Shown piece after piece: positions 1 to 64,000 of a DNA stretch of 64,000 nt. Every line of letters starts with the position of its first letter. Position 1 is the first letter of the stretch. The notes beneath the pieces were generated by a model. That model was not told the DNA's origin, searched no databases, and saw only the letters and a program-made list of their open reading frames with translations. The stretch spans positions 1 to 64,000 of the forward strand of contig NZ_SLUM01000006.1 of the NCBI RefSeq assembly GCF_004345265.1. Direction: 5' to 3'. The stretch is from Allofournierella massiliensis (lineage in GTDB: Bacteria; Bacillota; Clostridia; Oscillospirales; Ruminococcaceae). The translations under genes and the position numbers were made by a program.

Positions 1-18
1 TTGGCAGACCCATTCGTG

Positions 19-87
19 GCCCCTTAAGGGGCTTTGCTAGTATTATGCCCTTCTAGGGCTTACTCAAGCCACCGGCTCAGCCGGTGG
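19..87 (+). other. Cluster of three hairpins, possible transposon end or terminator
   Basis: Three inverted repeats lie in 69 bases: a perfect 14-base palindrome at 19-32, a 5-bp stem at 47-59, and an 8-bp perfect stem with a TCA loop at 69-87 that is followed by TTTT. The last one can act as a rho-independent terminator for a plus-strand gene lying off the window. Consecutive small hairpins of this kind also resemble the right ends of IS200/IS605-type (TnpB) elements, but no transposase is visible here. The assignment is uncertain because the left side of the structure is outside the window. Confidence 0.4.
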
Positions 88-112
88 TTTTGACTCCGAG
101 AGAAAATGTGGC

Positions 113-1711
113 TCAATAACGGGCCACCACCAGGGTGTCGCCCGCCTGTACGCCGGTGTCACCGGTGGGGATGATGGTCTGGCCATCCCGCTGCACCATT
201 ACCACAAGCGTACCGGGGGCAGGAGGTGCGTCCCGCAATTGCTTGCCGCACAGCTTGTGAGAGGCGTCGATGCTTACCTCCTGCAGAGTCAGGTTTGCCC
301 GGTTCTCAAATTCCCGGGCGGCAATGACCAGAAGATCCCCCGCCAGCATCCGGGAGGAGCCGCTGGGCACCAGAACGCCCTCACCCCGGCGGATGATCAG
401 GCTGACCAAAAAGTCCGGCGGGGTCACGATCTCCCGCAGAAGCTTACCCGCCCAGGGGTGGCCTTCGTCCAGATGGAGCTTGATGAAGCAGATGTCGCTT
501 TCCTCTTGGTAGTCGTTGAAGGTACGCCGCACGTCCGCGTTGTCGTCAATCATGGAAACGTGGTGGGCCATGTGGGGCAGCAGGGTGCCCTGAATACCCA
601 TGGAAAGCAGTACGATGCAGAACACCAGATCAAACAGGTCGTAGGTGAGCGGTGCGTTGTGCAGCACCGCGTAGATGGCGAACACGATGGAGGCTGCACC
701 GCGCAGACCCGCCCAGGAGACCAGCGCAATCTGCCCGGCTTTGGGCCGGAAGGGGGCCAGCAGTGCCGCCACTGCCACCGGCCGCCCCACCAGGGTGAGA
801 AAGGCCAGGATGCACAGCGCAGGCACAAAGACCCGGGGCAGCTGGGCCGGGGTGACCAGAAGACCCAGCAGAAAGAAGATCATCATCTGGGTGATGCCGG
901 TGACCGCGTCAAAAAAGCGCACCAGATCCCGCTTCTGGGCAATGGGCGCGTTGCCCATCAGAATGCCGCACAGATACACGCTCAGGTAACCGTTGCCGCC
1001 CAGCATGGAGGGCAGTGCATAAGCGATGAGGGCAGCGGCAAACACGAAGATGGTGTCGCCCTGGGCCATGGTGGCATGGGTACGCCGCAGAAGAAAAGCG
1101 GCCGCAAAACCGATGCACACGCCGAACAGGATGCCGAACACCAGCTGCTTTGCCAGCACCAGCGGTACCGAGATGTCGCCGCCGGTCATCAGGGTTACCA
1201 GTACCACCGTGAGCATGTAGGACATGGGGTCGTTGGAGCCGGATTCCAGTTCCAGCAGGCTGGCCGTGTTGAATTTCAGGTTCAGGCTGCGGGAACGCAG
1301 AATATTGAACACCGAGGCTGCGTCGGTGGAGGCAATCACCGAGCCGATGAGCAGGCTCTCCAGCCAGGAAAGCTGCAGCACCAGATGGATGAACGAGCCG
1401 GTAAGCCCGGCGGTGAGCAGCACGCCCAGGGTGGACAGCAGAACCGACTGCACCGCCACCGGCCGGGCGGCCCTCCAGTTGGTGCCGAAGCCGCCGTAAT
1501 ACATGATGAAGATCAGGCACACCGAGCAGACGGTTTCAGCCAGGGAATAGTTGTTGAATCGGATGCGAAACAACCCGTTCTCTCCGAACAGCATACCCAG
1601 GCCGATGAATACCAATAGAGTGGGGATGGGCAGCTTTTCAGTAAAGCGATGAGCCAGGATGCAGGCCAGGATTACCACCCCGGTCAGCAGAAGAATTCCG
1701 TTCAAGGGCAT
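113..1711 (-). CDS. K+/H+ or Na+/H+ antiporter with TrkA-C domains (NhaP2/CvrA type)
   Basis: The 532-residue product has about twelve hydrophobic segments in residues 1-380, typical of the CPA1 cation/proton antiporters, followed by a cytoplasmic tail of about 150 residues with one full and one partial RCK-C (TrkA-C) module. That architecture is the potassium/proton antiporter NhaP2 (CvrA) type, which exports cations in exchange for protons and senses nucleotides or ions through the tail. The acidic pair needed for transport is plausibly in the segment reading GSNDPMS, just before a membrane helix. AGGAGG lies only one base from the ATG at 1711, so the TTG at 1705, with normal 7-base spacing, may be the true start. 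The cation is not determined by the sequence. Confidence 0.85.
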   Translation of the reverse strand: MPLNGILLLTGVVILACILAHRFTEKLPIPTLLVFIGLGMLFGENGLFRIRFNNYSLAETVCSVCLIFIMYYGGFGTNWRAARPVAVQSVLLSTLGVLLTAGLTGSFIHLVLQLSWLESLLIGSVIASTDAASVFNILRSRSLNLKFNTASLLELESGSNDPMSYMLTVVLVTLMTGGDISVPLVLAKQLVFGILFGVCIGFAAAFLLRRTHATMAQGDTIFVFAAALIAYALPSMLGGNGYLSVYLCGILMGNAPIAQKRDLVRFFDAVTGITQMMIFFLLGLLVTPAQLPRVFVPALCILAFLTLVGRPVAVAALLAPFRPKAGQIALVSWAGLRGAASIVFAIYAVLHNAPLTYDLFDLVFCIVLLSMGIQGTLLPHMAHHVSMIDDNADVRRTFNDYQEESDICFIKLHLDEGHPWAGKLLREIVTPPDFLVSLIIRRGEGVLVPSGSSRMLAGDLLVIAAREFENRANLTLQEVSIDASHKLCGKQLRDAPPAPGTLVVMVQRDGQTIIPTGDTGVQAGDTLVVARY

Positions 1712-1803
1712 ACCTCCTTTTCAGATGCAGGAAACAAAGCCGGCGCCATGAGATAATTTATGCACAGGCGGGCGGAAAGAGCCGCGAAAAACAGGCCAAG
1801 TGA

Positions 1804-1834
1804 AGAAAAAGCGCGGGCCGTGTGGCTGGCCCGC
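1804..1834 (-). terminator. Rho-independent terminator of the DJ-1 gene
   Basis: Read on the minus strand, a 7-bp GCGGGCC/GGCCCGC stem at 1813-1834 is followed by GCTTTTTC. It sits 22 bases beyond the stop of the DJ-1 gene and ends the three-gene minus-strand run that begins near 3737. Confidence 0.75.
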
Positions 1835-1855
1835 CCAAAAAGCCGTATGCTGTAA

Positions 1856-2413
1856 TCAGAAGCCGTAGGGGTAACCAATGGCCTGACGCACCGCTGCGGC
1901 GGCATCCGCGCCGCAGAGCCGCCGCACCAGCGCCAGAGAGAAGGGGATAGACGCGCCCAGGCCCCAGCCGGTAATGATGTCGCCGTCCTCCACAACGGGT
2001 TCCTTGACCACAGTGGCGCCGGCCAGCTGGTCGGTGAAAGAGGGATAGGCAGTGGCCTTTTTGCCTTCCAGCAGGTCAAAAGCGGCCAGCGCGCTGGGAG
2101 CAGCGCAGATGGCGGCTACCAGTTTGCCGGAAGCCGCTGCCTGCTGGCAGACTGCCTTCACGAATTCGTTGCCCTTCAGATTGAGGGTGCCGGGCATGCC
2201 GCCGGGCAGCACGATCAGGTCGAAATCAGCCGCCTGAATGTCAGACGCAACAGCGTCGGTGTCCATGCGCACGTTGTGGCTGGAAAGAATCTCCGGCTTC
2301 TGGTTTACGGAGGCGGTAACCACCTCTACCCCGGCACGGCGCAGAATGTCAACCGTGAGCAGGGCTTCGCATTCCTCGGTTCCGTTTGCCATAAATACAC
2401 AGGCACGTTTCAT
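1856..2413 (-). CDS. DJ-1/PfpI family protein
   Basis: The 185-residue protein matches the DJ-1/ThiJ/YajL branch of the PfpI superfamily in length and motifs. The nucleophile elbow reads AAICAAPSAL, with the reactive cysteine in the usual place, and the N-terminal NGTEECEALL carries the conserved glutamate that lowers the cysteine pKa. Members act on reactive dicarbonyls or as redox-responsive chaperones; which role applies here cannot be read from sequence. A GAGG ribosome site lies about eight bases before the ATG. It follows trmO by 53 bases and has its own terminator, so the two are probably co-transcribed. Confidence 0.85.
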   Translation of the reverse strand: MKRACVFMANGTEECEALLTVDILRRAGVEVVTASVNQKPEILSSHNVRMDTDAVASDIQAADFDLIVLPGGMPGTLNLKGNEFVKAVCQQAAASGKLVAAICAAPSALAAFDLLEGKKATAYPSFTDQLAGATVVKEPVVEDGDIITGWGLGASIPFSLALVRRLCGADAAAAVRQAIGYPYGF

Positions 2414-2466
2414 TGTAAAAACCTCGCTTTCCCGGGCCCGTCTGGGGCCTGATGCTTTGTGTATGG

Positions 2467-3180
2467 TCAGCGTCCGGTGTGGGGGACACCGTTCGCCGGG
2501 GTAACCCGGCAGACGGTAAGCACGCCGTCGCTTACGGTAAATTTGATCTCCAGCCCGGCAAAGGTCAGGCCGTAGACCCGCTCCGGGTCATCCTGATAGG
2601 AGGGGCGGGGGTCCTGGGCCAGTACTCCTTCCAGAGCACTGCGTTTCTCTTCCGGTACCCTTACCAGCCATTCCGGAGGAAAGACCACCTCCAGGTGATA
2701 GTCCCGCACCGGGCCCGCAAAGCCGCTCAGGGCTTCGGGCCGGCAGTCCGCCGCGGGCAGGTAGGGCTTGATGTCAAAGATGGGGGTGCCGTCCAGCAGG
2801 TCGGCTCCCAGCACATGGATCACCGGCCCCAGCTCCGGGTGAAGCTCCACCCGATCCAGCTTCACGCAGGAAAGGCCGATGGCGTTGGGCCGGAAGGGGG
2901 AGCGGGTGGCGAACACACCCATTCGGGTGTTGCCGCCCAGCCGGGGCGGGCGAACCGTGGGCGACCAGGTGGAGCGCACCGCCTGAGAAAACTGCCAGAT
3001 GAGCCACAGGTGAGAAAAATCCTCCAAGCCGCGCAAAGCGTTGGGATCCCGGTATTCCGGCTCAAATACAATCACGGCCTGTAAACTTTCCACCAGACCG
3101 CTCTGGCGGGGAATACCGAATTTGCTGGTAAAATCGCTGTGGATGCGGGCAATCACCCGCATGGGAATGGTTTCGGTCAT
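2467..3180 (-). CDS. trmO: tRNA (adenine(37)-N6)-methyltransferase, TrmO/TsaA family
   Basis: The 237-residue product is a full-length TrmO (YaeB/TsaA) protein, the family that uses S-adenosylmethionine to methylate N6-threonylcarbamoyladenosine at position 37 of ANN-decoding tRNAs. Family signatures are visible: the IARIHSDF start, FGIPRQSG, the FEPEYRD and LEDFSHLWLIWQFSQ segments, and the central TRSPFRPNAIGLSCVKL block that forms the SAM-binding surface of the beta-barrel. The C-terminal part (YGLTFAGLEI) matches the extension seen in long members. An AAGGA ribosome site precedes the ATG. It lies 11 bases downstream of the cysteine hydrolase gene and is probably co-transcribed with it. 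Confidence 0.9.
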   Translation of the reverse strand: MTETIPMRVIARIHSDFTSKFGIPRQSGLVESLQAVIVFEPEYRDPNALRGLEDFSHLWLIWQFSQAVRSTWSPTVRPPRLGGNTRMGVFATRSPFRPNAIGLSCVKLDRVELHPELGPVIHVLGADLLDGTPIFDIKPYLPAADCRPEALSGFAGPVRDYHLEVVFPPEWLVRVPEEKRSALEGVLAQDPRPSYQDDPERVYGLTFAGLEIKFTVSDGVLTVCRVTPANGVPHTGR

Positions 3181-3191
3181 AAAAGATCCTT

Positions 3192-3737
3192 TCAGGAAGA
3201 TTCGTTGCCCTTCAGCCGGGATAGAACTTCGTTCAGTTCAAGAACCTGGGCGTATCGATTGGCCCAGATCTTTTCCTCATAATAGCGGGTCAGATCCCGG
3301 GCGGTGGCAAAATCGTTGTCGAAGGTGGTGGTTGTGCCTCTGGCGATGGTCGCTTCATAGCCGAGTTCAAAGGCCACCTTACAGGAAACATCAAAGCAGT
3401 ACTCCGTTTGCATGCCGCAAAGAATCAGCTGTTTTGCGTTCATCTGCTGGAGGTACTCATGAAGGCCGGTCTGGCGGAATGCACTGTTGAAATGCTTGTC
3501 AAAACGCTTTTCTCCCGGTTCCGGCGCAATCGGTGTGGCGACCTGCCAGCCGGGGCTGCCAAGCTCCAGTTCATCGCCAGGGCCGCCGTCGTGACAAACA
3601 TAGATCACGGGCACGCCCGAAGCACGGCAGCGCTCCAGCAGCGAGCGAATCCCGGCTAGTACACCTGCTTCGTTGTACGGATGTGCGTTTACCAGAGCGG
3701 TTTGCATATCGATTACGATCAGGGCATCGTACTTCAT
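3192..3737 (-). CDS. Cysteine hydrolase, isochorismatase family
   Basis: The 181-residue product belongs to the isochorismatase-like cysteine hydrolases (nicotinamidase, N-carbamoylsarcosine amidase and relatives). The triad is visible: aspartate in IVIDMQ near residue 10, lysine in EKRFDKHFNSAF, and cysteine in LCGMQTEYCFDVSC. This motif arrangement resembles the YcaC/YecD-type hydrolases rather than pyrazinamidases, since the metal-binding histidines are not obvious. The substrate is unknown. AAGGAGG lies at good distance before the ATG, and an extended -10 element sits just upstream, so this is the first gene of the trmO/DJ-1 run. Confidence 0.85.
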   Translation of the reverse strand: MKYDALIVIDMQTALVNAHPYNEAGVLAGIRSLLERCRASGVPVIYVCHDGGPGDELELGSPGWQVATPIAPEPGEKRFDKHFNSAFRQTGLHEYLQQMNAKQLILCGMQTEYCFDVSCKVAFELGYEATIARGTTTTFDNDFATARDLTRYYEEKIWANRYAQVLELNEVLSRLKGNESS

Positions 3738-3766
3738 AGCGTTTTCCTCCTTGTCTGCACTGTTTT

Positions 3767-3772
3767 ATTATA
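3767..3772 (-). promoter_or_regulatory. Extended -10 promoter for the hydrolase/trmO/DJ-1 run
   Basis: The minus strand reads TGCTATAAT, a perfect -10 with the TG extension, 30 bases upstream of the hydrolase start codon. No good -35 is present, which is common for extended -10 promoters. Confidence 0.6.
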
Positions 3773-3904
3773 GCACAAAAAAGGCCGGAGGCACCAGCGC
3801 CGCAAAAGAGAAGATTTGCAATGTCCGGATTCCTGAAAAGGATGTGAAATAGCAAGGAAATGAAGCATAATAGTTGATTTTATAATTAAATTGTGAAAAA
3901 ATTA

Positions 3905-3933
3905 TTGCACATTATAACGAAACATGGTATGCT
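3905..3933 (+). promoter_or_regulatory. Sigma-A-type promoter for the zinc-ribbon/DUF2085 pair
   Basis: TTGCAC at 3905-3910 and TATGCT at 3928-3933 are separated by 17 bases, with a TGG extension before the -10. The start codon of the zinc-ribbon gene is about 55 bases downstream. Confidence 0.55.
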
Positions 3934-3988
3934 TTACTCAAACAAAGTTCGCGGGCTCAGACCGGTGGACACAAAGGAGGAATTAGCT

Positions 3989-4282
3989 ATGGCATATTGT
4001 AAAAACTGCGGAAAAGAAATCGATGATAAGGCTGTAGTATGCCCGGCATGCGGTGTATCGCAGCAGGATAAGCCCGCAGTGGTGGACAGCGGCAATATCG
4101 GATGGGCTGTTCTGGGCTGCTGCATTCCTCTGGTTGGTCTGATCCTGTTCCTGGTATGGAAGGATCAGAAGCCCAATACCGCAAAGAAAGCGGGCATCGG
4201 CGCGCTGGTTGGTGTGATCTGCATTGTAATCTACTATGTGGTCGTGGTCGCTGCCGGTGTGGGTCTGGCCATGATGCAATGA
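3989..4282 (+). CDS. Small zinc-ribbon membrane protein
   Basis: A 97-residue protein begins with a zinc ribbon (YCKNCGKEIDDKAVVCPACG, two CxxC knuckles) and continues into two hydrophobic segments (about residues 33-52 and 67-93) separated by a short charged stretch. The ATG at 3989 is chosen over an upstream in-frame start because AAAGGAGG lies eight bases before it. The topology suggests a membrane protein with a cytoplasmic zinc finger; such short proteins are frequent in Clostridia and have no established role. The stop codon overlaps the next start codon (ATGA), so the two are translationally coupled. Confidence 0.8.
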   Translation: MAYCKNCGKEIDDKAVVCPACGVSQQDKPAVVDSGNIGWAVLGCCIPLVGLILFLVWKDQKPNTAKKAGIGALVGVICIVIYYVVVVAAGVGLAMMQ

Positions 4283-4647
4283 TCTCCTGGCTTTATGTCT
4301 GGCTGCCCCGGTTCTGCGGCTGCCATTGCCGGGATGACCGATCGTTCCATTATCATGGGCGGCGGTTTCCGGTTTGCGCCCGCTGCACGGGGGAACTTGT
4401 GGGGATTCTGGCCGCAGCGCTGTGCTATCCATGGGTTCGTGTAAGTGCCCTCTGGGCGGCTGTTCTGATGATTCCCATGGTACTGGACGGCGGTGTTCAA
4501 GCCCTGACTCCCTACGAAAGCACAAATACCCGCCGGTTCGCAACTGGTCTGCTGTTTGGCTGCGGATTGCTGTCCATGTTTTTCACCAGCACAGCATTGG
4601 CGTTCCGCTGGGGCTTGCAGTTGGGAATGGGGCTGTCCATCACCTGA
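4279..4647 (+). CDS. DUF2085-like integral membrane protein
   Basis: The 122-residue frame starts at an ATG overlapping the previous stop. Near its N terminus it has a cluster of histidines and cysteines (CGCHCRDDRSFHYHGRRFPVCARCTGELVG). The order CHxRxDRSF, then FPVCARCTG before the first membrane helix, is the hallmark of DUF2085 membrane proteins. Three hydrophobic segments follow, with a conserved-looking MVLDGGVQ turn. The His/Cys cluster suggests metal or heme-type coordination at the membrane face, but no function is established for the family. Coupled translation with the zinc-ribbon protein hints at a joint role. A strong terminator follows. Confidence 0.7.
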   Translation: MISWLYVWLPRFCGCHCRDDRSFHYHGRRFPVCARCTGELVGILAAALCYPWVRVSALWAAVLMIPMVLDGGVQALTPYESTNTRRFATGLLFGCGLLSMFFTSTALAFRWGLQLGMGLSIT

Positions 4648-4667
4648 AAAAGAATATCTGAAAAGAA

Positions 4668-4718
4668 AAGCTCGAGTCCGTTTGGCCTGGCATGGCACAA
4701 ATGGATTCGAGCTTTTTT
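4668..4718. terminator. Bidirectional terminator between convergent genes
   Basis: An AAGCTCGAGTCC / GGATTCGAGCTT stem is followed by TTTTTT on the plus strand and by TTTTCTTTTC on the minus strand. It separates the DUF2085 gene from the convergent HTH regulator. Confidence 0.75.
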
Positions 4719-4738
4719 GTGGAGCTGGTGGACCCAAA

Positions 4739-6205
4739 TTAAACGAGTTTTCGGATGCAATAGTCAATAAAATCAACGGTATACTGCTTTGAACGTACAA
4801 ATCCGTTTGTTTCAAAATGAACCAAATAGTTAATGAGTGCGCTCGTAATGGAATCTTCATGTATATGGCAGCTGCGGAAAGAGGACTCATTTTTATGGAC
4901 GAGCTTCTGGAACATCTGTATCCCAGTGGATTCGTATACATCGATGATAACGTTGGGAGCAAGTGGGAGGAGCTTTGAATCAACCAGTCGAACAGGGGTG
5001 GGCGAGGTGATGCACAGCTCTTTCAGACGTTCCAGAAGAAGCCGCCGAATGGAGGGACTTAGAGGGTGGTAAAGATCATCGGGAACATCGCCAAGCTTCC
5101 CGTGGCTGACAAAGTCGAGCAATCCGTCCTCACTGAAATAGCAGGATGGTGCAAGGTTGATGATATCCTCAAGCCGATCGAGCAGGGACTGGATACCGGC
5201 CTGAGCAGAAATTGATTCCGGAAGAATTAAGCGCATAGCCAGGTTACTGTCGATGCAGCGCAGCAAAGGAGGATCATAGCGGAGCCAGCATGCCGGTCCG
5301 CCAGTTCGTGCAAGACTGTTGGTTTGGCGCATTGCTTGCTCACAACTGCAGGGTTGTGCATCTAGAAAAAGTGCTTTTTGAGTATTCAAATATTGCTGAC
5401 TGAATTGTTGACGAAGAAATTCCACTGCGTTGCTATCTTGAATATAAATGGCTTTTTGCTCAGAGATATCAATAAAAAGGGCAGCGGCAGGAAACAGCAA
5501 ATAAATTGGCATCAGGATACCGGGTGTTGGAATGGAGGTGCTGCTGTTGCACAAACGCGCCTGATACTGCATCTTTTCCAGAAACAGGAAGGGAACAGAG
5601 TTGGATAAAGTGCGCAGATTTTGCATAAAATCAAGTTCTGCATTTGTGTTTTTCGCAAAGAGGCAAAGCTGTTTTACGGTGTGATTGGTTGCTTCCGGAA
5701 GCGAAAAAACTTCCACAAGACAATCAGTCACAAGCTTGCTTGTGGTAGGGGAAAGATACAAAGGGAGCGCACTGTTTGAAGTGGCATAGCGGTACAAAAT
5801 CCTGCGCAGCCAGTTTTTTAAAGCGGTCAGCCCCTGAATGGTAAAAGGGGGAACGATTTGTTCAGAATCATGAAATAAAGGAGGGGTGCTGTAAGGAGCT
5901 AGAATGCTGCTTTGAACCATACAAATAGAACGCAGCAGCGAATAAATCTGAGAATTGCAGTCTTTTTCACTCTGACTGGAATGCGAAGCGTCGAACAGAA
6001 AGAGCATGGAGTGATATTGTTCTGGTGAGACGTTTAGCACATCCAGCAATGCACTAAGCTGAGAAGCGGTTGGTTTGCGTTCTCCGCGCAGGATTTTGTA
6101 AAGAGTTGAACGGTCAATGTTTGCTTTGCGGGCAATTTCGGCCATAGATATGGATCCAGAATGTTCCTGAATCAGCGATTTCAGACGATCGTGCAGCTCT
6201 TTCAT
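4739..6205 (-). CDS. HTH (Xre/Cro-type) regulator with a large unknown C-terminal domain
   Basis: The 488-residue product opens with a DNA-binding helix-turn-helix of the Xre/Cro-C1 class (about residues 5-62; ISMAEIARKANIDRSTLYKILRG). The remaining 425 residues match nothing I recognise; they are mixed in polarity, with no membrane segment and no obvious nucleotide or phosphoacceptor motif. The start at 6205 is preferred over an in-frame codon further upstream because AAGGAAGG lies upstream at acceptable distance. The gene is divergent from the giant surface-protein locus and shares its AT-rich intergenic region, where inverted repeats overlap the opposite promoter. I infer that it controls that locus, perhaps sensing a ligand through the C-terminal domain. 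Confidence 0.7.
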   Translation of the reverse strand: MKELHDRLKSLIQEHSGSISMAEIARKANIDRSTLYKILRGERKPTASQLSALLDVLNVSPEQYHSMLFLFDASHSSQSEKDCNSQIYSLLRSICMVQSSILAPYSTPPLFHDSEQIVPPFTIQGLTALKNWLRRILYRYATSNSALPLYLSPTTSKLVTDCLVEVFSLPEATNHTVKQLCLFAKNTNAELDFMQNLRTLSNSVPFLFLEKMQYQARLCNSSTSIPTPGILMPIYLLFPAAALFIDISEQKAIYIQDSNAVEFLRQQFSQQYLNTQKALFLDAQPCSCEQAMRQTNSLARTGGPACWLRYDPPLLRCIDSNLAMRLILPESISAQAGIQSLLDRLEDIINLAPSCYFSEDGLLDFVSHGKLGDVPDDLYHPLSPSIRRLLLERLKELCITSPTPVRLVDSKLLPLAPNVIIDVYESTGIQMFQKLVHKNESSFRSCHIHEDSITSALINYLVHFETNGFVRSKQYTVDFIDYCIRKLV

Positions 6206-6254
6206 TGGCGGATTTTCCTTCCTTTGTGTGATTGAGAGGGCGTTCCCGACAAAA

Positions 6255-6295
6255 GTGTGGCATAAAAGCTTCCTTGTGCCACACTGTTTGCCACA
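6255..6295. promoter_or_regulatory. Candidate operator: inverted and direct repeats of TGCCACA
   Basis: GTGTGGCA (6255-6262) and TGCCACAC (6277-6284) form an 8-bp inverted repeat, and a third TGCCACA occurs at 6289-6295, twelve bases after the second. The array lies just upstream of the -35 element of the surface locus and between it and the divergent HTH gene, a natural position for autoregulation or activation. Confidence 0.5.
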
Positions 6296-6297
6296 TC

Positions 6298-6326
6298 TTG
6301 TCACAAAATTTTTTGCTGTGTATAAT
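6298..6326 (+). promoter_or_regulatory. Strong sigma-A promoter of the surface-protein locus
   Basis: TTGTCA at 6298-6303 and a perfect TATAAT at 6321-6326 are separated by exactly 17 bases. The start codon of the first surface protein lies about 95 bases downstream, leaving an AT-rich leader. Confidence 0.75.
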
Positions 6327-6421
6327 GACCTCATGATAATTTTCACAAAACATACACAAAAAGTACAAAATTATCAATACCAAAAAAGAACTAAAATGTC
6401 AACAAAAATGGGGAGAACGCT

Positions 6422-9400
6422 ATGAAAAAACGATTGGTAGCATCGGTGCTTGCTTCGGCAATGCTGGCGGCGAGCATTCCGTTTCCGGCGTTTGCGGAGG
6501 AGCCATATCAATGCGATTTGGTTGTGGACCTCGCCGGAGCGGATCTGGAGGATGGCTATTTTGACCCGGGTGATATCGTAGACGTGACGATCTCGATTGC
6601 CAATGCGGGGTGGTCTAACCCGGATAGCGGTTCAGAACTGCTCGGTATGCAGTTTGGATTGAAGTTTGATGAGCAACTGTTCTCGTGGGTAAAAAATGCG
6701 AGGGACCAGATTTACACAGTTGGTAGTACGTTCGAAAACTATGCACCCATGGAAAACTCCGCGACCGGAGAATATCAGTTGTTTTTTTCTTCCGGGGAGG
6801 CCCCGGCGTTGACTGATGAAAAAATAGTTGTTGCAACCTGCCAGCTGCAAGTTGCTGACCCTGCCCCGGCTAAAGCGGGTGAAACGGAGATCGGTTTGCA
6901 ACTGGATGCAGATAATATCCTATTCGGCGACTTTGATACGGAGACGTATGTGGATGCGGTGGCCAATCTGGTTTCGGATTCTGCGTTGGTTGATACAATA
7001 GTGCCTGTGATTCAGCTGGAAGGCACTCCTGCTTCGGGCGAAGCGGTTTTTTATTATCAGCCGGTAGCGGTAAGCGTGACAGATGACAGCTCGACTACAC
7101 TGGCGCTGGATGGTAAACCTTGGAGTGGACAGTCTCTCACCGAGGGCGGAACATTATGCGCGACCGATGCCCGTGGCAATTCCGCAACCGTCCAGGTAAT
7201 CATTGATGCGGCAGCTTTCAATCAGGCGATTGCCGCAGTTGAACAAATTCCGGAAACCATAGATTACAAATCCATTTCTCTGATCCAGGCGGCGCAGAAG
7301 GCAATCGAAGCAGTGACAGATTCTGCGGCTTCTGCAAAATTGGCTGCACAGAAGCAGAAGGTTCAGGATGCACTGGGAAAATGGAATGCAATTGATGAGC
7401 AGGTTACCGCGGTTGAAAATCTGATTGCTGCATTGCCTGCCGATGTAAAGCCTTCGGATGCAGCGAAACTGGATGAGATTCAACAGAAGATTGACGAACT
7501 GAAAGAATTGGGCGTTGAGACTTCGGATATTGCAAATTATTCCGTATACAGTGCCGCCGTGGAGAATCTGGCAGGTGCATTGGCTGAGATCCAGGCTGTA
7601 CGGGACCAGATCAAGGAGCTGCCCGCAGCGGAGGATGTGAACTTTGCAGATGCTGCCGCAATCAATGGTGCAGAAAAGGCTGCAAAAGATCTGCAGGCCA
7701 AATATGGCGAGGAAGTCCTGTCGGCCGAGGATCTTGCTCCTCTGGTGGCAGCACAGGCCAAACTGAGTGAATTGAATGATGCCCGCAAGGCTCTGGTAGA
7801 GGAAATCGCAAATACGCAGCTGAACATCACCACTGCCCAGAAGGATCAGGACGCGATCCAGGCGCTGCGCGATAAAGTAACCGAACTGGAGGCGCTTGAG
7901 ACCACCTTTACAGCTGATGAGCTGAAAAATCTGGTGGATGCGGAAAAGGCAATGGCCGAGCTGCTGAAGCAGAGTGAGGAAGCGCACGCGGCTCTGGCAA
8001 AACTGCCTGCGCAGGACGAGGTACTCTACACCGATAAGGCGGCCATTGATGCAGCTCAGAAAATGGTGAAGGACCTGGAAGGCAAGGATACCTTTACCGA
8101 AGAAGAGCAGGCGAAACTGGCTGCGGCACAGGCTGGCTACCAGGATATTCTGGACGGAATTGCTCAGGTGGAAAGCGATATTGCGGCCTTGCCTGATGAA
8201 GTTACCCCTGATATGGCATCCCAGATTGCAGAATTGCAGCAGGCGATTGCCCGTTTGACCAAGCGTGCGGTTCCCGTCGCTGAAATTGAGGGCTATGATA
8301 AATATCAGGCTGCGGCAGATGCGCTGGAAAGCATTTTGGCTGAGATCCAGGCTGTACGGGACCAGATCAAGGCGCTGCCTGCAGCGGAGGATGTGAATTT
8401 TGCAGATGCTGCTGCAATCAATGGTGCAGAAAAGGCTGCAAAAAATCTGCAGGCCAAATATGGCGAGAAAGTTCTGTCGGCCGAGGACCTTGCTCCTCTG
8501 GCGGCAGCACAGGCCAAACTGAGTGAATTGAATGATGCCCGCAAGGCTCTGGTAGAGGAAATCGCCAATGCGCAGCTGAGCATCACCACTGCCCAGAAGG
8601 ATCAGGATGCGATCCAGGCGCTGCGCGATAAAGTAACCGAACTGGAGGCGCTTGAAACCACCTTTACCGCTGATGAGCTGAAGAACCTGGTGGATGCGGA
8701 AAAGGCAATGGCCGAGCTGCTGAAGCAGAGTGAGGAAGCGCACGCGGCTCTGGCAAAACTGCCTGCGCAGGACGAGGTACTCTACACCGATAAGGCGGCC
8801 ATTGATGCAGCTCAAAAAATGGTGAAGGACCTGGAAGGCAAGGATACCTTTACCGAAGAAGAGCAGGCGAAACTGGCTGCGGCACAGGCTGGCTACCAGG
8901 ATATTCTGGACGGAATTGCTCAGGTGGAAAGCGATATTGAAGCTTTGCCCGATGAAGTTACTCCCGATCAGCTCAATGTGATTTTGCAGATCCAGCATGC
9001 TATTTCGGCTCTTGCAGAACGTAAGGTGCCCACCGACGTAATCAAGGGGTACGAGAAGTACCAGGCCGCGGCAGATGCCCTGGAAGGCATTTTGGCTGAA
9101 ATTCAGGCAGTGCGGGATCAGGTGAATGCGCTGCCTGACAAAGAAAATGTTTGTTTCACGGATGAAGCAAACATTGAAAATGCGGCAAAGGCAGTGAAGG
9201 CCCTGCAGGAAAAATATGGGGCTGATGTGCTGACTGAAAAGGAATTGGCTCCGCTGGCAGCTGCTCAGGAGGGTCTGACCGAACTGAAGGCTGAACGGGA
9301 GCAGCTGGTTCAGGATATCGCGAACGCAGAGCTACCCGTTACCTTGAAACGGGAGGATGTGGAGCGCATCGAGGCTTTGCGCGAGCGTGTGAAAGCTTTG

Positions 9401-10471
9401 GAAGCAAGGAAAGCGGAGTTTACGCAGGAAGAACTGCTGGTACTGACCAATGCGGAGAAAGCTTTGGAACAGCTGAAAGAGCGCAGCAGCGATGCCCATA
9501 AGGCTCTGGATTCCCTGCCCGGAAGAGATGAGATCCTGTACACCGACAATGTAAAGCTGGAACAGCTGATTCACGAGATGAATGAGTTGGAGGCTTTGGG
9601 CGATACCTTCACCGCGGAAGAGAAGGCTAAGGTGGAAGCTGCACAGGCTGGTCTGAAGGATCTGGACGAGCGCCTGGAGGCACTGGCTGCCAGAATGAAA
9701 GCCGTGGATGGGGAAGTGATTTACAGCGATATTTCCTTGCTGGCCTCCATCGATCAGGAAAAAGTGGCGCTGCAGGCGAGAGGCTGTCCCATTGATGAAA
9801 ATACCGTTGGCAAAGAAGCACTTGATCACTACGCTGTTTTTGTTGCAGCGATTTCTGCAATGAAGAAGGAATTGGCGGATTTGAACCAGGATATGGAAGA
9901 TGCGCTGGACCATTGGAGCTACAACAACGAATCCGCGTTTGATGCGATTCGTGTGAAGATGGATGCGGCGGCTCAGAAGTATCAGATGACGGGCGATCAG
10001 AAGAAGGCTGTGTTTGCACAGTACTCGGAGAGTCAGGATCGGAATGCGGAGGTTAAGAAACTTCTGGATGAGGCAAAGCAGGAAATCAACGATCTGCCCA
10101 AAGATATCACGCTGGATCAGAGCAAAGATGTTGCGGCAATCACGAATCTGCTTGATAAGCTGATCAAGGAATATGGTTTGACGAATAAAGTGCTTGAGAC
10201 GGAATTGGGCACAGCATACACCACTTATAAAAACGCAGTGTCCAAACTGGAAGATCTGAAGGAGGAAAAGCCTGATTCGCAGGAACCGAGTGGCGGCCAG
10301 ACGGCAAACGGCGGGGCTGAACCTCAGAGTACACAGGCTCCGGCTGCGGCACAGGGAACCTCGCCGTCCACAGGCGACTCGTTTAATCTGTTGGCAATGG
10401 CCGGTGTCTTTATGACGGCGGCAATTGGCTGGATCGTATTGAAAATTGGCATCCGGCGCCGGGAAGATTAA
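6422..10471 (+). CDS. Wall-anchored cohesin-like surface protein with long helical repeats
   Basis: The 1349-residue protein has a signal peptide (residues 1-26, ending AFA) and a cohesin-like beta-sandwich (about 30-195; PGDIVDVTISI, GMQFGLKFDEQLF, a late LFFSSGE strand and LGDFDT-like end). An Ig-like segment of about 65 residues follows, then roughly 1040 residues of predicted helix. This stalk is built of about 63-residue subunits grouped into three 252-residue units. A Pro/Gly/Ala-rich spacer leads to a sortase-type end: SPSTGDS, one membrane helix and a RRRED tail. The cohesin head would bind a dockerin, and the stalk would hold it away from the wall. The next gene encodes a dockerin protein. 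The anchor motif is a variant of LPXTG; no sortase gene lies in the window. Confidence 0.8.
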   Translation: MKKRLVASVLASAMLAASIPFPAFAEEPYQCDLVVDLAGADLEDGYFDPGDIVDVTISIANAGWSNPDSGSELLGMQFGLKFDEQLFSWVKNARDQIYTVGSTFENYAPMENSATGEYQLFFSSGEAPALTDEKIVVATCQLQVADPAPAKAGETEIGLQLDADNILFGDFDTETYVDAVANLVSDSALVDTIVPVIQLEGTPASGEAVFYYQPVAVSVTDDSSTTLALDGKPWSGQSLTEGGTLCATDARGNSATVQVIIDAAAFNQAIAAVEQIPETIDYKSISLIQAAQKAIEAVTDSAASAKLAAQKQKVQDALGKWNAIDEQVTAVENLIAALPADVKPSDAAKLDEIQQKIDELKELGVETSDIANYSVYSAAVENLAGALAEIQAVRDQIKELPAAEDVNFADAAAINGAEKAAKDLQAKYGEEVLSAEDLAPLVAAQAKLSELNDARKALVEEIANTQLNITTAQKDQDAIQALRDKVTELEALETTFTADELKNLVDAEKAMAELLKQSEEAHAALAKLPAQDEVLYTDKAAIDAAQKMVKDLEGKDTFTEEEQAKLAAAQAGYQDILDGIAQVESDIAALPDEVTPDMASQIAELQQAIARLTKRAVPVAEIEGYDKYQAAADALESILAEIQAVRDQIKALPAAEDVNFADAAAINGAEKAAKNLQAKYGEKVLSAEDLAPLAAAQAKLSELNDARKALVEEIANAQLSITTAQKDQDAIQALRDKVTELEALETTFTADELKNLVDAEKAMAELLKQSEEAHAALAKLPAQDEVLYTDKAAIDAAQKMVKDLEGKDTFTEEEQAKLAAAQAGYQDILDGIAQVESDIEALPDEVTPDQLNVILQIQHAISALAERKVPTDVIKGYEKYQAAADALEGILAEIQAVRDQVNALPDKENVCFTDEANIENAAKAVKALQEKYGADVLTEKELAPLAAAQEGLTELKAEREQLVQDIANAELPVTLKREDVERIEALRERVKALEARKAEFTQEELLVLTNAEKALEQLKERSSDAHKALDSLPGRDEILYTDNVKLEQLIHEMNELEALGDTFTAEEKAKVEAAQAGLKDLDERLEALAARMKAVDGEVIYSDISLLASIDQEKVALQARGCPIDENTVGKEALDHYAVFVAAISAMKKELADLNQDMEDALDHWSYNNESAFDAIRVKMDAAAQKYQMTGDQKKAVFAQYSESQDRNAEVKKLLDEAKQEINDLPKDITLDQSKDVAAITNLLDKLIKEYGLTNKVLETELGTAYTTYKNAVSKLEDLKEEKPDSQEPSGGQTANGGAEPQSTQAPAAAQGTSPSTGDSFNLLAMAGVFMTAAIGWIVLKIGIRRRED
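7583..9850 (+). repeat. Three in-frame tandem repeats of 756 bp (252 codons)
   Basis: Units start at 7583, 8339 and 9095, an exact 756-base period. Units 1 and 2 are nearly identical at the DNA level over their first 600 or so bases; unit 3 has diverged. Each unit holds four related helical subunits of about 63 residues with recurring LP, YTDKAAID, FTxEE and AAQA motifs. The near-identity points to recent duplication or gene conversion. Confidence 0.9.
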
Positions 10472-10490
10472 GCGAAACAGTACTTTATAA

Positions 10491-10545
10491 AAGGGAGAGA
10501 AGAGACCAGATGTGGAATGCAGAGGGAACTTCTCTCCCTTTTTTA
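10491..10545 (+). terminator. Terminator between the first and second surface genes
   Basis: A perfect 12-bp stem (AAGGGAGAGAAG at 10491-10502 with its complement at 10529-10540) is followed by a T run. It is likely to set the ratio of scaffold to downstream transcripts. Confidence 0.8.
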
Positions 10546-10571
10546 AAAATGTTGAAGGAGGAAATCAGAGG

Positions 10572-13500
10572 ATGAAACATGTTTTGTCGCTGGTGCTAGC
10601 GTTTGCGATGCTCACAAACGTATTTGCACCTATGATCTACGCGGCTGAATCGGTTCCTCAGAATTCCGCTGGAATCGTTCAGCTCACTGAGGATGAATTG
10701 GCTGCGGTTTCGGGAGAAGCGGAAGAGCCTGCCGTGACTGTGGAGCCTACGGTTGAGCCGGAGGAGCCTGTCGCAACTGCGGAGCCCACGGCCGAGCCGG
10801 AGGAGCCTGCCGCAACTGCGGAGCCCACGGCCGAGCCGGAGGAGTCTGTCGCAACTGCGGAGCCCACGGTCGAGCCGGAAGAGCCTGCCGCAACTGCGGA
10901 GCCCACGGCCGAGCCGGAGGAAGCTGTCGCGACTGCGGAGCCCACGGCCGAGCCGGAAGAGCCTGCCGCGACTGCGGAGCCCACGGCTGAGCCGGAAGAG
11001 CCTGTCGCAACTGCGGAGCCTACATCTGAACCGGTGGAGGCAGAGACTGCTCCAAATGCGGCAGTTGTCTTGGATGACAGTGAATTGGACCCGGAGACCA
11101 CGGCGATTTTCTATGAGGCTTCGGAGCCGGGATGGTATTACGGCAAAGTTCCTGTTGCAAAGAATCCTGGTGGCAGCAAACTCGCAGAAAACTTTGAATT
11201 CATACAAGCGGACGGGTTTCATGTCATCTTAACGAAAACCAATGTGGTGGTGATCGATGGGGAGTATTGGCTCTTTGTCCATGCCAACAATGCGTTTGAA
11301 CCGGCCGAAATTACCTATCGGGATGTTTGGGCGACAGCTGAAGAGGGAATGGATCAAACAGTATCGGTGCCTGCGGCTGTGTGCATCGGTCAACCGGATG
11401 AACTGCCTCCGGTTATGCAAACCTCCAACGGCTTTGTTTCCAGTACTATTAAGACCAACATTTCGAAGCTCACAAAATATGATACGGATTACAGCGGAAC
11501 GATTTCCCTGGATACAGCCGGAGCAAGCCTGCTGTATGTGAGCGGCGAGGGCGGCGTGCAGGTGACACAGCAGCCCAATGAAAATGGTGAATTTACGTTC
11601 CGGTTCCCCTCCGGAATCCAGTATGTTCTTCCGAATGAATCTACACCTGCCAGACTGTGGTTCTATGCGGCAGATGCGGACGGTAATATCTACACAAGAC
11701 CATGGGAACTGAATCTCCAACCGGGAGAACAGGTAAACGTCAATTCGGAGACCACACTGTACTGGCGTGGATTGCTCAGCGAAGAGGGAAGTGCGATTAC
11801 ACCGACCTTGAACGATATGGGTCAATCTATTACCGGCTGGTCCAATATGGGAACGGTTATCCCCGACCAGATTACTGCAAAACTGATGAACAACAATGGG
11901 GAGTCGTTGGTGGAGCCGGTTACGGCAACCTACGATGCGCAGCAGGATAAGGTAATCGTTAAGAGCACGGAGATGCCGCAGACAAACGTAGATCAGTGGT
12001 ACCTGGAGGTATTGGTACCCTGTGAAGAGGGTTATACCCTGCGTTTGGGAACTTATCCGCAAAAAGAACAACTGTATACAGAAATTCACTGGGATGCATT
12101 GAGTTTGGGTTTGAAGCAAGGCTCCACCCTGACTGGTAAGGTGTTCCAGCAGAATGAGGAAAACTATCAGTTTGATATTCCGTTTACGCCGGGAGAGGGC
12201 TATAGAGCATCTTTGCAGTGCTACGGTTTGTCGATGGATGCAGAAGAAACCGTAGATGACTATCTTGCGGCATCGTTTGATGGCAATACCGGCAAGGTCA
12301 CGGTTACAGTACTGAAAGATCTGAAACTCTATTCCACCAACAGCACATTCAACCTGACAGTAGAAGGCGATTTTGCATACACCTATGCGATGAGCGGCAG
12401 CATTGGTGCCCCCACTGCATATTGGGAAGGTGGTTCTCCGGAGTGGAATCAACTGCTCTCCAGTGAAGGCGTTCAGGTGAATGTATATTGTTATAATTCC
12501 CCCAGCAACGTGGATGGCTGGTCTAACATGGGCACCATCACGGGGGAGCCGATTGTAACGCTTACCCAGTCGAACGGTGGTGAGAGCACGGATTATTCGG
12601 ATCTGCTCACTGCTTATTATGACGAAGCGGCTGACCGCGTTGTGCTCAAGCTGGCACAGTTGCCGGAAGATATGTCGGGGTATTGGAACCTTGCAATCAC
12701 CATGCCATACGAAGGCTATGAGATCCGTGTGCAAAGTCAAATTCAACAATCTTACCGGACAGTTCGGATTGTTCCAGACAGCGGATTGCTAAGCCTGGGT
12801 ACAACAGCAGGCAGTAAGATGGCTGGAACGATTGAGGTGTATGATGAAAGCGGGAAATATTTCCCGATGCAGTCTGAGCTCGCTTGGAATGTTACCATTT
12901 CCGGAAGCGGAATCACGCTGGCCAGTGGGGAACAGATCAGTGATTATGTGAATGTAACGCTGGAGCCTTCTACCGGAAAGTTGACTGCGGAAGTATTGAA
13001 GGATCTGGAATGTTCGCAAAACGCTTCCATTAAAGTGAATGCCGAATCTGCAACCGAGCGTTTCAGCACATCGTTCTCTGTGGGAATACCTGAACTTGAT
13101 CTTGAATTCAGGCAGAATGGTGGACATGCATATTCTCTGGAGCTTCGCGAAGGAGAGGAATATGAGCTGGAAGTTGGTACAACCAGCCTGGGCAACTATC
13201 AAGGTCTGGATTCTCTTGGCCTGAAATATGAGGCAGTGATTTATCGTGGCAATAAGGCAGACGGCAACTATCCTTCGGAAGAATTTATTGATGCCGCTGA
13301 TTACATCACTCTGACGCAGACCAATGGCAAAATCCGGATTTCTATTGATAAAATGCCCCCGCTCTATGATTATGAAAATGAGCAGGAGTACAAGTATCTG
13401 CTGGGAATCCGTTCGGTCAACAATGATTTTACGGTTTCCGAGTACAGCGGAGTCCATTTTGAAACGGGCTGGAATCCAGTACAGCTGATTCTTTTGAAAG

Positions 13501-16500
13501 ATGGCAGCACGTTGGTGGATACCTTACCGATCAAGCAGGGAGAGTACACCTATGCACTGAAAGCGGAACAGAATGGTAACAGTGTGGACCTTTCTGAAGT
13601 CGGTATAAACTGGAAAGTGACAACCAATACTTTCTATTTGGATGGAAAGATGGTTGCTGCGGCGGACTACGAGATTCGCTTGGATCTGGAAAAGATGACC
13701 ATGACCTACACGCTGAAGCGTGATCTGGAGGGTGTTTCCGGAAATGTGCAGCTGCAGGGTTATTTGGGAGATACCACCTATTTCAGCTCTTCTTGGAGTG
13801 CGGGCTTGCAGAATTTGAATTTGTCGTTCTATGACTTGAACGGCGGCGAGTCGGTAGGTGGATACAGCTACGATTTCAATGAAGAGAAAACCCAGTTCCG
13901 GATCATTGCAAAGAACAGCAGGGGCGTACTGGTGCCGGACAGCAAACTGAGTGATGCCAACTACACGATTGTAGCGGTGGAAGATAATCTGGAAGTGCCT
14001 TTGCAGGAAAGTCAGTACTTCAATGCATCGATCCAGAATCATATGCTCCGTGTGGAAGTGAAAAAGGCGCCTCCAAAGAACTATGGATATGGAATCAAGG
14101 TTCTGTATCAGGATGATGTTTATAAGGCAGAAGACCAGATTACTTACCGAACGGATTCTTCTTCCAAGTACTATAACCTCCGGCTGATTGACCTGAGCAC
14201 AGGAGAGAATACCTATAACATACCCATCGGCACACCTGGTTTGCAAAAAAGCTATCGTGTGCTGGACAACCAGACACAGCAGAAACTCAGTGATGTGATT
14301 GGGCCTGATCTGCTTGGTTTGGAGATCGAGGCATCCAATGGTATGGATGTTTCTCCGTATGTGGAATGTCAGTATGACGTGAAGACCAGTACCCTGACGC
14401 TCATCTGGAAGGATAGCAATCTGCCCATTCGCACTGAAAATGGGGGAGAGCTCCGTTACAGTCTGACAGAAGTTATGACCCCGGAAACGCAGGGGTCGGT
14501 ATCGATTTATGCGGAACTGTTCCGTGCATACCTCTCGCTGAACATTCCCCAGCGAATGGCTCTGGGTACAAAGCGGGTTTGTGTATCCCGTGAATACCAG
14601 ATCGATCCCGATGTTTTGTATAAGGTAACCACAGAATCTGGCATGTCGGTAGAGAAGGAGCCCATATCCGTTGAAGTTACGGAAGAGGGTGCGCTTCAGC
14701 TGACAGTAGCTCCGGATGCGAAAACTGGTGCCTATAAACTGAATATCATTGGCACAGTAGATGGCGGGAAATATCAGTTTAATCACACCAGCACCATCGA
14801 AATTGCAGAGACTGGCAGTGAGGTCCCAGGGTTTGCCTACCGGCTGGAGACGACGGATGCAGCAATCTATGGTGATGACAACCAGTACGAAGACGGGGAC
14901 AGAGTTTATATTCCTTTGCAGAGCAAAGAGGCCAAAACGACGATTACTCCGGTCGATAACAGTGAGGTTGCCGATCTGCAGATCTCAGGTCTCACGCTTG
15001 GTACGGCAGAAAAAACAGCAAGTGGTATTGTAGTTTCCTGGAATGGCGTCAAGGGAACCGACAATATTGTGCTGACGGCATCGATGAAGGATGGAAGTCA
15101 AATTCAAACACATATTACAATCGAGTGCAACATCGATGGTGAACTGCTGATGTATGATTCGCCTTCCTTTGTTCGGATGGGAAGCAGTGTTTGGATTGTT
15201 GGCAAGCAGTATCGAGTCTATCCGCTGGTGGATGGAATGACCCTGAAAGATCGGGGCTATACGCTGAAATACGCAGAGATTCTGGACGAAACTTATTATC
15301 GTGTGGAAGAGGTATACGCAGACGGAAGCATTGTGATTGTTCCGGTGAAGACACGCAATTCCGACCAGGGGGCCTATGCGATGATGGAAATGGTCTATCT
15401 GGATGAAAATGGAATTGAGCGGAGCACGAGTATTTCGCTGTCGTATGGTACAATTGTAACTCAGGGCAACCGAATCAACTTCGAGTCCGAGGATGGATCG
15501 GTGGTTACTGAGGTTCGTATGGCACCTGGAGATTCGACGACGCTGCAGCTTAGCGATACCGATATCAAGACGGTTGAATATGGAGCAAATGTGACCGATT
15601 CGCTGTCCTGGACTGCAGATCCCAACAATCCGGGTGTGGTCACATTGACCATGAATCACTCGACGGCATACAATGATGTGTACTTCTATGCAACTGTTAC
15701 CCGAGCGGATGGAACACAAACCTCGGCGTACACGGTAGTCAACTATCAGAGTCAATATAATCCTGGAAAGCTGCCCGATGATTCTCGGATCTGTTTCGGT
15801 AGCAAGGGAGAAGATGGCGCCTACGATAGCTGGACTGGAAGTACGTACCAGAAGAGAGAGGGCGTCTATACCGGCAAGCTTTATGTGTTCTACAAGGATA
15901 GCGGCGAAAATGTTTCGGAAACCAATGAGCTGGTTGAATCCATGAAGATCACGTCGGGCAGCGATTCGGTGACGATCCTGCGTCAGGGCCTTGAAAACGG
16001 AATGACCTTCTTCGAGTATCAGGTTGATCTGAGCCAGTATGTGGAGGCCAAAATTTTTGCAACAGCAACATTGACGAATGGAGCAACCTGTGAGGCTGTT
16101 TACACGATCAATGTGATTGAGGCTCCTGCTGGTAATCAGGTGACGGTGAAAAATGCCCAGGAGCTGAATCAGGTGTTGAATAGCGCTACTCTGCTGCCGG
16201 GCACTATGATCCGCCTGGAAACTGGCGATTACGAAGGTGACTTTGTCTGTGAGGTTCCCTGCACGATCAGTGGTAATTCCAATCAGGTCAATCTGGTGGG
16301 TACCATGAAATGCCTTGCCTCGCCCGTCACGGTTTCTCAAATTCACTTTGTTGGAAGTGGACAGGAAATCGGCCTTTACGCAGCGCACAATATTGGACTC
16401 TGCAGTTTCAGTGGTTATCAGACGGCAGTGGCGATGGATCCCCGGCAGAATAGTTCCTATTCTTCCTACAGCATTATGAGTGATACGTTTGAAAATAACG

Positions 16501-17954
16501 GCACTGCCATTCGCTTCCTGAACAAAGAATGGTATACCACGCTCAATGGCTGCCGTTTTATCAACAATGATGTTGCAGTGGAATTCGATTCGGGCTGCGT
16601 GATTGATGGCGAATATTCGCTGGCGTATGATTGTGTAACGTCGAGAGGGCGGATGAATCGCAACGTATTCTACCTGGATGAAGGGCAGTATATGATTGTG
16701 AATAACGCCAGCAACGGCGCAACTGCAAACTTTACCTACAACTATGTCAAATACACCGATGCTGAAGGTACAGTAACAGAGCAGCCGACGGCAGCAATGG
16801 TCAAGGGCCCGGTACTCTATAGCCCGTACTATGTATCGGAGAACTTTGACGGGGTAGAGACCGATGAGTCTCTGGAAGATGTTGTGGATGAGAACGGAAA
16901 CAGCTCGCTGACCCTTGTGGGGGCTCAGGGCAGCTCCGATCCCAACACAGCAGACAGCTCGCTTCAGTTGAGCGGCAGCAAGTTCGAGGAGCTGCGTGAT
17001 TCTGACGCGGTCAAGTCCATGGAAGTGACGGTTAAGAGCACCAGCGGCGAAACCGACATCATCTGGACTTTTGATGATAATGAACTGCGGGAAGACTACG
17101 ACGGTTCCAGTGTAAATCTGGGCGTGGCATTTACTTTCACTGATTTTGAGTACGATATGGTCAACAATATCGTGAAAAAGTCTACCGAAAGCACAGAGAA
17201 GGACCCTGTGACAGGCGAGTACATCTCGGAAACCATGGAGAGCATCGCCTATCAGGCCATGTGCTTCAGCCACAGTGGTCCGTTGCCCGGAACGGCTACC
17301 GTAAAGGTTCGTATGAACGAAAGCCTAATGGAATATTACTTGACCCATGGCAACAGCCTGGAGGGCTTCAAGGTTTACTATCTGAATACCGAAACTGGCA
17401 AGCTGGAAAAGATGGACAAAACGCTTGAGGTGACGGTGGAAGATGGTGTATACTTCTATCAGCTGGACATTGATCATTGCTCGAGCTATATTCTGACCGA
17501 TGAAGAACTGAAAGAAGACATTTCCGGTTTCCTGAAGATTATGCTGGGAGACGACGCATATCAGCTGGTTGATAATATGCTCAGCCGTCTGCCTGAAAAA
17601 GCAACGATTGCCGAAGTCCTGTCTCATCTGACGGGCGGTACCCTGACAGTGCTGAACCAGTCCGGTGAAAGGGTTGGTGAAAACGCCACGATTGCCACCG
17701 GTTATACCATTGGCTTGGGCGACGGTAAAGTCGGTCAGATCACAGCGGTTGTACACGGCGATGTGGATGGTAATGGTTTGATCAATATGGCGGACCTTGT
17801 TGCCATACGCAGAGGTGTGATAGGTATGAAAACTCTGGAAGGCGCATATTTGGAAGCTGCGACTCCGGCTAGCAAAAATGATTCTGCCCCGCAGTTGTCG
17901 GATATGGTTCGCCTGCGCAGATACATACTGGGTCTGACGACAAGCGTTTTCTAA
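10572..17954 (+). CDS. Giant secreted multidomain protein ending in a dockerin
   Basis: The start at 10572 has AAGGAGG ten bases upstream and gives a 2460-residue protein with a signal peptide (MKHVLSLVLAFAML, cleaved near YAAES). Next come seven 13-residue Glu/Pro/Thr repeats (residues 64-154), then a long series of beta-rich Ig-like modules. A right-handed beta-helix-like region spans about 1855-2065 (NAQELNQVLNSA, then short repeated turns). A module about 2150-2340 ends IDHCSSYILTDEE, like the last domain of many Clostridia surface proteins. The final 65 residues are a type-I-like dockerin: GDVDGNGLINMADLVAIRRG is a complete first calcium loop, and the second half (DSAPQLSDMVRLRRYILGL) is degenerate. 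No catalytic motif was recognised. It is probably displayed on the cell through a cohesin. Confidence 0.8.
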   Translation: MKHVLSLVLAFAMLTNVFAPMIYAAESVPQNSAGIVQLTEDELAAVSGEAEEPAVTVEPTVEPEEPVATAEPTAEPEEPAATAEPTAEPEESVATAEPTVEPEEPAATAEPTAEPEEAVATAEPTAEPEEPAATAEPTAEPEEPVATAEPTSEPVEAETAPNAAVVLDDSELDPETTAIFYEASEPGWYYGKVPVAKNPGGSKLAENFEFIQADGFHVILTKTNVVVIDGEYWLFVHANNAFEPAEITYRDVWATAEEGMDQTVSVPAAVCIGQPDELPPVMQTSNGFVSSTIKTNISKLTKYDTDYSGTISLDTAGASLLYVSGEGGVQVTQQPNENGEFTFRFPSGIQYVLPNESTPARLWFYAADADGNIYTRPWELNLQPGEQVNVNSETTLYWRGLLSEEGSAITPTLNDMGQSITGWSNMGTVIPDQITAKLMNNNGESLVEPVTATYDAQQDKVIVKSTEMPQTNVDQWYLEVLVPCEEGYTLRLGTYPQKEQLYTEIHWDALSLGLKQGSTLTGKVFQQNEENYQFDIPFTPGEGYRASLQCYGLSMDAEETVDDYLAASFDGNTGKVTVTVLKDLKLYSTNSTFNLTVEGDFAYTYAMSGSIGAPTAYWEGGSPEWNQLLSSEGVQVNVYCYNSPSNVDGWSNMGTITGEPIVTLTQSNGGESTDYSDLLTAYYDEAADRVVLKLAQLPEDMSGYWNLAITMPYEGYEIRVQSQIQQSYRTVRIVPDSGLLSLGTTAGSKMAGTIEVYDESGKYFPMQSELAWNVTISGSGITLASGEQISDYVNVTLEPSTGKLTAEVLKDLECSQNASIKVNAESATERFSTSFSVGIPELDLEFRQNGGHAYSLELREGEEYELEVGTTSLGNYQGLDSLGLKYEAVIYRGNKADGNYPSEEFIDAADYITLTQTNGKIRISIDKMPPLYDYENEQEYKYLLGIRSVNNDFTVSEYSGVHFETGWNPVQLILLKDGSTLVDTLPIKQGEYTYALKAEQNGNSVDLSEVGINWKVTTNTFYLDGKMVAAADYEIRLDLEKMTMTYTLKRDLEGVSGNVQLQGYLGDTTYFSSSWSAGLQNLNLSFYDLNGGESVGGYSYDFNEEKTQFRIIAKNSRGVLVPDSKLSDANYTIVAVEDNLEVPLQESQYFNASIQNHMLRVEVKKAPPKNYGYGIKVLYQDDVYKAEDQITYRTDSSSKYYNLRLIDLSTGENTYNIPIGTPGLQKSYRVLDNQTQQKLSDVIGPDLLGLEIEASNGMDVSPYVECQYDVKTSTLTLIWKDSNLPIRTENGGELRYSLTEVMTPETQGSVSIYAELFRAYLSLNIPQRMALGTKRVCVSREYQIDPDVLYKVTTESGMSVEKEPISVEVTEEGALQLTVAPDAKTGAYKLNIIGTVDGGKYQFNHTSTIEIAETGSEVPGFAYRLETTDAAIYGDDNQYEDGDRVYIPLQSKEAKTTITPVDNSEVADLQISGLTLGTAEKTASGIVVSWNGVKGTDNIVLTASMKDGSQIQTHITIECNIDGELLMYDSPSFVRMGSSVWIVGKQYRVYPLVDGMTLKDRGYTLKYAEILDETYYRVEEVYADGSIVIVPVKTRNSDQGAYAMMEMVYLDENGIERSTSISLSYGTIVTQGNRINFESEDGSVVTEVRMAPGDSTTLQLSDTDIKTVEYGANVTDSLSWTADPNNPGVVTLTMNHSTAYNDVYFYATVTRADGTQTSAYTVVNYQSQYNPGKLPDDSRICFGSKGEDGAYDSWTGSTYQKREGVYTGKLYVFYKDSGENVSETNELVESMKITSGSDSVTILRQGLENGMTFFEYQVDLSQYVEAKIFATATLTNGATCEAVYTINVIEAPAGNQVTVKNAQELNQVLNSATLLPGTMIRLETGDYEGDFVCEVPCTISGNSNQVNLVGTMKCLASPVTVSQIHFVGSGQEIGLYAAHNIGLCSFSGYQTAVAMDPRQNSSYSSYSIMSDTFENNGTAIRFLNKEWYTTLNGCRFINNDVAVEFDSGCVIDGEYSLAYDCVTSRGRMNRNVFYLDEGQYMIVNNASNGATANFTYNYVKYTDAEGTVTEQPTAAMVKGPVLYSPYYVSENFDGVETDESLEDVVDENGNSSLTLVGAQGSSDPNTADSSLQLSGSKFEELRDSDAVKSMEVTVKSTSGETDIIWTFDDNELREDYDGSSVNLGVAFTFTDFEYDMVNNIVKKSTESTEKDPVTGEYISETMESIAYQAMCFSHSGPLPGTATVKVRMNESLMEYYLTHGNSLEGFKVYYLNTETGKLEKMDKTLEVTVEDGVYFYQLDIDHCSSYILTDEELKEDISGFLKIMLGDDAYQLVDNMLSRLPEKATIAEVLSHLTGGTLTVLNQSGERVGENATIATGYTIGLGDGKVGQITAVVHGDVDGNGLINMADLVAIRRGVIGMKTLEGAYLEAATPASKNDSAPQLSDMVRLRRYILGLTTSVF
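10734..11033 (+). repeat. 39-bp in-frame tandem repeats (E/P/T-rich)
   Basis: Seven units with a 39-base period start at 10761, each encoding EEPxATAEPTxEP; a partial unit precedes them. The resulting stretch is acidic, proline-rich and probably extended, as a flexible spacer after the signal peptide. Such arrays change copy number easily. Confidence 0.9.
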
Positions 17955-18001
17955 TGCTCTGACCGATTAGTTGTGTAAAAGCAGCCGAATAAAACGGCAG
18001 G

Positions 18002-18033
18002 AGGCCCGGCGAATAGTTTGCCGGGCCTCTTTT
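18002..18033 (+). terminator. Terminator after the giant dockerin gene
   Basis: AGGCCCGGC and GCCGGGCCT (18002-18010, 18020-18028) form a 9-bp perfect stem followed by CTTTTC. The short T tract and the closeness of the next ribosome site suggest partial read-through. Confidence 0.65.
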
Positions 18034-18050
18034 CGCAGAAAGGGGAGCTT

Positions 18051-18947
18051 ATGAAAAAAGTTTTTGTATGCGCGGTGATTGCGCTGGCGGCACTCTGGTG
18101 CGGTATAGGCGCAAGTGCTGCAGAATCCACTGCCCAATTTTCTGCAACAGGCCCTCTAAAAGTGGCAACTGGCGAAGGGTTTGATGTGGTAATATCCTGT
18201 ATAACAACAGATACACCTACTGCCGGTGTGTTGTTCACCTTGGAAATTCCGGAAAATTATGTATTGCAGGATGTGAAACCTGGCGAAGGAATCGAACGAT
18301 CGGAATTCTCTTACAGCTCTTCGGGCAGTGAACTGATACTAATGTATTTGGATGACCAGGGAGGAGAAGGTGGTTTGCAGGGAGGAGAAGAGCTTGCAGT
18401 AATCACACTTGCGGCAAGAGAGGCTGATGAAGGAGCGCCGCTGGTGTGTATGGAGGTGGATGCAAGCGCAGTAACGGTAGGTGGAGACGTGATTTCTCAG
18501 GCCGGAACACTTGAGGTTGCGAAGGTTTCCGTGGAGGGAAGTGCGGTCTCCTTGCCGGAAGCTCCTCCCAGTGCAATGGAAGAGGGGGAACAAAAGGACG
18601 ACCTGCTTCAGGGGGCAACTGGTTCTTCTGAAGTGGCCACGGTGGAAGAGGCTTTGAAGGGGGAAACTCCGGCAGCTTCTTCCCAACAATCTGAACCCAA
18701 CGAGGAAAAAGCGGAAATCATTACCGATGCAAACGGAAACCGAGTGCAGGTGATCACGGATGGTACGTCCCAAGAGGTAAACGATATTACCGAGCAGGTC
18801 TTGGGTGGAAAACCTGCTACCGCACCGCAGAACGCTGAAGAAATGAAACCTCAGGCAAAGATACCGTGGGGATATGTGGCAGTTGCGGGTGTTGTTACGG
18901 CTTGTGTGGGTGCTGGCGTTTTTGTTTGGAGAAAAAAACGCAGGTGA
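18051..18947 (+). CDS. Membrane-anchored cohesin-like protein
   Basis: The 298-residue product has a signal peptide (residues 1-26, ending ASA) and one cohesin-like beta-sandwich (about 30-160; VATGEGFDVVISC, AGVLFTLEIPENY, GGEELAVITLAAR). An acidic Ser/Thr/Glu linker of about 115 residues and a single membrane helix with a RKKRR tail follow. It lacks a sortase motif, so it is tethered in the membrane. AAAGGGGAG lies before the ATG. Placed after the dockerin protein, it could be a second docking site or an assembly intermediate. Cohesin-like folds can also bind carbohydrate, so the role is inferred from context. Confidence 0.7.
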   Translation: MKKVFVCAVIALAALWCGIGASAAESTAQFSATGPLKVATGEGFDVVISCITTDTPTAGVLFTLEIPENYVLQDVKPGEGIERSEFSYSSSGSELILMYLDDQGGEGGLQGGEELAVITLAAREADEGAPLVCMEVDASAVTVGGDVISQAGTLEVAKVSVEGSAVSLPEAPPSAMEEGEQKDDLLQGATGSSEVATVEEALKGETPAASSQQSEPNEEKAEIITDANGNRVQVITDGTSQEVNDITEQVLGGKPATAPQNAEEMKPQAKIPWGYVAVAGVVTACVGAGVFVWRKKRR

Positions 18948-18974
18948 TTTTGGCTGGTCTGTAAAACAATAATA

Positions 18975-19016
18975 AAACAGGGTGCCGCCATCTATGGCAG
19001 CACCCTGTTTCATTTT
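18975..19016. terminator. Bidirectional terminator
   Basis: AAACAGGGTGC / GCACCCTGTTT forms an 11-bp stem at 18975-18985 and 19000-19010 with a T-rich tail. It closes the surface locus and can also serve the convergent rlmD-like gene. Confidence 0.75.
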
Positions 19017-19081
19017 ATATAGAGTTTTCAGAAAAGAGAATGAAGGGAGCATCTGATGAGGATAAATTGGTGTGCATTGAT

Positions 19082-20227
19082 TTACCGCAATTGCAGCAAA
19101 GCGATGGATTCACAATGCTCTGTGTGGGGGAACAGGTCCACAGGCTGGATGAAGGTTGCTTTCCAGCCGCGGGCGGTCAGGTATTCCAGATCCCGGCGCT
19201 GCGTTTCCGGGTTGCAGGAGATGTATACCACCCGCTCGGGGGCCAGCTGACAGACCGCCTGCAAAAACTCCGGGGTACTGCCTGCACGGGGCGGGTCCAG
19301 AATGACCACATCCATCCGCTCGCCCTGCTGGGCCATGCGCTGGATGGCGCTGGTGGCGTCCGCGCAGAGGAAGCGGGCGTTGGCAATGCCGTTGGCCCTA
19401 GCGTTCTGAACGGCGCAGTTCACTGCGCTGCGGTTCAGCTCCACGCCCAGCACCGACTTTGCCTTACCAGCGCAGGAAAGGCCGATGGTGCCCACGCCGC
19501 AGTAGGCGTCCAGCACGGTCTGACTGCCGTTTAACCCGGCGGCTTCGATGGCCGTCTGGTATAGCCGCTCGGTCTGTACCGGATTTACCTGATAGAAGCT
19601 GGCGGCGGAAAGCCGGAATGTTACCCCACACAGGGTATCTTCAATGTACCCCTTGCCGTACAGCAGCTTTTCGACGCTGCCCAGCACCGCGCTGGAATGG
19701 CGGGGGTTGATGTTCTGCACCACGGTGCTCACCGCCGGGCACAGCTGGCGCAGCTTGGTTACAAAGGCTTTGGAACCGGGCAGAGCCGTCTGAGCGGTGA
19801 CCAGGCAGACCAGCACCTGACCGGTGGCGCGGCTGTGGCGCACCAGTACATGGCGGATCAGGCCGGTACGACGATCCTCGTTGAAGGGTTCGTAACGACA
19901 GGCGGCAGCAGCGGCACGCACCGCTGCAATGGCCTCGTCCAGTGCAGGGTTGTGCAGCAGGCATTCCTCCACCGGAATCACCCGGTGGGTGCCCTGGGCA
20001 TAGATGCCGCTTTGCAGGCTGCGGCTCGGGCCGGTGCAGAAGGTGGACACCGCCTTGTTCCGGTAGTGCCAGGGGTCCTCCATGCCCAGAATGGGCCGGA
20101 CGGTTCCGAACTTGCCCAGCAGTTTTTCCGTATCCTTCTGCTTTTTTGCCAGCTGCTCCGCGTAGGGCAAACCAAGCAGCGGGCAGCCGCCACAGCCCTT
20201 TTTGCGGCAGGAACAGGTGTTTTTCAT
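19082..20227 (-). CDS. 23S rRNA (uracil-5-)-methyltransferase, RlmD/RumA family
   Basis: The 381-residue protein carries a short N-terminal Fe-S motif (CSCRKKGCGGCPL) and a Rossmann methyltransferase domain with LDAYCGVGTIGL for SAM binding, ILDPPRAG, and the catalytic YISCNPET loop. It is a TrmA/RlmC/RlmD-type enzyme that makes 5-methyluridine in RNA. The TRAM domain found in many relatives is missing at the N terminus. The start at 20227 is chosen because GGAGGAG, inside the end of the upstream gene, precedes it; the gap to that gene is five bases. Which RNA position is modified cannot be assigned. Confidence 0.85.
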   Translation of the reverse strand: MKNTCSCRKKGCGGCPLLGLPYAEQLAKKQKDTEKLLGKFGTVRPILGMEDPWHYRNKAVSTFCTGPSRSLQSGIYAQGTHRVIPVEECLLHNPALDEAIAAVRAAAAACRYEPFNEDRRTGLIRHVLVRHSRATGQVLVCLVTAQTALPGSKAFVTKLRQLCPAVSTVVQNINPRHSSAVLGSVEKLLYGKGYIEDTLCGVTFRLSAASFYQVNPVQTERLYQTAIEAAGLNGSQTVLDAYCGVGTIGLSCAGKAKSVLGVELNRSAVNCAVQNARANGIANARFLCADATSAIQRMAQQGERMDVVILDPPRAGSTPEFLQAVCQLAPERVVYISCNPETQRRDLEYLTARGWKATFIQPVDLFPHTEHCESIALLQLR

Positions 20228-20232
20228 GGTGT

Positions 20233-20706
20233 TCAATCTCCTCCGGAGCACTTGGCCGCATCAATGGCCAGCACGATCATCAGGCACAGCAGGGCGTCCT
20301 CGTCCCGCTCAATGTCCATTACATAGGTATCGGTCCAGTGGAACAGCTCCTTGCTGGCGGTCATCACGGTGCGGCCCTGGCCGTCGGTTACCTGATAGTC
20401 CCATTCCAGCCAGTCGCCGCTCACCTGCCAGTCCCGGCAGTCCAGCGTGAATCTGGGTTTGAAAAAGGTGAGTTCCTTTTTGATCTGGCCGATGTACTCC
20501 TCACCCAGATACAGCGCGAACCGGGGCAGGAAGGTGAGCACCTCCTCTTTTACGGTGCCCAGATGGCGGCCGGAAGGGTCCAGGACTTCCAGTTTGTGGC
20601 CCCAGGCCAGCTTGCCCTCCACGGTAAAGGCGGTCTCGCCATATTCGTTGTAGATATCGTAGCTGTCCAGCCAGGAGAACAGGCGCTGTTTGAAGAGCAG
20701 TTTCAT
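20233..20706 (-). CDS. LURP-one-related (LOR) family protein
   Basis: The 157-residue protein matches the LOR/YxjI family, small cytosolic proteins built on the Tubby/scramblase C-terminal beta-barrel. Features include KQRLFSWLDSYDIYNEYG at the start, VEGKLAWGHKLEV, repeated strand pairs, and a hydrophobic C-terminal helix (ALLCLMIVLAID) that threads the barrel. Family function in bacteria is unknown. It is tightly packed with the methyltransferase gene downstream and lies 30 bases after the transporter gene, so all three may share a transcript. Confidence 0.8.
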   Translation of the reverse strand: MKLLFKQRLFSWLDSYDIYNEYGETAFTVEGKLAWGHKLEVLDPSGRHLGTVKEEVLTFLPRFALYLGEEYIGQIKKELTFFKPRFTLDCRDWQVSGDWLEWDYQVTDGQGRTVMTASKELFHWTDTYVMDIERDEDALLCLMIVLAIDAAKCSGGD

Positions 20707-20736
20707 AACGGGCGATCCCTCCTTCTTGTGTTTGGA

Positions 20737-22071
20737 TCAGCCGATGCCGCCGTATGCAAAGCCCAGCAGCAGCACCAGCACGGTGAGAGGAACGTATACA
20801 AACTTGGCCACCTTGCCGAAGATCTCGGGCAGGGGCTTGCCGCGGCCGGTCTCCAGCTCCTGTCGGATGCGGGGCCAGCCCAGCACATAGTAGATGGAGA
20901 TAGCGCCCAGCACCGCGCCGATGGGTACGATCACGATGGTCACGAAATCCAGCCAGCTGCCCACCACCGGTTCGGCTTCCAGAAAAACGCCTACGCCGAA
21001 GGTGAGTCCCCCGCACAGGGCCACCGCGATGCGGCGATCCAGCTGAAAACGGTTCTGCCAGCTTTCAATCACCGCTTCGAACATGTTGATCAGCGAGGTG
21101 ATGCCTGCGAAGGCCACCGAAATGAAGAAGAACACGGCAAACACACGGCCCAGCGGCATGCGCTGGAACACGGTGGGCAGGGCGATGAACATCAGCGAAG
21201 GACCACGGGTCACATCCACCCCGAAAGCAAACACTGCGGGCATGATGGCAAGACCGCTGAGCAGGGCAGCAATGGTATCAAAAAAAGCGGTGCGCAGCGA
21301 GGCTTGGGGAATGTCTGCCTCCTTGCCCAGATATGCGCCGTACACGATCATGCCGGATCCGGTGATGGACAGCGAGAAGAAGGCCTGGCCCATGGCCATG
21401 ACCCAGGTGTCCACGTTCAGCAGGGCCTCCCACTTGGGAACAAACAGAAAGCGGTAGCCCTCGGCAGCGCCGGGCAGGAAGGCCACCCAGATGGCTAGTG
21501 CAAGGAAGAGTACGAAAAACAGGGGCATGAGCACCTTGCTCACCTTTTCAATACCCCGGGCCACGCCCAGCAGCATTACCACCGAAACCAGAAGCACGAT
21601 AGCTGCATGCCAGCCCACGCTGCCGAAGCTGCCGGTGGCCTGATGGAAAAAGGTTTCCGGGTCACAGGTAAGTAGAGTGCCGGTAACCGAACCGGCCAGA
21701 CTGCGCAGCACCCAGCCCAGAATAACCGCGTAGCCGATGGCAATGCCCAGCGAACCCAGCAGGGGAATCCAGCTGAGGACAGAGCCGACCGTCTTTTTGC
21801 CCCGGGAACCGAAGCAGTATTCGTATGCGCCGATGGTGCCGGTGCGGGCCAGACGGCCCACGCCGAACTCAGCGGAAAGACCCACCCAGCCGAACAGGAA
21901 GGTGAACAGCAGGTAGGGGATCAGAAAGGCGGCGCCGCCGTACTGCCCCACCCGATAGGGGAACATCCAGATGTTGCCCAGGCCCACTGCGGAGCCCACG
22001 CAGGCGATCACAAAGCCGATGGAAGAACTGAAGCCCCCGTTTTTATGGCGGGGGGAGTTGTTTTGACGCAT
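20737..22071 (-). CDS. Sodium-dependent transporter, neurotransmitter:sodium symporter family
   Basis: The 444-residue protein has about eleven membrane helices. The first reads GFVIACVGSAVGLGNIWMFPY, the Na+/substrate site of the SNF/NSS (LeuT-like) family, which imports amino acids or related amines with sodium. The ATG at 22071 has GAGG upstream at good spacing; a GTG four codons earlier overlaps that site and is less likely. The substrate cannot be told, though bacterial relatives commonly carry branched or aromatic amino acids. It is first in the minus-strand run with the LOR and RlmD-type genes. Confidence 0.88.
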   Translation of the reverse strand: MRQNNSPRHKNGGFSSSIGFVIACVGSAVGLGNIWMFPYRVGQYGGAAFLIPYLLFTFLFGWVGLSAEFGVGRLARTGTIGAYEYCFGSRGKKTVGSVLSWIPLLGSLGIAIGYAVILGWVLRSLAGSVTGTLLTCDPETFFHQATGSFGSVGWHAAIVLLVSVVMLLGVARGIEKVSKVLMPLFFVLFLALAIWVAFLPGAAEGYRFLFVPKWEALLNVDTWVMAMGQAFFSLSITGSGMIVYGAYLGKEADIPQASLRTAFFDTIAALLSGLAIMPAVFAFGVDVTRGPSLMFIALPTVFQRMPLGRVFAVFFFISVAFAGITSLINMFEAVIESWQNRFQLDRRIAVALCGGLTFGVGVFLEAEPVVGSWLDFVTIVIVPIGAVLGAISIYYVLGWPRIRQELETGRGKPLPEIFGKVAKFVYVPLTVLVLLLGFAYGGIG

Positions 22072-22258
22072 GATTGACCTCACTTTCCGGCCGGATGGCC
22101 GGGGATACTGGGCTTTATTGTATCATATTGGCGCGCCAGAATCCAGCACAGCAGCGGGTTTTGTGAAAACCATGTGCGCAAATTCGACGGAAAATATCCT
22201 CACACAGTGGGGAAAAACAGGCAAAGCGGTGGAATCTTCCGGCGGGCAGCTAAAATTC

Positions 22259-22287
22259 TTGCGCACGCAAACAGTTCGACGTATAAT
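22259..22287 (+). promoter_or_regulatory. Promoter with overlapping palindrome for the MarR/MATE operon
   Basis: TTGCGC at 22259-22264 and TATAAT at 22282-22287 are spaced by 17 bases. The -35 is embedded in the palindrome TTGCGCACGCAA (22259-22270), a plausible binding site for the MarR protein encoded just downstream. Confidence 0.6.
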
Positions 22288-22327
22288 ATTATTTGAGAAA
22301 ATCAGATAAAAGGAGCGAAAAAGCACC

Positions 22328-22783
22328 ATGAAGCTCATTAAATGGATCTCGGTCACCGACCGGTACAACAAGATCCATCTGGACCGGATGCTCGCCCCCT
22401 TTGGGCTGAACAGCAGCCAGCACATGTATGTGCTGCGTATCTGCGAGGTGCCGGGCATCACCCAGGATCAGTTCAACAGCCTGTTTTACATCAATCCCAG
22501 CAACATCACCCGCTCGGTGGCCGCGCTGGAAAAGATGGGCTATCTGGAGCGGCGGCCCAACGAGAAGGATAAGCGAACCTGCTGCCTGTATCCCACCGAA
22601 AAGGCGAAGGCGGCCTATCAGCCCCTGCGCCAGATCTGCGAGGACTGGAACCGACGCATCACCGGCGGGCTCACCGAGGAGGAGCGCGCCCAGTTTATGC
22701 GTCTGCTGGAAAAGGTGGGTGAAGCTGCGGTGGAGCAGAACCGGCTGGAGCTGGAAGAGCTGAACAGTGCAAAGGAGGAATAA
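22328..22783 (+). CDS. MarR family transcriptional regulator
   Basis: The 151-residue protein has the MarR winged helix: a recognition helix in NPSNITRSVAALEKMGYLER and a wing in PNEKDKRTCCLYPTEKA, flanked by dimerisation helices at both ends. AAAGGAG lies upstream of the ATG. It is followed four bases later by a MATE transporter gene, the common arrangement in which a MarR repressor is released by a small molecule that the pump then exports. A palindrome on its own promoter supports autorepression. Confidence 0.9.
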   Translation: MKLIKWISVTDRYNKIHLDRMLAPFGLNSSQHMYVLRICEVPGITQDQFNSLFYINPSNITRSVAALEKMGYLERRPNEKDKRTCCLYPTEKAKAAYQPLRQICEDWNRRITGGLTEEERAQFMRLLEKVGEAAVEQNRLELEELNSAKEE

Positions 22784-22787
22784 AGCA

Positions 22788-24185
22788 ATGGCACAAAAAC
22801 CGGAACAGGGGGCAAATCCTCTGGGCTATGAACCGCTGCCTAAGCTGTTGCGGGGTTATGCGATCCCCAGCGTGATCGCCATGCTGGTGAGCTCGCTTTA
22901 TAATATTGTGGATCAGATCTTTATTGGTCAGGGTGTGGGCTATCTGGGCAATGCAGCCACCAATGTGGCCTATCCGCTCACCACCATCTGTCTGTCCATC
23001 GCGCTTCTGATTGGTATCGGAAGTGCCTCCCGTTTCTCGCTGGAGCTGGGAGCCGGGCACAGGGAAAACGCGGAAAAGGCAGTGGGAACCGCCATCACCA
23101 TGATGTTCACCCTGGGCATCGTATATGTAGTGATTATCCAGTTGTTTCTGCATCCGCTGCTGCGGGCCTTTGGCGCCACCACAGAGGTGATGCCCTATGC
23201 GGAAAGCTACACCCGCATTACTGCTCTTGGCATGCCGCTGTTGATTGTGACCAATGCCATGAGCAATCTGGCCCGGGCGGATGGCAGCCCCAAATATTCC
23301 ATGACCTGTATGCTGGTGGGCGCCATCACCAACACCATTCTGGATCCAATCTTCATCTTTGTGTTCCGGATGGGTGTGGCAGGCGCGGCCTGGGCTACCG
23401 TGATTGGCCAGCTTCTTTCCTTCCTGATGGCCCTCAATTACGCCCGGTGCTTCCGCCACATCCATCTGCAGCCCCATCACTTCGGCTACCGTTTGCGGGA
23501 GTGGGGCCAGATTGCAAGTCTGGGTATGAGCAACAGTCTGAACCAGGTGGCCATCACCTTTGTGCAGATTGTGCTGAACAACTCGCTCACCTTCTACGGG
23601 GCACAGTCGGAATACGGCAGCTCCATCCCGCTGGCGGCCTGCGGCATCGTGATCAAGACCAACGCAATTCTGCTGTCCATCATCATCGGTATCTCCCAGG
23701 GCTCCCAGCCCATTGTGGGCTTTAACTACGGCGCAAAGCAGTATGCCCGGGTACGTGGTATTTACAAGCTGGCCATCAGCTGCAATCTGGTGGTATCCGC
23801 CATCGGATTTGTGCTGTTTCAGGTATTCCCGCGGCAGATCATCTCCATTTTCGGTACCGGTGACGTATTGTATTTTGAGTTTGCCGTTCGTTTCATGCGT
23901 ATCTTCCTGTTTATGGTGCTGGTAAACGGTGTGCAGCTGATCTCCTCCAACTTCTTTGCGGCCATTGGAAAGCCCATCAAGGGTGTGATTCTGTCGCTTA
24001 CCCGGCAGGTGTTCTTCCTGGTACCTCTTCTGCTGATTATGCCCCTGTTCATGGGCATTGACGGCATTCTGTTTGCCGGCCCCATTGCGGATGGTGTGGC
24101 TTTTGTGACCACCACCATCCTGATTCGCCGGGAAATGAACCACATTCGCCAGCTGGAGCAGCAGGCGACGCAGGGCAATTCCTGA
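22788..24185 (+). CDS. MATE family multidrug or metabolite efflux protein
   Basis: The 465-residue protein has about twelve membrane helices in two homologous halves. Typical MatE motifs are seen: YNIVDQIFIGQGVGYLGNAA in the first helix pair, NPLGYEPLPKLL before it, and SQGSQPIVGFNYGAKQY in the second half. These antiporters expel cationic drugs or metabolites using H+ or Na+. The ATG at 22788 has AAAGGAGG upstream, overlapping the end of the MarR gene, so translation is probably coupled. A strong terminator follows. The substrate is unknown. Confidence 0.9.
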   Translation: MAQKPEQGANPLGYEPLPKLLRGYAIPSVIAMLVSSLYNIVDQIFIGQGVGYLGNAATNVAYPLTTICLSIALLIGIGSASRFSLELGAGHRENAEKAVGTAITMMFTLGIVYVVIIQLFLHPLLRAFGATTEVMPYAESYTRITALGMPLLIVTNAMSNLARADGSPKYSMTCMLVGAITNTILDPIFIFVFRMGVAGAAWATVIGQLLSFLMALNYARCFRHIHLQPHHFGYRLREWGQIASLGMSNSLNQVAITFVQIVLNNSLTFYGAQSEYGSSIPLAACGIVIKTNAILLSIIIGISQGSQPIVGFNYGAKQYARVRGIYKLAISCNLVVSAIGFVLFQVFPRQIISIFGTGDVLYFEFAVRFMRIFLFMVLVNGVQLISSNFFAAIGKPIKGVILSLTRQVFFLVPLLLIMPLFMGIDGILFAGPIADGVAFVTTTILIRREMNHIRQLEQQATQGNS

Positions 24186-24199
24186 TCCCTGTATTAGTA

Positions 24200-24249
24200 A
24201 AAAAGCCGCTGCCTTTCCTCCGAAAAAGGAAGGGCAGCGGCTTTTTTTG
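24200..24249. terminator. Bidirectional terminator
   Basis: A long near-perfect stem (AAAAGCCGCTGCCTTTCCT with its complement) is flanked by an A run and a T run, closing both the MATE gene and the convergent ATPase operon. Confidence 0.85.
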
Positions 24250-24255
24250 TTTGGG

Positions 24256-25788
24256 TTACAGCTCCAGTGCTTCACCGGATACATCGTTCCGGGCGACACG
24301 GGCGGCGGCGATTTCGCCCAGCAGGGCATTCTCGGTGTCTGCGAAGAGCAGGTCCTTGTTGTGGGCAAAGTAGGCTTCGCAGCCAAAGGTTTCGATGTAC
24401 CAGGAGGTGTAGAAGCCCGCGGTGAGCTCGGTGGCGAAGATCACCAGCTCCTGGCTGCCGGGCAGGCTTTCGTCCAGAAAGGCGAAAGCGTTCGCCAGAT
24501 AGCTCCCGGTCTCATCGGCAGCAGCAGCCCGCTGGTTCAGCGTTTCGGCAAACAGCTCCTTCAGCCGGTCGAAGGGCTCGGCGGGGGCCTCCAGCTCCAG
24601 CGTGTGCAGGTAGCCTTCCAGTGTGCGGGCTGCCTGATTCAGCAGCTGCATGCCCTGCCGGTCGGCGCTTCCCGCTTCCTTTTTGGCGGCGATCTGCCGA
24701 TCCAGCCCCGCCAGCTCGTTGGTCAGAATCTGGACGGCGGGAGTCTGACCCAGCGCGGCTTTTACCCGCAGCAGGCTTTCATGCAGCAGGCCCGCCAGCT
24801 GATCCAGCTGCCAGGCAGTGCGGGCACTTTCGTTCAGGCGGGAGAGTACCAGCCCCAGCACGCTGAGTTTTTCGTCAAAAGGCGCGGCGGCCAGCTCTCG
24901 GGCTCGCAGGGGCTCCCAGCTGCTGTTCAGAATCTCCTCCACCCGGTAGACCCGGCGGTATTTGGCGTACAGCTCCAGATAGTTGGCAAAGTCCTTGGCG
25001 ATGGCGGGCATCTGCAGATACTGGCCAACCACCTCCCGGTCAGCGGTAAGACCCAGGGCTTCATAAGTATGCAGAATTTCGGAAAGATCCTCCCAGCCGC
25101 GGGCGGTGACGAACTGCATGCCCTCCGGCCCGGCTTCCACTTTGTAGAAGTGGTCCTTGCGGATGTCCAGATAGGAGAGAATGGCCCCATGAATGCCCCG
25201 GCGCAGGGCGTATTCCTTCCATGCGGCATAGTCTTCCTTCACGTCAATGCGCTTGACCCGGTCCAGTGTTACCACGTCGAACTCCCGCACCGATTTGTTA
25301 TACTCCGGCGGGTTGCCCGCGGCGGCGATGATCCAGCCTTCCGGCAGCCGCTGGTTGCCGAAGGTTTTGCACTGCAAAAATTGCAGCATCATGGGGGCCA
25401 GCGTTTCCGAGATGCAGTTCACCTCGTCCAGAAAGAGGATGCCCTCCCTGCGGCCGCTTCGCTCCATGGCCTGCCATACCGCCGCCAGAATCTCGCTCAT
25501 GGTGTACTCGGTTACGGCGTATTCCTTCCCGCCGAAGTTGCGGTGCTCGATGAAGGGCAGGCCCAGCGCGCTCTGGCGGGTGTGGTGGGTGATGGTGTAG
25601 GCCACCAGATCAATGTCCAGCTCATTCGCGATCTGTTCCATGATCTGGGTTTTGCCGATGCCCGGAGGGCCCATCAGCAGAATGGGCCGCTGGCGCACGG
25701 CGGGAATGCGATAGGCGCCGAATTCGTCCTTGGCCAGGTAGGCGCGCACCGTGTTGATGATTTCCTGTTTGGCTCGTTTGATGTTCAT
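24256..25788 (-). CDS. MoxR-type AAA+ ATPase
   Basis: The 510-residue protein has an AAA+ module in its first 300 residues with Walker A GPPGIGKTQ and Walker B ILFLDEVNC, then a helical C-terminal region of about 200 residues without recognised motifs. MoxR-type ATPases work with VWA-domain partners as chaperones for metal insertion or complex assembly, and the gene directly upstream encodes such a partner. The intergenic gap is four bases. The long tail is larger than in classical MoxR and may bind a specific client. Confidence 0.85.
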   Translation of the reverse strand: MNIKRAKQEIINTVRAYLAKDEFGAYRIPAVRQRPILLMGPPGIGKTQIMEQIANELDIDLVAYTITHHTRQSALGLPFIEHRNFGGKEYAVTEYTMSEILAAVWQAMERSGRREGILFLDEVNCISETLAPMMLQFLQCKTFGNQRLPEGWIIAAAGNPPEYNKSVREFDVVTLDRVKRIDVKEDYAAWKEYALRRGIHGAILSYLDIRKDHFYKVEAGPEGMQFVTARGWEDLSEILHTYEALGLTADREVVGQYLQMPAIAKDFANYLELYAKYRRVYRVEEILNSSWEPLRARELAAAPFDEKLSVLGLVLSRLNESARTAWQLDQLAGLLHESLLRVKAALGQTPAVQILTNELAGLDRQIAAKKEAGSADRQGMQLLNQAARTLEGYLHTLELEAPAEPFDRLKELFAETLNQRAAAADETGSYLANAFAFLDESLPGSQELVIFATELTAGFYTSWYIETFGCEAYFAHNKDLLFADTENALLGEIAAARVARNDVSGEALEL

Positions 25789-25792
25789 AGCA

Positions 25793-27127
25793 TTATGCTC
25801 CTTGTGTGGGCTGGATGGTGGCTTCGGTGAGCTCGTCCTCGTCGATCAGCAGGCGGATGCCCCAGGGTGGCACCCGTTCCGGGTTCCCCTGGCCTGCCAG
25901 CATCACGAACACCGCGTCGTAGGGCGGACGTTTGGCGGGGTAAACGCCCAGACCGTCGGTGAAATACAAAATTCCTTTCAGGTGGCGGAAGGCGCCCTCC
26001 TCCCGCAGCTTGTTCACATGCGCGAATACCGGGCGGAAGTCGGTGGCGCTTTGGCCGATCAGCTCAAAATGCTCCATATAATCCGCCAGCTCCTCGGCGC
26101 TGGTGATGATTTTGTCTGCCCGCAGCTGGTCGTCGCATTGGAGAATGCGCAGCTGAAAGCGGCGGAAGAAGCTCTCAGTATTTTTCAAAATAGCGTAGGT
26201 ATAGGAAAGAAAGCTGCGCACCAGCGCGCCGGAGGTGGACATGGAGGTATCAATGGCGATCACCAGATCCTCAATCCGCCGTGCCTCCCGGGTTTCCAGC
26301 GGTTCGATCAGCGGCATGTTGCCGTAGCGGCGCAGGCCGTAGGTGTAGTAGCCGTAGTCGAAGGAATCCACATCCACGCTCATCTCTTCGCCCAGCACCG
26401 CGAACCGGTGCAGAAAGGCCTTATAGTTGGCGGTGGGGCGGTTTTCCACCCGCAGCCGTTCCAATACCGCGTCGCCGCCTGCGCCCGCCTCGGTGTACAT
26501 GGTTTCCAGCTGGGTCTGGATGCGCTCGGCAATGTTCTGCCACTGGCTGGATGCGTTCTGCTCCTGCTCGTCGTTCTGCGCCCGCTCCCACAGCCGGTGA
26601 TCATCCTCCAGAAACTCCCGTGCAAGGGTGGCTCTGTCCATTTCGTCCAGCGGATGGCGGCGGAAGTACCGGTAGACGGCCTCAGCGGTGATCACCTTCA
26701 TCTCCGCCTGCAAAAGACCGTACCAGTGGGCCCGGCGGGGCCGGGGTGTGGCCGGGGTCAGGCAGCGCTGGGGCAGGGAGTCCAGAATGGACTCCACCGC
26801 GATGTCGCAGGCAAGATCCCACAGTTCGCCGTCCCGCCCGGCCTTTTTGGGCGGGTGACGCAGCATGCAGTGCAGCAGGCTGTGCAGATAAGCCCGGCAG
26901 ACCAGGCTGCGGGCCCGCTCGTACCGCTGGGCCAGCCAGGCTCCGTTGTAATAAAGACCGGTGCCATCGGTGGCAAGGCTCTGGGTGGGTTCGCGGGTGC
27001 TCAGCGGCAGGCTGCAAAGCGCCGCATCCAGAAAGGGCAGGTTCAGATACAGCTCGCTGCGGGCTGCGATCAGAATTTTCTGGCCAATCTCCGGCCAGGG
27101 GTCATGTCGTTGTTCTTGTTGCATCAT
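25793..27127 (-). CDS. VWA-like domain protein with a metallopeptidase-like N-terminus (DUF2201)
   Basis: The 444-residue product has an N-terminal domain with a zinc-protease-like signature (HSLLHCMLRHP, then WDLACDIAVE), matching DUF2201 putative metallopeptidases. The C-terminal half is a von Willebrand A-like fold whose MIDAS motif DTSMS appears in LVIAIDTSMSTSG. The ATG at 27127 has GAGG overlapping the previous stop and is preferred to a GTG four codons earlier. With the MoxR ATPase next door it forms the familiar ATPase/VWA module, likely acting as an ATP-driven chaperone or remodelling complex in the cytoplasm. The client is not known. Confidence 0.8.
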   Translation of the reverse strand: MMQQEQRHDPWPEIGQKILIAARSELYLNLPFLDAALCSLPLSTREPTQSLATDGTGLYYNGAWLAQRYERARSLVCRAYLHSLLHCMLRHPPKKAGRDGELWDLACDIAVESILDSLPQRCLTPATPRPRRAHWYGLLQAEMKVITAEAVYRYFRRHPLDEMDRATLAREFLEDDHRLWERAQNDEQEQNASSQWQNIAERIQTQLETMYTEAGAGGDAVLERLRVENRPTANYKAFLHRFAVLGEEMSVDVDSFDYGYYTYGLRRYGNMPLIEPLETREARRIEDLVIAIDTSMSTSGALVRSFLSYTYAILKNTESFFRRFQLRILQCDDQLRADKIITSAEELADYMEHFELIGQSATDFRPVFAHVNKLREEGAFRHLKGILYFTDGLGVYPAKRPPYDAVFVMLAGQGNPERVPPWGIRLLIDEDELTEATIQPTQGA

Positions 27128-27135
27128 AAAGTGCC

Positions 27136-28116
27136 TCACAGGTCAAAGGATCGGGCACGGGGCGCGCCGAACCGCCGGTTCTGGTATTCCAGCAGAAGGC
27201 CCAGAGCCTCGGTGCGGCGGGCGGTGCGGGCCATCTCGCAGCCCTCGGCCAGCGCCGGCCGGCCCAGCAGATCCAGACTCAGCAAAAAGGAGAGGGGAGC
27301 GGTGTCCGCCTCGGTCAGCACCAGCTCCAGCACCTGTTCGGTGTGCTGTTCCAAACAGGAAAGATAGGCCGTGCGGGCAGTTTCGCTCAGCTGCACCGGA
27401 AAGCGCAGCCGGTCCATCGCCATGCGCACCGCCAGCGAAAATTCGTGGGTGCGCAGCAAAAGATCCAGCGAAGCGTCGTACTGGTCATAACGGAAACAGT
27501 GACCATCAAAGCTCTGGCGGCACAGGTAACCCACGCCCCGGATGTTGTAATGGAAGATGTGGGGGGCGGCCATCTCCTCGTAGTCCTCGTCGTAGGCGGG
27601 GAAAAACAGCCGGCACTCCGGCCCGGCGGCGGGGGCAAAGCACAGCTCCAGCTCGCCGGAATACTCCTGCAGCAGTCCCCGCAGGCAGCGGCATTCCTCC
27701 GCCGGTGCGGTCAGGGTCATCCGCCGCAACGAAAAGCAGTTCATGAAAGCGTCGGTGCCTACGGTCTGCAAATGGCCGCCGATCTCCAGCGCCTCCAGCC
27801 CGGTGCAGCCGTAAAAGGCATAGTTGCCCAGAGAGAGGGCCTTTTGGGGCAGGCGTACCATCCGCAGGGCCGCCGCATCATGGGCGGGAAGTTCCTCACC
27901 GCCGCTGGTCAGGCGCAGCGTAAAAGCTCCCTCCGGCAGCTGCTTTGGTTCTCTGGCACTGAAAACGTAATCCCCCAGGCGGATGATGGGCAGGCCGTCC
28001 AGCTCATCCGGCAAAAGCAGCTGGGGAGCGCTGGTTTCGCAGCGCAGCAGGGCAACGCCGCCCGCCTCCCGGCAGCAGGTGAGCAGCGCGTCGCATTCAG
28101 CGGGCACAGAACGCAT
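27136..28116 (-). CDS. BspA-type leucine-rich-repeat protein of the ATPase/VWA operon
   Basis: The 326-residue protein has no signal peptide and carries a BspA-like LRR pair in the middle (LGNYAFYGCTGLEALEI, then VGTDAFMNCFSLRRMTL). The C-terminal half is helical with repeated LSFLLSLDLLG-type segments resembling ankyrin-like or HEAT-like packing; no enzyme motif is visible. It is first in the operon, behind a good promoter, and its stop lies inside the ribosome site of the VWA gene. I infer a substrate-recognition or scaffold role for the ATPase/VWA pair, but this is only context. Confidence 0.6.
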   Translation of the reverse strand: MRSVPAECDALLTCCREAGGVALLRCETSAPQLLLPDELDGLPIIRLGDYVFSAREPKQLPEGAFTLRLTSGGEELPAHDAAALRMVRLPQKALSLGNYAFYGCTGLEALEIGGHLQTVGTDAFMNCFSLRRMTLTAPAEECRCLRGLLQEYSGELELCFAPAAGPECRLFFPAYDEDYEEMAAPHIFHYNIRGVGYLCRQSFDGHCFRYDQYDASLDLLLRTHEFSLAVRMAMDRLRFPVQLSETARTAYLSCLEQHTEQVLELVLTEADTAPLSFLLSLDLLGRPALAEGCEMARTARRTEALGLLLEYQNRRFGAPRARSFDL

Positions 28117-28178
28117 GGATACAGACTCCTTTGTTTCAGATTCATCCCGGGCAAACCACTCGGGAAATGGTTGTTTAT

Positions 28179-28206
28179 ATTATACCACATTGGTGGAGAA
28201 AGACAA
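28179..28206 (-). promoter_or_regulatory. Promoter of the LRR/VWA/ATPase operon
   Basis: On the minus strand, TTGTCT (28201-28206) and a perfect TATAAT (28179-28184) are separated by 16 bases, about 60 bases upstream of the LRR gene. Confidence 0.65.
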
Positions 28207-28217
28207 CGGCATGGGCG

Positions 28218-28262
28218 CAAAAAAGCCCCGCATCCGGCTTGGACGACCGATGGATGCGGGGG
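28218..28262 (-). terminator. Terminator of the acyltransferase gene
   Basis: On the minus strand a CCCCGCATCC/GGATGCGGGG stem is followed by CTTTTTT, just beyond the acyltransferase stop and just upstream of the LRR operon promoter. Confidence 0.75.
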
Positions 28263-28272
28263 AAAATAAAAA

Positions 28273-29279
28273 TCAGCGTGCGGGGCGACTTGACGGAAGG
28301 CCCTTCCGCGAAAGGAAAAGGAGGTTCAGTCGGGGGGCACAGAGGGTAGGGGCAAACAGTGCGGCCGTAAACCGGTTGCCCAGTGCAGCGCAGAGAAACA
28401 GTGCTGTACATGCAGCCAAAACAATTCCCTCCGCGGAACCTGGCCCGGGATGAAGCGCGCCCATCGACCGAACAAAGAACCCGTGCAGAAGAAACACCGG
28501 CAGCGTGTGTTGCCCAAGGGACGCAAGGAAGGGCAGCGGGTGTTTGGGCACGATGCGCAAAAGCAGAAGAATCCACGCGGCGCCGGTGGCCAGCAGGATA
28601 ACCCGCAGTTCCAGATCATAATGCGCGCCCTTGTAAGAGCAGCTGGCATAGAACCAGACGCTGCGCACCGCCGCCCGTCGCAGCCAGAGCATTACACCGG
28701 AAATCAGAATCCAGCCGCCCAGTACCGGGAACAGTCTGAAATTGGAAATCTGCGCCAGCCGGCTGCGCAGGCTTTTCAGTTCACCGCCCGCCGCAAGGTG
28801 GCCGGCAGCGAAAAAAGGCAGCAGCACCAGCGTGCGGGAAAGGCTCATGCCGTAGCCGATGGTCGGGTCAAACCCAGCGGCCATGGCCGCTGCCAGGCAG
28901 CCCGGGAATTTTTGACACCGTCGATCAGGGGAAGAAGCAGTGTCCAGAGCATCATGGAAAACAGATACCACAGCAGCCAGTAGGGGGTGGTATATTGCAG
29001 CGGAGCCTTGCCATGCAGCACCAGCCGGTCAAACAGCAGATACAGTGTCTGATACACCAGATAGGGGTAGAGCAGCCGCCGGAAAAACCGTTCCGCATCG
29101 AACCGGGCAAACCAGCCGGAGCAGAACACGAACGCCGGCATGTGGAAGGAGTAAATCAGCCGGTACAGCCAGGCGGCGGCAGGGCCGCCCACCAGCTCCA
29201 GCAAATGACCGAATACCACCAGAAAAATCAGGATGCCCTTCAGATTGTCAAACCGGGCGTCCCGCTGAGAAATTGCCAT
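28273..29279 (-). pseudogene. Acyltransferase-3 family membrane protein, frameshifted
   Basis: The first part (start at 29279, AGAAGG upstream) reads RFDNLKGILIFLVVFGHLLEL and FCSGWFARFD, the first helices and active-site histidine region of acyltransferase-3 proteins, which O-acylate glycans or lipids. Near 28905-28925 the frame is lost: the first frame turns into Trp/Arg-rich nonsense, while the -1/+1-related frame continues as LAAAMAAGFDPTIGYGMSLSRTLVLLPFFAAGH and on through six more helices to 28273. Joining the two gives a normal length near 335 residues. A one-base deletion close to the GCTGCCTGG run explains it. It is either a recent pseudogene or a sequencing error. Confidence 0.75.
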
Positions 29280-29458
29280 AAAAGATGCCTTCTTTTTCAA
29301 TTGGTTCCGCACCTTTTTTCGGGCGCGACCGCTACCGATTGTAGCACATTCTGCCGGGCAATGCAAAGGGCTTTTTGACGGTTCTGTTGCCTTTTTCACA
29401 GCGGGATGCTAAAATGGAAAAAAGCGGGCTCTGGCGCGCAAAAAAGGAGATGTTGTTG

Positions 29459-29779
29459 ATGATTATCACCACTACCCCCTCGGTGGAGGGACGTACCATT
29501 CAGGAATACAAGGGTGTTGTATTCGGCGAGGTTATTTCCGGCGTGAATATTTTCCGGGATTTCGGCGCCGGGCTGAGCAATATCTTCGGTGGGCGCAGTG
29601 CCGGATATGAGGAAGAACTGCAGAATGCCCGCAACCAGGCGCTGGAGGAGATGAGTGCCCGTGCGGCCCGCCTTGGCGCAGATGCAGTGGTTGGCGTGGA
29701 CGTGGACTACGAGGTACTGGGCAGCGACAACGGTATGCTGATGGTGAACGTATCCGGTACTGCGGTAGTTCTGGATTGA
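29459..29779 (+). CDS. YbjQ family (heavy-metal-binding, UPF0145) protein
   Basis: The 106-residue protein is a full YbjQ/UPF0145 member: [27 protein letters not shown] at the start, [12 protein letters not shown] in the middle, and [19 protein letters not shown] near the end. These proteins form pentamers and have been suggested to bind metals, but their role is unproven. The ATG at 29459 is preferred over the one at 29450 because AAGGAG needs spacing. It is a single-gene unit with a terminator at 29802. Confidence 0.85.
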
Positions 29780-29801
29780 TCTGCATTGAACGGCAAAAAA
29801 A

Positions 29802-29847
29802 GAAAAGGGCCCGCCTCGGGAAGGTTTCCCCGGGGCGGGCCCTTTTG
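29802..29847 (+). terminator. Terminator of the YbjQ gene
   Basis: AAAAGGGCCCGCC and GGCGGGCCCTTTT pair with a 18-base loop and are followed by TTTTGT. Confidence 0.8.
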
Positions 29848-30052
29848 TACGCCATGAAAACACAATATCACAGCATCTTCATAAAGTGGGGCGATCTTTC
29901 ACAGGCATCACACGATTTATTCAGCTGCAGTTAAAAAATGGCCGGTACAATACAAAGCGTAAGGTTCACTGCTCTCAACCTAGTAAAAGGGCAGACAAAA
30001 TACAATCCGCTGCCGGCCCCAGCAAAAACGGCGGGCGGCGGTTTATATAAAT

Positions 30053-30087
30053 AAAACACCCGGAGAAGTCGTTCTCCGGGTGTTTTT
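30053..30087. terminator. Terminator of coaX
   Basis: AAAACACCCGGAGAA and TTCTCCGGGTGTTTT form a 15-bp stem with a tiny loop, T-flanked on both strands, seven bases after the coaX stop. Confidence 0.85.
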
Positions 30088-30094
30088 GTCTGGG

Positions 30095-30868
30095 TTATTT
30101 CTGCTGGTTTTTCTGGTAAATGAGCAGCAGGCCCTTCAAAAGCAGCGCGTCATCAATGATGATCTTGTGGCGGCAGTGGGGCACGATCACATTGGCAAGA
30201 CCGCCGGTGGCAACCACGGTCACCGGCTCACCCAGTTCCTCTTGAATACGGTCGATCAGACCGTCCAGGCAGGCGGCGTTGCCGTGGATGATGCCGCTCT
30301 TCATGCACTCGATGGTGTTTTTGCCGATCAGGCGGCGGGGAGAATCCAGGCTGATTTTCGGCAGCTGGGAGGTGTGGCGCACCAGCGCCTCCAGCGAGGC
30401 GTTCACGCCCGGCAGAATCATGCCGCCGATGTAGCTTTTCTCCGCATCCAGCACCTCCACGGTGGTGGCGGTGCCCAGATCCACGATCACCAGCGGTACC
30501 GGATAATCCCGGATGCCCGCCACGGCGCATACCACACGGTCGCTGCCCAGCTGGGCGGGGTTGTCCATCTTGATGTGCAGCCCGTTCTTCACGCCGGGGC
30601 CCACCACCATGGCCTCATGGCCGGTGACGGTGCGCACCGCCTGGCAGATCAGATTGGTGATGGGCGGCACCACCGACGAGATGATCACGCCTTCCAAAGT
30701 GTCCATATTCACGTTGTAAAGTTCCAGCACGTTTTTGATGCTGATTGCGTATTCCAGCGAGGTTTTTCCCAGATCGGTGGAAAGCCGTTCCACAAAAACA
30801 ATATTTTCCTCCGATTCCAGGTAGCCGATTACGATGTTAGTATTGCCGATGTCCAGTGCAAGGATCAT
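30095..30868 (-). CDS. coaX: Type III pantothenate kinase
   Basis: The 257-residue protein is a CoaX-type pantothenate kinase of the ASKHA fold. The N-terminal phosphate motif MILALDIGNTNIVIGYLE, the GSDRVV pantothenate-side segment and the second phosphate motif IVDLGTATTVEV are all present. It phosphorylates pantothenate in the first step of coenzyme A synthesis, and this type is not feedback-inhibited by CoA and uses a monovalent cation. It follows the ECF transporter gene by 29 bases, and coaBC is transcribed divergently from the same region, so uptake and the first three CoA steps are clustered. Confidence 0.95.
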   Translation of the reverse strand: MILALDIGNTNIVIGYLESEENIVFVERLSTDLGKTSLEYAISIKNVLELYNVNMDTLEGVIISSVVPPITNLICQAVRTVTGHEAMVVGPGVKNGLHIKMDNPAQLGSDRVVCAVAGIRDYPVPLVIVDLGTATTVEVLDAEKSYIGGMILPGVNASLEALVRHTSQLPKISLDSPRRLIGKNTIECMKSGIIHGNAACLDGLIDRIQEELGEPVTVVATGGLANVIVPHCRHKIIIDDALLLKGLLLIYQKNQQK

Positions 30869-30897
30869 ATATCAAAACTCCTCGATCTATGAAAAAA

Positions 30898-31545
30898 TCA
30901 GGCCTTGGTGCTGGCAAAGCGCAGCAGCGGCCGGCCCACCAGCGCCACGATGATGGTGGCGACAATGGCTTCAGGAACGCCCTGCAGCCCGATGATGGAC
31001 AGGATGAAGGGGTACACTGCATCTGCCGCAATGCCCTTGGCCGCGCCATAGCTTTCGCCGAAGAACACGAAGATCAGGTTCATCACCAGCAGGGTGTTGG
31101 TCATGGAGCCAACAAAGCCGGCTACGCCCAGGCTCATGGTGAGCTTGCCGGGTGTAGAACCCAGCAGCCGCTTCAGGCCGATAAATACAAAATACGGAAG
31201 CACACCCACCAGAATGCGGGGCACAAGGCAGATCAGAAGGCTGGCCCAGTTGCCGTGCACGTCGCCCAGGCTGTAAAAGGGGGTGAACACGAACGAGGTT
31301 ACGTTGGGGGCCACCGTGTTGTTCACCAAACTGGTGAGGCCGAACACGCCGCCCAGCACTGCACCCTTGCGGGGGCCGAGAAGCACCGAGCCCAGAATTA
31401 CCGGGATGTGGATGATGGTTGCCCGCATGAAGCCAAGCGGGATGTAGCCCAGAAAGGGTACCATGGCCATAGCAATGATAATGGCCGAAAAAAGGGCGAG
31501 CTGCACCAGCCCGCGCGAGTTGTGCGCAGTTCCGTTTTTGTACAT
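30898..31545 (-). CDS. ECF transporter S component, probable pantothenate transporter
   Basis: The 215-residue protein has six hydrophobic segments and begins with LVQLALFSAIIIAMAMVPFLGYIPLGFMRATI, the pattern of ECF S components (substrate-binding subunits that share an energising module). The loop ATIIHIPVILGSVLLGPRKGAVLGGVFGL resembles PanT and related S components. Its position between coaX and coaBC makes pantothenate the likely substrate, an inference from context. The ATG at 31545 with AAGGAGG ten bases before it is used rather than the earlier TTG. The shared EcfA/EcfT genes are not in the window. Confidence 0.8.
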   Translation of the reverse strand: MYKNGTAHNSRGLVQLALFSAIIIAMAMVPFLGYIPLGFMRATIIHIPVILGSVLLGPRKGAVLGGVFGLTSLVNNTVAPNVTSFVFTPFYSLGDVHGNWASLLICLVPRILVGVLPYFVFIGLKRLLGSTPGKLTMSLGVAGFVGSMTNTLLVMNLIFVFFGESYGAAKGIAADAVYPFILSIIGLQGVPEAIVATIIVALVGRPLLRFASTKA

Positions 31546-31697
31546 ATTCAATTGTCCTCCTTGTTATTATTCCCGAAATCGGGATACAATACGCTGTTCA
31601 GTATAGCACCAAACCCGAAGCAAAACAAGAAAAGAATGGAACTTTTTTGCCCGGCAGCGGCTTTGGGCCAACACCTTCCGCAGGTGCATTTTTGTGT

Positions 31698-31703
31698 TAT
31701 AAT
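31698..31703 (+). promoter_or_regulatory. Extended -10 promoter of coaBC
   Basis: TGTTATAAT gives a perfect -10 with TG extension, 54 bases before the coaBC start; the -35 region is poor. Confidence 0.5.
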
Positions 31704-31756
31704 AGAAAACAGACAAAACCGGGCTTTTGCAGCCCCGAAAAAGGAGAAACGGCAAC

Positions 31757-32956
31757 ATGCTCAAGGGAAAACATGTGGTGCTGGCGGTCACCGGCGGCAT
31801 CGCGGCATATAAAATGGCCACCATGGCAAGCCTGCTGGTGAAGCAGCACGCGGACGTTCAGGTGCTGATGACCCAAAACGCCACCAACTTCATCAACCCC
31901 ATCACCTTCGAGACCCTCACCGGCCACAAATGTCTGGTGGATACCTTCGACCGGAACTTTGAGTTCAATGTGGAGCATGTGTCGGTGGCAAAGCAGGCGG
32001 ACATTGCTCTGGTAGCCCCTGCCACCGCCAACGTGATCGGTAAGCTGGCCAATGGTCTGGCGGACGATATGCTCACCACCACCCTGCTGGCCTGCAAGTG
32101 CAAAAAGCTGGTGGCGCCGGCCATGAATACCCAAATGTACGAAAACCCCATCGTGCAGGACAATCTGAAAAAGCTGGAGCACTACGGCATGGAGCTGATC
32201 CAGCCGGTGGCCGGCCATCTGGCCTGCGGCGACAGCGGTATGGGCAAGATGGTGGAGCCGGAGGTGATGCTCCAGTACATCCTGCGGGATCTGGCGCTGG
32301 AAAAGGACATGCAGGGCCTGAAGGTGCTGGTCACCGCCGGGCCTACTCAGGAGGCCATCGACCCGGTGCGTTATATCACCAACCATTCCACCGGCACCAT
32401 GGGCTATCAGCTGGCCCGCAACTGCATGCTGCGGGGCGCTGAGGTCACACTGGTCACCGGCCGCACCGCCCTGACCCCGCCCCCCTTCGTAAAGGTGATT
32501 CCGGTGGTGAGCGCCCAGGAAATGTATGAAGCGGTGACCAGCCGTGCCGCGGAGCAGGATATCATCATCAAGGCTGCCGCCGTGGCGGATTACCGCCCGG
32601 CCACCGTGGCCAGCGAAAAGATCAAGAAGGCGGAGGGCGGCTTTGCCATTCCGCTGGAGCGCACGCAGGATATCCTGCGCAGTCTGGGCGAAGCAAAGCC
32701 CGCGGGGCAGTTTCTGTGCGGCTTTGCCATGGAGACCCAGAATCTGGAGGAGAACGCCCGCAAAAAGCTGGAGACCAAGAATCTGGATCTGGTGGTGGGC
32801 AACAACGTGAAGGTGGCCGGCTCGGGCTTCGGTGCGGGCACCAATGTGATCACCTTCATCACAAAGGAAGGCGCAGAGCCCCAGCCCCAGATGGACAAGG
32901 CCCAGGTGGCCGGCTGCATTGTGGACAAGATTCTGGCCATGCGGGCAGCAAAGTGA
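31757..32956 (+). CDS. coaBC: Bifunctional phosphopantothenoylcysteine decarboxylase/phosphopantothenate-cysteine ligase
   Basis: The 399-residue protein joins CoaC (about 1-185) and CoaB (about 186-399). CoaC, an FMN decarboxylase, shows TGGIAAYK, NVEHVSVAKQAD with the catalytic histidine, the APATANVIGKLANGLADD block, PAMNTQMYENP and the flap cysteine in HLACGDSG. CoaB shows TAGPTQEAIDPVRYITNHSTGTMG and the NNV segment for CTP use. It makes 4'-phosphopantetheine from phosphopantothenate and cysteine. AAGGAG precedes the ATG. It is divergent from the pantothenate transporter/coaX pair, completing a CoA cluster. Confidence 0.95.
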   Translation: MLKGKHVVLAVTGGIAAYKMATMASLLVKQHADVQVLMTQNATNFINPITFETLTGHKCLVDTFDRNFEFNVEHVSVAKQADIALVAPATANVIGKLANGLADDMLTTTLLACKCKKLVAPAMNTQMYENPIVQDNLKKLEHYGMELIQPVAGHLACGDSGMGKMVEPEVMLQYILRDLALEKDMQGLKVLVTAGPTQEAIDPVRYITNHSTGTMGYQLARNCMLRGAEVTLVTGRTALTPPPFVKVIPVVSAQEMYEAVTSRAAEQDIIIKAAAVADYRPATVASEKIKKAEGGFAIPLERTQDILRSLGEAKPAGQFLCGFAMETQNLEENARKKLETKNLDLVVGNNVKVAGSGFGAGTNVITFITKEGAEPQPQMDKAQVAGCIVDKILAMRAAK

Positions 32957-33008
32957 GTTTGGCTGCTTCGGCTGATTCCACTTAAATGTATATTAATTAC
33001 GAAGAACA

Positions 33009-33052
33009 AAAAGAGTGCGTTGCCCTGAACGGAGGGCGGCGCACTCTTTTTG
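33009..33052. terminator. Bidirectional terminator after coaBC
   Basis: AAAAGAGTGCG and CGCACTCTTTTT pair, with extra pairing inside the loop; the element also serves the convergent GntR gene. Confidence 0.85.
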
Positions 33053-33091
33053 TGTGCTCTGTTATGGGGAAGGGAGTGGGGGAGCAAGCAC

Positions 33092-33802
33092 TCAGCGCTC
33101 GCTGTAAATCTGCTGGCTGCCCTGAATGGCCTGCCCCAGATACCGGTCGATCCATTCCGCCGCGGCCTGCTCATCCCTTGCGCGGATGCAGTCATACAGG
33201 CGCTCGGTGTTGCGCAGCAGTGCCTCGATGCCGTACAGCCGGCAAAAGCGCATCCAGAGGGTGATGACCGGGGCTTTGAAGGAATAGTAGATCAGCGGCA
33301 CGATGCTGTTGCCGCCCACCAGCGCCAGCTCGTGCTGGAACTGAAACGCCTCTTCGGCGGCCTGCGCCGGGTCCTGTGCCTGCGCGATGCGGGCCAGCTG
33401 GTCGCCCAGGCTGTCCAGCGCCTCGTCCGATGCATGGCGGATGGCAGAGGTCACCGCCAGATGCTCCAGCGCCTGACGCACCTCCAGCAGCGAACGGATC
33501 TCATCCTTGCCCAGTATGCCGTCCCGATATTCCATGATGGCAATCAGGGTGGAAAGGTTGCCCTTGCGGCGGTAGTCCGCCACACAGGTGCCCTGCCGGG
33601 GGCGCACCTCCAGAAAACCCTGCTGGGCCAGCTCGGCCAGACCGCCGTTCACCACCGCCCGGCTCACCTGCATCTGGCGGGCCAGCTCCCGTTCCGGGGG
33701 AAGCTGGCTGCCCATGGGCAGTTCACCGGAAAGAATCATCCCCTGCAGCTGACGCACGAACAGTTGTTTCAGACTGGGGGAATTCAGTTTTTCAAAGGGC
33801 AT
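33092..33802 (-). CDS. GntR family regulator, FadR subfamily
   Basis: The 236-residue protein has a GntR winged helix (residues about 8-72; LPPERELARQMQVSRAVVNGGLAEL) and an all-helical FadR-C-terminal (FCD) domain that binds small carboxylates or metabolites. GAGGTGA precedes the ATG at 33802, which is preferred over a start 14 codons earlier. It is divergent from the hypB operon, and FadR-type palindromes lie in the shared region, so it probably represses itself and that operon. The ligand is unknown. Confidence 0.88.
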   Translation of the reverse strand: MPFEKLNSPSLKQLFVRQLQGMILSGELPMGSQLPPERELARQMQVSRAVVNGGLAELAQQGFLEVRPRQGTCVADYRRKGNLSTLIAIMEYRDGILGKDEIRSLLEVRQALEHLAVTSAIRHASDEALDSLGDQLARIAQAQDPAQAAEEAFQFQHELALVGGNSIVPLIYYSFKAPVITLWMRFCRLYGIEALLRNTERLYDCIRARDEQAAAEWIDRYLGQAIQGSQQIYSER

Positions 33803-33823
33803 GCAAATCACCTCATCTTTTGT

Positions 33824-33838
33824 TGTGGCTATACCACA
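33824..33838. promoter_or_regulatory. Candidate GntR operator, proximal site
   Basis: TGTGG-CTATA-CCACA is a 5-bp perfect inverted repeat about 20 bases upstream of the GntR start codon, a likely autoregulatory site. It includes TATACCACA, close to GntR half-sites. Confidence 0.45.
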
Positions 33839-33979
33839 TACCACAAGTCTATTTTACCATGCAATTCGCTTAAGGAAAAGCCATTCTTTTGGGCTGTTCT
33901 CTGAAAAACTGGGATTTGATTGACGCGATATCATGGGAATGTTAAGCTATTAACAGCTGGACGGCGGGAAGAAACGAAA

Positions 33980-34012
33980 GCGATGTACTCTGGTCTGGCC
34001 AGAGTACATCGC
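33980..34012. promoter_or_regulatory. Perfect 14-bp inverted repeat upstream of hypB
   Basis: GCGATGTACTCTGG and its exact complement surround a 5-base centre at 33994-33998, giving a core TGGTCTGGCCA that closely resembles FadR-family operators of the TGGTnnnACCA type. It lies 24 bases before the hypB start. No T run follows, so it is more likely a protein-binding site (or a 5' mRNA hairpin) than a terminator. Confidence 0.55.
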
Positions 34013-34035
34013 CGCAACAACAAGGAGGGGGACCC

Positions 34036-34716
34036 ATGGCGGATACAAACAGCAAGGTGCGTGTGATCGAAATCAAGCAGAGCGTGTTCGCATCCAACGA
34101 CGAACAGGCCGGCATCCTGCGCAGAGAACTGAAGGAAAAGGGCGTGTTTCTTCTGAACCTGATGTCCTCGCCGGGCGCGGGCAAAACCACCACCCTGAAA
34201 CAGACGGTGAAGGCGCTGGCAGGGGAAATGCGCATCGGTGTGATGGAAGCGGACATCGACTCGGATGTGGATGCCAGGGCCATGGCAGAGACCGGTGTGA
34301 AGGCCATCCAGCTGCACACCGGCGGCATGTGCCATCTGGATGCGGATATGACCCGTCAGGGATTGGAGGCACTGGGCACCGGGGATGTGGATCTGGCCAT
34401 TCTGGAGAATGTGGGCAATCTGGTTTGCCCGGCAGAATTTGATACCGGCGCGGTGAAGAACGCGATGATCCTGTCGGTGCCGGAAGGCCACGACAAGCCC
34501 CTGAAATACCCGCTGATGTTCTCGGTGTGCGACGTGGTACTCATCAACAAGATGGACGTAATGCCCTATTTCGATTTTGATCTGGAAAAATGCAGGGAGT
34601 ACATCCGCATGCGTAACCCGAACGCGGTGGTCATTCCCATCTGCGCCAAAACCGGCGAAGGCATCGAGGCCTGGGCCGACTGGCTGCGCACCCAGGTGAA
34701 GGACTGGAAGAGCTGA
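34036..34716 (+). CDS. hypB: HypB-like nickel-insertion GTPase
   Basis: The 226-residue protein is HypB, the SIMIBI-class GTPase that hands nickel to [NiFe] enzymes. Walker A SSPGAGKTT is at residues 44-52. The metal site residues appear in GGMCHLDADM and ENVGNLVCP, and the guanine motif is NKMD. The histidine-rich nickel-storage stretch of some HypB proteins is absent. AGGAGGGGG precedes the ATG. It is the first gene of a plus-strand operon with a large Fe-S flavoprotein and hypA. No hydrogenase or urease gene is in view, so the client enzyme is not apparent. Confidence 0.9.
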   Translation: MADTNSKVRVIEIKQSVFASNDEQAGILRRELKEKGVFLLNLMSSPGAGKTTTLKQTVKALAGEMRIGVMEADIDSDVDARAMAETGVKAIQLHTGGMCHLDADMTRQGLEALGTGDVDLAILENVGNLVCPAEFDTGAVKNAMILSVPEGHDKPLKYPLMFSVCDVVLINKMDVMPYFDFDLEKCREYIRMRNPNAVVIPICAKTGEGIEAWADWLRTQVKDWKS

Positions 34717-34741
34717 GAGACAAAGGAAAGGACAAAAGGAT

Positions 34742-37510
34742 ATGAGCCAAACCCATTTTCCGTTGGATGAAGAAAAGCTGCCCTTTTCCATCCCGAAGGA
34801 CGAAAAGCCGAGGGAGAAGATTTTAAAGCTGGGCCAGAAGATCACTGACCGGGTGCCCGCAAAATTACGCCCGCTCACCGCCGAGGACCCGGAATACTGG
34901 GGCCTTGCGGGTATCGTTACCGATGAGATGGCGGACGTGGCCCTGAAGATGAAGGTGCGCAAGCCCATGACTCTGCCGCAGCTGGTGAAGGTCACCGGTA
35001 AGCCTGCCCAGGAGCTGGAGCCCCTTTTGCAGGAAATGAGCAATGTGGGCCTGCTGGAATACAACTGGGAAAACGAGCGGCGGGAAAAGCAGTATGTGCT
35101 GCCCATGTTCGTGCCCGGCAGCGCCGAGTTCTTCAATATGAAGCAGCAGCAGATCGACGAGCACCCGGAGGTCACCGCTTTTTTCGAGCGCATGACCTTC
35201 CTGCCGCTGGAGCACATCACCGCCATGGTGCCGCCCGGCGGTGCGGGCATCGGCATGCATGTGATCCCGGTGGAGCAGGCCATCCAGACCGAGAACCGCT
35301 CGGTGGATATCGAGCACATCTCCCACTGGCTGGATAAATACGACGGCAAGTACGCCGCCAGCCCCTGCTCCTGCCGTATGTCCCGCGCCAAACTGGGCGA
35401 GGGCTGCGGCGATGACCCGGAGGACTGGTGCATCGGCGTGGGCGATATGGCGGACTATCTGGTGGAGACCAACAAAGGCCACTATGTGGACCGGGACGAG
35501 GTGCTGCGCATCTTAAAGCGCGCCGAGGACAACGGTTTTGTGCACCAGATCACCAACATTGACGGCGAGAATAAAATCTTCGCCATCTGCAACTGCAATG
35601 TGAACATCTGCAATGCCCTGCGTACCAGTCAGCTGTTCAATACCCCCAACATGAGCCGATCGGCCTATGTGGCCAGCGTGACCACCGAAAACTGTGTGGC
35701 CTGTGGCCGCTGCGTGGAATACTGCCCGGCGGGCGCGGTGCGTCTGGGGCAGAAGCTCTGCACCAAGGACGGCCCGGTGGAATACCCCCGGCAGGAGCTG
35801 CCGGATCGGGTAAAATGGGGCCCGGAAAAGTGGGACATCAACTACCGGGATACCAACCGCACCAACTGCCACGACACCGGCACCGCCCCCTGCAAGACCG
35901 CCTGCCCCGCGCACATCGCGGTGCAGGGCTATCTGAAAATGGCGGCGCAGGGCCGCTACGCCGAGGCACTGGCCCTGATCAAGCAGGAGAACCCCTTCCC
36001 GGCGGTGTGCGGCCGGGTGTGCAATCGCCGCTGTGAGGACGCCTGCACCCGCGGCAAGATCGATCAGGCGGTGGCCATCGACGAGGTGAAAAAGTTCATC
36101 GCCCAGAAGGATCTGGACGCGGCCACCCGTTATGTGCCGCCCATCCAGCCCCCCTCCAACCGGGGCGGCTTCGATGATAAGATTGCCATCGTGGGTGCTG
36201 GCCCGGCGGGCCTGTCCTGTGCCTTCTTCCTGGCGAAGAAGGGGTATAAGCCCACCGTGTTTGAGAAAAATGCCCGCCCCGGCGGCATGCTGGTCTACGG
36301 CATTCCCTCCTACAAGCTGGAGAAGGATGTGGTGGACGCGGAGATCGAGGTGCTGCGCCAGATGGGCGTGGAGATCCGCTGCAATGTGGAGGTCGGCCGG
36401 GACGTGACGCTGGACGAGCTGCGCGCCCAGGGCTACAAGGCCTTCTATCTGTCCATCGGCTGCCAGGGCGGCCGGATGGCAGGCATCCCCGGTGAGGATG
36501 CCGAGGGCGTGACCACCGCGGTGGAGTTCCTCCATCGGGTCAGTGAAGACGAGACCACCCCGGTCAGGGGCCGGGCGGTGGTGATCGGCGGCGGCAACGT
36601 GGCCATCGACGTGGCCCGCTCCTGCCTGCGCTGCGGTGCGGATGCGGTGGCCATGTACTGCCTGGAGCAGGAAAATCAGATGCCTGCCTCCCCGGAGGAG
36701 ATCGCCGAGGCCCGGCAGGAGGGTGCGGTCATCCATTGTGGATGGGGCCCCAGCCGCATTTTGCAGGAAAACGGCAAGGTTACCGGCGTGGAGTTCAAGC
36801 GCTGCGTATCGGTCACCGATGCAAACGGCCGCTTCGCCCCGGTTTACGACGAGAACGACACCATGACGGTGCCCTGTGATCAGGTGTTTATGAGCATCGG
36901 CCAGAGCATCCAGTGGGGCGGGCTGCTCACCGGCAGCACCGTGCAGCTGGGTGGCGGCAGACGGGCACAGGCAGACCCGCTGACCTATCAGACCGCCCAG
37001 CCGGATGTGTTCGTGGGCGGCGACGTGTACACCGGGCCCAGCTTTGCCATCGACGCCATTGCCGCGGGCAAGCAGGGCGCAGTGTCCATTCATCGGTTCG
37101 TGCAGCCCAACACCAGCATGACCATCGGCCGGGATCGCCGCCAGTTTATTGAGCTGGACAAGGACAACGCGGTCCTCACCGGCTACGACACCGCCGCCCG
37201 CCAGTATCCCGCCATGGACGGTCGCATTGACCACACCCGTTCCTTCCGGGATGCCCACGGCACCTTCACCGAGGAGCAGGTGAAAACCGAGACCGCCCGC
37301 TGCCTTGGCTGCGGCGCATCGGTGGTGGACCCCAACAAGTGCATCGGCTGCGGCCTCTGCACCACCAAGTGCGAGTTCGACGCGATTCACCTTTCCCGCG
37401 AGCTGCCCGATTGCAGCAACATGGTGCGCAGTGAGGACAAGTTCAAGGCCATCCTGCCTTATATGCTCAAGCGGGAAATGAAGATCCGCTTCGGCAAAAA
37501 GGAGAAATGA
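34742..37510 (+). CDS. Multi-Fe-S, FAD/NAD(P)-dependent oxidoreductase (GltD-like core)
   Basis: The 922-residue protein has three parts. The N-terminal 330 residues carry Cys-rich patches (PCSCRMSRAKLGEGCGDDPEDWC, CNCNVNICNA) and a ferredoxin-like CVACGRCVEYCP. Residues about 370-830 are a GltD-type flavoprotein: its own Fe-S entry (ACPAHIAVQGYL, VCNRRCEDAC), FAD motif GAGPAGLSC, and NAD(P)H motif GGGNVAIDVARS. The C-terminal 80 residues add CIGCGLCTTKCEFDAI. Such proteins shuttle electrons between NAD(P)H, flavin and several clusters, and relatives take part in bifurcating or hydrogenase-linked reactions. It sits between hypB and hypA. The partner and substrate are unknown. Confidence 0.75.
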   Translation: MSQTHFPLDEEKLPFSIPKDEKPREKILKLGQKITDRVPAKLRPLTAEDPEYWGLAGIVTDEMADVALKMKVRKPMTLPQLVKVTGKPAQELEPLLQEMSNVGLLEYNWENERREKQYVLPMFVPGSAEFFNMKQQQIDEHPEVTAFFERMTFLPLEHITAMVPPGGAGIGMHVIPVEQAIQTENRSVDIEHISHWLDKYDGKYAASPCSCRMSRAKLGEGCGDDPEDWCIGVGDMADYLVETNKGHYVDRDEVLRILKRAEDNGFVHQITNIDGENKIFAICNCNVNICNALRTSQLFNTPNMSRSAYVASVTTENCVACGRCVEYCPAGAVRLGQKLCTKDGPVEYPRQELPDRVKWGPEKWDINYRDTNRTNCHDTGTAPCKTACPAHIAVQGYLKMAAQGRYAEALALIKQENPFPAVCGRVCNRRCEDACTRGKIDQAVAIDEVKKFIAQKDLDAATRYVPPIQPPSNRGGFDDKIAIVGAGPAGLSCAFFLAKKGYKPTVFEKNARPGGMLVYGIPSYKLEKDVVDAEIEVLRQMGVEIRCNVEVGRDVTLDELRAQGYKAFYLSIGCQGGRMAGIPGEDAEGVTTAVEFLHRVSEDETTPVRGRAVVIGGGNVAIDVARSCLRCGADAVAMYCLEQENQMPASPEEIAEARQEGAVIHCGWGPSRILQENGKVTGVEFKRCVSVTDANGRFAPVYDENDTMTVPCDQVFMSIGQSIQWGGLLTGSTVQLGGGRRAQADPLTYQTAQPDVFVGGDVYTGPSFAIDAIAAGKQGAVSIHRFVQPNTSMTIGRDRRQFIELDKDNAVLTGYDTAARQYPAMDGRIDHTRSFRDAHGTFTEEQVKTETARCLGCGASVVDPNKCIGCGLCTTKCEFDAIHLSRELPDCSNMVRSEDKFKAILPYMLKREMKIRFGKKEK

Positions 37511-37513
37511 GCC

Positions 37514-37927
37514 ATGCATGAACTGGGCATTGTGTTCCACATCATCCGCGGTGTGGAAGAGGTGGGCCGCAAAAACCGGGTGAAGCGAGTCAGTGCAGTG
37601 ACCCTGCAGCTGGGCGAGGTGTCCGGTGTGGTGGAGCACTATTTGCAGGACTGCTGGCGCTGGGCGGCAGATCGTTGCGAGCTGCTGAAAGGCGCGCAGC
37701 TGCGGGTGGAGACCATCCCCGCCCAGACCCTGTGCGAGAGCTGCGGCGAGATTTACCCCACCGTGGCCCACGGCAAAACCTGCCCGGCCTGCGGTTCGCA
37801 GCAGACCCACCTGCTGCAGGGCAGCGAGATGCTGATCAAGGAGATCGAGGTGCCCGAAGAAAACGACGTTCCCTCCGAACCGGAAGGGGAGGGGGAACTC
37901 CAGTGCCCGGTTTGCGGCCGGGCCTGA
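37514..37927 (+). CDS. hypA: HypA-like nickel-binding metallochaperone
   Basis: The 137-residue protein begins MHELGI, with the N-terminal Met-His nickel ligand, and has the two zinc knuckles CESCG and CPACG, exactly as in HypA. An extra acidic tail of about 30 residues, ending in a third CPVCGRA knuckle, is unusual. AAGGAG precedes the ATG, three bases after the previous stop. HypA works with HypB to load nickel into [NiFe]-hydrogenases. Its position directly after the Fe-S flavoprotein gene suggests that all three serve one nickel-dependent system. Confidence 0.9.
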   Translation: MHELGIVFHIIRGVEEVGRKNRVKRVSAVTLQLGEVSGVVEHYLQDCWRWAADRCELLKGAQLRVETIPAQTLCESCGEIYPTVAHGKTCPACGSQQTHLLQGSEMLIKEIEVPEENDVPSEPEGEGELQCPVCGRA

Positions 37928-38067
37928 AAAGCCAAGGCAATACCGCACAATTCCAGGTGGTGGAGCGCGCCGGAAAATTTTTTGGAAAATAGCACGGGAA
38001 ATTTTGGCGTGATACACCGCCTGAGGCATTTGCCGTGAATTATGCGGTGTTGCCACAATTGGAAAAA

Positions 38068-38090
38068 GCCGGTGCACAAAACGCACCGGC
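38068..38090 (+). other. Hairpin next to the ribosome site of the following gene
   Basis: GCCGGTGC and GCACCGGC form an 8-bp stem ending just before AAAAGGAGG. A second, weaker repeat (ACACCGC at 38012 with GCGGTGT near 38043) lies upstream. Either could tune translation of the membrane protein gene. Confidence 0.45.
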
Positions 38091-38108
38091 AAAAGGAGGA
38101 AAATTATC

Positions 38109-39155
38109 ATGTTGTTCCAGATTTATGGAGAAAATGCCGGCTTCCAGCTGTTGGGCTGGGTGCTGGTCTTTGCGGGCCTGGTGGTGCTGAACGAGCTTTC
38201 CCGCCGCACCAAACAGGGAGGGGTGTTTTTCTTTCTGATTCTGCCCGCGGCGCTCACCGTGTATTTCGTGTCCATCTATGTGGGCGCGGCCATGGGGGCC
38301 GAGTGGGCGTTGAATAATCCCACTTATGTGCACATGAACAGCTGGTTTCACTATGCCAAGCTGTATGCGGCCACCGCAGGCTGCATCGGCTTCATGATGA
38401 TCAAGTATAAGTGGGGCATCGGCAAGCAGCCCTGGTTCAGGGTGTTCCCCTTTGCCATCGTGGCCATCAACATTCTGATCGCCGTATGCAGCGATTTCGA
38501 ATCCGGTATCCGGGGCGCCATGGCTCTGGCGGCTACCGGTGACCGGTGGTGGCTGTCCAGCGAGAATGTGTGGCTGTACGGCGGCTGGTGGAACTGGGTC
38601 AACGGCATTGCCGGTATCCTGAACATCCTGTGCATGACCGGCTGGTGGGGCATCTATTCTTCCAAAAAGCACGACGACATGCTCTGGCCGGATATGACCA
38701 TTTACTTCATCATCGCTTACGACCTGTGGAACTTCGAGTACACCTACAATAACCTGCCCACCCATGCCTGGTACTGCGGTCTGGCCCTGCTGCTGGCCCC
38801 CACCTTTGCCAACGCGCTGTGGAACAAGGGCGGCTGGATTCAGAACCGGGCCAACACGCTGGCGCTGTGGTGCATGTTTGCCCAGGTGTTCCCCGCCTTC
38901 CAGGATTACAGCGTGTTCAGCACCTTGCCGGTGATCTATTCCGACGGTGTGATGGATGCCTCCGTGCGCCCCGCAACCGCGAATCCCACCATGCAGGGCG
39001 TGATCGCCATTCTGGCGCTGGCAGCCAATGTAATCGTGCTGGCCATCATCATCAAACGGTCGGTGGAGCAGAAGAAAAATCCCTACAAGAACGAGATTTT
39101 CACCGATCATCGTGATTACCGTCAGGCCATGGCCCGGGCGGAGGCTATCCGATAA
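38109..39155 (+). CDS. Polytopic membrane protein of unknown function
   Basis: The 348-residue protein has about eight hydrophobic segments, many aromatic residues (WWNWVNGIAGILNILCMTGWWG) and a short charged tail. It resembles the uncharacterised DUF5692 family as I recall it, but I am not sure. There is no transporter signature. AAAGGAGG lies before the ATG. The gene follows hypA by 180 bases, with hairpins in the gap, and may share its promoter. The gut-bacterium context and the hyp neighbours suggest a membrane partner for the Fe-S flavoprotein, which is speculative. Confidence 0.5.
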   Translation: MLFQIYGENAGFQLLGWVLVFAGLVVLNELSRRTKQGGVFFFLILPAALTVYFVSIYVGAAMGAEWALNNPTYVHMNSWFHYAKLYAATAGCIGFMMIKYKWGIGKQPWFRVFPFAIVAINILIAVCSDFESGIRGAMALAATGDRWWLSSENVWLYGGWWNWVNGIAGILNILCMTGWWGIYSSKKHDDMLWPDMTIYFIIAYDLWNFEYTYNNLPTHAWYCGLALLLAPTFANALWNKGGWIQNRANTLALWCMFAQVFPAFQDYSVFSTLPVIYSDGVMDASVRPATANPTMQGVIAILALAANVIVLAIIIKRSVEQKKNPYKNEIFTDHRDYRQAMARAEAIR

Positions 39156-39469
39156 ACTGCTGAAAAAACTTGCAAAGGCTTAACAAAATTTAACACAACC
39201 AATCCATTCTCCTCTTTCCTTGCCCCGGCGGCGCAGAATTCCCCCTCTGCGCTGCCGGGGCCTTGTTTTTGCCATGTTTGGCAGGTGGAACTTGTGATGA
39301 TTTTTGGAGATTTCTGGAAGAATTTGCTTTTCCGGCTTTTTACAAACGATTTACCGGAAAGTGGCGGAAACGGAAAAAAGAATCCGGTATCATACCCAGT
39401 GTACCGAGCGGTGCGCCCCGGAAGAAGTGAGGGCGACCCGGTGCAGACAAGGGGGAAGAGAAAAGCAAT
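39156..39469. other. Intergenic region before the ugp-like operon
   Basis: It holds a strong terminator (39223-39270) and then about 200 bases that presumably contain the operon promoter. I see no convincing -35/-10 pair and no reading frame with a ribosome site other than the next gene. Confidence 0.5.
39223..39270 (+). terminator. Terminator after the membrane protein
   Basis: CCCCGGCGGCGCAGA and TCTGCGCTGCCGGGG pair almost perfectly and are followed by CCTTGTTTTT. Confidence 0.85.
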
Positions 39470-40594
39470 ATGGCAGAGATCGTTTTGAAGAATATCAGCA
39501 AAGTTTACGATAAGGGCCAGCGTGCAGTGGATAATTTCTCGCTGCACATCCGGGATGGGGAATTCATCGTGTTCGTGGGTCCCTCCGGCTGCGGCAAATC
39601 CACCACACTGCGCATGATTGCCGGTCTGGAGGAAATCTCCGAAGGCGAGCTGTGGATTGGCGATGAGCTGTGCAACTATGCCGAACCCGGTGAGCGGGAC
39701 CTTTCCATGGTGTTCCAGAACTATGCCCTGTATCCGCAGATGAGTGTATATGACAATATGGCGTTTTCCCTGTCGGTGCGCAAGGTGCCGAAGGAGCAGA
39801 TTGCCCGGCGGGTGGACAAAGCCGCCGAAATGTTGGACATCAAGCATCTGCTGAATCGGCGCCCGGGCCAGCTGTCCGGCGGGCAGAAGCAGCGGGTGGC
39901 CATCGGCAGCGCCATCATGCGCGAGCCCCGGGCCTTTCTGATGGACGAACCGCTGTCCAATCTGGATGCAAAGCTGCGGGCCCACATGCGGGTGGAACTG
40001 GCGGCACTGCACCAGAAGCTGGGCGCAACCATGATCTATGTGACCCACGACCAGACCGAGGCCATGACTCTGGCCGATCGGATCGTGGTGATGAAAGAGG
40101 GGCGCATCCAGCAGGTGGCCAGCCCTGCCGAGCTGTACAGCCGCCCCACCAATCTGTTTGTGGCGGGCTTCATCGGCTCGCCGGCCATGAACTTCCTCCG
40201 CGGTACCGTGGAGGAAGGCGATGGCTGCATCGAGTTTTGCACAAGCCAGGGGATGCGTCTGCCGCTGACCTTTGACCAGGCGGCGGGCCTGTGGCCCCGG
40301 TGCCGGAACAGGGAAGTGGTGCTGGGCATTCGCCCGGAGGATATTCTGCCCACGCGGGCGGAAAACCGGGTGATGGGCCGTATGGATGGCTGCCTTACCG
40401 CCTGCGAGGGCCTGGGCCACGAGACCATTCTGCATCTGGAAACCGCCGACGGCGAGTTTGCAGCCCGGGTGAAGGAACGCACCGGAGCCCGTGCGGGAGA
40501 AAACGCCACCCTTTGGCTGGATATGGAAAAGGTCCACTTCTTCGATGGTGAGACCGAACAGAATCTTTTTTATCAGTGGAGCGATTGCGAATGA
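39470..40594 (+). CDS. ABC transporter ATP-binding protein (UgpC/MsmK type)
   Basis: The 374-residue ATPase has Walker A GPSGCGKST, Q-loop, signature LSGGQKQRVAIG, Walker B FLMDEPLSNLD and the H-loop THDQTEAM, followed by a C-terminal TOBE domain of about 130 residues. The length and the tail mark the carbohydrate-uptake CUT1 class, which energises import of sugars or glycerol-3-phosphate. It is followed by two permeases, a binding protein and a glycerophosphodiesterase, so the likely role is that of UgpC. Its stop overlaps the next start (ATGA). Confidence 0.88.
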   Translation: MAEIVLKNISKVYDKGQRAVDNFSLHIRDGEFIVFVGPSGCGKSTTLRMIAGLEEISEGELWIGDELCNYAEPGERDLSMVFQNYALYPQMSVYDNMAFSLSVRKVPKEQIARRVDKAAEMLDIKHLLNRRPGQLSGGQKQRVAIGSAIMREPRAFLMDEPLSNLDAKLRAHMRVELAALHQKLGATMIYVTHDQTEAMTLADRIVVMKEGRIQQVASPAELYSRPTNLFVAGFIGSPAMNFLRGTVEEGDGCIEFCTSQGMRLPLTFDQAAGLWPRCRNREVVLGIRPEDILPTRAENRVMGRMDGCLTACEGLGHETILHLETADGEFAARVKERTGARAGENATLWLDMEKVHFFDGETEQNLFYQWSDCE

Positions 40595-41460
40595 ACCAGT
40601 TACGTCAACGGCTCACCGGCGTGAGCCCCTATTGTTACCTGATCCCCTGCTTTGCCGTGTTCGGCATGTTCCTGTTTTACCCGTTTTTCAAGACCATCTA
40701 TCTGAGCCTGTTCCTCACCGATAAGCTGGGCAGAGCCAAGATCTTCGTGGGGCTGGAAAACTACACCGATCTGCTCACCTCCGAGAGCTATTACAACAGC
40801 ATTCTGGTCACCCTGATTTTTGTGGTGATCGTGGTGTTCGGCAGCATGCTGCTGGGCCTTGCCACCGCGGTGCTGTGCAGCAAGACCTTTCCGGGCATCC
40901 GGGCCTTCAGCACCGCTTATGCGCTGCCCATGGCCATTGCCTCCAGCGGCGCGGCCATGATCTTCAAGGTGATCCTGAACCCCACCATTGGTGTGTTCAA
41001 CAAACTCACCGGGCTGGACATCAACTGGATCAGCGATCCCCGCTATGCCCTGATCTGTGTGGCAGTGCTCACCGCCTGGCTGAACAGCGGCATCAATTTC
41101 CTTTATTTCTCCGCAGGCCTTGGCAACATTGATGAGTCCATCTACGAGCGTGCATCGGTGGATGGTGCCAACAGTGTTCAGAAATTCTTCCGGCTCACCC
41201 TGCCGGGCCTGAGCCCCATCATCTTCTACACGTTGGTGGTCAACATCATTCAGGCGTTCCAGTCCTTCGGTCAGGTGAAGATCCTGACCCAGGGCGGCCC
41301 CGGTGAATCCACCAATCTGATTGTATATTCCATCTATCGCGACGCCTTCTTCAATTACAAGTTCGGCAGCGCGGCCGCCCAGTCCGTCATCCTGTTCCTG
41401 ATCATCATGGCGCTGACACTGGTCATGTTCAAAGTGGAAAAGAAGGGAGTCAAGTATTAA
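40591..41460 (+). CDS. ABC transporter permease (UgpA type)
   Basis: The 289-residue protein has six membrane helices and the conserved coupling loop ERASVDGANSVQKFFRLTLPGLSP near residue 190-210, as in the CUT1 permeases. The ATG at 40591 overlaps the ATPase stop, so translation is coupled. The predicted role is one half of the membrane pore of the uptake system; the gene order and partners make sn-glycerol-3-phosphate or a glycerophosphodiester the best candidate substrate. Confidence 0.85.
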   Translation: MNQLRQRLTGVSPYCYLIPCFAVFGMFLFYPFFKTIYLSLFLTDKLGRAKIFVGLENYTDLLTSESYYNSILVTLIFVVIVVFGSMLLGLATAVLCSKTFPGIRAFSTAYALPMAIASSGAAMIFKVILNPTIGVFNKLTGLDINWISDPRYALICVAVLTAWLNSGINFLYFSAGLGNIDESIYERASVDGANSVQKFFRLTLPGLSPIIFYTLVVNIIQAFQSFGQVKILTQGGPGESTNLIVYSIYRDAFFNYKFGSAAAQSVILFLIIMALTLVMFKVEKKGVKY

Positions 41461-42393
41461 ATGGATATGCCTGTGAACCAGAAGGCCCCGATGAGCGGCG
41501 TGCTGCGCCGGGGCCAGTATACCGAAGAGCAGCTGGCGGCGCTGCATCGCCGGATGAGTGCTGCCGCGCTGCGCCGCCGCCGGATCAAAACCGGCGTGCT
41601 GGTGACTCTGAATGTAGTGGTTGCCCTGTTCATGCTGTTCCCGCTGCTGTATGCGGTCAGCGTTTCCCTGATGACCGGCAGCGAGCTGTTCACCATGGAT
41701 ATGAACCTGATCCCCAGCGCCCCCACGCTGGAAAACTACCTGCGCGCCTGGGCTCAGGTGCCCCTGCTGCGCTTTATCCTGAACTCTTTCATTGTGGCCG
41801 GCTGCATTACGCTGGGCCAGATCATCACCTGCTCGCTGGCAGCCTTTGCCTTCTCGTTTTTGAACTTCAAGGGCAAAAACCTGCTGTTCATGCTGGTGAT
41901 GGCCACCATGATGGTACCCGGCGAAGCCACCATCATTTCCAACTACCTGACCGTGAGCCAGCTGGGCATTCTGGATACCTATATCGTGCTGATTGTGCCC
42001 TCACTCACCTCCGCCATGGGGATTTTCCTGTTCCGCCAGTTCTATATGACCTTCCCCATCTCGCTGTACGAATCCGCCAAGCTGGATGGTTGCAGCAACC
42101 TGCGCTTCATCGTGCGAATTCTGCTGCCCCTTACCAAATCCGCCATCGGGGCAATGTCCGTTTACACCTTCATCAACGCCTGGAACATGTACATGTGGCC
42201 CCTGCTGGTTACCGGTTCTCAGGAGATGCGCACCGTGCAGATCGGTATCAGCATGCTGGACAACACCGATGCCCAGTCCATTACTCTGATGATGGCCGGT
42301 GTGGTTTCGGTGATCATCCCCAGTATGATCATCTTTGTGGTGGGCCAGAAGCAGCTGATCCGGGGCATGTTCTCCGGTGCAGTGAAGGGCTGA
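41461..42393 (+). CDS. ABC transporter permease (UgpE type)
   Basis: The 310-residue protein has six membrane helices after a 45-residue hydrophilic start and carries the EAA loop ESAKLDGCSNLRFIVRILLPL. It begins immediately after the previous stop, with AAGGGAG inside the end of that gene. It is the second half of the pore of the same transporter. The basic N-terminal extension is longer than usual. Confidence 0.85.
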   Translation: MDMPVNQKAPMSGVLRRGQYTEEQLAALHRRMSAAALRRRRIKTGVLVTLNVVVALFMLFPLLYAVSVSLMTGSELFTMDMNLIPSAPTLENYLRAWAQVPLLRFILNSFIVAGCITLGQIITCSLAAFAFSFLNFKGKNLLFMLVMATMMVPGEATIISNYLTVSQLGILDTYIVLIVPSLTSAMGIFLFRQFYMTFPISLYESAKLDGCSNLRFIVRILLPLTKSAIGAMSVYTFINAWNMYMWPLLVTGSQEMRTVQIGISMLDNTDAQSITLMMAGVVSVIIPSMIIFVVGQKQLIRGMFSGAVKG

Positions 42394-42478
42394 CAAGCGA
42401 TGCAACCGGCAAAATGCCGTTTGTAAATAGAAAAAGGATAAGCAACGAAGTATAATAAGTTTTGAGGAGAGAAAAGAA

Positions 42479-43897
42479 ATGCAGAAAAAGAAGATCCTGG
42501 CGGGCGTTCTGGCCGCCGCAATGGCAATGACCACTCTGGCCGGCTGTGGTGCGGGCGCCGCAGGCGATTCCTCCGTGGCCGCCGGCACCGCCGAGACCAC
42601 CGCTGCGCAGACCACGGCCCAGACCTCCGGCCTGATCAGCGAGAATTTTGCCAATGTGGACACCAATGGAACCAAGATCACCTTCTGGCATTCCATGGGC
42701 GGCGTGAACGGCGAGGCCATGACCTATCTGGTGGACAAGTTCAACGCCGAAAACGAGTACGGCATCACCGTGGAGGCCGTGTATCAGGGCAGTTATGACG
42801 ATGCCATCAACAAGCTCAAGAGCGCCCAGATCGGCAACATGGGCGCGGATCTGGTGCAGATCTACGACATCGGTACCCGCTTCATGATCGATTCCGGCTG
42901 GGTCATCCCCATGCAGGAGATGATCGATGCTTCCGGTTATGACATTTCCCAGATCGAGCCCAACATCGCCGCCTACTACACCACCGGCGACGGCCTGTAC
43001 TCCATGCCCTTCAACTCCTCCACCCCTCTGCTGTACTACAACAAGGATATGTTCGAGGCCGCCGGCATTGAACAGGTTCCCACCAGCTTCTCCGAGATTG
43101 CCGAGGCCGGCGAAAAGCTGAAGGAGGCCGGCTGTACCGAGCCCATTGCCATCAGTGTGTATGGCTGGTGGTTCGAGCAGTTCATGGGCAAGCAGGGCCT
43201 GGATCTGGTGGACAACGGCAACGGCCGTGACGCGGCCGCCACCAGTGTGGTGTTCGATTCCAACGGCGGCGCTTTGAACATTCTGAATGGCTGGAAGGAG
43301 CTGTACGATGCGGGCATTGCCCCCAATGTGGGCCGCTCCGGCAGCGACACTGCCACCACCGACTTCACCTCCGGCAAGGCTGCCATGATGTTCGGCAGCA
43401 CCGCTTCTCTGAAGCAGGTTCTGCAGGACAGCGGCGATTCCTTTGAGGTAGGCACCGCCTACTTCCCCAAGGTCAATGATTCTGATGAGGGCGGCGTGTC
43501 CATTGGCGGCGGCTCTCTGTGGGCCCTGAACAACAACGACGAGACTAGGGCCGCGGCCACCTGGCGCTTTATCGAGTTCCTGATTTCGCCCGAGTCTCAG
43601 GCTTACTGGAATGCCCAGACCGGTTACTTCCCTGTAACCACCGCTGCTGCCGAGCAGGATACCTACAAGCAGAACATGGAGCAGTATCCTCAGTTCCAGA
43701 CCGCCATCGACCAGCTGCATGATTCCGCTCCCCAGTATGCGGGCGCTCTGCTGAGCGTGTTCCCCGAGTCCCGCCAGATCGTGGAGACCGAGATTGAGGA
43801 GATGCTGAGTGGCGGCCAGACTCCCGAGGAGGCTGTACAGTCCATTGCAGATCAGATGAACGAAACCATCGAGACCTATAACCTGATCAACGGCTGA
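42479..43897 (+). CDS. Extracellular solute-binding lipoprotein (UgpB type)
   Basis: The 472-residue protein has a lipoprotein signal peptide with lipobox LAGC (cysteine about residue 23), a Thr/Ala-rich linker, and then a family 1 binding-protein fold (ITFWHSMGG, YDIGTRFMIDSGW, FNSSTPLLYYNKDMFE). This is the UgpB-like shape. It is anchored on the outside of the membrane and delivers substrate to the permeases. The linker is unusually rich in Thr/Ala. A GAGGAGAG site precedes the ATG, and a small hairpin lies upstream in the 85-base gap. Confidence 0.85.
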   Translation: MQKKKILAGVLAAAMAMTTLAGCGAGAAGDSSVAAGTAETTAAQTTAQTSGLISENFANVDTNGTKITFWHSMGGVNGEAMTYLVDKFNAENEYGITVEAVYQGSYDDAINKLKSAQIGNMGADLVQIYDIGTRFMIDSGWVIPMQEMIDASGYDISQIEPNIAAYYTTGDGLYSMPFNSSTPLLYYNKDMFEAAGIEQVPTSFSEIAEAGEKLKEAGCTEPIAISVYGWWFEQFMGKQGLDLVDNGNGRDAAATSVVFDSNGGALNILNGWKELYDAGIAPNVGRSGSDTATTDFTSGKAAMMFGSTASLKQVLQDSGDSFEVGTAYFPKVNDSDEGGVSIGGGSLWALNNNDETRAAATWRFIEFLISPESQAYWNAQTGYFPVTTAAAEQDTYKQNMEQYPQFQTAIDQLHDSAPQYAGALLSVFPESRQIVETEIEEMLSGGQTPEEAVQSIADQMNETIETYNLING

Positions 43898-43918
43898 TCT
43901 TCCCATCGCCGGAAGCAC

Positions 43919-43948
43919 GACCGGGAAAAGATTCCTCTTTTCCCGGTC
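43919..43948 (+). other. 12-bp stem-loop after the binding-protein gene
   Basis: GACCGGGAAAAG and CTTTTCCCGGTC pair perfectly around a 6-base loop, followed by only TTTC. It may be a partial terminator or an mRNA-stabilising hairpin that raises binding-protein abundance relative to the next genes. Confidence 0.6.
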
Positions 43949-43986
43949 TTTCGGCTTGAATGTACGAAAAAGGAGAGTATGAACCC

Positions 43987-44730
43987 ATGAAACAGACCAA
44001 AGTATTTGCTCACCGGGGGGCCAGTGAGTACGCGCCCGAAAATACGCTGGAGGCCTTCCGCCTTGCCATGGAGCAGGGGGCCGAGGGCATCGAGCTGGAT
44101 GTGCATCTGAGCGCGGACGGGGAGCTGGTGGTCATCCATGACGAGAAGCTGGAACGCACCACCAACGGCAAGGGCCTTGTGAAGGATCACACACTGGCTC
44201 AGCTGCAGGCTCTTCGGGCGGACAATCACATGGAAGGCTATGAAGCGGCCCGCATTCCCACCCTGCGTCAGGTGCTGGAACTGGTGCGCCCCGGCAAGAT
44301 GCAGGTGAACATTGAACTGAAAACCGGCATTCTGTGGTACGAGGGCATCGAGAAAAAGACGCTGGAGCTGGTGAAGGAGCTGGGCATGCAGGATCGGGTG
44401 ATCTACTCCTCCTTCAACCATTACAGCATCGAAGAAGTGCGCCGTCTGGATCCCGCTGCTGAGACTGCGTATCTGTTCAGTGATGTGATTTTTGAGGTGG
44501 AAAAATATGCTGCCCGTCACGGAGTGAAGGGACTGCATCCTGCCCTGTGGCATGTGAAAATGGCGGATTTCCTCACCGACTATCTGCAGAGTGGCCTTGC
44601 TGTGCGGGTATGGACTGTGAACCGCCCGGAGGATATGCGCCTGTTGATGGAGCGCGGGGTGGATGCAGTGATCACCAACGACCCCAGGCTGGCGCTGCAG
44701 GTGCGCGCAGAGCTGGGGGAAAAGGAGTAA
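43987..44730 (+). CDS. Glycerophosphodiester phosphodiesterase
   Basis: The 247-residue enzyme has the GDPD signature: AHRGASEYAPENTLEAF with the catalytic histidine, GIELDVHLSADGELVVIHDEKLERTTNG with the Glu/Asp metal ligands and second histidine. It lacks a signal peptide, so it acts in the cytoplasm, cutting imported glycerophosphodiesters to glycerol-3-phosphate and an alcohol. The start at 43987 has AAGGAGAG upstream. Its neighbours make it the UgpQ of this operon. Confidence 0.9.
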   Translation: MKQTKVFAHRGASEYAPENTLEAFRLAMEQGAEGIELDVHLSADGELVVIHDEKLERTTNGKGLVKDHTLAQLQALRADNHMEGYEAARIPTLRQVLELVRPGKMQVNIELKTGILWYEGIEKKTLELVKELGMQDRVIYSSFNHYSIEEVRRLDPAAETAYLFSDVIFEVEKYAARHGVKGLHPALWHVKMADFLTDYLQSGLAVRVWTVNRPEDMRLLMERGVDAVITNDPRLALQVRAELGEKE

Positions 44731-44737
44731 GCCGCCG

Positions 44738-45601
44738 GTGGAACAGCTGCGTCAGAAAAAACTCTTTCTGCTGGATATTGATGGGACCATCTGCAAGGGC
44801 GATGGCCTGATCGACGGGGCGGGCGCCTTTCTGGAAGCCATTCGTCAGCGCGGCGGGCAGTTTATCTTCATCACCAACAACGCCACCCGCAGTACTCGGG
44901 ATTATATCCGCTTTTTCCGACAACTCGGGGTGGAGACCAGCCCGGATCAGTACATCACAGCCGCTTATGCTACCATCCAGTATCTGAAAGAACACTGTGC
45001 GGGCAGGCTGATTTATGGCCTCGCCACCGACTCCTTTTTGCAGGAGTGCCGGGAAAACGGCATTCATATCACCACCAGCCTGCAGCCCGGTATCGACTGC
45101 GTGCTGGTGTCGTATGACAACCAGCTTAATTATGAGAAGATCAAGGATGTGTGCCGGCTGCTCACCGAGGGCGAACCGGAATACATTGCCACCAACCCGG
45201 ATCTGGTCTGTCCGGTGGAATTCGGCTATCTGCCGGACTGCGGCGCCATCTGCAACATGATCGAAACTGCAACCGATAAGCGGCCCCGCTTCATCGGCAA
45301 ACCGGAGCCGGCCATGGTGGAATACGCCCTGCAGCGCACCGGCTGCACCCCGGAGGAAACTCTGGTGGTGGGCGACCGGCTGTATACCGATATTCTGTGC
45401 GGTGTGAATGCGGGGGTGGATACCGCTCTGGTACTGAGCGGTGAGGCTACCCTGCAGGATGCGGCAGCCTTTGCTCACCCGCCCCGGTTTCTGTTCCCTT
45501 CGGTGAAGGAGCTGGCGGAGGCTATTGTTCCCACCCGGAGCAATGCGCCTGCGATGAAAGCCGTTGTGCAGACCGGTACGGCAGAAGCCTGTGCCGGATG
45601 A
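44738..45601 (+). CDS. HAD-IIA family phosphatase (NagD-like)
   Basis: The 287-residue protein has the HAD motifs LLDIDGTICKGD, FITNNATRS and VVGDRLYTDI, with a lysine in GKPEPAM, and the C2 cap of the NagD/p-nitrophenyl phosphatase group. The start is GTG, with AAGGAG ten bases upstream. Next to a GDPD and a G3P-type transporter it could be a glycerol-3-phosphate phosphatase, closing the route from glycerophosphodiester to glycerol; HAD-IIA enzymes are broad, so this is inference. Confidence 0.8.
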   Translation: MEQLRQKKLFLLDIDGTICKGDGLIDGAGAFLEAIRQRGGQFIFITNNATRSTRDYIRFFRQLGVETSPDQYITAAYATIQYLKEHCAGRLIYGLATDSFLQECRENGIHITTSLQPGIDCVLVSYDNQLNYEKIKDVCRLLTEGEPEYIATNPDLVCPVEFGYLPDCGAICNMIETATDKRPRFIGKPEPAMVEYALQRTGCTPEETLVVGDRLYTDILCGVNAGVDTALVLSGEATLQDAAAFAHPPRFLFPSVKELAEAIVPTRSNAPAMKAVVQTGTAEACAG

Positions 45602-45611
45602 ACCATACAAA

Positions 45612-45655
45612 CAAAAAGCTGTTTCCTCTGCGCTTGAGGAAACAGCTTTTTTGTG
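45612..45655. terminator. Bidirectional terminator after the ugp-like operon
   Basis: AAAAAGCTGTTTCCTC and GAGGAAACAGCTTTTTT form a long stem around a short loop, serving also the convergent MFS gene. Confidence 0.9.
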
Positions 45656-45669
45656 TTGTAATCGAAGGC

Positions 45670-46944
45670 TTATTCCGGCTGTTCGGTGACCTGTGGCTCC
45701 CGGATACGGGCCACCACCAGCATGGCGGCGGCGAACAGCAGAAAGCTGAACACGAAGGGCAGGCGACGGTCCAGGCTGGAAAGCAGCCCTGCCAGATAGC
45801 CGAAGGGGGAGGAGAGCGCCACCGTGGAAGCAATGATCAGGGCGTTCATCCGGGCCCGTTCCTGCGCATCCAGATTCAGCTGGAGCAGTGCATCCTTGCG
45901 CGGGTTCACCAGTGCGGCGCCCACGGCGGTAAGAAATACATACAGAAGAACCGCAGTTAAACTGCCCAATGGTGCAAGAATCAGCACCAATGCGCCCGCG
46001 CCGTAAAGGGTCAGCCCGATCCAAAGCGGCATCCGGAACCGCTCAAAGTGAAGCCGATGCTGCAGGCCTACCATGAAGATCAGCATCACTGAGGCGTTCA
46101 GAATGGGGAACAGGGCCAGAAAGTTTTCCGAAAGCCCCAACCGCTGGGTCACATACAGGCTGAAAAAGCTGTTGTTGATCATGGTGGTGATGTACAGAAT
46201 CACGGAAACGGCCATCGCCTTTACAAGACCGGGGCTGCGCAGCAGGCTGGGGATCAGCTGGCGGTAATCCCCCAGCATCTGCAGTACGGAAACACCCCGT
46301 GTCTGTTCCCGCCGGATGCGGCCCTGCCCGGTTTCATGGCAAAAACGGAAGGTAATCAGCGTTTTGGCCACCATGGTGAGGGCAAACAGGAAATACAGCA
46401 CCCGCACCACCGGTACGATGGAGTAGGCATTCACGAACAGGCCGGAAAGAGGGGCAAAAAACACTGCCACCAGCCCGCCGATGGTCACCCAGGTGTAGAT
46501 TTCCACCAGATCGCCGGGGTTGGCGTCCTCGATAAGCAGGCAGAACCAGGCCGTCTGGTTTACCTGCTCAAAACAGTTGAGCACCGCCGCAGCCAGAAAC
46601 ATCCAGAAATTCTGCGATACGGCCCACACGAGGCAGGCGATTGCCCAGCCGAAAAAGTCCCCCAGCATGGTGGTGAATTTTCGGCCCAGCTTGTCGGTCA
46701 GAATGCCGCCCAGAAAGGCGATGATTACCTGCACCACCATGGTTACCGACAGAATCAGTCCGATCTGCACATCGGTCACGCCAAGGGTATACATATAAAG
46801 GGTGGCAAAGGGCGTGATCAGGTTATAGGGGATCCCCCACAGCGGCTCGATCAGAATCAGGGTGCGGGGGTTGCCCTTGTTGTTTGCAAGCACCTGAAGA
46901 AGGGCGTGCTGTCTGCGTCCGGTTTTGGCTGCATTTGGTTCCAT
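45670..46944 (-). CDS. Major facilitator superfamily transporter
   Basis: The 424-residue protein has about twelve membrane helices. The MFS-A-like loop between helices 2 and 3 reads GGILTDKLGRKFT, the general MFS signature. AGGAGA precedes the ATG at 46944. The protein could be an efflux or uptake carrier; no substrate-specific motif is recognised. It is a single-gene unit, convergent with the ugp-like operon. Confidence 0.8.
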   Translation of the reverse strand: MEPNAAKTGRRQHALLQVLANNKGNPRTLILIEPLWGIPYNLITPFATLYMYTLGVTDVQIGLILSVTMVVQVIIAFLGGILTDKLGRKFTTMLGDFFGWAIACLVWAVSQNFWMFLAAAVLNCFEQVNQTAWFCLLIEDANPGDLVEIYTWVTIGGLVAVFFAPLSGLFVNAYSIVPVVRVLYFLFALTMVAKTLITFRFCHETGQGRIRREQTRGVSVLQMLGDYRQLIPSLLRSPGLVKAMAVSVILYITTMINNSFFSLYVTQRLGLSENFLALFPILNASVMLIFMVGLQHRLHFERFRMPLWIGLTLYGAGALVLILAPLGSLTAVLLYVFLTAVGAALVNPRKDALLQLNLDAQERARMNALIIASTVALSSPFGYLAGLLSSLDRRLPFVFSFLLFAAAMLVVARIREPQVTEQPE

Positions 46945-47016
46945 AGTTGAATCTCCTGCTTTTTGCATTTCTCAACATTCTACCATACCCGCAGCCAAAG
47001 GGGAAGAGGACACCCG

Positions 47017-48978
47017 TCACCTGTGTGTGTCTGGTCGATGAATCCCCACAAAAACGATTCCCAGCGGGCTTTTCCGCTGGCAGAGCACCAGCTCTTCACC
47101 GGACAGCGCGGCCTTGTAGGTATTGTCGAGTACATTCAGCGTTGTTTCGCTGCCGTCTGCCAGCTGTACGGTCAGGGTGGAGAGGTCTTCGCCGCCCGTG
47201 GGGTCTGCGGCGTGGCTGCCCAGAATCACCAACGGGGAATGGACAACCGGCCCGCTGAGCATCAGATTGGCCCCGTATACAAACGTGGTGGAAAAGAAGA
47301 TAAGCAGGAGCCCCACCAGCATGACGGATTCCTGACGCAAACGGCGAGGGGTGAGCCGTGCGAACAGGGCAATCAGCAGAGCGGCCAGAAGCACACTCTG
47401 AATGCCCCACGCCAGACCGGGCTCTGCCACCTGCATAATCCAGCGAGACCAGAGGAAATAAACCTGCCCAATGTAAGGCAAAGTGAACCAGAGCAGAAGA
47501 ACAAAGGGGGCCTTGATGTGCATGGCGCGCCATTCGTCCGTAGCGGGTTTGGCGCGTTCCTCAAACAGCAGCACCGGAGAAAAACGAAAACAGATTACGA
47601 AAAAGGGAAGTGGGGCGAGAGTGATCAGCCAGATCATGGGCATGAAAGAGAGAACACCTTTCAGATACAGAGCGGCCGGAAGAATTCCGCCCAGTCCAAG
47701 CAGGACCACGGTGACCCACATCCCGAAGCGAATCTTATTCAGATGATTGTGCCAGCGGGTACGGTATTCTTCTTTCCAGCAAAGGGGTTCCGGTGCGGAG
47801 CGGTTTCTGGTTGCTGTTGCCTTTTTCATGGCGGGCGTCGGTACCGGCATCTGGCCCCGCTCCTTCAGCCAGTTCTGCAGATTGTTGAAACCGGGCATCA
47901 TGGTTTCCACGGCGGCCAGCTTGTTGCCGTTTGCGTCCAGCAGGTGAACAGACTTGTTGACAGTCAGCCGAACGGATACAATCTGACCGGCATCAAAGCA
48001 GCGCAGGCGGCCAAAAAGATCGCTGTATGCCAAACGGGTTGCGGAATTTTCCTCCCAGAGATACAGAGCGCGGTTGTGATGGTCAAGAAGGCACCAGACT
48101 CCCAAAGGGGAGAATAACACACCGACAAGAAGTACGAGGGCGACAGTGTTCCCATCCGGCTGCGGGGCTGCTGCTCCGGCAAGGACGGTGATGATACCGA
48201 TCAGCCACATGGGAATAGCAAACCAGACCACCCAGCGGCATTCCCGCACCATCACCGTGGGATGAATGGATTCTGGCAGGCGGGGCGGACGGCAGAAAAG
48301 CAGCATCAGGGCCATCAGCAGACAGACCACGGCAGCAATTGGCTTCCAGAAAAAAGGACCGATGTTGCCGGTTTTCCAGCTTGCAAGAAGAATCAGCACG
48401 GCCGCCACCAAACCGGCTGTGCCGCAGATTCGGGTGGGCCAGGGGCTGGCCGGCACGGGAAGAGACATCACGGTCAGTTCAGGGTGGAAGGTTCCTTCGG
48501 ATGCAGGGGAAGGCGAGGTTCCGGCGGCTTCTTCTGGCTGTGTCTGCCCCGCCGGTGCAGCCGATTCCAGGTTGTACCCGCAGTGAGGACAGCAGGCGGT
48601 ATATTTGATATGAACGAGCAGAGCGTCTCGAAGCAGAGGAAGTGGATGCCCGCACTGTGGGCAAACCCAGTGTCGGCGAAGGGCACTCCATTGCAGTATA
48701 ACCAGAAGGACGATCAATACGAGAGGGCAGGTAAGGGCCCCGAGCAGCCACCGGAACTCGGCAGTCTGGCTGAACATGGCCAGACAGAATACAAGCGCAA
48801 CCAGCAAAGCCAGCGGGATCCAGCGGCACCGGCGGGCGGCAGCCCGTTTTGCTGTCTGGTAGACCGCGTTACTGTTACAGGCTTCTGATTCTGGATTTGA
48901 AGAAGTATCCACGGGATGTGCCGGGGAATTGCGGCGCGGCTCTTTGGAATCGGGCATTTGAAGGTCCCACTTTCGCAT
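47017..48978 (-). CDS. Large membrane protein with a zinc-ribbon, unknown function
   Basis: The 653-residue protein has a charged N-terminal 48 residues, two helices, a zinc-ribbon-like segment (CPQCGHPLP ... CCPHCGYNL) on one side of the membrane, then six to eight more helices separated by soluble loops, ending with a soluble domain of about 60 residues. I recognise no family. The ribosome site before the ATG is weak, so the start is uncertain; Met-8 is an alternative. It is preceded by a 365-base leader that holds a promoter and a terminator-like hairpin. Confidence 0.6.
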   Translation of the reverse strand: MRKWDLQMPDSKEPRRNSPAHPVDTSSNPESEACNSNAVYQTAKRAAARRCRWIPLALLVALVFCLAMFSQTAEFRWLLGALTCPLVLIVLLVILQWSALRRHWVCPQCGHPLPLLRDALLVHIKYTACCPHCGYNLESAAPAGQTQPEEAAGTSPSPASEGTFHPELTVMSLPVPASPWPTRICGTAGLVAAVLILLASWKTGNIGPFFWKPIAAVVCLLMALMLLFCRPPRLPESIHPTVMVRECRWVVWFAIPMWLIGIITVLAGAAAPQPDGNTVALVLLVGVLFSPLGVWCLLDHHNRALYLWEENSATRLAYSDLFGRLRCFDAGQIVSVRLTVNKSVHLLDANGNKLAAVETMMPGFNNLQNWLKERGQMPVPTPAMKKATATRNRSAPEPLCWKEEYRTRWHNHLNKIRFGMWVTVVLLGLGGILPAALYLKGVLSFMPMIWLITLAPLPFFVICFRFSPVLLFEERAKPATDEWRAMHIKAPFVLLLWFTLPYIGQVYFLWSRWIMQVAEPGLAWGIQSVLLAALLIALFARLTPRRLRQESVMLVGLLLIFFSTTFVYGANLMLSGPVVHSPLVILGSHAADPTGGEDLSTLTVQLADGSETTLNVLDNTYKAALSGEELVLCQRKSPLGIVFVGIHRPDTHR

Positions 48979-49054
48979 AAGTCTCTATGATGAAATCAAT
49001 CAGGCATAACTTCGTTACAATCATTTCTGGCCTGCGCAACGCCTCAACAGGATA

Positions 49055-49108
49055 AAAAACAGAAAAGCCCTGCGCGTACACTGCCGGAAAGGCAGAAAAG
49101 CACAGGGC
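49055..49108 (-). terminator. Terminator-like hairpin in the leader of the large membrane protein
   Basis: GCCCTGCGC (49067-49075) pairs with GCACAGGGC (49100-49108) with one mismatch, enclosing a second small stem; on the minus strand CTTTTCTGTTTTTT follows. It lies between the promoter at 49255-49282 and the start codon at 48978. Confidence 0.55.
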
Positions 49109-49254
49109 AAAAATGGCCGCAAAACAGACGTTGGTACGGTGCTGAATGGTGCAGCAGGTGTACCAATAGATTCCACATTTGGGTTGTTTATGTTGCGGGG
49201 GATCAACCGGAATAGAAGCCTGTTCACAAAAGCTCATCTCCTTTTATTGATTTT

Positions 49255-49282
49255 ATTCTACCACAGGCGAATTGAAATTGAA
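49255..49282 (-). promoter_or_regulatory. Promoter of the large membrane protein
   Basis: On the minus strand TTCAAT (49277-49282) and TAGAAT (49255-49260) are 16 bases apart, giving a leader of about 270 bases. Confidence 0.5.
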
Positions 49283-49300
49283 ATGTGGCAGTGATACTAT
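49272..49300 (+). promoter_or_regulatory. Promoter of the 107-residue membrane protein
   Basis: TTGAAA (49272-49277) and TACTAT (49295-49300) are spaced by 17 bases and overlap the opposite-strand promoter. Confidence 0.5.
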
Positions 49301-49343
49301 GGAGTAAGCTACAGGAAAAAGGTTCTGGAGAGGAGCGAATGAG

Positions 49344-49667
49344 ATGAATCCGGAAATGAACAGGGAAAACGGTGAGAATCCGCAGAGCACTTGCCCAATA
49401 AAGGAACAGTGGAACCAGGAGGTTGATGCCCGTTCCAAAATCACTGCGCTGGAATTTATGACAGCCGCCACCCAGATTCTGACCATTCTGTGTCTTGTTA
49501 AGGGAAACCCGGCATGGAAGGGCAGTCTGGCTCTGCTGTTTGTCGGGGCTGCGGCCAGTCTGTTTTACAAATATGACCAGCATGGAGAAAAGCCGTATCT
49601 CTGGGTTGCAATCGGCGCAGGAATGGTTGGGCTTGCACTGCTGGCCTGGTTTGCAATTGCAGGATAG
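49344..49667 (+). CDS. Small membrane protein (possibly DUF6442)
   Basis: The 107-residue protein has a polar 35-residue start and two or three hydrophobic segments (ALEFMTAATQILTILCLV, LALLFVGAAASLFY, WVAIGAGMVGLALLAWF). It may belong to the DUF6442-type family of small Clostridia membrane proteins; I am not certain. GGAGAGGAG precedes the ATG. It has its own terminator, so it is monocistronic. Confidence 0.55.
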   Translation: MNPEMNRENGENPQSTCPIKEQWNQEVDARSKITALEFMTAATQILTILCLVKGNPAWKGSLALLFVGAAASLFYKYDQHGEKPYLWVAIGAGMVGLALLAWFAIAG

Positions 49668-49710
49668 TACCAAACCTGGATGGGTTACTTAGCATTTGGA
49701 TGAGCTGTGA

Positions 49711-49750
49711 AGAGCAGGGGACAAGATGGTTCCCTGCTCTTTCTGTTTTA
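49711..49750 (+). terminator. Terminator after the 107-residue protein
   Basis: AGAGCAGGG and CCCTGCTCT form a 9-bp stem followed by TTCTGTTTT. Confidence 0.75.
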
Positions 49751-49774
49751 AAGAAAAGAAAAAATGATTTTCTA

Positions 49775-49802
49775 TTGACTTTAATATTATTTATGTTATA
49801 TT
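49775..49802 (+). promoter_or_regulatory. Promoter of the DUF2089 gene cluster
   Basis: TTGACT (49775-49780) and TATATT (49797-49802) are 16 bases apart in AT-rich DNA, about 37 bases before the DUF2089 start codon. Confidence 0.6.
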
Positions 49803-49838
49803 GAATATAGTTAAATACAAAGCGAAAGGGAAATTGAA

Positions 49839-50135
49839 ATGGAGATTGATAAAATTCCACAGTGGATTCTTGCGCTGGAGCCGGAGGACATTGCATTTTT
49901 GAAGAATTTTGTTCTGAAATCCGGATCGCTGAAAGAAATTGCCCGGCTGTACGAGGTATCTTATCCAACCGTTCGCCTTCGGCTGGATAAATTGATTCAG
50001 AAAATTGAATTGGGTGACCAAAAGGAAGAGGAACCCTTCACCACCTTTATTAAAGGTCTGGCGGTAGATTCTCGAATTGATCTGGAAACAGCAAAGCTCA
50101 TCATTGATAAGTATAAACAGGAGAAAAGAGAATAA
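49839..50135 (+). CDS. DUF2089-type helix-turn-helix protein
   Basis: The 98-residue protein matches the DUF2089 C-terminal part: PQWILALEPEDIAFLKNFVLKSGSLKEIARLYEVSYPTVRLRLDKLI, a helix-turn-helix, then a short acidic tail. The N-terminal zinc ribbon of full-length relatives is absent. Members probably regulate neighbouring membrane proteins. It is followed by two small membrane proteins. Confidence 0.8.
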   Translation: MEIDKIPQWILALEPEDIAFLKNFVLKSGSLKEIARLYEVSYPTVRLRLDKLIQKIELGDQKEEEPFTTFIKGLAVDSRIDLETAKLIIDKYKQEKRE

Positions 50136-50321
50136 CGGATGCAACATTGGGCTTTCACGATCGTTGACAGCGGCCTTTTGAAGTGTATGGAAGATTGGGA
50201 CGCCGCCAGATACTGATTCTTGGGTGGTTGACTTTCGCTGACAGGCCGATATGAGCACAGATGTGCAGAAAAATTGAAATGATTGTAAACAGAAGATCTG
50301 TAAGGAAAGGAAGAGGTAAAA

Positions 50322-50597
50322 ATGATTGACGGAACGGTTCTGGAACTGCTTGCAGGCTGTGCCATTGCTCTGGTCTTGATGGTGGCGGAGTATCTTTTGT
50401 GTACAAAGATGAAAAATCCCCTGTGGGGTGGGATTATTCCGGGCCTGATTCTTGCGGGATCGGTCTGGGTTTTTGCCAGCGGTGCTGTTCCTCTGGAACT
50501 GCGGTATGTTTTTCCGTTTGTCATCCTGAATACGGTATTCTTTGGGGACTGGGGAACAGGGCGAGATAAAATCAGAAAATGCAGCAGAAAGAAATAG
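50322..50597 (+). CDS. Small membrane protein
   Basis: The 91-residue protein has three hydrophobic segments (VLELLAGCAIALVLMVAEYLL, PLWGGIIPGLILAGSVWVF, YVFPFVILNTVFFGDW) and a basic tail. AAGGAAAGGAAGAGG precedes the ATG. It is probably co-transcribed with the DUF2089 gene. Family and function are unknown. Confidence 0.6.
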   Translation: MIDGTVLELLAGCAIALVLMVAEYLLCTKMKNPLWGGIIPGLILAGSVWVFASGAVPLELRYVFPFVILNTVFFGDWGTGRDKIRKCSRKK

Positions 50598-50636
50598 AGT
50601 ATATGAGAGCGAAAGACCTGTAAGGAGGAAAGCGCA

Positions 50637-50918
50637 ATGAAAGTGGCGATTTTGCTGGTGATTGCTCTTGCAATTTTTGTTTTTCATTACTGGGCCAGCC
50701 GCCGCCCGCCCAGATACTGGTATGTGGGTGGAATTATCCCGCTGGGGTGGCTCGTTCTTTTGGCGGTGGCATTCTTTCAGGGCAGGGTAAGCTGGGCGGA
50801 GGACTGGAAAACCATTGTTTTTCCCACGCTGACTTTTTTCTTAATGTGGGCGGAAGGCCACGAAGCCGCGAAGAAAAAGGAGCTTGCCGGGATGAAGGCG
50901 AAAGATGATATGGAATAA
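50637..50918 (+). CDS. Small membrane protein
   Basis: The 93-residue protein has three hydrophobic stretches (VAILLVIALAIFVFHYW, YWYVGGIIPLGWLVLLAVAFF and a third near residue 65) and a charged tail with KKKEL. AAGGAGG precedes the ATG. It resembles the preceding small protein in layout (a PLWGGIIPG-like and a GGIIPLGW-like turn), so the two may be ancient duplicates or partners. Confidence 0.6.
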   Translation: MKVAILLVIALAIFVFHYWASRRPPRYWYVGGIIPLGWLVLLAVAFFQGRVSWAEDWKTIVFPTLTFFLMWAEGHEAAKKKELAGMKAKDDME

Positions 50919-51011
50919 GCGTGGATGGTTCATCACCTCCACGGGCTCATATCCGAATGGGTTTGAAAGTGTGAACCATTTGCTGAAAACAAAGAGGACA
51001 AAATAAAAGAG

Positions 51012-51043
51012 AAAAGCCCCGGTCAACCGACCGGGGCTTTTTG
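51012..51043. terminator. Terminator of the DUF2089 cluster
   Basis: AAAAGCCCCGGTC and GACCGGGGCTTTTT form a 13-bp stem with a 4-base loop, also usable by the convergent tRNA. Confidence 0.85.
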
Positions 51044-51067
51044 AATGGAGCGTAGTCCATTCCGACG

Positions 51068-51151
51068 TGGTGCGGATAACAGGACTTGAACCTGCACGTC
51101 GTGGACACTGGACCCTAAAACCAGCGCGTCTGCCAATTCCGCCATATCCGC
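51068..51151 (-). tRNA. tRNA-Leu (UAG anticodon)
   Basis: The minus strand folds as a class II tRNA: acceptor GCGGATA with TATCCGC, D arm GGCGGAATTGGCAGACGC, anticodon loop TTTAGGG with TAG, a variable arm of usual short length, T arm GTTCAAGTC, and an encoded CCA end (51068-51070). The last base pair of the anticodon stem is a T:T mismatch, which is slightly odd. Confidence 0.9.
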
Positions 51152-51296
51152 ATGTGTTCCATATTATAGCAAAATCCCGAGGAACTTGTCAATGAAAAGC
51201 CAGTGCGGTTTGCCCTGTGGCATTGTTTTACATGAAATCGCCCAAATCTGCGCATACTGAGCAATAAGACCATTTTGCAAAGGAGCGTTTGCGCGT

Positions 51297-52526
51297 ATGA
51301 TTTGCTGGATTCGGCGCGGATTGGCTGCCCTTTTGGCAGCCGGTGCGCTGTTTGCGTGCGGGTGGGGATATTTGTATACGCAGCTGCCCGATACCTTTCT
51401 GGTGGAGCAGGGCCAGACCCTGCGGTTTGCCCAAATGCCCTGGCTTCAACCCCTGCAGCAGAGCAGTGCAGCCCAGGCCGGCTCTGTGCCGGCAGGAGAC
51501 AGTTATAATGTTACGCTGAGCATTCTGGGGCGCATTCCGGTCAAAACAGTGCGTGCGGTGGCGGTGGATCAGCGTGCGGTGACCGTGTGCGGCACTCCCT
51601 TCGGCATCAAGATGTTTGCGGAAGGGGCAACCGTAGTGGGCTTTACCGATCTTCCGGCTCCGGGCGGGGGTGCCAATCCGGCCAAAAGCGCCGGGCTCAA
51701 AATAGGCGATCGGATTCTTTCCATTGATGGAATCGCCACCCATGGCAATCAGGATGTGGCCGATGCTTTGCAGGAGGCCGCCGGACGCCCGGTGGAGGTG
51801 ATTTACCAGCGGGGCGAAGAGCAGTGTACCACCACGTTGGAGCCGATGCAGGACGAAGAAAGCGGTACCTGGCGAGCGGGTATGTGGGTGAGGGATTCCT
51901 CGGCGGGCATCGGCACCCTTACCTTTGTGGACAATTCCACCGGGATGTACGGCGGCCTGGGCCACCCCATCAGCGACGCGGACACCGGCCAGAGCATCGC
52001 GCTGCGCAGCGGCGAGATTGCCCCCGTGACCATTACCGGCTATGAAAAAGGGGAGGCTGGCGTGCCCGGCGAGCTGAAAGGCCGGTTTACCAGCCAGATC
52101 GCCATGGGCGATATTCTGGCCAATGGAGCCACCGGTGTTTACGGCAGCATCCGGGGTCTGCACAGTGGTCAGGATATGATCGTGGCACAGGCGCAGCAGG
52201 TGCGCTGCGGCCCGGCCCGGATTCTCACCACGCTGGAGGGCACGACACCCCGGTGGTATGATGTGGAGATCGAGCGGGTGTCGCTCAGTCAGGAGGATCC
52301 CAACCGGAACATGGTAATTCGAGTGACCGACCCTCAGCTGCTGAGCAGTACCGGCGGCATCGTGCAGGGCATGAGCGGCAGCCCCATCGAACAGGATGGC
52401 AAGCTGGTGGGCGCAGTAACCCATGTGCTGGTGAACGACCCCACCCGGGGCTATGGGATTTTTGCCCAGACCATGCTGGAAACAGCGGATATATTGGCGA
52501 CGCAAGGCAAATCCAATGCAGCCTGA
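51297..52526 (+). CDS. spoIVB: SpoIVB-type serine peptidase
   Basis: The 409-residue protein has an N-terminal membrane anchor, a PDZ domain (about 115-175; AGLKIGDRILSIDG) and an S55 peptidase domain with GLGHPIS (His-223) and GMSGSPI (Ser-362) for the catalytic residues. SpoIVB is the forespore signal that activates SigK processing during sporulation. Its presence beside spo0A suggests sporulation genes are retained, though a non-sporulating genus could keep it. AAAGGAG lies before the ATG. Confidence 0.9.
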   Translation: MICWIRRGLAALLAAGALFACGWGYLYTQLPDTFLVEQGQTLRFAQMPWLQPLQQSSAAQAGSVPAGDSYNVTLSILGRIPVKTVRAVAVDQRAVTVCGTPFGIKMFAEGATVVGFTDLPAPGGGANPAKSAGLKIGDRILSIDGIATHGNQDVADALQEAAGRPVEVIYQRGEEQCTTTLEPMQDEESGTWRAGMWVRDSSAGIGTLTFVDNSTGMYGGLGHPISDADTGQSIALRSGEIAPVTITGYEKGEAGVPGELKGRFTSQIAMGDILANGATGVYGSIRGLHSGQDMIVAQAQQVRCGPARILTTLEGTTPRWYDVEIERVSLSQEDPNRNMVIRVTDPQLLSSTGGIVQGMSGSPIEQDGKLVGAVTHVLVNDPTRGYGIFAQTMLETADILATQGKSNAA

Positions 52527-52636
52527 TCCGTTAGGATTACTGTCATCTTTTGGCTGCTTTGAAAGACCCGGAGCAAAATTTGCTGGAATGGAGAAGGAAA
52601 ACTTTTTCAAAAGATGGTAAAAACTGGAATTTAGTA

Positions 52637-52665
52637 TTGCAATGACTGGAAATATATGGTAAAAT
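52637..52665 (+). promoter_or_regulatory. Promoter of spo0A
   Basis: TTGCAA (52637-52642) and TAAAAT (52660-52665) are 17 bases apart, with TGG extending the -10, 67 bases before the spo0A start codon. I see no clear 0A box nearby. Confidence 0.55.
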
Positions 52666-52731
52666 TCCCGTTGTTGAGACAACACAGCGAAACCACCCGC
52701 AAAACGGATGTAAAAACAGGAGGAAGCAACA

Positions 52732-53481
52732 ATGGAGACTATGAAATTTTTGATGACCGATCTGGGCGAAGCCACCGCAGCCTGCGTTTCAGCGCTGGAA
52801 AGCCGCGGCCTGGAAGTGACCGTCTGCCCGCGGGACGGCGCACAGGTGCTGGAAAAGCTGCTGGAATGCCGGCCCCGTGCTGTTCTGCTGGAGGTATTCA
52901 TGCCCGGCCTGGATGCGCTGGCCGTGAAGCAGCGGTACGAAGCGCAGGGCGGCACCGCGGTCTTTTTCGCCACCGGCCCGTTCCAGAACGAGGAGGCGGA
53001 GCAGGAGCTGCTGGAAAGCGGGTTTGCCTTTTACTATGTGCGCCCCTTTGATGAGCAGATTCTGGCCGGCCGGGCGCTGAAGGCGCTGGGCAAAGCGCCG
53101 GTGCACCGGCAGATCGGCACAGGCAGCGACGAGGTGCGGGTCAGCGAGATCCTGCATCAGATTGGGGTGCCTGCCCACATCAAGGGTTACCAGTTTTTGC
53201 GGGATGCCATTCTGCTGACCATGGAGGATCAGGACTACATCAACGCGGTGACCAAGCGGCTTTATCCGGAAATTGCCAAACAGAACGGTACCACGGCCAG
53301 CCGGGTGGAGCGGGCCATCCGCCATGCAATTGAGGTGGCCTGGGACCGGGGCGATGTGGATACATTGAACAGCTATTTCGGCTACACCATCCACAATCTG
53401 CGGGGCAAGCCCACCAATTCGGAATTTGTAGCCATGATCAGCGACCGGATGCGGCTGGACAAAAAGCAGCGTCAGGCCTGA
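52732..53481 (+). CDS. spo0A: Spo0A-type response regulator with a degenerate receiver
   Basis: The 249-residue protein has a clear Spo0A C-terminal DNA-binding domain (about 145-249; [43 protein letters not shown]). The N-terminal receiver is unusual. The phosphoacceptor aspartate of LLDxxMP is a glutamate (Glu-54 in [12 protein letters not shown]), the acidic pair is reduced to one Asp, and the usual lysine in the KPF motif is arginine (VRPFD). Thus it is unlikely to be phosphorylated normally and may be fixed active or unregulated. It follows spoIVB by about 200 bases. Confidence 0.85.
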
Positions 53482-53508
53482 GTGAAAAGAAAAGAACAGC
53501 GAGCAGGG

Positions 53509-53545
53509 GCCGTTCCGGTGCGCAGCGCCGGAACGGCTGCTTTTT
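53509..53545 (+). terminator. Terminator of spo0A
   Basis: GCCGTTCCGG (53509-53518) and CCGGAACGGC (53528-53537) pair perfectly and are followed by TGCTTTTT. Confidence 0.85.
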
Positions 53546-53669
53546 GTGCGCACACTGTATACATTTTGTGGATTTTTGGAGCAGGATACGATATAATGAA
53601 TCTGTTACAAAGAATGAAAGCGGAATCTTCTGCCAGAGCGGAAGGTTTTGCATCAGGAGGCACCCGAGC

Positions 53670-54782
53670 ATGAACAAAACCGTAACTGCTGTGATCGTGG
53701 CCGCCGGCTCTTCCCGCCGGATGGGCTTTGACAAACTGGCCTGTCGTCTTTCCGGCGGCACCGTGCTGGAGCTGAGCCTGCGGGCCTTCGACCGTCACCC
53801 GCTGGTGCAGGACATCGTGCTGGTGACCGGTGAAAACGATGGCCCCGCCCAAAAGGCAGCTGCGGGGTGTGAAAAGCCGGTAACTCTGGTGCGCGGGGGA
53901 GAGACCCGGGCCATCAGTGTGCGCAATGGGGTGAACGCTGCCACCGGCGAGCTGGTGGCCATCCACGATGCAGCCCGCCCTTTTGTGAGCGAGGCCGTGA
54001 TCACCCAGGCGCTGCATGCGGCCGCTGCCACCGGTGCAGCAGCCCCGGCAGTACCGGTGAAGGATACGATCAAGCAGGCGGAGGACGGCCGGGTGAAATC
54101 CACACCTCCCCGCGAGAGTCTGTTCGCGGTGCAAACGCCCCAGTGCTTTGACCGGGCGCAGTATCTGGAGCTGCTGGCACAGGCGGCGGACGATTCCATT
54201 ACCGACGACTGCCAGCTGTTCGAGAAGGCCGGCCGACCGGTGGTGCTGACCGCAGGCGACTACGCCAACTATAAAATCACCACACCGGAGGATCTGAAAG
54301 GAGAGGCGAGTATGCGCATTGGTCATGGATACGACGTACATAAGCTGGTAGAGGGCCGCCGGCTGATTCTGGGCGGGGTGGACATCCCCTACGAAAAAGG
54401 TCTGCTGGGCCATTCCGACGCGGATGTGCTGGCCCATGCGGTGATGGATGCGGTGCTGGGTGCGGCCGCTCTGGGTGACATCGGCAAGCATTTCCCGGAT
54501 ACCGACCCTGCCTATAAAGGGGCGGACAGCCTGGAGCTGGCCCGTCATGTGGCCCGGCTGATGGCCCAGCAGGGCTGGAAGATCGAAAACATCGACTCCA
54601 CCATCCTGTGCCAGGCACCCAAGCTGGCACCCCATATTCCTGCCATGCGCCGCAATCTGGCACAGGCGTTTGGTATCACTGAGGAGCAGGTGAGTGTGAA
54701 GGCCACCACCGAGGAAAAGCTGGGCTTTACCGGAGCTGGGCAGGGCATCGCGGTGCATGCGGTGGCACTGATCACCCGCTGA
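53670..54782 (+). CDS. ispDF: Bifunctional IspD/IspF enzyme of the MEP isoprenoid pathway
   Basis: The 370-residue product joins a CDP-ME synthase (IspD, about 1-215; [28 protein letters not shown]) and a MECDP synthase (IspF, about 217-370; [38 protein letters not shown]). The fusion makes steps three and five of the MEP pathway in one chain. AGGAGG lies nine bases before the ATG at 53670. The fusion is known elsewhere but is less common than separate genes. Confidence 0.93.
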
Positions 54783-54800
54783 GCGGCAGGTAAAAAAAGG

Positions 54801-54829
54801 TTTTCAAGCCTGCAGGCGTGTGCTATACT
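54801..54829 (+). promoter_or_regulatory. Promoter of the cdaA leader
   Basis: TATACT (54824-54829) with TTTTCA (54801-54806) at 17-base spacing; a GCCTGCAGGC palindrome lies between them. Confidence 0.5.
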
Positions 54830-54835
54830 AAAAAC

Positions 54836-55028
54836 GGTATCATGCTGAAGTATGGCGTGACCGGGGCGGGCGAAAATCTGTAAGAAGCCCGCTCTTTTCA
54901 CGGAGCATTGCCGGTTGCCTGTAAAGCCGTGGAAGGCTTTGAAGCCGGCAAAAAGGATAGCATGAAATTACGAAACGCTGTGCCGCCGGGCAAGGAAAGC
55001 TGCGGCGGCATGCACAGGAGGTTTTTTT
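54836..55028 (+). ncRNA. Structured 5' leader of cdaA, candidate riboswitch or regulatory RNA
   Basis: About 190 bases separate a promoter from the cdaA start. They fold into at least three stems: CGTGA (54856-54860) with TCACG (54898-54902) around GCGGGC/GCCCGC (54866-54871, 54887-54892); TGCCGG/CCGGCA (54909-54914, 54945-54950) around AAAGCC/GGCTTT; and TGCCGCCG/CGGCGGCA (54981-54988, 55003-55010). CTGTGC (54978-54983) can instead pair with GCACAG (55012-55017) next to the GGAGG ribosome site, a mutually exclusive structure. It does not match the known c-di-AMP (ydaO) motif. Confidence 0.45.
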
Positions 55029-55910
55029 GTGGCGAATGGGTTTGAGATCAGCCAGTTTGTGGGCAATCTGATGTCCATCTGGCTGCAGCCGCAGAATATT
55101 CTGGATATCGCCATCGTCGCCTTTGTGATCTATGAGCTGCTGGCGGTGATCCGCAAGACCCGGGCGGCTCAGCTGGCCAAGGGCGCAGTGGTTGTGGTCG
55201 CGGTGTATGCGCTGGCCTATATTCTGGGGCTGCGCACCGTGATGTGGGTCATGAACAGTGTGCTGCAGGTCGGCATTCTGGCGCTGGTGGTATTGTTCCA
55301 GCCGGAACTGCGCCGGGCGCTGGAGCAGATGGGCCGCACAGACAAGTGGGCGTCCAAGCTGCTGCGCAGCCGTCGGATGGATCCGGGCCTGCGAGCCCAG
55401 TGGCAGAATGCCTGCCTGGCCATCTGCGACGCGGCGGAGCAATTGTCCGACACAAACACCGGCGCGCTGATTGTACTGGAGCGCAACACCAATCTGTCTG
55501 AAATCATCCGAACCGGTACCCCACTGAACGGTGATGTGAACCGTGAGATGCTGGGCACCATCTTCTATGAGGGAACCCCCCTGCACGACGGTGCAGTGGT
55601 GGTGCGCGACGGTATGCTGAAGGCGGCGGGCTGCGTGCTGCCTCTTTCGGATAATCTGGAGATCGGCAAGGATATGGGCACCCGCCACCGGGCCGCGCTG
55701 GGCATGAGCGAAAACTCCGATGCCGTGGTGGTGGTGGTCAGCGAGGAGACCGGCATCATTTCGCTGGCAAGAAACGGCGTACTGATCCGCCGGCTGGATC
55801 GCCAGAATCTGTTCAATATGCTGCAGGAGGAGCTGGTTCCGCCCGAGCAGCAGGAAACTCCTAAAAAATCTTCTTTCTGGAGAAAAAAGAATGAAAAAGG
55901 ACAAAGATAA
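55029..55910 (+). CDS. cdaA: Diadenylate cyclase CdaA
   Basis: The 293-residue protein has three N-terminal membrane helices and a DAC catalytic domain with LHDGAVVV (DGA at 187-189) and the THRHR-type RHR (219-221) motif. It makes cyclic di-AMP, which controls potassium and osmotic balance and cell-wall homeostasis. It starts at GTG with AGGAGG upstream. It overlaps cdaR by 20 bases. The c-di-AMP link fits the K+/H+ antiporter elsewhere in the window. Confidence 0.93.
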   Translation: MANGFEISQFVGNLMSIWLQPQNILDIAIVAFVIYELLAVIRKTRAAQLAKGAVVVVAVYALAYILGLRTVMWVMNSVLQVGILALVVLFQPELRRALEQMGRTDKWASKLLRSRRMDPGLRAQWQNACLAICDAAEQLSDTNTGALIVLERNTNLSEIIRTGTPLNGDVNREMLGTIFYEGTPLHDGAVVVRDGMLKAAGCVLPLSDNLEIGKDMGTRHRAALGMSENSDAVVVVVSEETGIISLARNGVLIRRLDRQNLFNMLQEELVPPEQQETPKKSSFWRKKNEKGQR

Positions 55911-57165
55911 GTCTCTGCTGGACGACCGGCGTTTTTCCATCCCCCTGTCCATTCTGCTGGCGGTGGCACTGTGGATGGTGGTTACCATGGTGATCAATCC
56001 CAACCAGAGCACAACGATTTACAATGTGCCGGTGGATTTTACCTACAATTCCACCAGCTACACCAGCAAGGGGCTGGACATCGTGAACAACCCCCAGAAA
56101 AACGTCTCCCTGAAACTGGAGGGCAACGGCTACGATCTGAGTGGCCTGAAGGCCGAGGATTTCGTGGTTTACCCGGATTATTCCTCGGTGAACGGGCCCG
56201 GTGAAGTAACCCTGCCCCTGCGGGTTCTGGTGCGGGACAGCGCCAGCCAGGTGAAGGCCTCCGTGAACAAGGACGAACGGGTTACCGTTGTGTTCGACTC
56301 TGTGGAGGAAAAAACCTTTACCGTCCAGGTGCAGGCCAGCGACCTGGCCATTGCCGACGGTTATAAGCTGCAGGGAACGGTGGCTTCTCCCAGTATGGTG
56401 ACGGTAAGCGGCCCTGCCAGCGAGGTGGACCGGATTGACCGGATTGTTGCCCGGGTGGAGCCCAGCTCCGATCTGAAAAACATGTCGGAAAGCAAGATCA
56501 AGACAGTCACACTGGAGGCACAGGACGCAGAAGGTGAGGCCCTGAGCCTGCAATATACCACCATGGACACCACGGTGGTGGATGTGACCATTAATATTTA
56601 CCAGACCAAGGAACTGCCGCTGGTGGTGAACTTCATCAACGTGCCGGAGGGCTTTGATCTGAACACTCTGAAGTACAGCCTGTCTCAGGAGACCATGGTG
56701 GTGAGCGGCAAGCCCGAGGCCCTGGAGTCCCTGACCGAGCTGGCGGTAAGCGATTTTGACCTGTCCACCTTCGAGATGGATAAGTCTTACAGCCTGAACG
56801 TGAACCTGCCCAAGGGTGTGGAAAGCAAGGATAATGTGAAAACCATAACCCTGAGCTTTGACACCACCGGCCTTGCCAGCCGGACGCTGAACGTGGCGAA
56901 CATCCGCACCATCAACACACCGGATGGTTACAGCGTAAAGGTGAATGACACCCGGGTGGCGAATGTGACCCTGATTGGCCCCGAGGACGAGCTGGAAGAA
57001 CTTTCGCCCAGCAGCGTGGTGGCTACGGTGGACATGAGCCAGAGTCAGGTGGTTGAAGGCACGGAGAGCCTGTCGGTCTCCATTTCGGTACCCTCTTCCA
57101 GCACCATCTTTGCGGTGGGCAGCTATTCGGTAGAGTGTTCCATCACAGTAGATTCCGGGAGCTGA
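55891..57165 (+). CDS. cdaR: CdaR-like YbbR-domain protein
   Basis: The 424-residue protein has an N-terminal membrane segment (ILLAVALWMVVTMVI) and about four YbbR repeats of roughly 85 residues (for example VPVDFTYNS, VNFINVPEG). CdaR is the extracellular regulator of CdaA. The genes overlap, so both are made together. There is no glmM gene next in line, unlike many Firmicutes; a flavoprotein follows instead. Confidence 0.9.
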   Translation: MKKDKDKSLLDDRRFSIPLSILLAVALWMVVTMVINPNQSTTIYNVPVDFTYNSTSYTSKGLDIVNNPQKNVSLKLEGNGYDLSGLKAEDFVVYPDYSSVNGPGEVTLPLRVLVRDSASQVKASVNKDERVTVVFDSVEEKTFTVQVQASDLAIADGYKLQGTVASPSMVTVSGPASEVDRIDRIVARVEPSSDLKNMSESKIKTVTLEAQDAEGEALSLQYTTMDTTVVDVTINIYQTKELPLVVNFINVPEGFDLNTLKYSLSQETMVVSGKPEALESLTELAVSDFDLSTFEMDKSYSLNVNLPKGVESKDNVKTITLSFDTTGLASRTLNVANIRTINTPDGYSVKVNDTRVANVTLIGPEDELEELSPSSVVATVDMSQSQVVEGTESLSVSISVPSSSTIFAVGSYSVECSITVDSGS

Positions 57166-57174
57166 TCAGAAAAG

Positions 57175-58767
57175 ATGCTGTTGATACGAGGGCTTCGGGT
57201 GGGGCTGAATGTGCCCCAGCCCGAACAGCAGGCCAAAGCCATGGCCTTAAAAACCCTGCGCCTGCCTGAAAGTCAGGTGGCCAGCGCGGGGGTGGCAAAA
57301 CTTTCGGTGGATGCCCGGCACGGCAAGCCCGTGCTGGTGTATACCATCGCCATCACCTTGAAAAACGAGGGTGCGGAACCGGCCTTGGCCGGGGCCGCGC
57401 CCTGCATTGCTATATCCAAGCAGGTGGAATTTCGGCCGGTTATTGCAAAAACACCGCTGGGTGGCCGCCCGGTGGTGTGCGGTCTGGGCCCGGCGGGTCT
57501 GTTTGCTGCTCTGGCACTGGCCCGGGCCGGCTATCGGCCCATTGTGCTGGAACGTGGCCCTGCGCTGGAAGAGCGTGTCCGGGCGGTGGAGCATTTTTCC
57601 GCCACCGGTCAGCTGGATCCGAACGCCAACATCCAGTTCGGTGAGGGCGGTGCGGGAACTTTTTCCGATGGTAAGCTCACCACCCGCATCAACGACGAGC
57701 TGTGCGGCTTTGTGACCCAGACTCTGCTGCGCCACGGTGCGCCGGCAGAGATTGCCTATCGGCAGAAGCCCCATGTGGGTACTGATTTGCTGCGGGGCGT
57801 GATCCAGTCTATCCGGGGCGAGATTCAGCAGCTGGGCGGCGAGGTGCGGTTCAATACCCGGCTTACAGGGCTGATCCGGGAAAACGGTCGGCTGTGCGGC
57901 GTACAGACCACCGGCGGCGACATCACCACTCCGGCGCTGATTCTGGCGGTGGGCCACTCGGCGCGGGATACCTTCGAGATGCTGCAGGAGGAGGGCCTGC
58001 CCCTTGTTTGCAAGCCTTTCTCGGTGGGCTTCCGGGCGGAGCACCTGCAAACCGAGATTGAAAAAAGCCTTTATCACCAGGCGGCGGGTCACCCGGCTTT
58101 GCCCCGGGGCGAATATCAGCTCAGCCAGCATGTGGGCGAGCGCTGTGTCTATACCTTCTGCATGTGCCCCGGCGGCCAGGTGGTCGCCTCGGCCAGCGAG
58201 GAGGGCGGCGCGCTCACCAATGGTATGAGTTACCATGCCCGTGCAGGCAAAAATGCCAACGCGGCGGTGGTGGTCAGTGTGGACGGCCGGGATTTCGGCC
58301 AGAACCCGGCAAAGGCTATCGCCTTCCAGCGGCAGCTGGAGCGGGCGGCCTATGCGGCGGGCGGTGGCGGATACACAGCGCCCGCCGAGACCGTGCAAAG
58401 CTTTTTGCAGGGCAAGGGCCGGCTGGATCTGGGGCGGGTACAGCCCACCTACGATCGGGGTGTGCGCGCCTTTGATCTGGGCAGTCTTCTGCCCGAAGAG
58501 CTGGCCGGAACCCTTCGCACCGGGCTTTCCGCCTTTGAGCGCAAACTGCGGGGATATACCGCGGCGGATGCGGTGCTCACCGGCCTGGAAACCAGAACCT
58601 CCAGCCCGGTTCGGCTGGAGCGGGGGGAGAACCTGCAATGTACTGCGCTGCCGGGGCTGTACCCCTGCGGCGAAGGTGCGGGCTACGCGGGCGGAATTGT
58701 GAGCGCGGCAGTGGACGGCCTGCGCTGTGCCCGGGCGTTGATGGAAACCGGCGGCCCGCAGGAATAA
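57175..58767 (+). CDS. FAD-dependent dehydrogenase (COG2509 type)
   Basis: The 530-residue protein has an N-terminal helical domain, an FAD-binding motif GLGPAGLFAALALARAGY, and IQFGEGGAGTFSDGKLTTR, the signature of COG2509 flavoproteins. Late GEGAGYAGGIVSAAVDG completes the flavin fold. The substrate is unknown. It follows cdaR by nine bases with a weak ribosome site, so it is probably expressed at a lower level from the same transcript. Confidence 0.85.
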   Translation: MLLIRGLRVGLNVPQPEQQAKAMALKTLRLPESQVASAGVAKLSVDARHGKPVLVYTIAITLKNEGAEPALAGAAPCIAISKQVEFRPVIAKTPLGGRPVVCGLGPAGLFAALALARAGYRPIVLERGPALEERVRAVEHFSATGQLDPNANIQFGEGGAGTFSDGKLTTRINDELCGFVTQTLLRHGAPAEIAYRQKPHVGTDLLRGVIQSIRGEIQQLGGEVRFNTRLTGLIRENGRLCGVQTTGGDITTPALILAVGHSARDTFEMLQEEGLPLVCKPFSVGFRAEHLQTEIEKSLYHQAAGHPALPRGEYQLSQHVGERCVYTFCMCPGGQVVASASEEGGALTNGMSYHARAGKNANAAVVVSVDGRDFGQNPAKAIAFQRQLERAAYAAGGGGYTAPAETVQSFLQGKGRLDLGRVQPTYDRGVRAFDLGSLLPEELAGTLRTGLSAFERKLRGYTAADAVLTGLETRTSSPVRLERGENLQCTALPGLYPCGEGAGYAGGIVSAAVDGLRCARALMETGGPQE

Positions 58768-58827
58768 CAAAAACGGCGATTCGACCAGGAGCACGAATGC
58801 CGGAAGGGAATGGATGGGGAAGAGAGC

Positions 58828-60129
58828 ATGGCAGAAAAAAGACCGTATGAATACGATGCCTGGGGCAGACAGGGGCAGGAACGGCGCAGCCAGAATGGCA
58901 GTGGCCGTGCTCCCGGAAGCCAGGATCCCTGGGAAGAGGTGTGCCGCAGCATGAATGAGCTGGGGGCTACCGTGGCCACCGAGGTGGGCCGCGGCCTGAA
59001 AGAGGGCTGGGATCAGGTGCAGAAAAGCCTGAACGAAGCCCAGGCAGCAGGCAAGCAGGGCCAGCAGCGGCCGCAACCGGTGCGGCCCTCTGCCACTGGT
59101 ACCCCCCGTTACAAGGCGCCGCAGACACACGCTGCTGCAAACCGTGCGGCCGCCCGGGTGGATCGGGCGGTGGATCGGCTGGGAGAGACAATGGCCAATG
59201 GCCTTTGCATGATGGGCGGCACCGTTGCCACCGGCTGCGCAGTGGTGCTGGGGCTGTTTGGAATACTGATTTTCGTGGGCGGCCTTATGAGTGGTATCCC
59301 GGAAGTTATTGCAACAGATGTTGTGCTCAGTTTGTTCTCGCTGGCGCTTTGCATCGCCGTTGGATTGGGTGCCCGCTGGCTGTTTTTGCAGCCGGGCCGC
59401 CGTTTCCGCCGCAAGCGCTATCTGGTGGGGATGGGTCAGCAGACCAATGTGCCGCTGGAACGGCTCAGCGAGGTTGTGCAGCGGCCGGTACCCTTTGTGA
59501 AAAAGGATCTGGCCCTCATGATCCGCAGAGGCTGGCTGCCCAATGCCTATCTGGATGAGGAAGAAAACAGGTTCTTCCTGAATGCGGCAGAATATCGGGA
59601 ACTGCAGCACCAGCAGGAGGAGCAGCGCCGCGCAGAGCAGGCCCGCCAACAGGCGGATGCACAGGATCCTGCAGGGGCAGAGCTGCGGGCGACGCTGGAT
59701 CAGGGAGCTCAGTTCCGGAAGGTGCTGGGTGAGCACATTGCTGCGGCGGCGGATGAACCGGATCTGCAGCAGGAGCTGGTGCGCATGCAAAGCCAGACCG
59801 GCGAAATTCTGGGCTGGGTGGAAGATCACCCGAACAGTGCCGGAAAGGTGCGCCGTCTGGTGCGGTATTATATGCCCACCACCCTGAAACTGCTGAAAAC
59901 CTACGATGATGTGAAGGATCAGAAGGGCGATGTGGCAGGAAACATCAAGCTGGAGATCACCGGCATCCTGCACACGGTGAACCGTGCCTTCGAGAACCTG
60001 CGCGACGATCTGCTCAGCGATGCCGCGCTGGATGTGTCCACCGAAATCAGCGCCATGCAGGCCATGCTGGCCCAGGATGGCCTTTCCACGGACGATACTT
60101 TCTACTCAAAGGAGCAAAACAACCAATGA
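58828..60129 (+). CDS. XpaC-like membrane-associated protein
   Basis: The 433-residue protein has a polar 125-residue start, two membrane helices (about 125-190), and a helical C-terminal domain (RRLVRYYMPTTLKLLKTYDDVKDQKGD) matching the XpaC/5-bromo-4-chloroindolyl phosphate hydrolysis family. The enzymatic name is historical; the role is probably membrane-linked but unknown. The ATG at 58828, with GGGGA upstream, is preferred over the one at 58810. Its stop overlaps the recJ start (ATGA). Confidence 0.75.
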   Translation: MAEKRPYEYDAWGRQGQERRSQNGSGRAPGSQDPWEEVCRSMNELGATVATEVGRGLKEGWDQVQKSLNEAQAAGKQGQQRPQPVRPSATGTPRYKAPQTHAAANRAAARVDRAVDRLGETMANGLCMMGGTVATGCAVVLGLFGILIFVGGLMSGIPEVIATDVVLSLFSLALCIAVGLGARWLFLQPGRRFRRKRYLVGMGQQTNVPLERLSEVVQRPVPFVKKDLALMIRRGWLPNAYLDEEENRFFLNAAEYRELQHQQEEQRRAEQARQQADAQDPAGAELRATLDQGAQFRKVLGEHIAAAADEPDLQQELVRMQSQTGEILGWVEDHPNSAGKVRRLVRYYMPTTLKLLKTYDDVKDQKGDVAGNIKLEITGILHTVNRAFENLRDDLLSDAALDVSTEISAMQAMLAQDGLSTDDTFYSKEQNNQ

Positions 60130-62159
60130 CCTATCGAGCCTGGCAAGTAAAGCAGCCCGATGAACAGGCCGCCGCCCGGCTGGCAAATGCCATCGGCGCG
60201 CCGCTTCTTCTGGCGCGCATTCTGGTGGCCCGTGGCATGAGCAGCCCCGAGCAGGCCATGGAATTTCTGGAGCAGGATGCTCCTCTGTCCGACCCGTTTC
60301 TGATGCGGGATATGGACAAAGCGGTCCAGCGGATTTTACAGGCGGTGGACGAAGAGCAGCCCATTGTGATCTTTGGCGATTACGATGTGGACGGCGTGAC
60401 TGCCACCGCCCTTTTATATTCTCACCTGCGGGGTATGGGCGCCAATGTGCGCTGCAAGCTGCCCAGCCGTGAGGAGGACGGTTACGGCCTCACCAATGCC
60501 ATTGTGGAGCAGCTGGCTGAAAAGGGCTATAAGCTGATTATCACGGTGGACAACGGCATCACCGCTATCCCCGAAGCCCGGCGCGCCCGGGAGCTGGGGG
60601 TGGATCTGGTCATCACCGACCATCACCTGCCCGGCGAAGAGCTGCCGGATGCGGTGGCGGTTGTGGATCCCGCCCGAAAAGATGACGAAAGCCCCTGTAA
60701 GACCCTTTCCGGTGCGGGTGTGGCGTTCAAGCTGTGTGCCGCGCTGGATGGCTGCGAGCCGGAGATGCTGCTGGATTTCTGCGGAGATCTGGCGGCCATC
60801 GGCACCGTGGCGGACGTGATGGTGCTGCAGGGAGAAAACCGCACCATTGTAAAGCATGGCCTGTATGCACTGCAGAACAGCGAACGGCCCGGCCTTCTGG
60901 CACTTTTGGAGGCCTGTGGTCTGGGCGACAGGCCCGTGACCAGCGAGAGCATCAGCTTTGCCATCGCGCCCCGGCTGAATGCCGCCGGGCGGATGGATTC
61001 CGCGGTGAGCGCCTTACAGCTGCTTCTGTGCGAGGACGAGGGCAGGGCTCAGCAGCTCACCGATCAGCTGGTGGCCAGCAATACCGCCCGGCAGGAGGCG
61101 GAACAGCGCATTATGGCTGAAGCCGAGGCCCAGCTGGCGGCGGACCCCGCCCGCCAGAACGACCGGGTGATTCTGGTCTGGGGCCAGGACTACCATCCCG
61201 GCGTGATCGGCATTGTGGCCAGCCGGCTGGTGGAGCACTACGGTAAGCCGGTCATGGTGATCAGCGTGCAGAACGGCGAGGGCAAGGGCTCCGGCCGCAG
61301 TGTGCCCGGATTTAATCTGCACAAGGCCATCAGCGCCTGCGGTGACCTGCTGCTGCGCTTTGGTGGCCATGCGCTGGCTGCCGGTCTTTCGGTGAAGGAA
61401 GAGAATATTCCGGCGCTGCGCAAGGCGCTGAATGAGTTTGCCGCCCGGGAATATCCGGTGCTGGAAAGTCCGCCGCTGGAGCTGGATGTGACCGTCCGGC
61501 TGGATGCGCTGACCGTGCAGGAGGTGGAGGGCCTGGACTATCTGGCTCCCTGCGGCAACGGAAATCCCGCGCCGCTGTTCCTGCTGGAAAATGCCCAGAT
61601 CGAGGGTGTTTATCCGGTGAGCGACGGGCGGCATTGCCGGCTGCGGCTGCGCCAGGGCGCAGGCTGCCTGTACGCCGCCTATTTCGGCGTGAGCGTGGCC
61701 CAGCTGCCCTACCAGACCGGCGACCGGGTGGACGCGGCCATTACCCTGTCCATCTATCAGGGCAAAAACGGGCCCCAGCTCTCCGGTCGCATTCGGGAAC
61801 TGCGTCCGGCGGGTCTGCCTGCTCAGACGGCCCGGCAGGCGGCTCTCTTTGAAGCATTTTTACACGGCAGCAGGCTGCCGGATTCCCAGCGGCGGGAACT
61901 TGTGCCCCAGCGCGCCCTGATCGTGACGCTTTATCGCATGATTCAGAAGGGCGAGGTGTGGGCGCAGGATCTGCAGCCGGTATTTGCAAAACTTGGCCCG
62001 GAGAACACCGGGCGAATTCTGGCGGGTTTGACCGCCCTGACCCAGCTGGGCCTTGTGGAAATCTGCGAGACCGGCGGGGCCAAAAAGTATGCGCCGGTAC
62101 CGGTGGCCCAGAAACAGGATCTGTTTTCGGCCCCGATACTCAAGGCACTGGAGGCATGA
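60126..62159 (+). CDS. recJ: Single-stranded-DNA-specific exonuclease RecJ
   Basis: The 677-residue protein has the DHH phosphoesterase motifs DYDVDGVTATALLY, VDNGITA, TDHHLPGEELP and the later GGHALAAGLSV of DHHA1, followed by an OB-like domain. RecJ degrades single-stranded DNA 5' to 3' in recombination and repair. It overlaps the XpaC-like gene by four bases and is directly followed by relA/spoT, a frequent arrangement in Firmicutes. Confidence 0.92.
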   Translation: MTYRAWQVKQPDEQAAARLANAIGAPLLLARILVARGMSSPEQAMEFLEQDAPLSDPFLMRDMDKAVQRILQAVDEEQPIVIFGDYDVDGVTATALLYSHLRGMGANVRCKLPSREEDGYGLTNAIVEQLAEKGYKLIITVDNGITAIPEARRARELGVDLVITDHHLPGEELPDAVAVVDPARKDDESPCKTLSGAGVAFKLCAALDGCEPEMLLDFCGDLAAIGTVADVMVLQGENRTIVKHGLYALQNSERPGLLALLEACGLGDRPVTSESISFAIAPRLNAAGRMDSAVSALQLLLCEDEGRAQQLTDQLVASNTARQEAEQRIMAEAEAQLAADPARQNDRVILVWGQDYHPGVIGIVASRLVEHYGKPVMVISVQNGEGKGSGRSVPGFNLHKAISACGDLLLRFGGHALAAGLSVKEENIPALRKALNEFAAREYPVLESPPLELDVTVRLDALTVQEVEGLDYLAPCGNGNPAPLFLLENAQIEGVYPVSDGRHCRLRLRQGAGCLYAAYFGVSVAQLPYQTGDRVDAAITLSIYQGKNGPQLSGRIRELRPAGLPAQTARQAALFEAFLHGSRLPDSQRRELVPQRALIVTLYRMIQKGEVWAQDLQPVFAKLGPENTGRILAGLTALTQLGLVEICETGGAKKYAPVPVAQKQDLFSAPILKALEA

Positions 62160-62162
62160 TCC

Positions 62163-64000
62163 ATGGCTGGATATGTAGTATATGATGATTTAAAACAAAT
62201 GGTCCTGGAGTCGGGCCGCCCCTACGATATGGAGATGCTGGACAAGGCATACCATCTGGCGGAGCGGGCCCACGACGGCCAGTTCCGCCGCTCCGGTGAG
62301 CCCTATATCTGCCACCCGCTGCATGTGGCCATGCTGCTGGTGGATCTGGGCATGGACACCGAAAGCCTGGCCGCCGCCCTGATGCACGACGTGGTGGAGG
62401 ACACCTCAGTCACGCTGGATGAGCTGGAAAGCCAGTTCGGCGCGGATGTGGCCCACATGGTGGACGGCGTGACCAAGCTGACCAAGATCAAGTTCTCCTC
62501 GGTGGAGGAGCAGCAGGCCGAGAACCTGCGCAAGATGCTCATGGCTATGAGCCAGGATGTTCGGGTTATGATCATCAAGCTGTGCGACCGACTGCACAAC
62601 ATGCGCACCGGCGACGCCTGGCCCGAGCAGAAACGGCGGGATAAGGCGCTGGAGACCATGGAGGTCTACGCGCCCATTGCCCACCGACTGGGCATCAGCA
62701 ACATCAAGGAAGAGCTGGAGGACCGCAGCCTGCGCTATCTGGACCCGGTGGGCTACCAGAATATCAAGGATCTGCTGGCGGAAAACGGCGGCCGGGAATT
62801 TGTAACCAATATTGCCGAGGTCATCCGGGAGCGGCTGGCGGAAAACGGCATGCCGGAAGCCATCATGAAAAGCCGGGTGAAGAGCGTCTACGGCATCTAC
62901 CGCAAGATGTTCATGCAGAACCGGGACTTTGAGGAAATCTACGATGTGTATGCAGTGCGCATCATTCTGGATACGGTGGCCGAGTGCTACAACGCTCTGG
63001 GCGTGATTCACGACATGTACCATCCGCTGCCCAACCGGTTCAAGGATTATATCTCCACCCCCAAGCCCAACGGCTACCAGTCGCTGCACACCACCGTTAT
63101 CGGCCACGAGGGCATCCCCTTTGAGGTGCAGATCCGCACCCGCGAGATGGACCAGATGGCGGAATACGGTGTGGCGGCCCACTGGAAATACAAGGCCGGT
63201 ATCCAGAGCGGCGGAAGCGACCGGCTGGAGGAGCGTCTGGCCTGGGTGCGCCAGTTGCTGGAAAGCCAGCGGGAAAACGAGGACGCCGGCAGCCTGCTGC
63301 AGGATATCAAGGGCGACCTGCTCCCCGAAGAGGTGTTTGCCTTCACTCCCAAGGGCGACGTGATCAACCTGCCTGCCGGGGCCACCGCCATCGACTTTGC
63401 CTACGCCATCCATTCGGCGGTGGGCAACCGGATGGTCGGCGCCAAGGTGAACAGCCGTATTGTGCCCATCGACCACAAGGTGGTCACCGGCGAGATCATC
63501 GAGATCATCACCGGCCCGGCGGACAAGGGCCCCAGCCGCGACTGGCTGAAGATCGTTACCACCAGCGAGGCCCGCAATAAAATCCGTAACTGGTTCAAGA
63601 AGGAACGCAGAGAGGAGAACATTCAGGAGGGCCGTGCCGCACTGGAACGGGAAATGCGCCGCAACCTGATTACCGTGCCGGATGACAAGTGGGATGACTT
63701 CATGGCCGAGATCGCCCGCCGTCAGCGCCTGAACAGTGCCGACGAGATGTATGCGGCCCTGGGCTACGGTGGTTTGCAGATCAGCCGCCTGATGGGCAAG
63801 ATCAAGGATGAATACGCAAAGCTCAAGGCGGGCGATGAGAAGGCCGCCAACCTGCTGGCAGACATCCCCCTGAAGAAATACAAGGGCAGCGACGGCGTTG
63901 TGGTGGAAGGCATCGACAACTGCCCCGTGAAGTTTGCCAAGTGCTGCAGCCCTCTGCCCGGCGACGAGATCGTGGGCTTCATCACCCGCGGCTTTGGCGT
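62163..64000 (+). CDS. Bifunctional (p)ppGpp synthetase/hydrolase, truncated by the window end
   Basis: The 612 visible residues have the HD hydrolase domain (HDVVEDT, CDRLHNMRT), the RSD synthetase domain with RFKDYIS (the RxKD form typical of bifunctional Rel enzymes), PKPNGYQSLHTTV and EVQIRT, then a TGS domain (VFAFTPKGDVINLPAGATAIDFAYAIH) and the start of the regulatory region. Hydrolase and synthetase motifs are intact, so it both makes and removes the stringent alarmone. The stop codon lies beyond the window. The frame starts three bases after the recJ stop. Confidence 0.95.
   Translation, partial: MAGYVVYDDLKQMVLESGRPYDMEMLDKAYHLAERAHDGQFRRSGEPYICHPLHVAMLLVDLGMDTESLAAALMHDVVEDTSVTLDELESQFGADVAHMVDGVTKLTKIKFSSVEEQQAENLRKMLMAMSQDVRVMIIKLCDRLHNMRTGDAWPEQKRRDKALETMEVYAPIAHRLGISNIKEELEDRSLRYLDPVGYQNIKDLLAENGGREFVTNIAEVIRERLAENGMPEAIMKSRVKSVYGIYRKMFMQNRDFEEIYDVYAVRIILDTVAECYNALGVIHDMYHPLPNRFKDYISTPKPNGYQSLHTTVIGHEGIPFEVQIRTREMDQMAEYGVAAHWKYKAGIQSGGSDRLEERLAWVRQLLESQRENEDAGSLLQDIKGDLLPEEVFAFTPKGDVINLPAGATAIDFAYAIHSAVGNRMVGAKVNSRIVPIDHKVVTGEIIEIITGPADKGPSRDWLKIVTTSEARNKIRNWFKKERREENIQEGRAALEREMRRNLITVPDDKWDDFMAEIARRQRLNSADEMYAALGYGGLQISRLMGKIKDEYAKLKAGDEKAANLLADIPLKKYKGSDGVVVEGIDNCPVKFAKCCSPLPGDEIVGFITRGFG

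Follow-up and report, generated by a model that had tools for sequence, protein, structure and literature searches.

A putative two-anchor cohesin/dockerin display cassette for a single client protein in Allofournierella massiliensis

Within a 64,000-nucleotide stretch of the Allofournierella massiliensis genome (hereafter the window), four neighboring genes, A-B-C-D, are best explained, with a probability of roughly 0.7, as a horizontally acquired cassette in which two anchored proteins, one with a cohesin-like head and the other with a weaker candidate head, would display one dockerin-bearing client through a predicted binding. In our best reading the cassette is a variant of a pairing that is common in the family. 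A preliminary description of the locus had proposed a one-client display system; the arrangement is not a one-off, since similar pairs are found in other family members and the host genome carries a second pair.

Results

The cassette forms an insert of roughly 14.4 kb (4723–19110, edges approximate) that is absent from two close relatives (G003 and G004), in which the flanks adjoin as an empty site. GC content per gene is 46.0–52.5% within the insert versus 58.3 and 59.5% in the flanks, and scanning each edge region separately revealed no direct repeats within either. We infer gain by transfer rather than loss elsewhere. Gene A (4739–6205, minus strand; 488 aa from the Met at 6205) lies within the insert, divergent from B, and encodes an XRE-type HTH protein (Pfam HTH_3, E 2.4e-10) with no match in the corresponding loci of five relatives; the dedicated regulator proposed earlier is present as a gene, and its control of B-C-D is putative. 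A σ70-like promoter site with 11/12 matches and a 17-nt spacer (6298–6326, plus strand) sits 95 nt 5' of the B start and is weak taken alone, since the scan returned 18 sites versus 13.4 expected in shuffles. B, C and D are three ORFs that each open, by eye, with a signal-peptide-like start, and a 20-pair terminator-like hairpin (18971–19014), reported by the scan on the minus strand only, separates D from a convergent RumA gene.

Gene B (6422–10471, plus strand; 1349 aa) combines its signal-peptide-like start with a cohesin-like head (6494–7003), a stalk (7208–10261) and a sortase-like tail (10361–10468). The head aligns with 19 Pfam-detected cohesins at 90% (E 1.6e-6, hhalign) and, when searched with a plain cohesin profile, ranks top among 8 proteins and 200 shuffles (E 1.1e-6, hmmsearch), so that by profile homology it is cohesin-like. 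Neither B nor D exceeds the curated cut-off of the Pfam cohesin family (PF00963), and phmmer returned no PDB match for the B head at E≤1. Cohesins adopt a jelly-roll β-sandwich; the AlphaFold model of the B head, built on an alignment of B and D, had a low mean pLDDT of 40.3 and was left out of fold comparison. Weak matches to the head occur in 4 other genomes. The stalk, alanine/glutamate-rich and containing a 300-nt repeat in 3 copies at 756-nt spacing, is read as helical from its composition and repeats, in line with the long helical stalk described previously, and has weak SMC-type matches. The tail consists of SPSTGD, a hydrophobic segment and RRRED, and matches an NCBIfam LPXTG-family model at E 0.0063, under its cut-off; the host genome has 7 sortase matches, 6 of them over cut-off. 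B is probably fixed to the wall by sortase, as predicted from this tail, and of the wall-anchored, cohesin-headed protein envisaged earlier the head is well supported and the anchor is a variant, sorting-signal-like motif. No enzyme domain exceeds the Pfam cut-off in either B or D.

The client, gene C (10572–17954, plus strand), encodes a giant secreted protein of 2460 aa without a C-terminal anchor. Near its start lies a PT/E-rich tandem repeat with a 39-nt unit (10722–11045, plus strand), and near its end two dockerin repeats. The first (17757–17825, plus strand) carries the canonical calcium loop GDVDGNGLINMADL; the second (17856–17933, plus strand), as judged from alignments, keeps its helix (DMVRLRRYILG) with a calcium loop that reads as degenerate. 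Measured against the two-repeat definition of a Type I dockerin, the second repeat thus aligns and its loop ligands appear lost. In PDB searches (phmmer) the region matches 8x39_A, a "Serine protease" chain with dockerin-type repeats (E 1.7e-7), as well as the dockerin chains of scaffoldin B (4uyp_B, 7.3e-5) and xylanase Y (2ccl_B, 1.1e-4), and residues about 2336–2453 match a C-terminal dockerin in a different large protein (40%, E 6.9e-13). The Pfam dockerin model (PF00404) scores 12.1 bits on whole C and 16.9 bits in the genome search, under its cut-off of 22.9. By homology to known dockerins, beyond chance, C ends in a dockerin.

Ahead of the dockerin, an accessory module (16854–17501, plus strand) is similar to the central domain that anchored partners have where the client of the pair is an M60 peptidase, a family linked to mucin: it aligns with 7 such partners at 81% (E 1.2e-5, 69 columns) and with the partner in genome G005 at 77%, versus ≤0.8% for 6 other segments of C used as controls (all hhalign). 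With C as query against genome contigs, 17 pattern matches included no relative. The comparison that gave the 40% match scored at most two candidates per genome and may have passed over further relatives of the body of C. For the role of C on the cell surface, our guess is adhesion or contact with the matrix.

Gene D (18051–18947, plus strand; 298 aa) encodes a small secreted protein that ends in a hydrophobic segment followed by WRKKRR (18858–18944, plus strand), a likely membrane anchor, with no LPXTG-like motif seen in the tail. Its candidate head (18120–18527, plus strand) scores E 1 with the plain cohesin profile, within shuffles, and E 0.0079, above 200 shuffles, with an extended profile (both hmmsearch), an improvement owed to the choice of the three partner heads added to the plain profile (L080, L081 and L115, earlier at 91, 52 and 97% by hhalign). 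Against cohesins hhalign gives 6–12%, rising to 44% once B is included in the profile, and the pairwise D-B comparison gives 1%. A phmmer search of D against the PDB returned no match at E≤1, and an AlphaFold run on a read-through of the C dockerin and D (7-row alignment) gave a low mean pLDDT of 39.5 and was likewise left out of fold comparison. Five other genomes gave weak matches to the head of D, which we dropped as candidate relatives after G095, the one looked at, proved to have little beyond the signal peptide in common with D. The D head is thus a weak cohesin candidate, under any usual threshold. The second cohesin-like membrane protein of the preliminary description accordingly retains its C-terminal segment and a tentative head, and the profile searches proposed there single out the B head, leave D weak and stay under the Pfam cohesin and dockerin cut-offs.

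This imbalance bears on a restricted version of our favored reading, with which its odds overlap, in which one head alone receives the dockerin: B would be the cohesin, and D a protein of another kind that just happens to lie downstream, such as one that helps to export or fold C. The strength of the B head beside that of D, together with the plausible wall anchor and stalk that belong to B, speaks for it; other pairs, however, place the anchored partner directly downstream of the client, the very gene position D occupies, 5 of the 10 such downstream partners scanned are Pfam cohesins, and it is the upstream B that is unusual. We regard a single receptor as possible, if rather doubtful.

Lone dockerins elsewhere in the family provide the context for the two-anchor reading. 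Dockerin matches occur in 109 of 247 family genomes, 48 of which have exactly one. We assembled 45 loci, from 44 of 50 dockerin-match genomes (one match each) plus the host's second locus; G044, G054, G077, G126, G167 and G246 fall outside this count, and G246, with three dockerin matches, is not strictly a lone-dockerin genome, yet is counted among the cohesin-bearing genomes below. An anchored secreted protein lies directly downstream of the dockerin gene in 24/45 loci, as called by our own hydrophobicity script rather than a trained predictor, versus 4/407 other ORFs under the same rule at the same loci (Fisher p 1.4e-23), the controls being a longest-non-overlapping set that includes some non-genes; against secreted-like ORFs (1/28) the difference persists (p 7e-6). 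Of the 50 genomes, 22 have a Pfam cohesin (E≤0.05), and in 18 of these it lies no more than 10 kb from the dockerin (in 3 of them in the same ORF); in 18 genomes the cohesin is over cut-off, and in 16 of those it is near the dockerin. When 10 partners chosen from the 24 were scanned, 5 exceeded the Pfam cohesin cut-off. The arrangement most like C plus B is in G110, where a client of 2135 aa ends in a dockerin and its partner bears a FIVAR stalk.

In the remaining 21 loci the rule gives no anchored downstream partner. Two of them have a partner seen by eye and missed by the rule (L061 and L062). Pfam detects a cohesin gene close by at seven others and a cohesin within the dockerin ORF itself at two, and three are interrupted by a contig end (L051, L064 and L088). 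Seven loci lack a direct candidate (L063, L066, L067, L070, L076, L085 and L089), L085 having an interrupted client with an anchored ORF further on. At L057, L063 and L066 the lone dockerin is internal to a protein that itself ends in a hydrophobic anchor, so that finding a lone dockerin does not by itself point to an anchor elsewhere. Some partner heads are not detectable as cohesins by profile: those of M60 pairs reach ≤27%, and that of the G112 partner is likewise undetected. The anchored ORF at L116 does not match cohesins either (0.1%, hhalign). In a further set of 8 loci the pair is clear in L115 alone; L114 ends at a contig end, pairing at L116 is ambiguous, and the ORFs listed for L112, L113, L117, L118 and L119 include no anchored partner immediately downstream of the matched gene. 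Taken together, lone dockerins adjoin anchored or Pfam-detected cohesin genes far above chance.

The same linkage weighs against reading the dockerin as a calcium-stabilized end module, with B, C and D merely co-traveling as separate surface proteins. The apparent loss of calcium ligands from the second repeat and the self-anchored dockerin proteins would suit that reading, which nevertheless appears unlikely given the association of lone dockerins with cohesins (18/22) and anchored partners (24/45 vs. 4/407), and given that C itself lacks an anchor. One-client display, as first proposed for this locus, draws its main support from this family pattern.

The host genome (assembly 96.8% complete) holds two dockerin matches in all and no Pfam cohesin at E≤10. 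The second dockerin is on another contig, outside the window, next to an anchored neighbor of its own, and by our reading of the alignments differs from that of C at recognition positions. The earlier statement that no other cohesin or dockerin gene is near is correct for the window and needs this addition for the genome; likewise, no glycoside hydrolase was found among the 10 further window ORFs scanned. Cellulosomes and mucinolysomes are recognized by a multi-cohesin scaffoldin and many dockerin enzymes, and two dockerins with no Pfam cohesin do not fit that description. Many family members have at least 25 dockerin matches, so that the locus could be what is left of a multi-enzyme system of the cellulosome kind, or an outlying part of one, whose other clients are encoded elsewhere; we rejected a cellulosome remnant on the two dockerin matches and the missing Pfam cohesin, and the other dockerin's own adjacent partner and differing recognition residues make any such origin highly improbable.

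Discussion

In the display model that we favor, B, C and D would all be secreted, B then being held on the wall by sortase and D in the membrane by its C-terminal segment, while the C-terminal dockerin of C would clip non-covalently to a cohesin-like head. Gene-position analogy points to D as the receptor and sequence to B, and perhaps either can serve; the B stalk would keep C at a distance from the wall. A broader proposal, which we put forward tentatively and at less than even odds, is a family-wide display system in which the lone dockerins of non-cellulosomal members are mostly non-orphan and adjacent to an anchored, often unrecognizably diverged cohesin, with M60 peptidases as recurrent clients. 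The window would then hold a mobile two-anchor version, in which D may catch the client and hand it to the wall-fixed stalk of B.

Several known systems are related in part. Clostridium perfringens has cohesin (X82)/dockerin pairs that, like those predicted here, join a single cohesin to a single dockerin without a multi-cohesin scaffold. A profile built from the heads of 11 partners finds the NagJ cohesin (2jh2_A, E 6.1e-7), which proves nothing about B or D because 5 of the 11 are Pfam-detected cohesins. According to one report, each of five C. perfringens cohesin proteins contains a glycoside hydrolase domain as well (PMC12997984), whereas the cohesin-like proteins here have no enzyme domain over Pfam cut-off. 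Cellulosome anchoring scaffoldins likewise place a cohesin on an anchored protein, and the "nonSLH-anchoring" type does so with an LPxTG signal or a C-terminal TM helix (PMC11557425); theirs serve many dockerin proteins, whereas here one client gene is adjacent. The Limousia mucinolysome is a cohesin/dockerin complex for a non-plant substrate with an LPxTG-anchored cohesin, cSca5, and dockerin peptidases (PMC12997984), and differs in being multi-enzyme, with tandem-cohesin scaffoldins in place of single pairs. In Ruminococcus albus, a single cohesin is proposed as surface anchor for isolated dockerin enzymes (PMC6118326), a likeness to our model; several dozen dockerins per genome and an adaptor-like cohesin-dockerin protein are reported there (PMC4081043), a difference from it.

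A survey leaves aside Clostridiales that have a few dockerins but lack a detected cohesin, judging them most likely non-cellulosomal (PMC6118326). Our data suggest that many such dockerins have a neighboring partner, in part missed by Pfam. New cohesin/dockerin pairs of this kind, possibly with separate specificities, may serve as building blocks for protein complexes, and with a partner encoded next door surface proteins, including predicted M60 peptidases, can gain a place on the cell.

Architecture and Genomic Setting of the Locus

Three successive plus-strand genes, B, C, and D, lie to the right of the divergent gene A for an XRE-type regulator (4739-6205, minus strand), and each, as read by eye, starts with a signal-peptide-like sequence and a plausible ribosome site. 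The product of B (6422-10471) combines a head with a long stalk rich in alanine and glutamate, in which a 300-nt repeat occurs three times at a spacing of 756 nt; its tail carries SPSTGD, then a hydrophobic stretch and RRRED. C (10572-17954) encodes 2,460 residues ending in a dockerin, with no C-terminal anchor seen in its sequence, and D (18051-18947) encodes a small protein in which a linker connects the head to a hydrophobic segment at the C-terminus. The intergenic gaps measure 100 nt (B-C) and 96 nt (C-D), a 20-pair hairpin called as a terminator on the minus strand only separates D from the convergent RumA gene, and we infer that B-C-D form one transcript. The locus is real, with a dockerin-ended giant protein, predicted to be secreted, and two proteins with anchor-like tails next to a regulator gene. 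Near its start C carries a tandem PT/E-rich repeat with a 39-nt unit, which at 10672-11100 codes for EEPVATAEPTAEP-like units and is overlapped by four other ORFs of at least 80 aa on both strands. Elsewhere in the window, 27136-28116 (minus strand) encodes a small BspA-type LRR protein (LRR_5, E 2e-8).

In two relatives (G004 and G003) the genes flanking A-B-C-D adjoin, with less than 100 nt between aligned ends and identities to the window's flanking genes of 80-98% and 84-99%, respectively; the left flank of G003 is without the isochorismatase-like gene at this place. None of the four genes had a match in the loci of five relatives, D had none in six other genus members, and the left flank of G001, G002, and G006 is absent or differs, so that no empty site is shown there. 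The left edge of the insert lies directly behind a hairpin at about 4716 and the right edge at about 19110; its genes have GC contents of 46.0-52.5%, compared with 58.3 and 59.5% in the flanks. The insert is naturally read as acquired by transfer, while loss of the insert in both relatives, instead of gain, could also be envisaged.

The Heads of B and D and the Dockerin of C

Against a plain profile built from 19 cohesins that Pfam detects in related genomes, the B head reached 90% in hhalign (E 1.6e-6; at most 4.9% for controls comprising eight C segments, one fn3 domain, and 12 shuffles) and E 1.1e-6 in hmmsearch. The D head reached 6% in hhalign with the plain profile; adding three further heads raised this to 12%, and including B as well raised it to 44% (best control 6.8%). 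By hmmsearch it scored E 0.0079 with the extended profile, better than 200 shuffles, and E 1, inside the shuffle range, with the plain one. Pairwise hhalign of D with B gave a nonsignificant 1%, and their MAFFT alignment 27% identity. On these scores, of the two cohesin-like heads proposed in the preliminary description, that of B is cohesin-like and that of D is a candidate whose detection depends on the profile. An 11-head profile including both retrieved 35 PDB sequences at E≤0.1, 29 of which we read as cohesin chains, the others being designed Ig proteins and pullulanases, a result that says little about B or D because five of the 11 heads are Pfam cohesins.

The dockerin of C scores under the Pfam cut-off; phmmer against the PDB returned 21 sequences at E≤1, led by two "Serine protease" chains with dockerin-type repeats (best E 1.7e-7), followed by dockerin chains of scaffoldin B (7.3e-5) and xylanase Y (1.1e-4), and with two unrelated phosphofructokinase sequences at the weak end. 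With at most two candidates scored per genome, C was matched in 10 of 247 family genomes, its own included; 11 of the 12 matches outside that genome fall in about the last 140 residues of C (best, residues 2336-2453 vs. G120, 40%, E 6.9e-13), and the remaining one, from G193, in a module at about residues 2201-2314. Repeat 1 keeps its calcium loop, and repeat 2 keeps the helix with, by our reading of the alignment, the loop ligands absent. At positions 10, 11, 17, and 18, named as recognition positions in the accessible text of PMC4081043, the C dockerin reads M,A,R,R and L,S,R,R and the genome's other dockerin G,D,V,N and L,A,A,D; since these residues differ, the two would not share partners.

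Recurrence of Dockerin-Partner Pairs

A dockerin at E≤0.001 is found in 109 of the 247 genomes, with exactly one match in 48; many other genomes have 25 or more. At 24 of 45 loci (44 from single-match genomes plus the second locus of the window's own genome), a scripted rule found a secreted, C-terminally anchored protein in the span running from 60 nt ahead of the dockerin-gene end to 400 nt beyond it, vs. 4/407 for other ORFs of these loci (Fisher p 1.4e-23) and 1/28 for secreted-like ORFs (p 7e-6). Independently of this rule, 22 of 50 such genomes contain a Pfam cohesin at E≤0.05, which exceeds the cut-off in 18. In 18 of the 22 it lies within 10 kb of the dockerin and in the other four (G054, G123, G160, G176) on another contig; in three of the 18 nearby cases (G112, G139, G174) the nearest cohesin is in the dockerin's own ORF. 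Under both criteria combined, 31/45 loci have an anchored or cohesin gene next to, and separate from, that of the dockerin; in two further loci one ORF holds dockerin and cohesin, and in another two (L061, L062) a partner was recognized by eye. Among ten partners that we picked from the 24 for a Pfam scan, five exceeded the cohesin cut-off (G072, G195, G007, G220, G200) and five did not reach it (G160, G110, G112, G151, and the own second locus).

The lone-dockerin ORFs of L086 (G139), L087 (G112), and L057 (G174), which also carry a Pfam cohesin, would be adaptor-like or self-associating proteins. The large proteins of L057, L063, and L066 contain dockerin repeats internally and have a hydrophobic C-terminal anchor as well, so their anchoring cannot depend on the dockerin. 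The same pair type is found at L115:7114-10890, in a MAG from roe deer rectum, as a C-terminal-dockerin client whose partner, a 487-aa anchored cohesin-like protein (hhalign 97%), starts 12 nt after the client stop.

Clients are of two kinds. In the first, an M60 peptidase has its dockerin nearer the N-terminus; M60 genes occur in 14/148 genomes, 12 of them with an anchored partner directly after (nine by script; G003, G131, and G134 by eye). In G036 the dockerin and the M60 match are split between consecutive ORFs, after which comes an anchored one, and no anchored partner was seen after the G120 gene; the M60 gene of G003 has no dockerin by Pfam, nor do those of G120 and G131 by a simple pattern. 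An M60-type pair is present in all seven examined genomes of the window's genus, judged by Pfam M60 in G000, G002, and G003 and by length, HExxH, and partner in G001, G004, G005, and G006 (the G006 partner is cut by a contig end). The own genome's second pair (L004:6606-13521, contig C5) consists of an M60 peptidase (PF13402, E 1.5e-9) with an internal dockerin and, 46 nt after it, a 368-aa secreted, membrane-anchored partner.

The second kind, to which C belongs, has a C-terminal dockerin and varied bodies, with BspA-type repeats in G195 and no other Pfam family in G110, the two covered by the scan. G110 is the closest look-alike, a 2,135-residue client with a FIVAR-stalked partner; unlike in the other pairs, the client in the window has an anchored protein as its neighbor on either side. 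Residues 2095-2310 of C, N-terminal of the dockerin, resemble the middle domain of M60-pair partners (81%, E 1.2e-5, 69 columns; 77% vs. the G005 partner; no more than 0.8% for six control segments), and the same module, carried by the client in the window and by the anchored protein in those pairs, is a second thread tying the window to the M60 pairs.

Concluding Remarks

In the accessible portions of the sources, pairwise cohesin-dockerin contacts are described in C. perfringens and a multi-enzyme version for mucin in the Limousia mucinolysome (PMC12997984), the Hungate1000 paper treats Clostridiales that have few dockerins and lack cohesins as a separate group, most likely non-cellulosomal (PMC6118326), and a 2024 survey mentions, for a microbe that is presumably not cellulolytic, proteins with one cohesin and C-terminal TM helices (PMC11557425). 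The openly accessible literature, mostly without subscription papers, yielded no account of dockerin M60 pairs or, as a recurrent arrangement, of a dockerin client encoded beside one anchored partner. The one-client display initially proposed appears largely right in kind, with binding of C predicted and either B or D as its candidate partner. The window locus is part of something wider, as the pairing recurs in related genomes.
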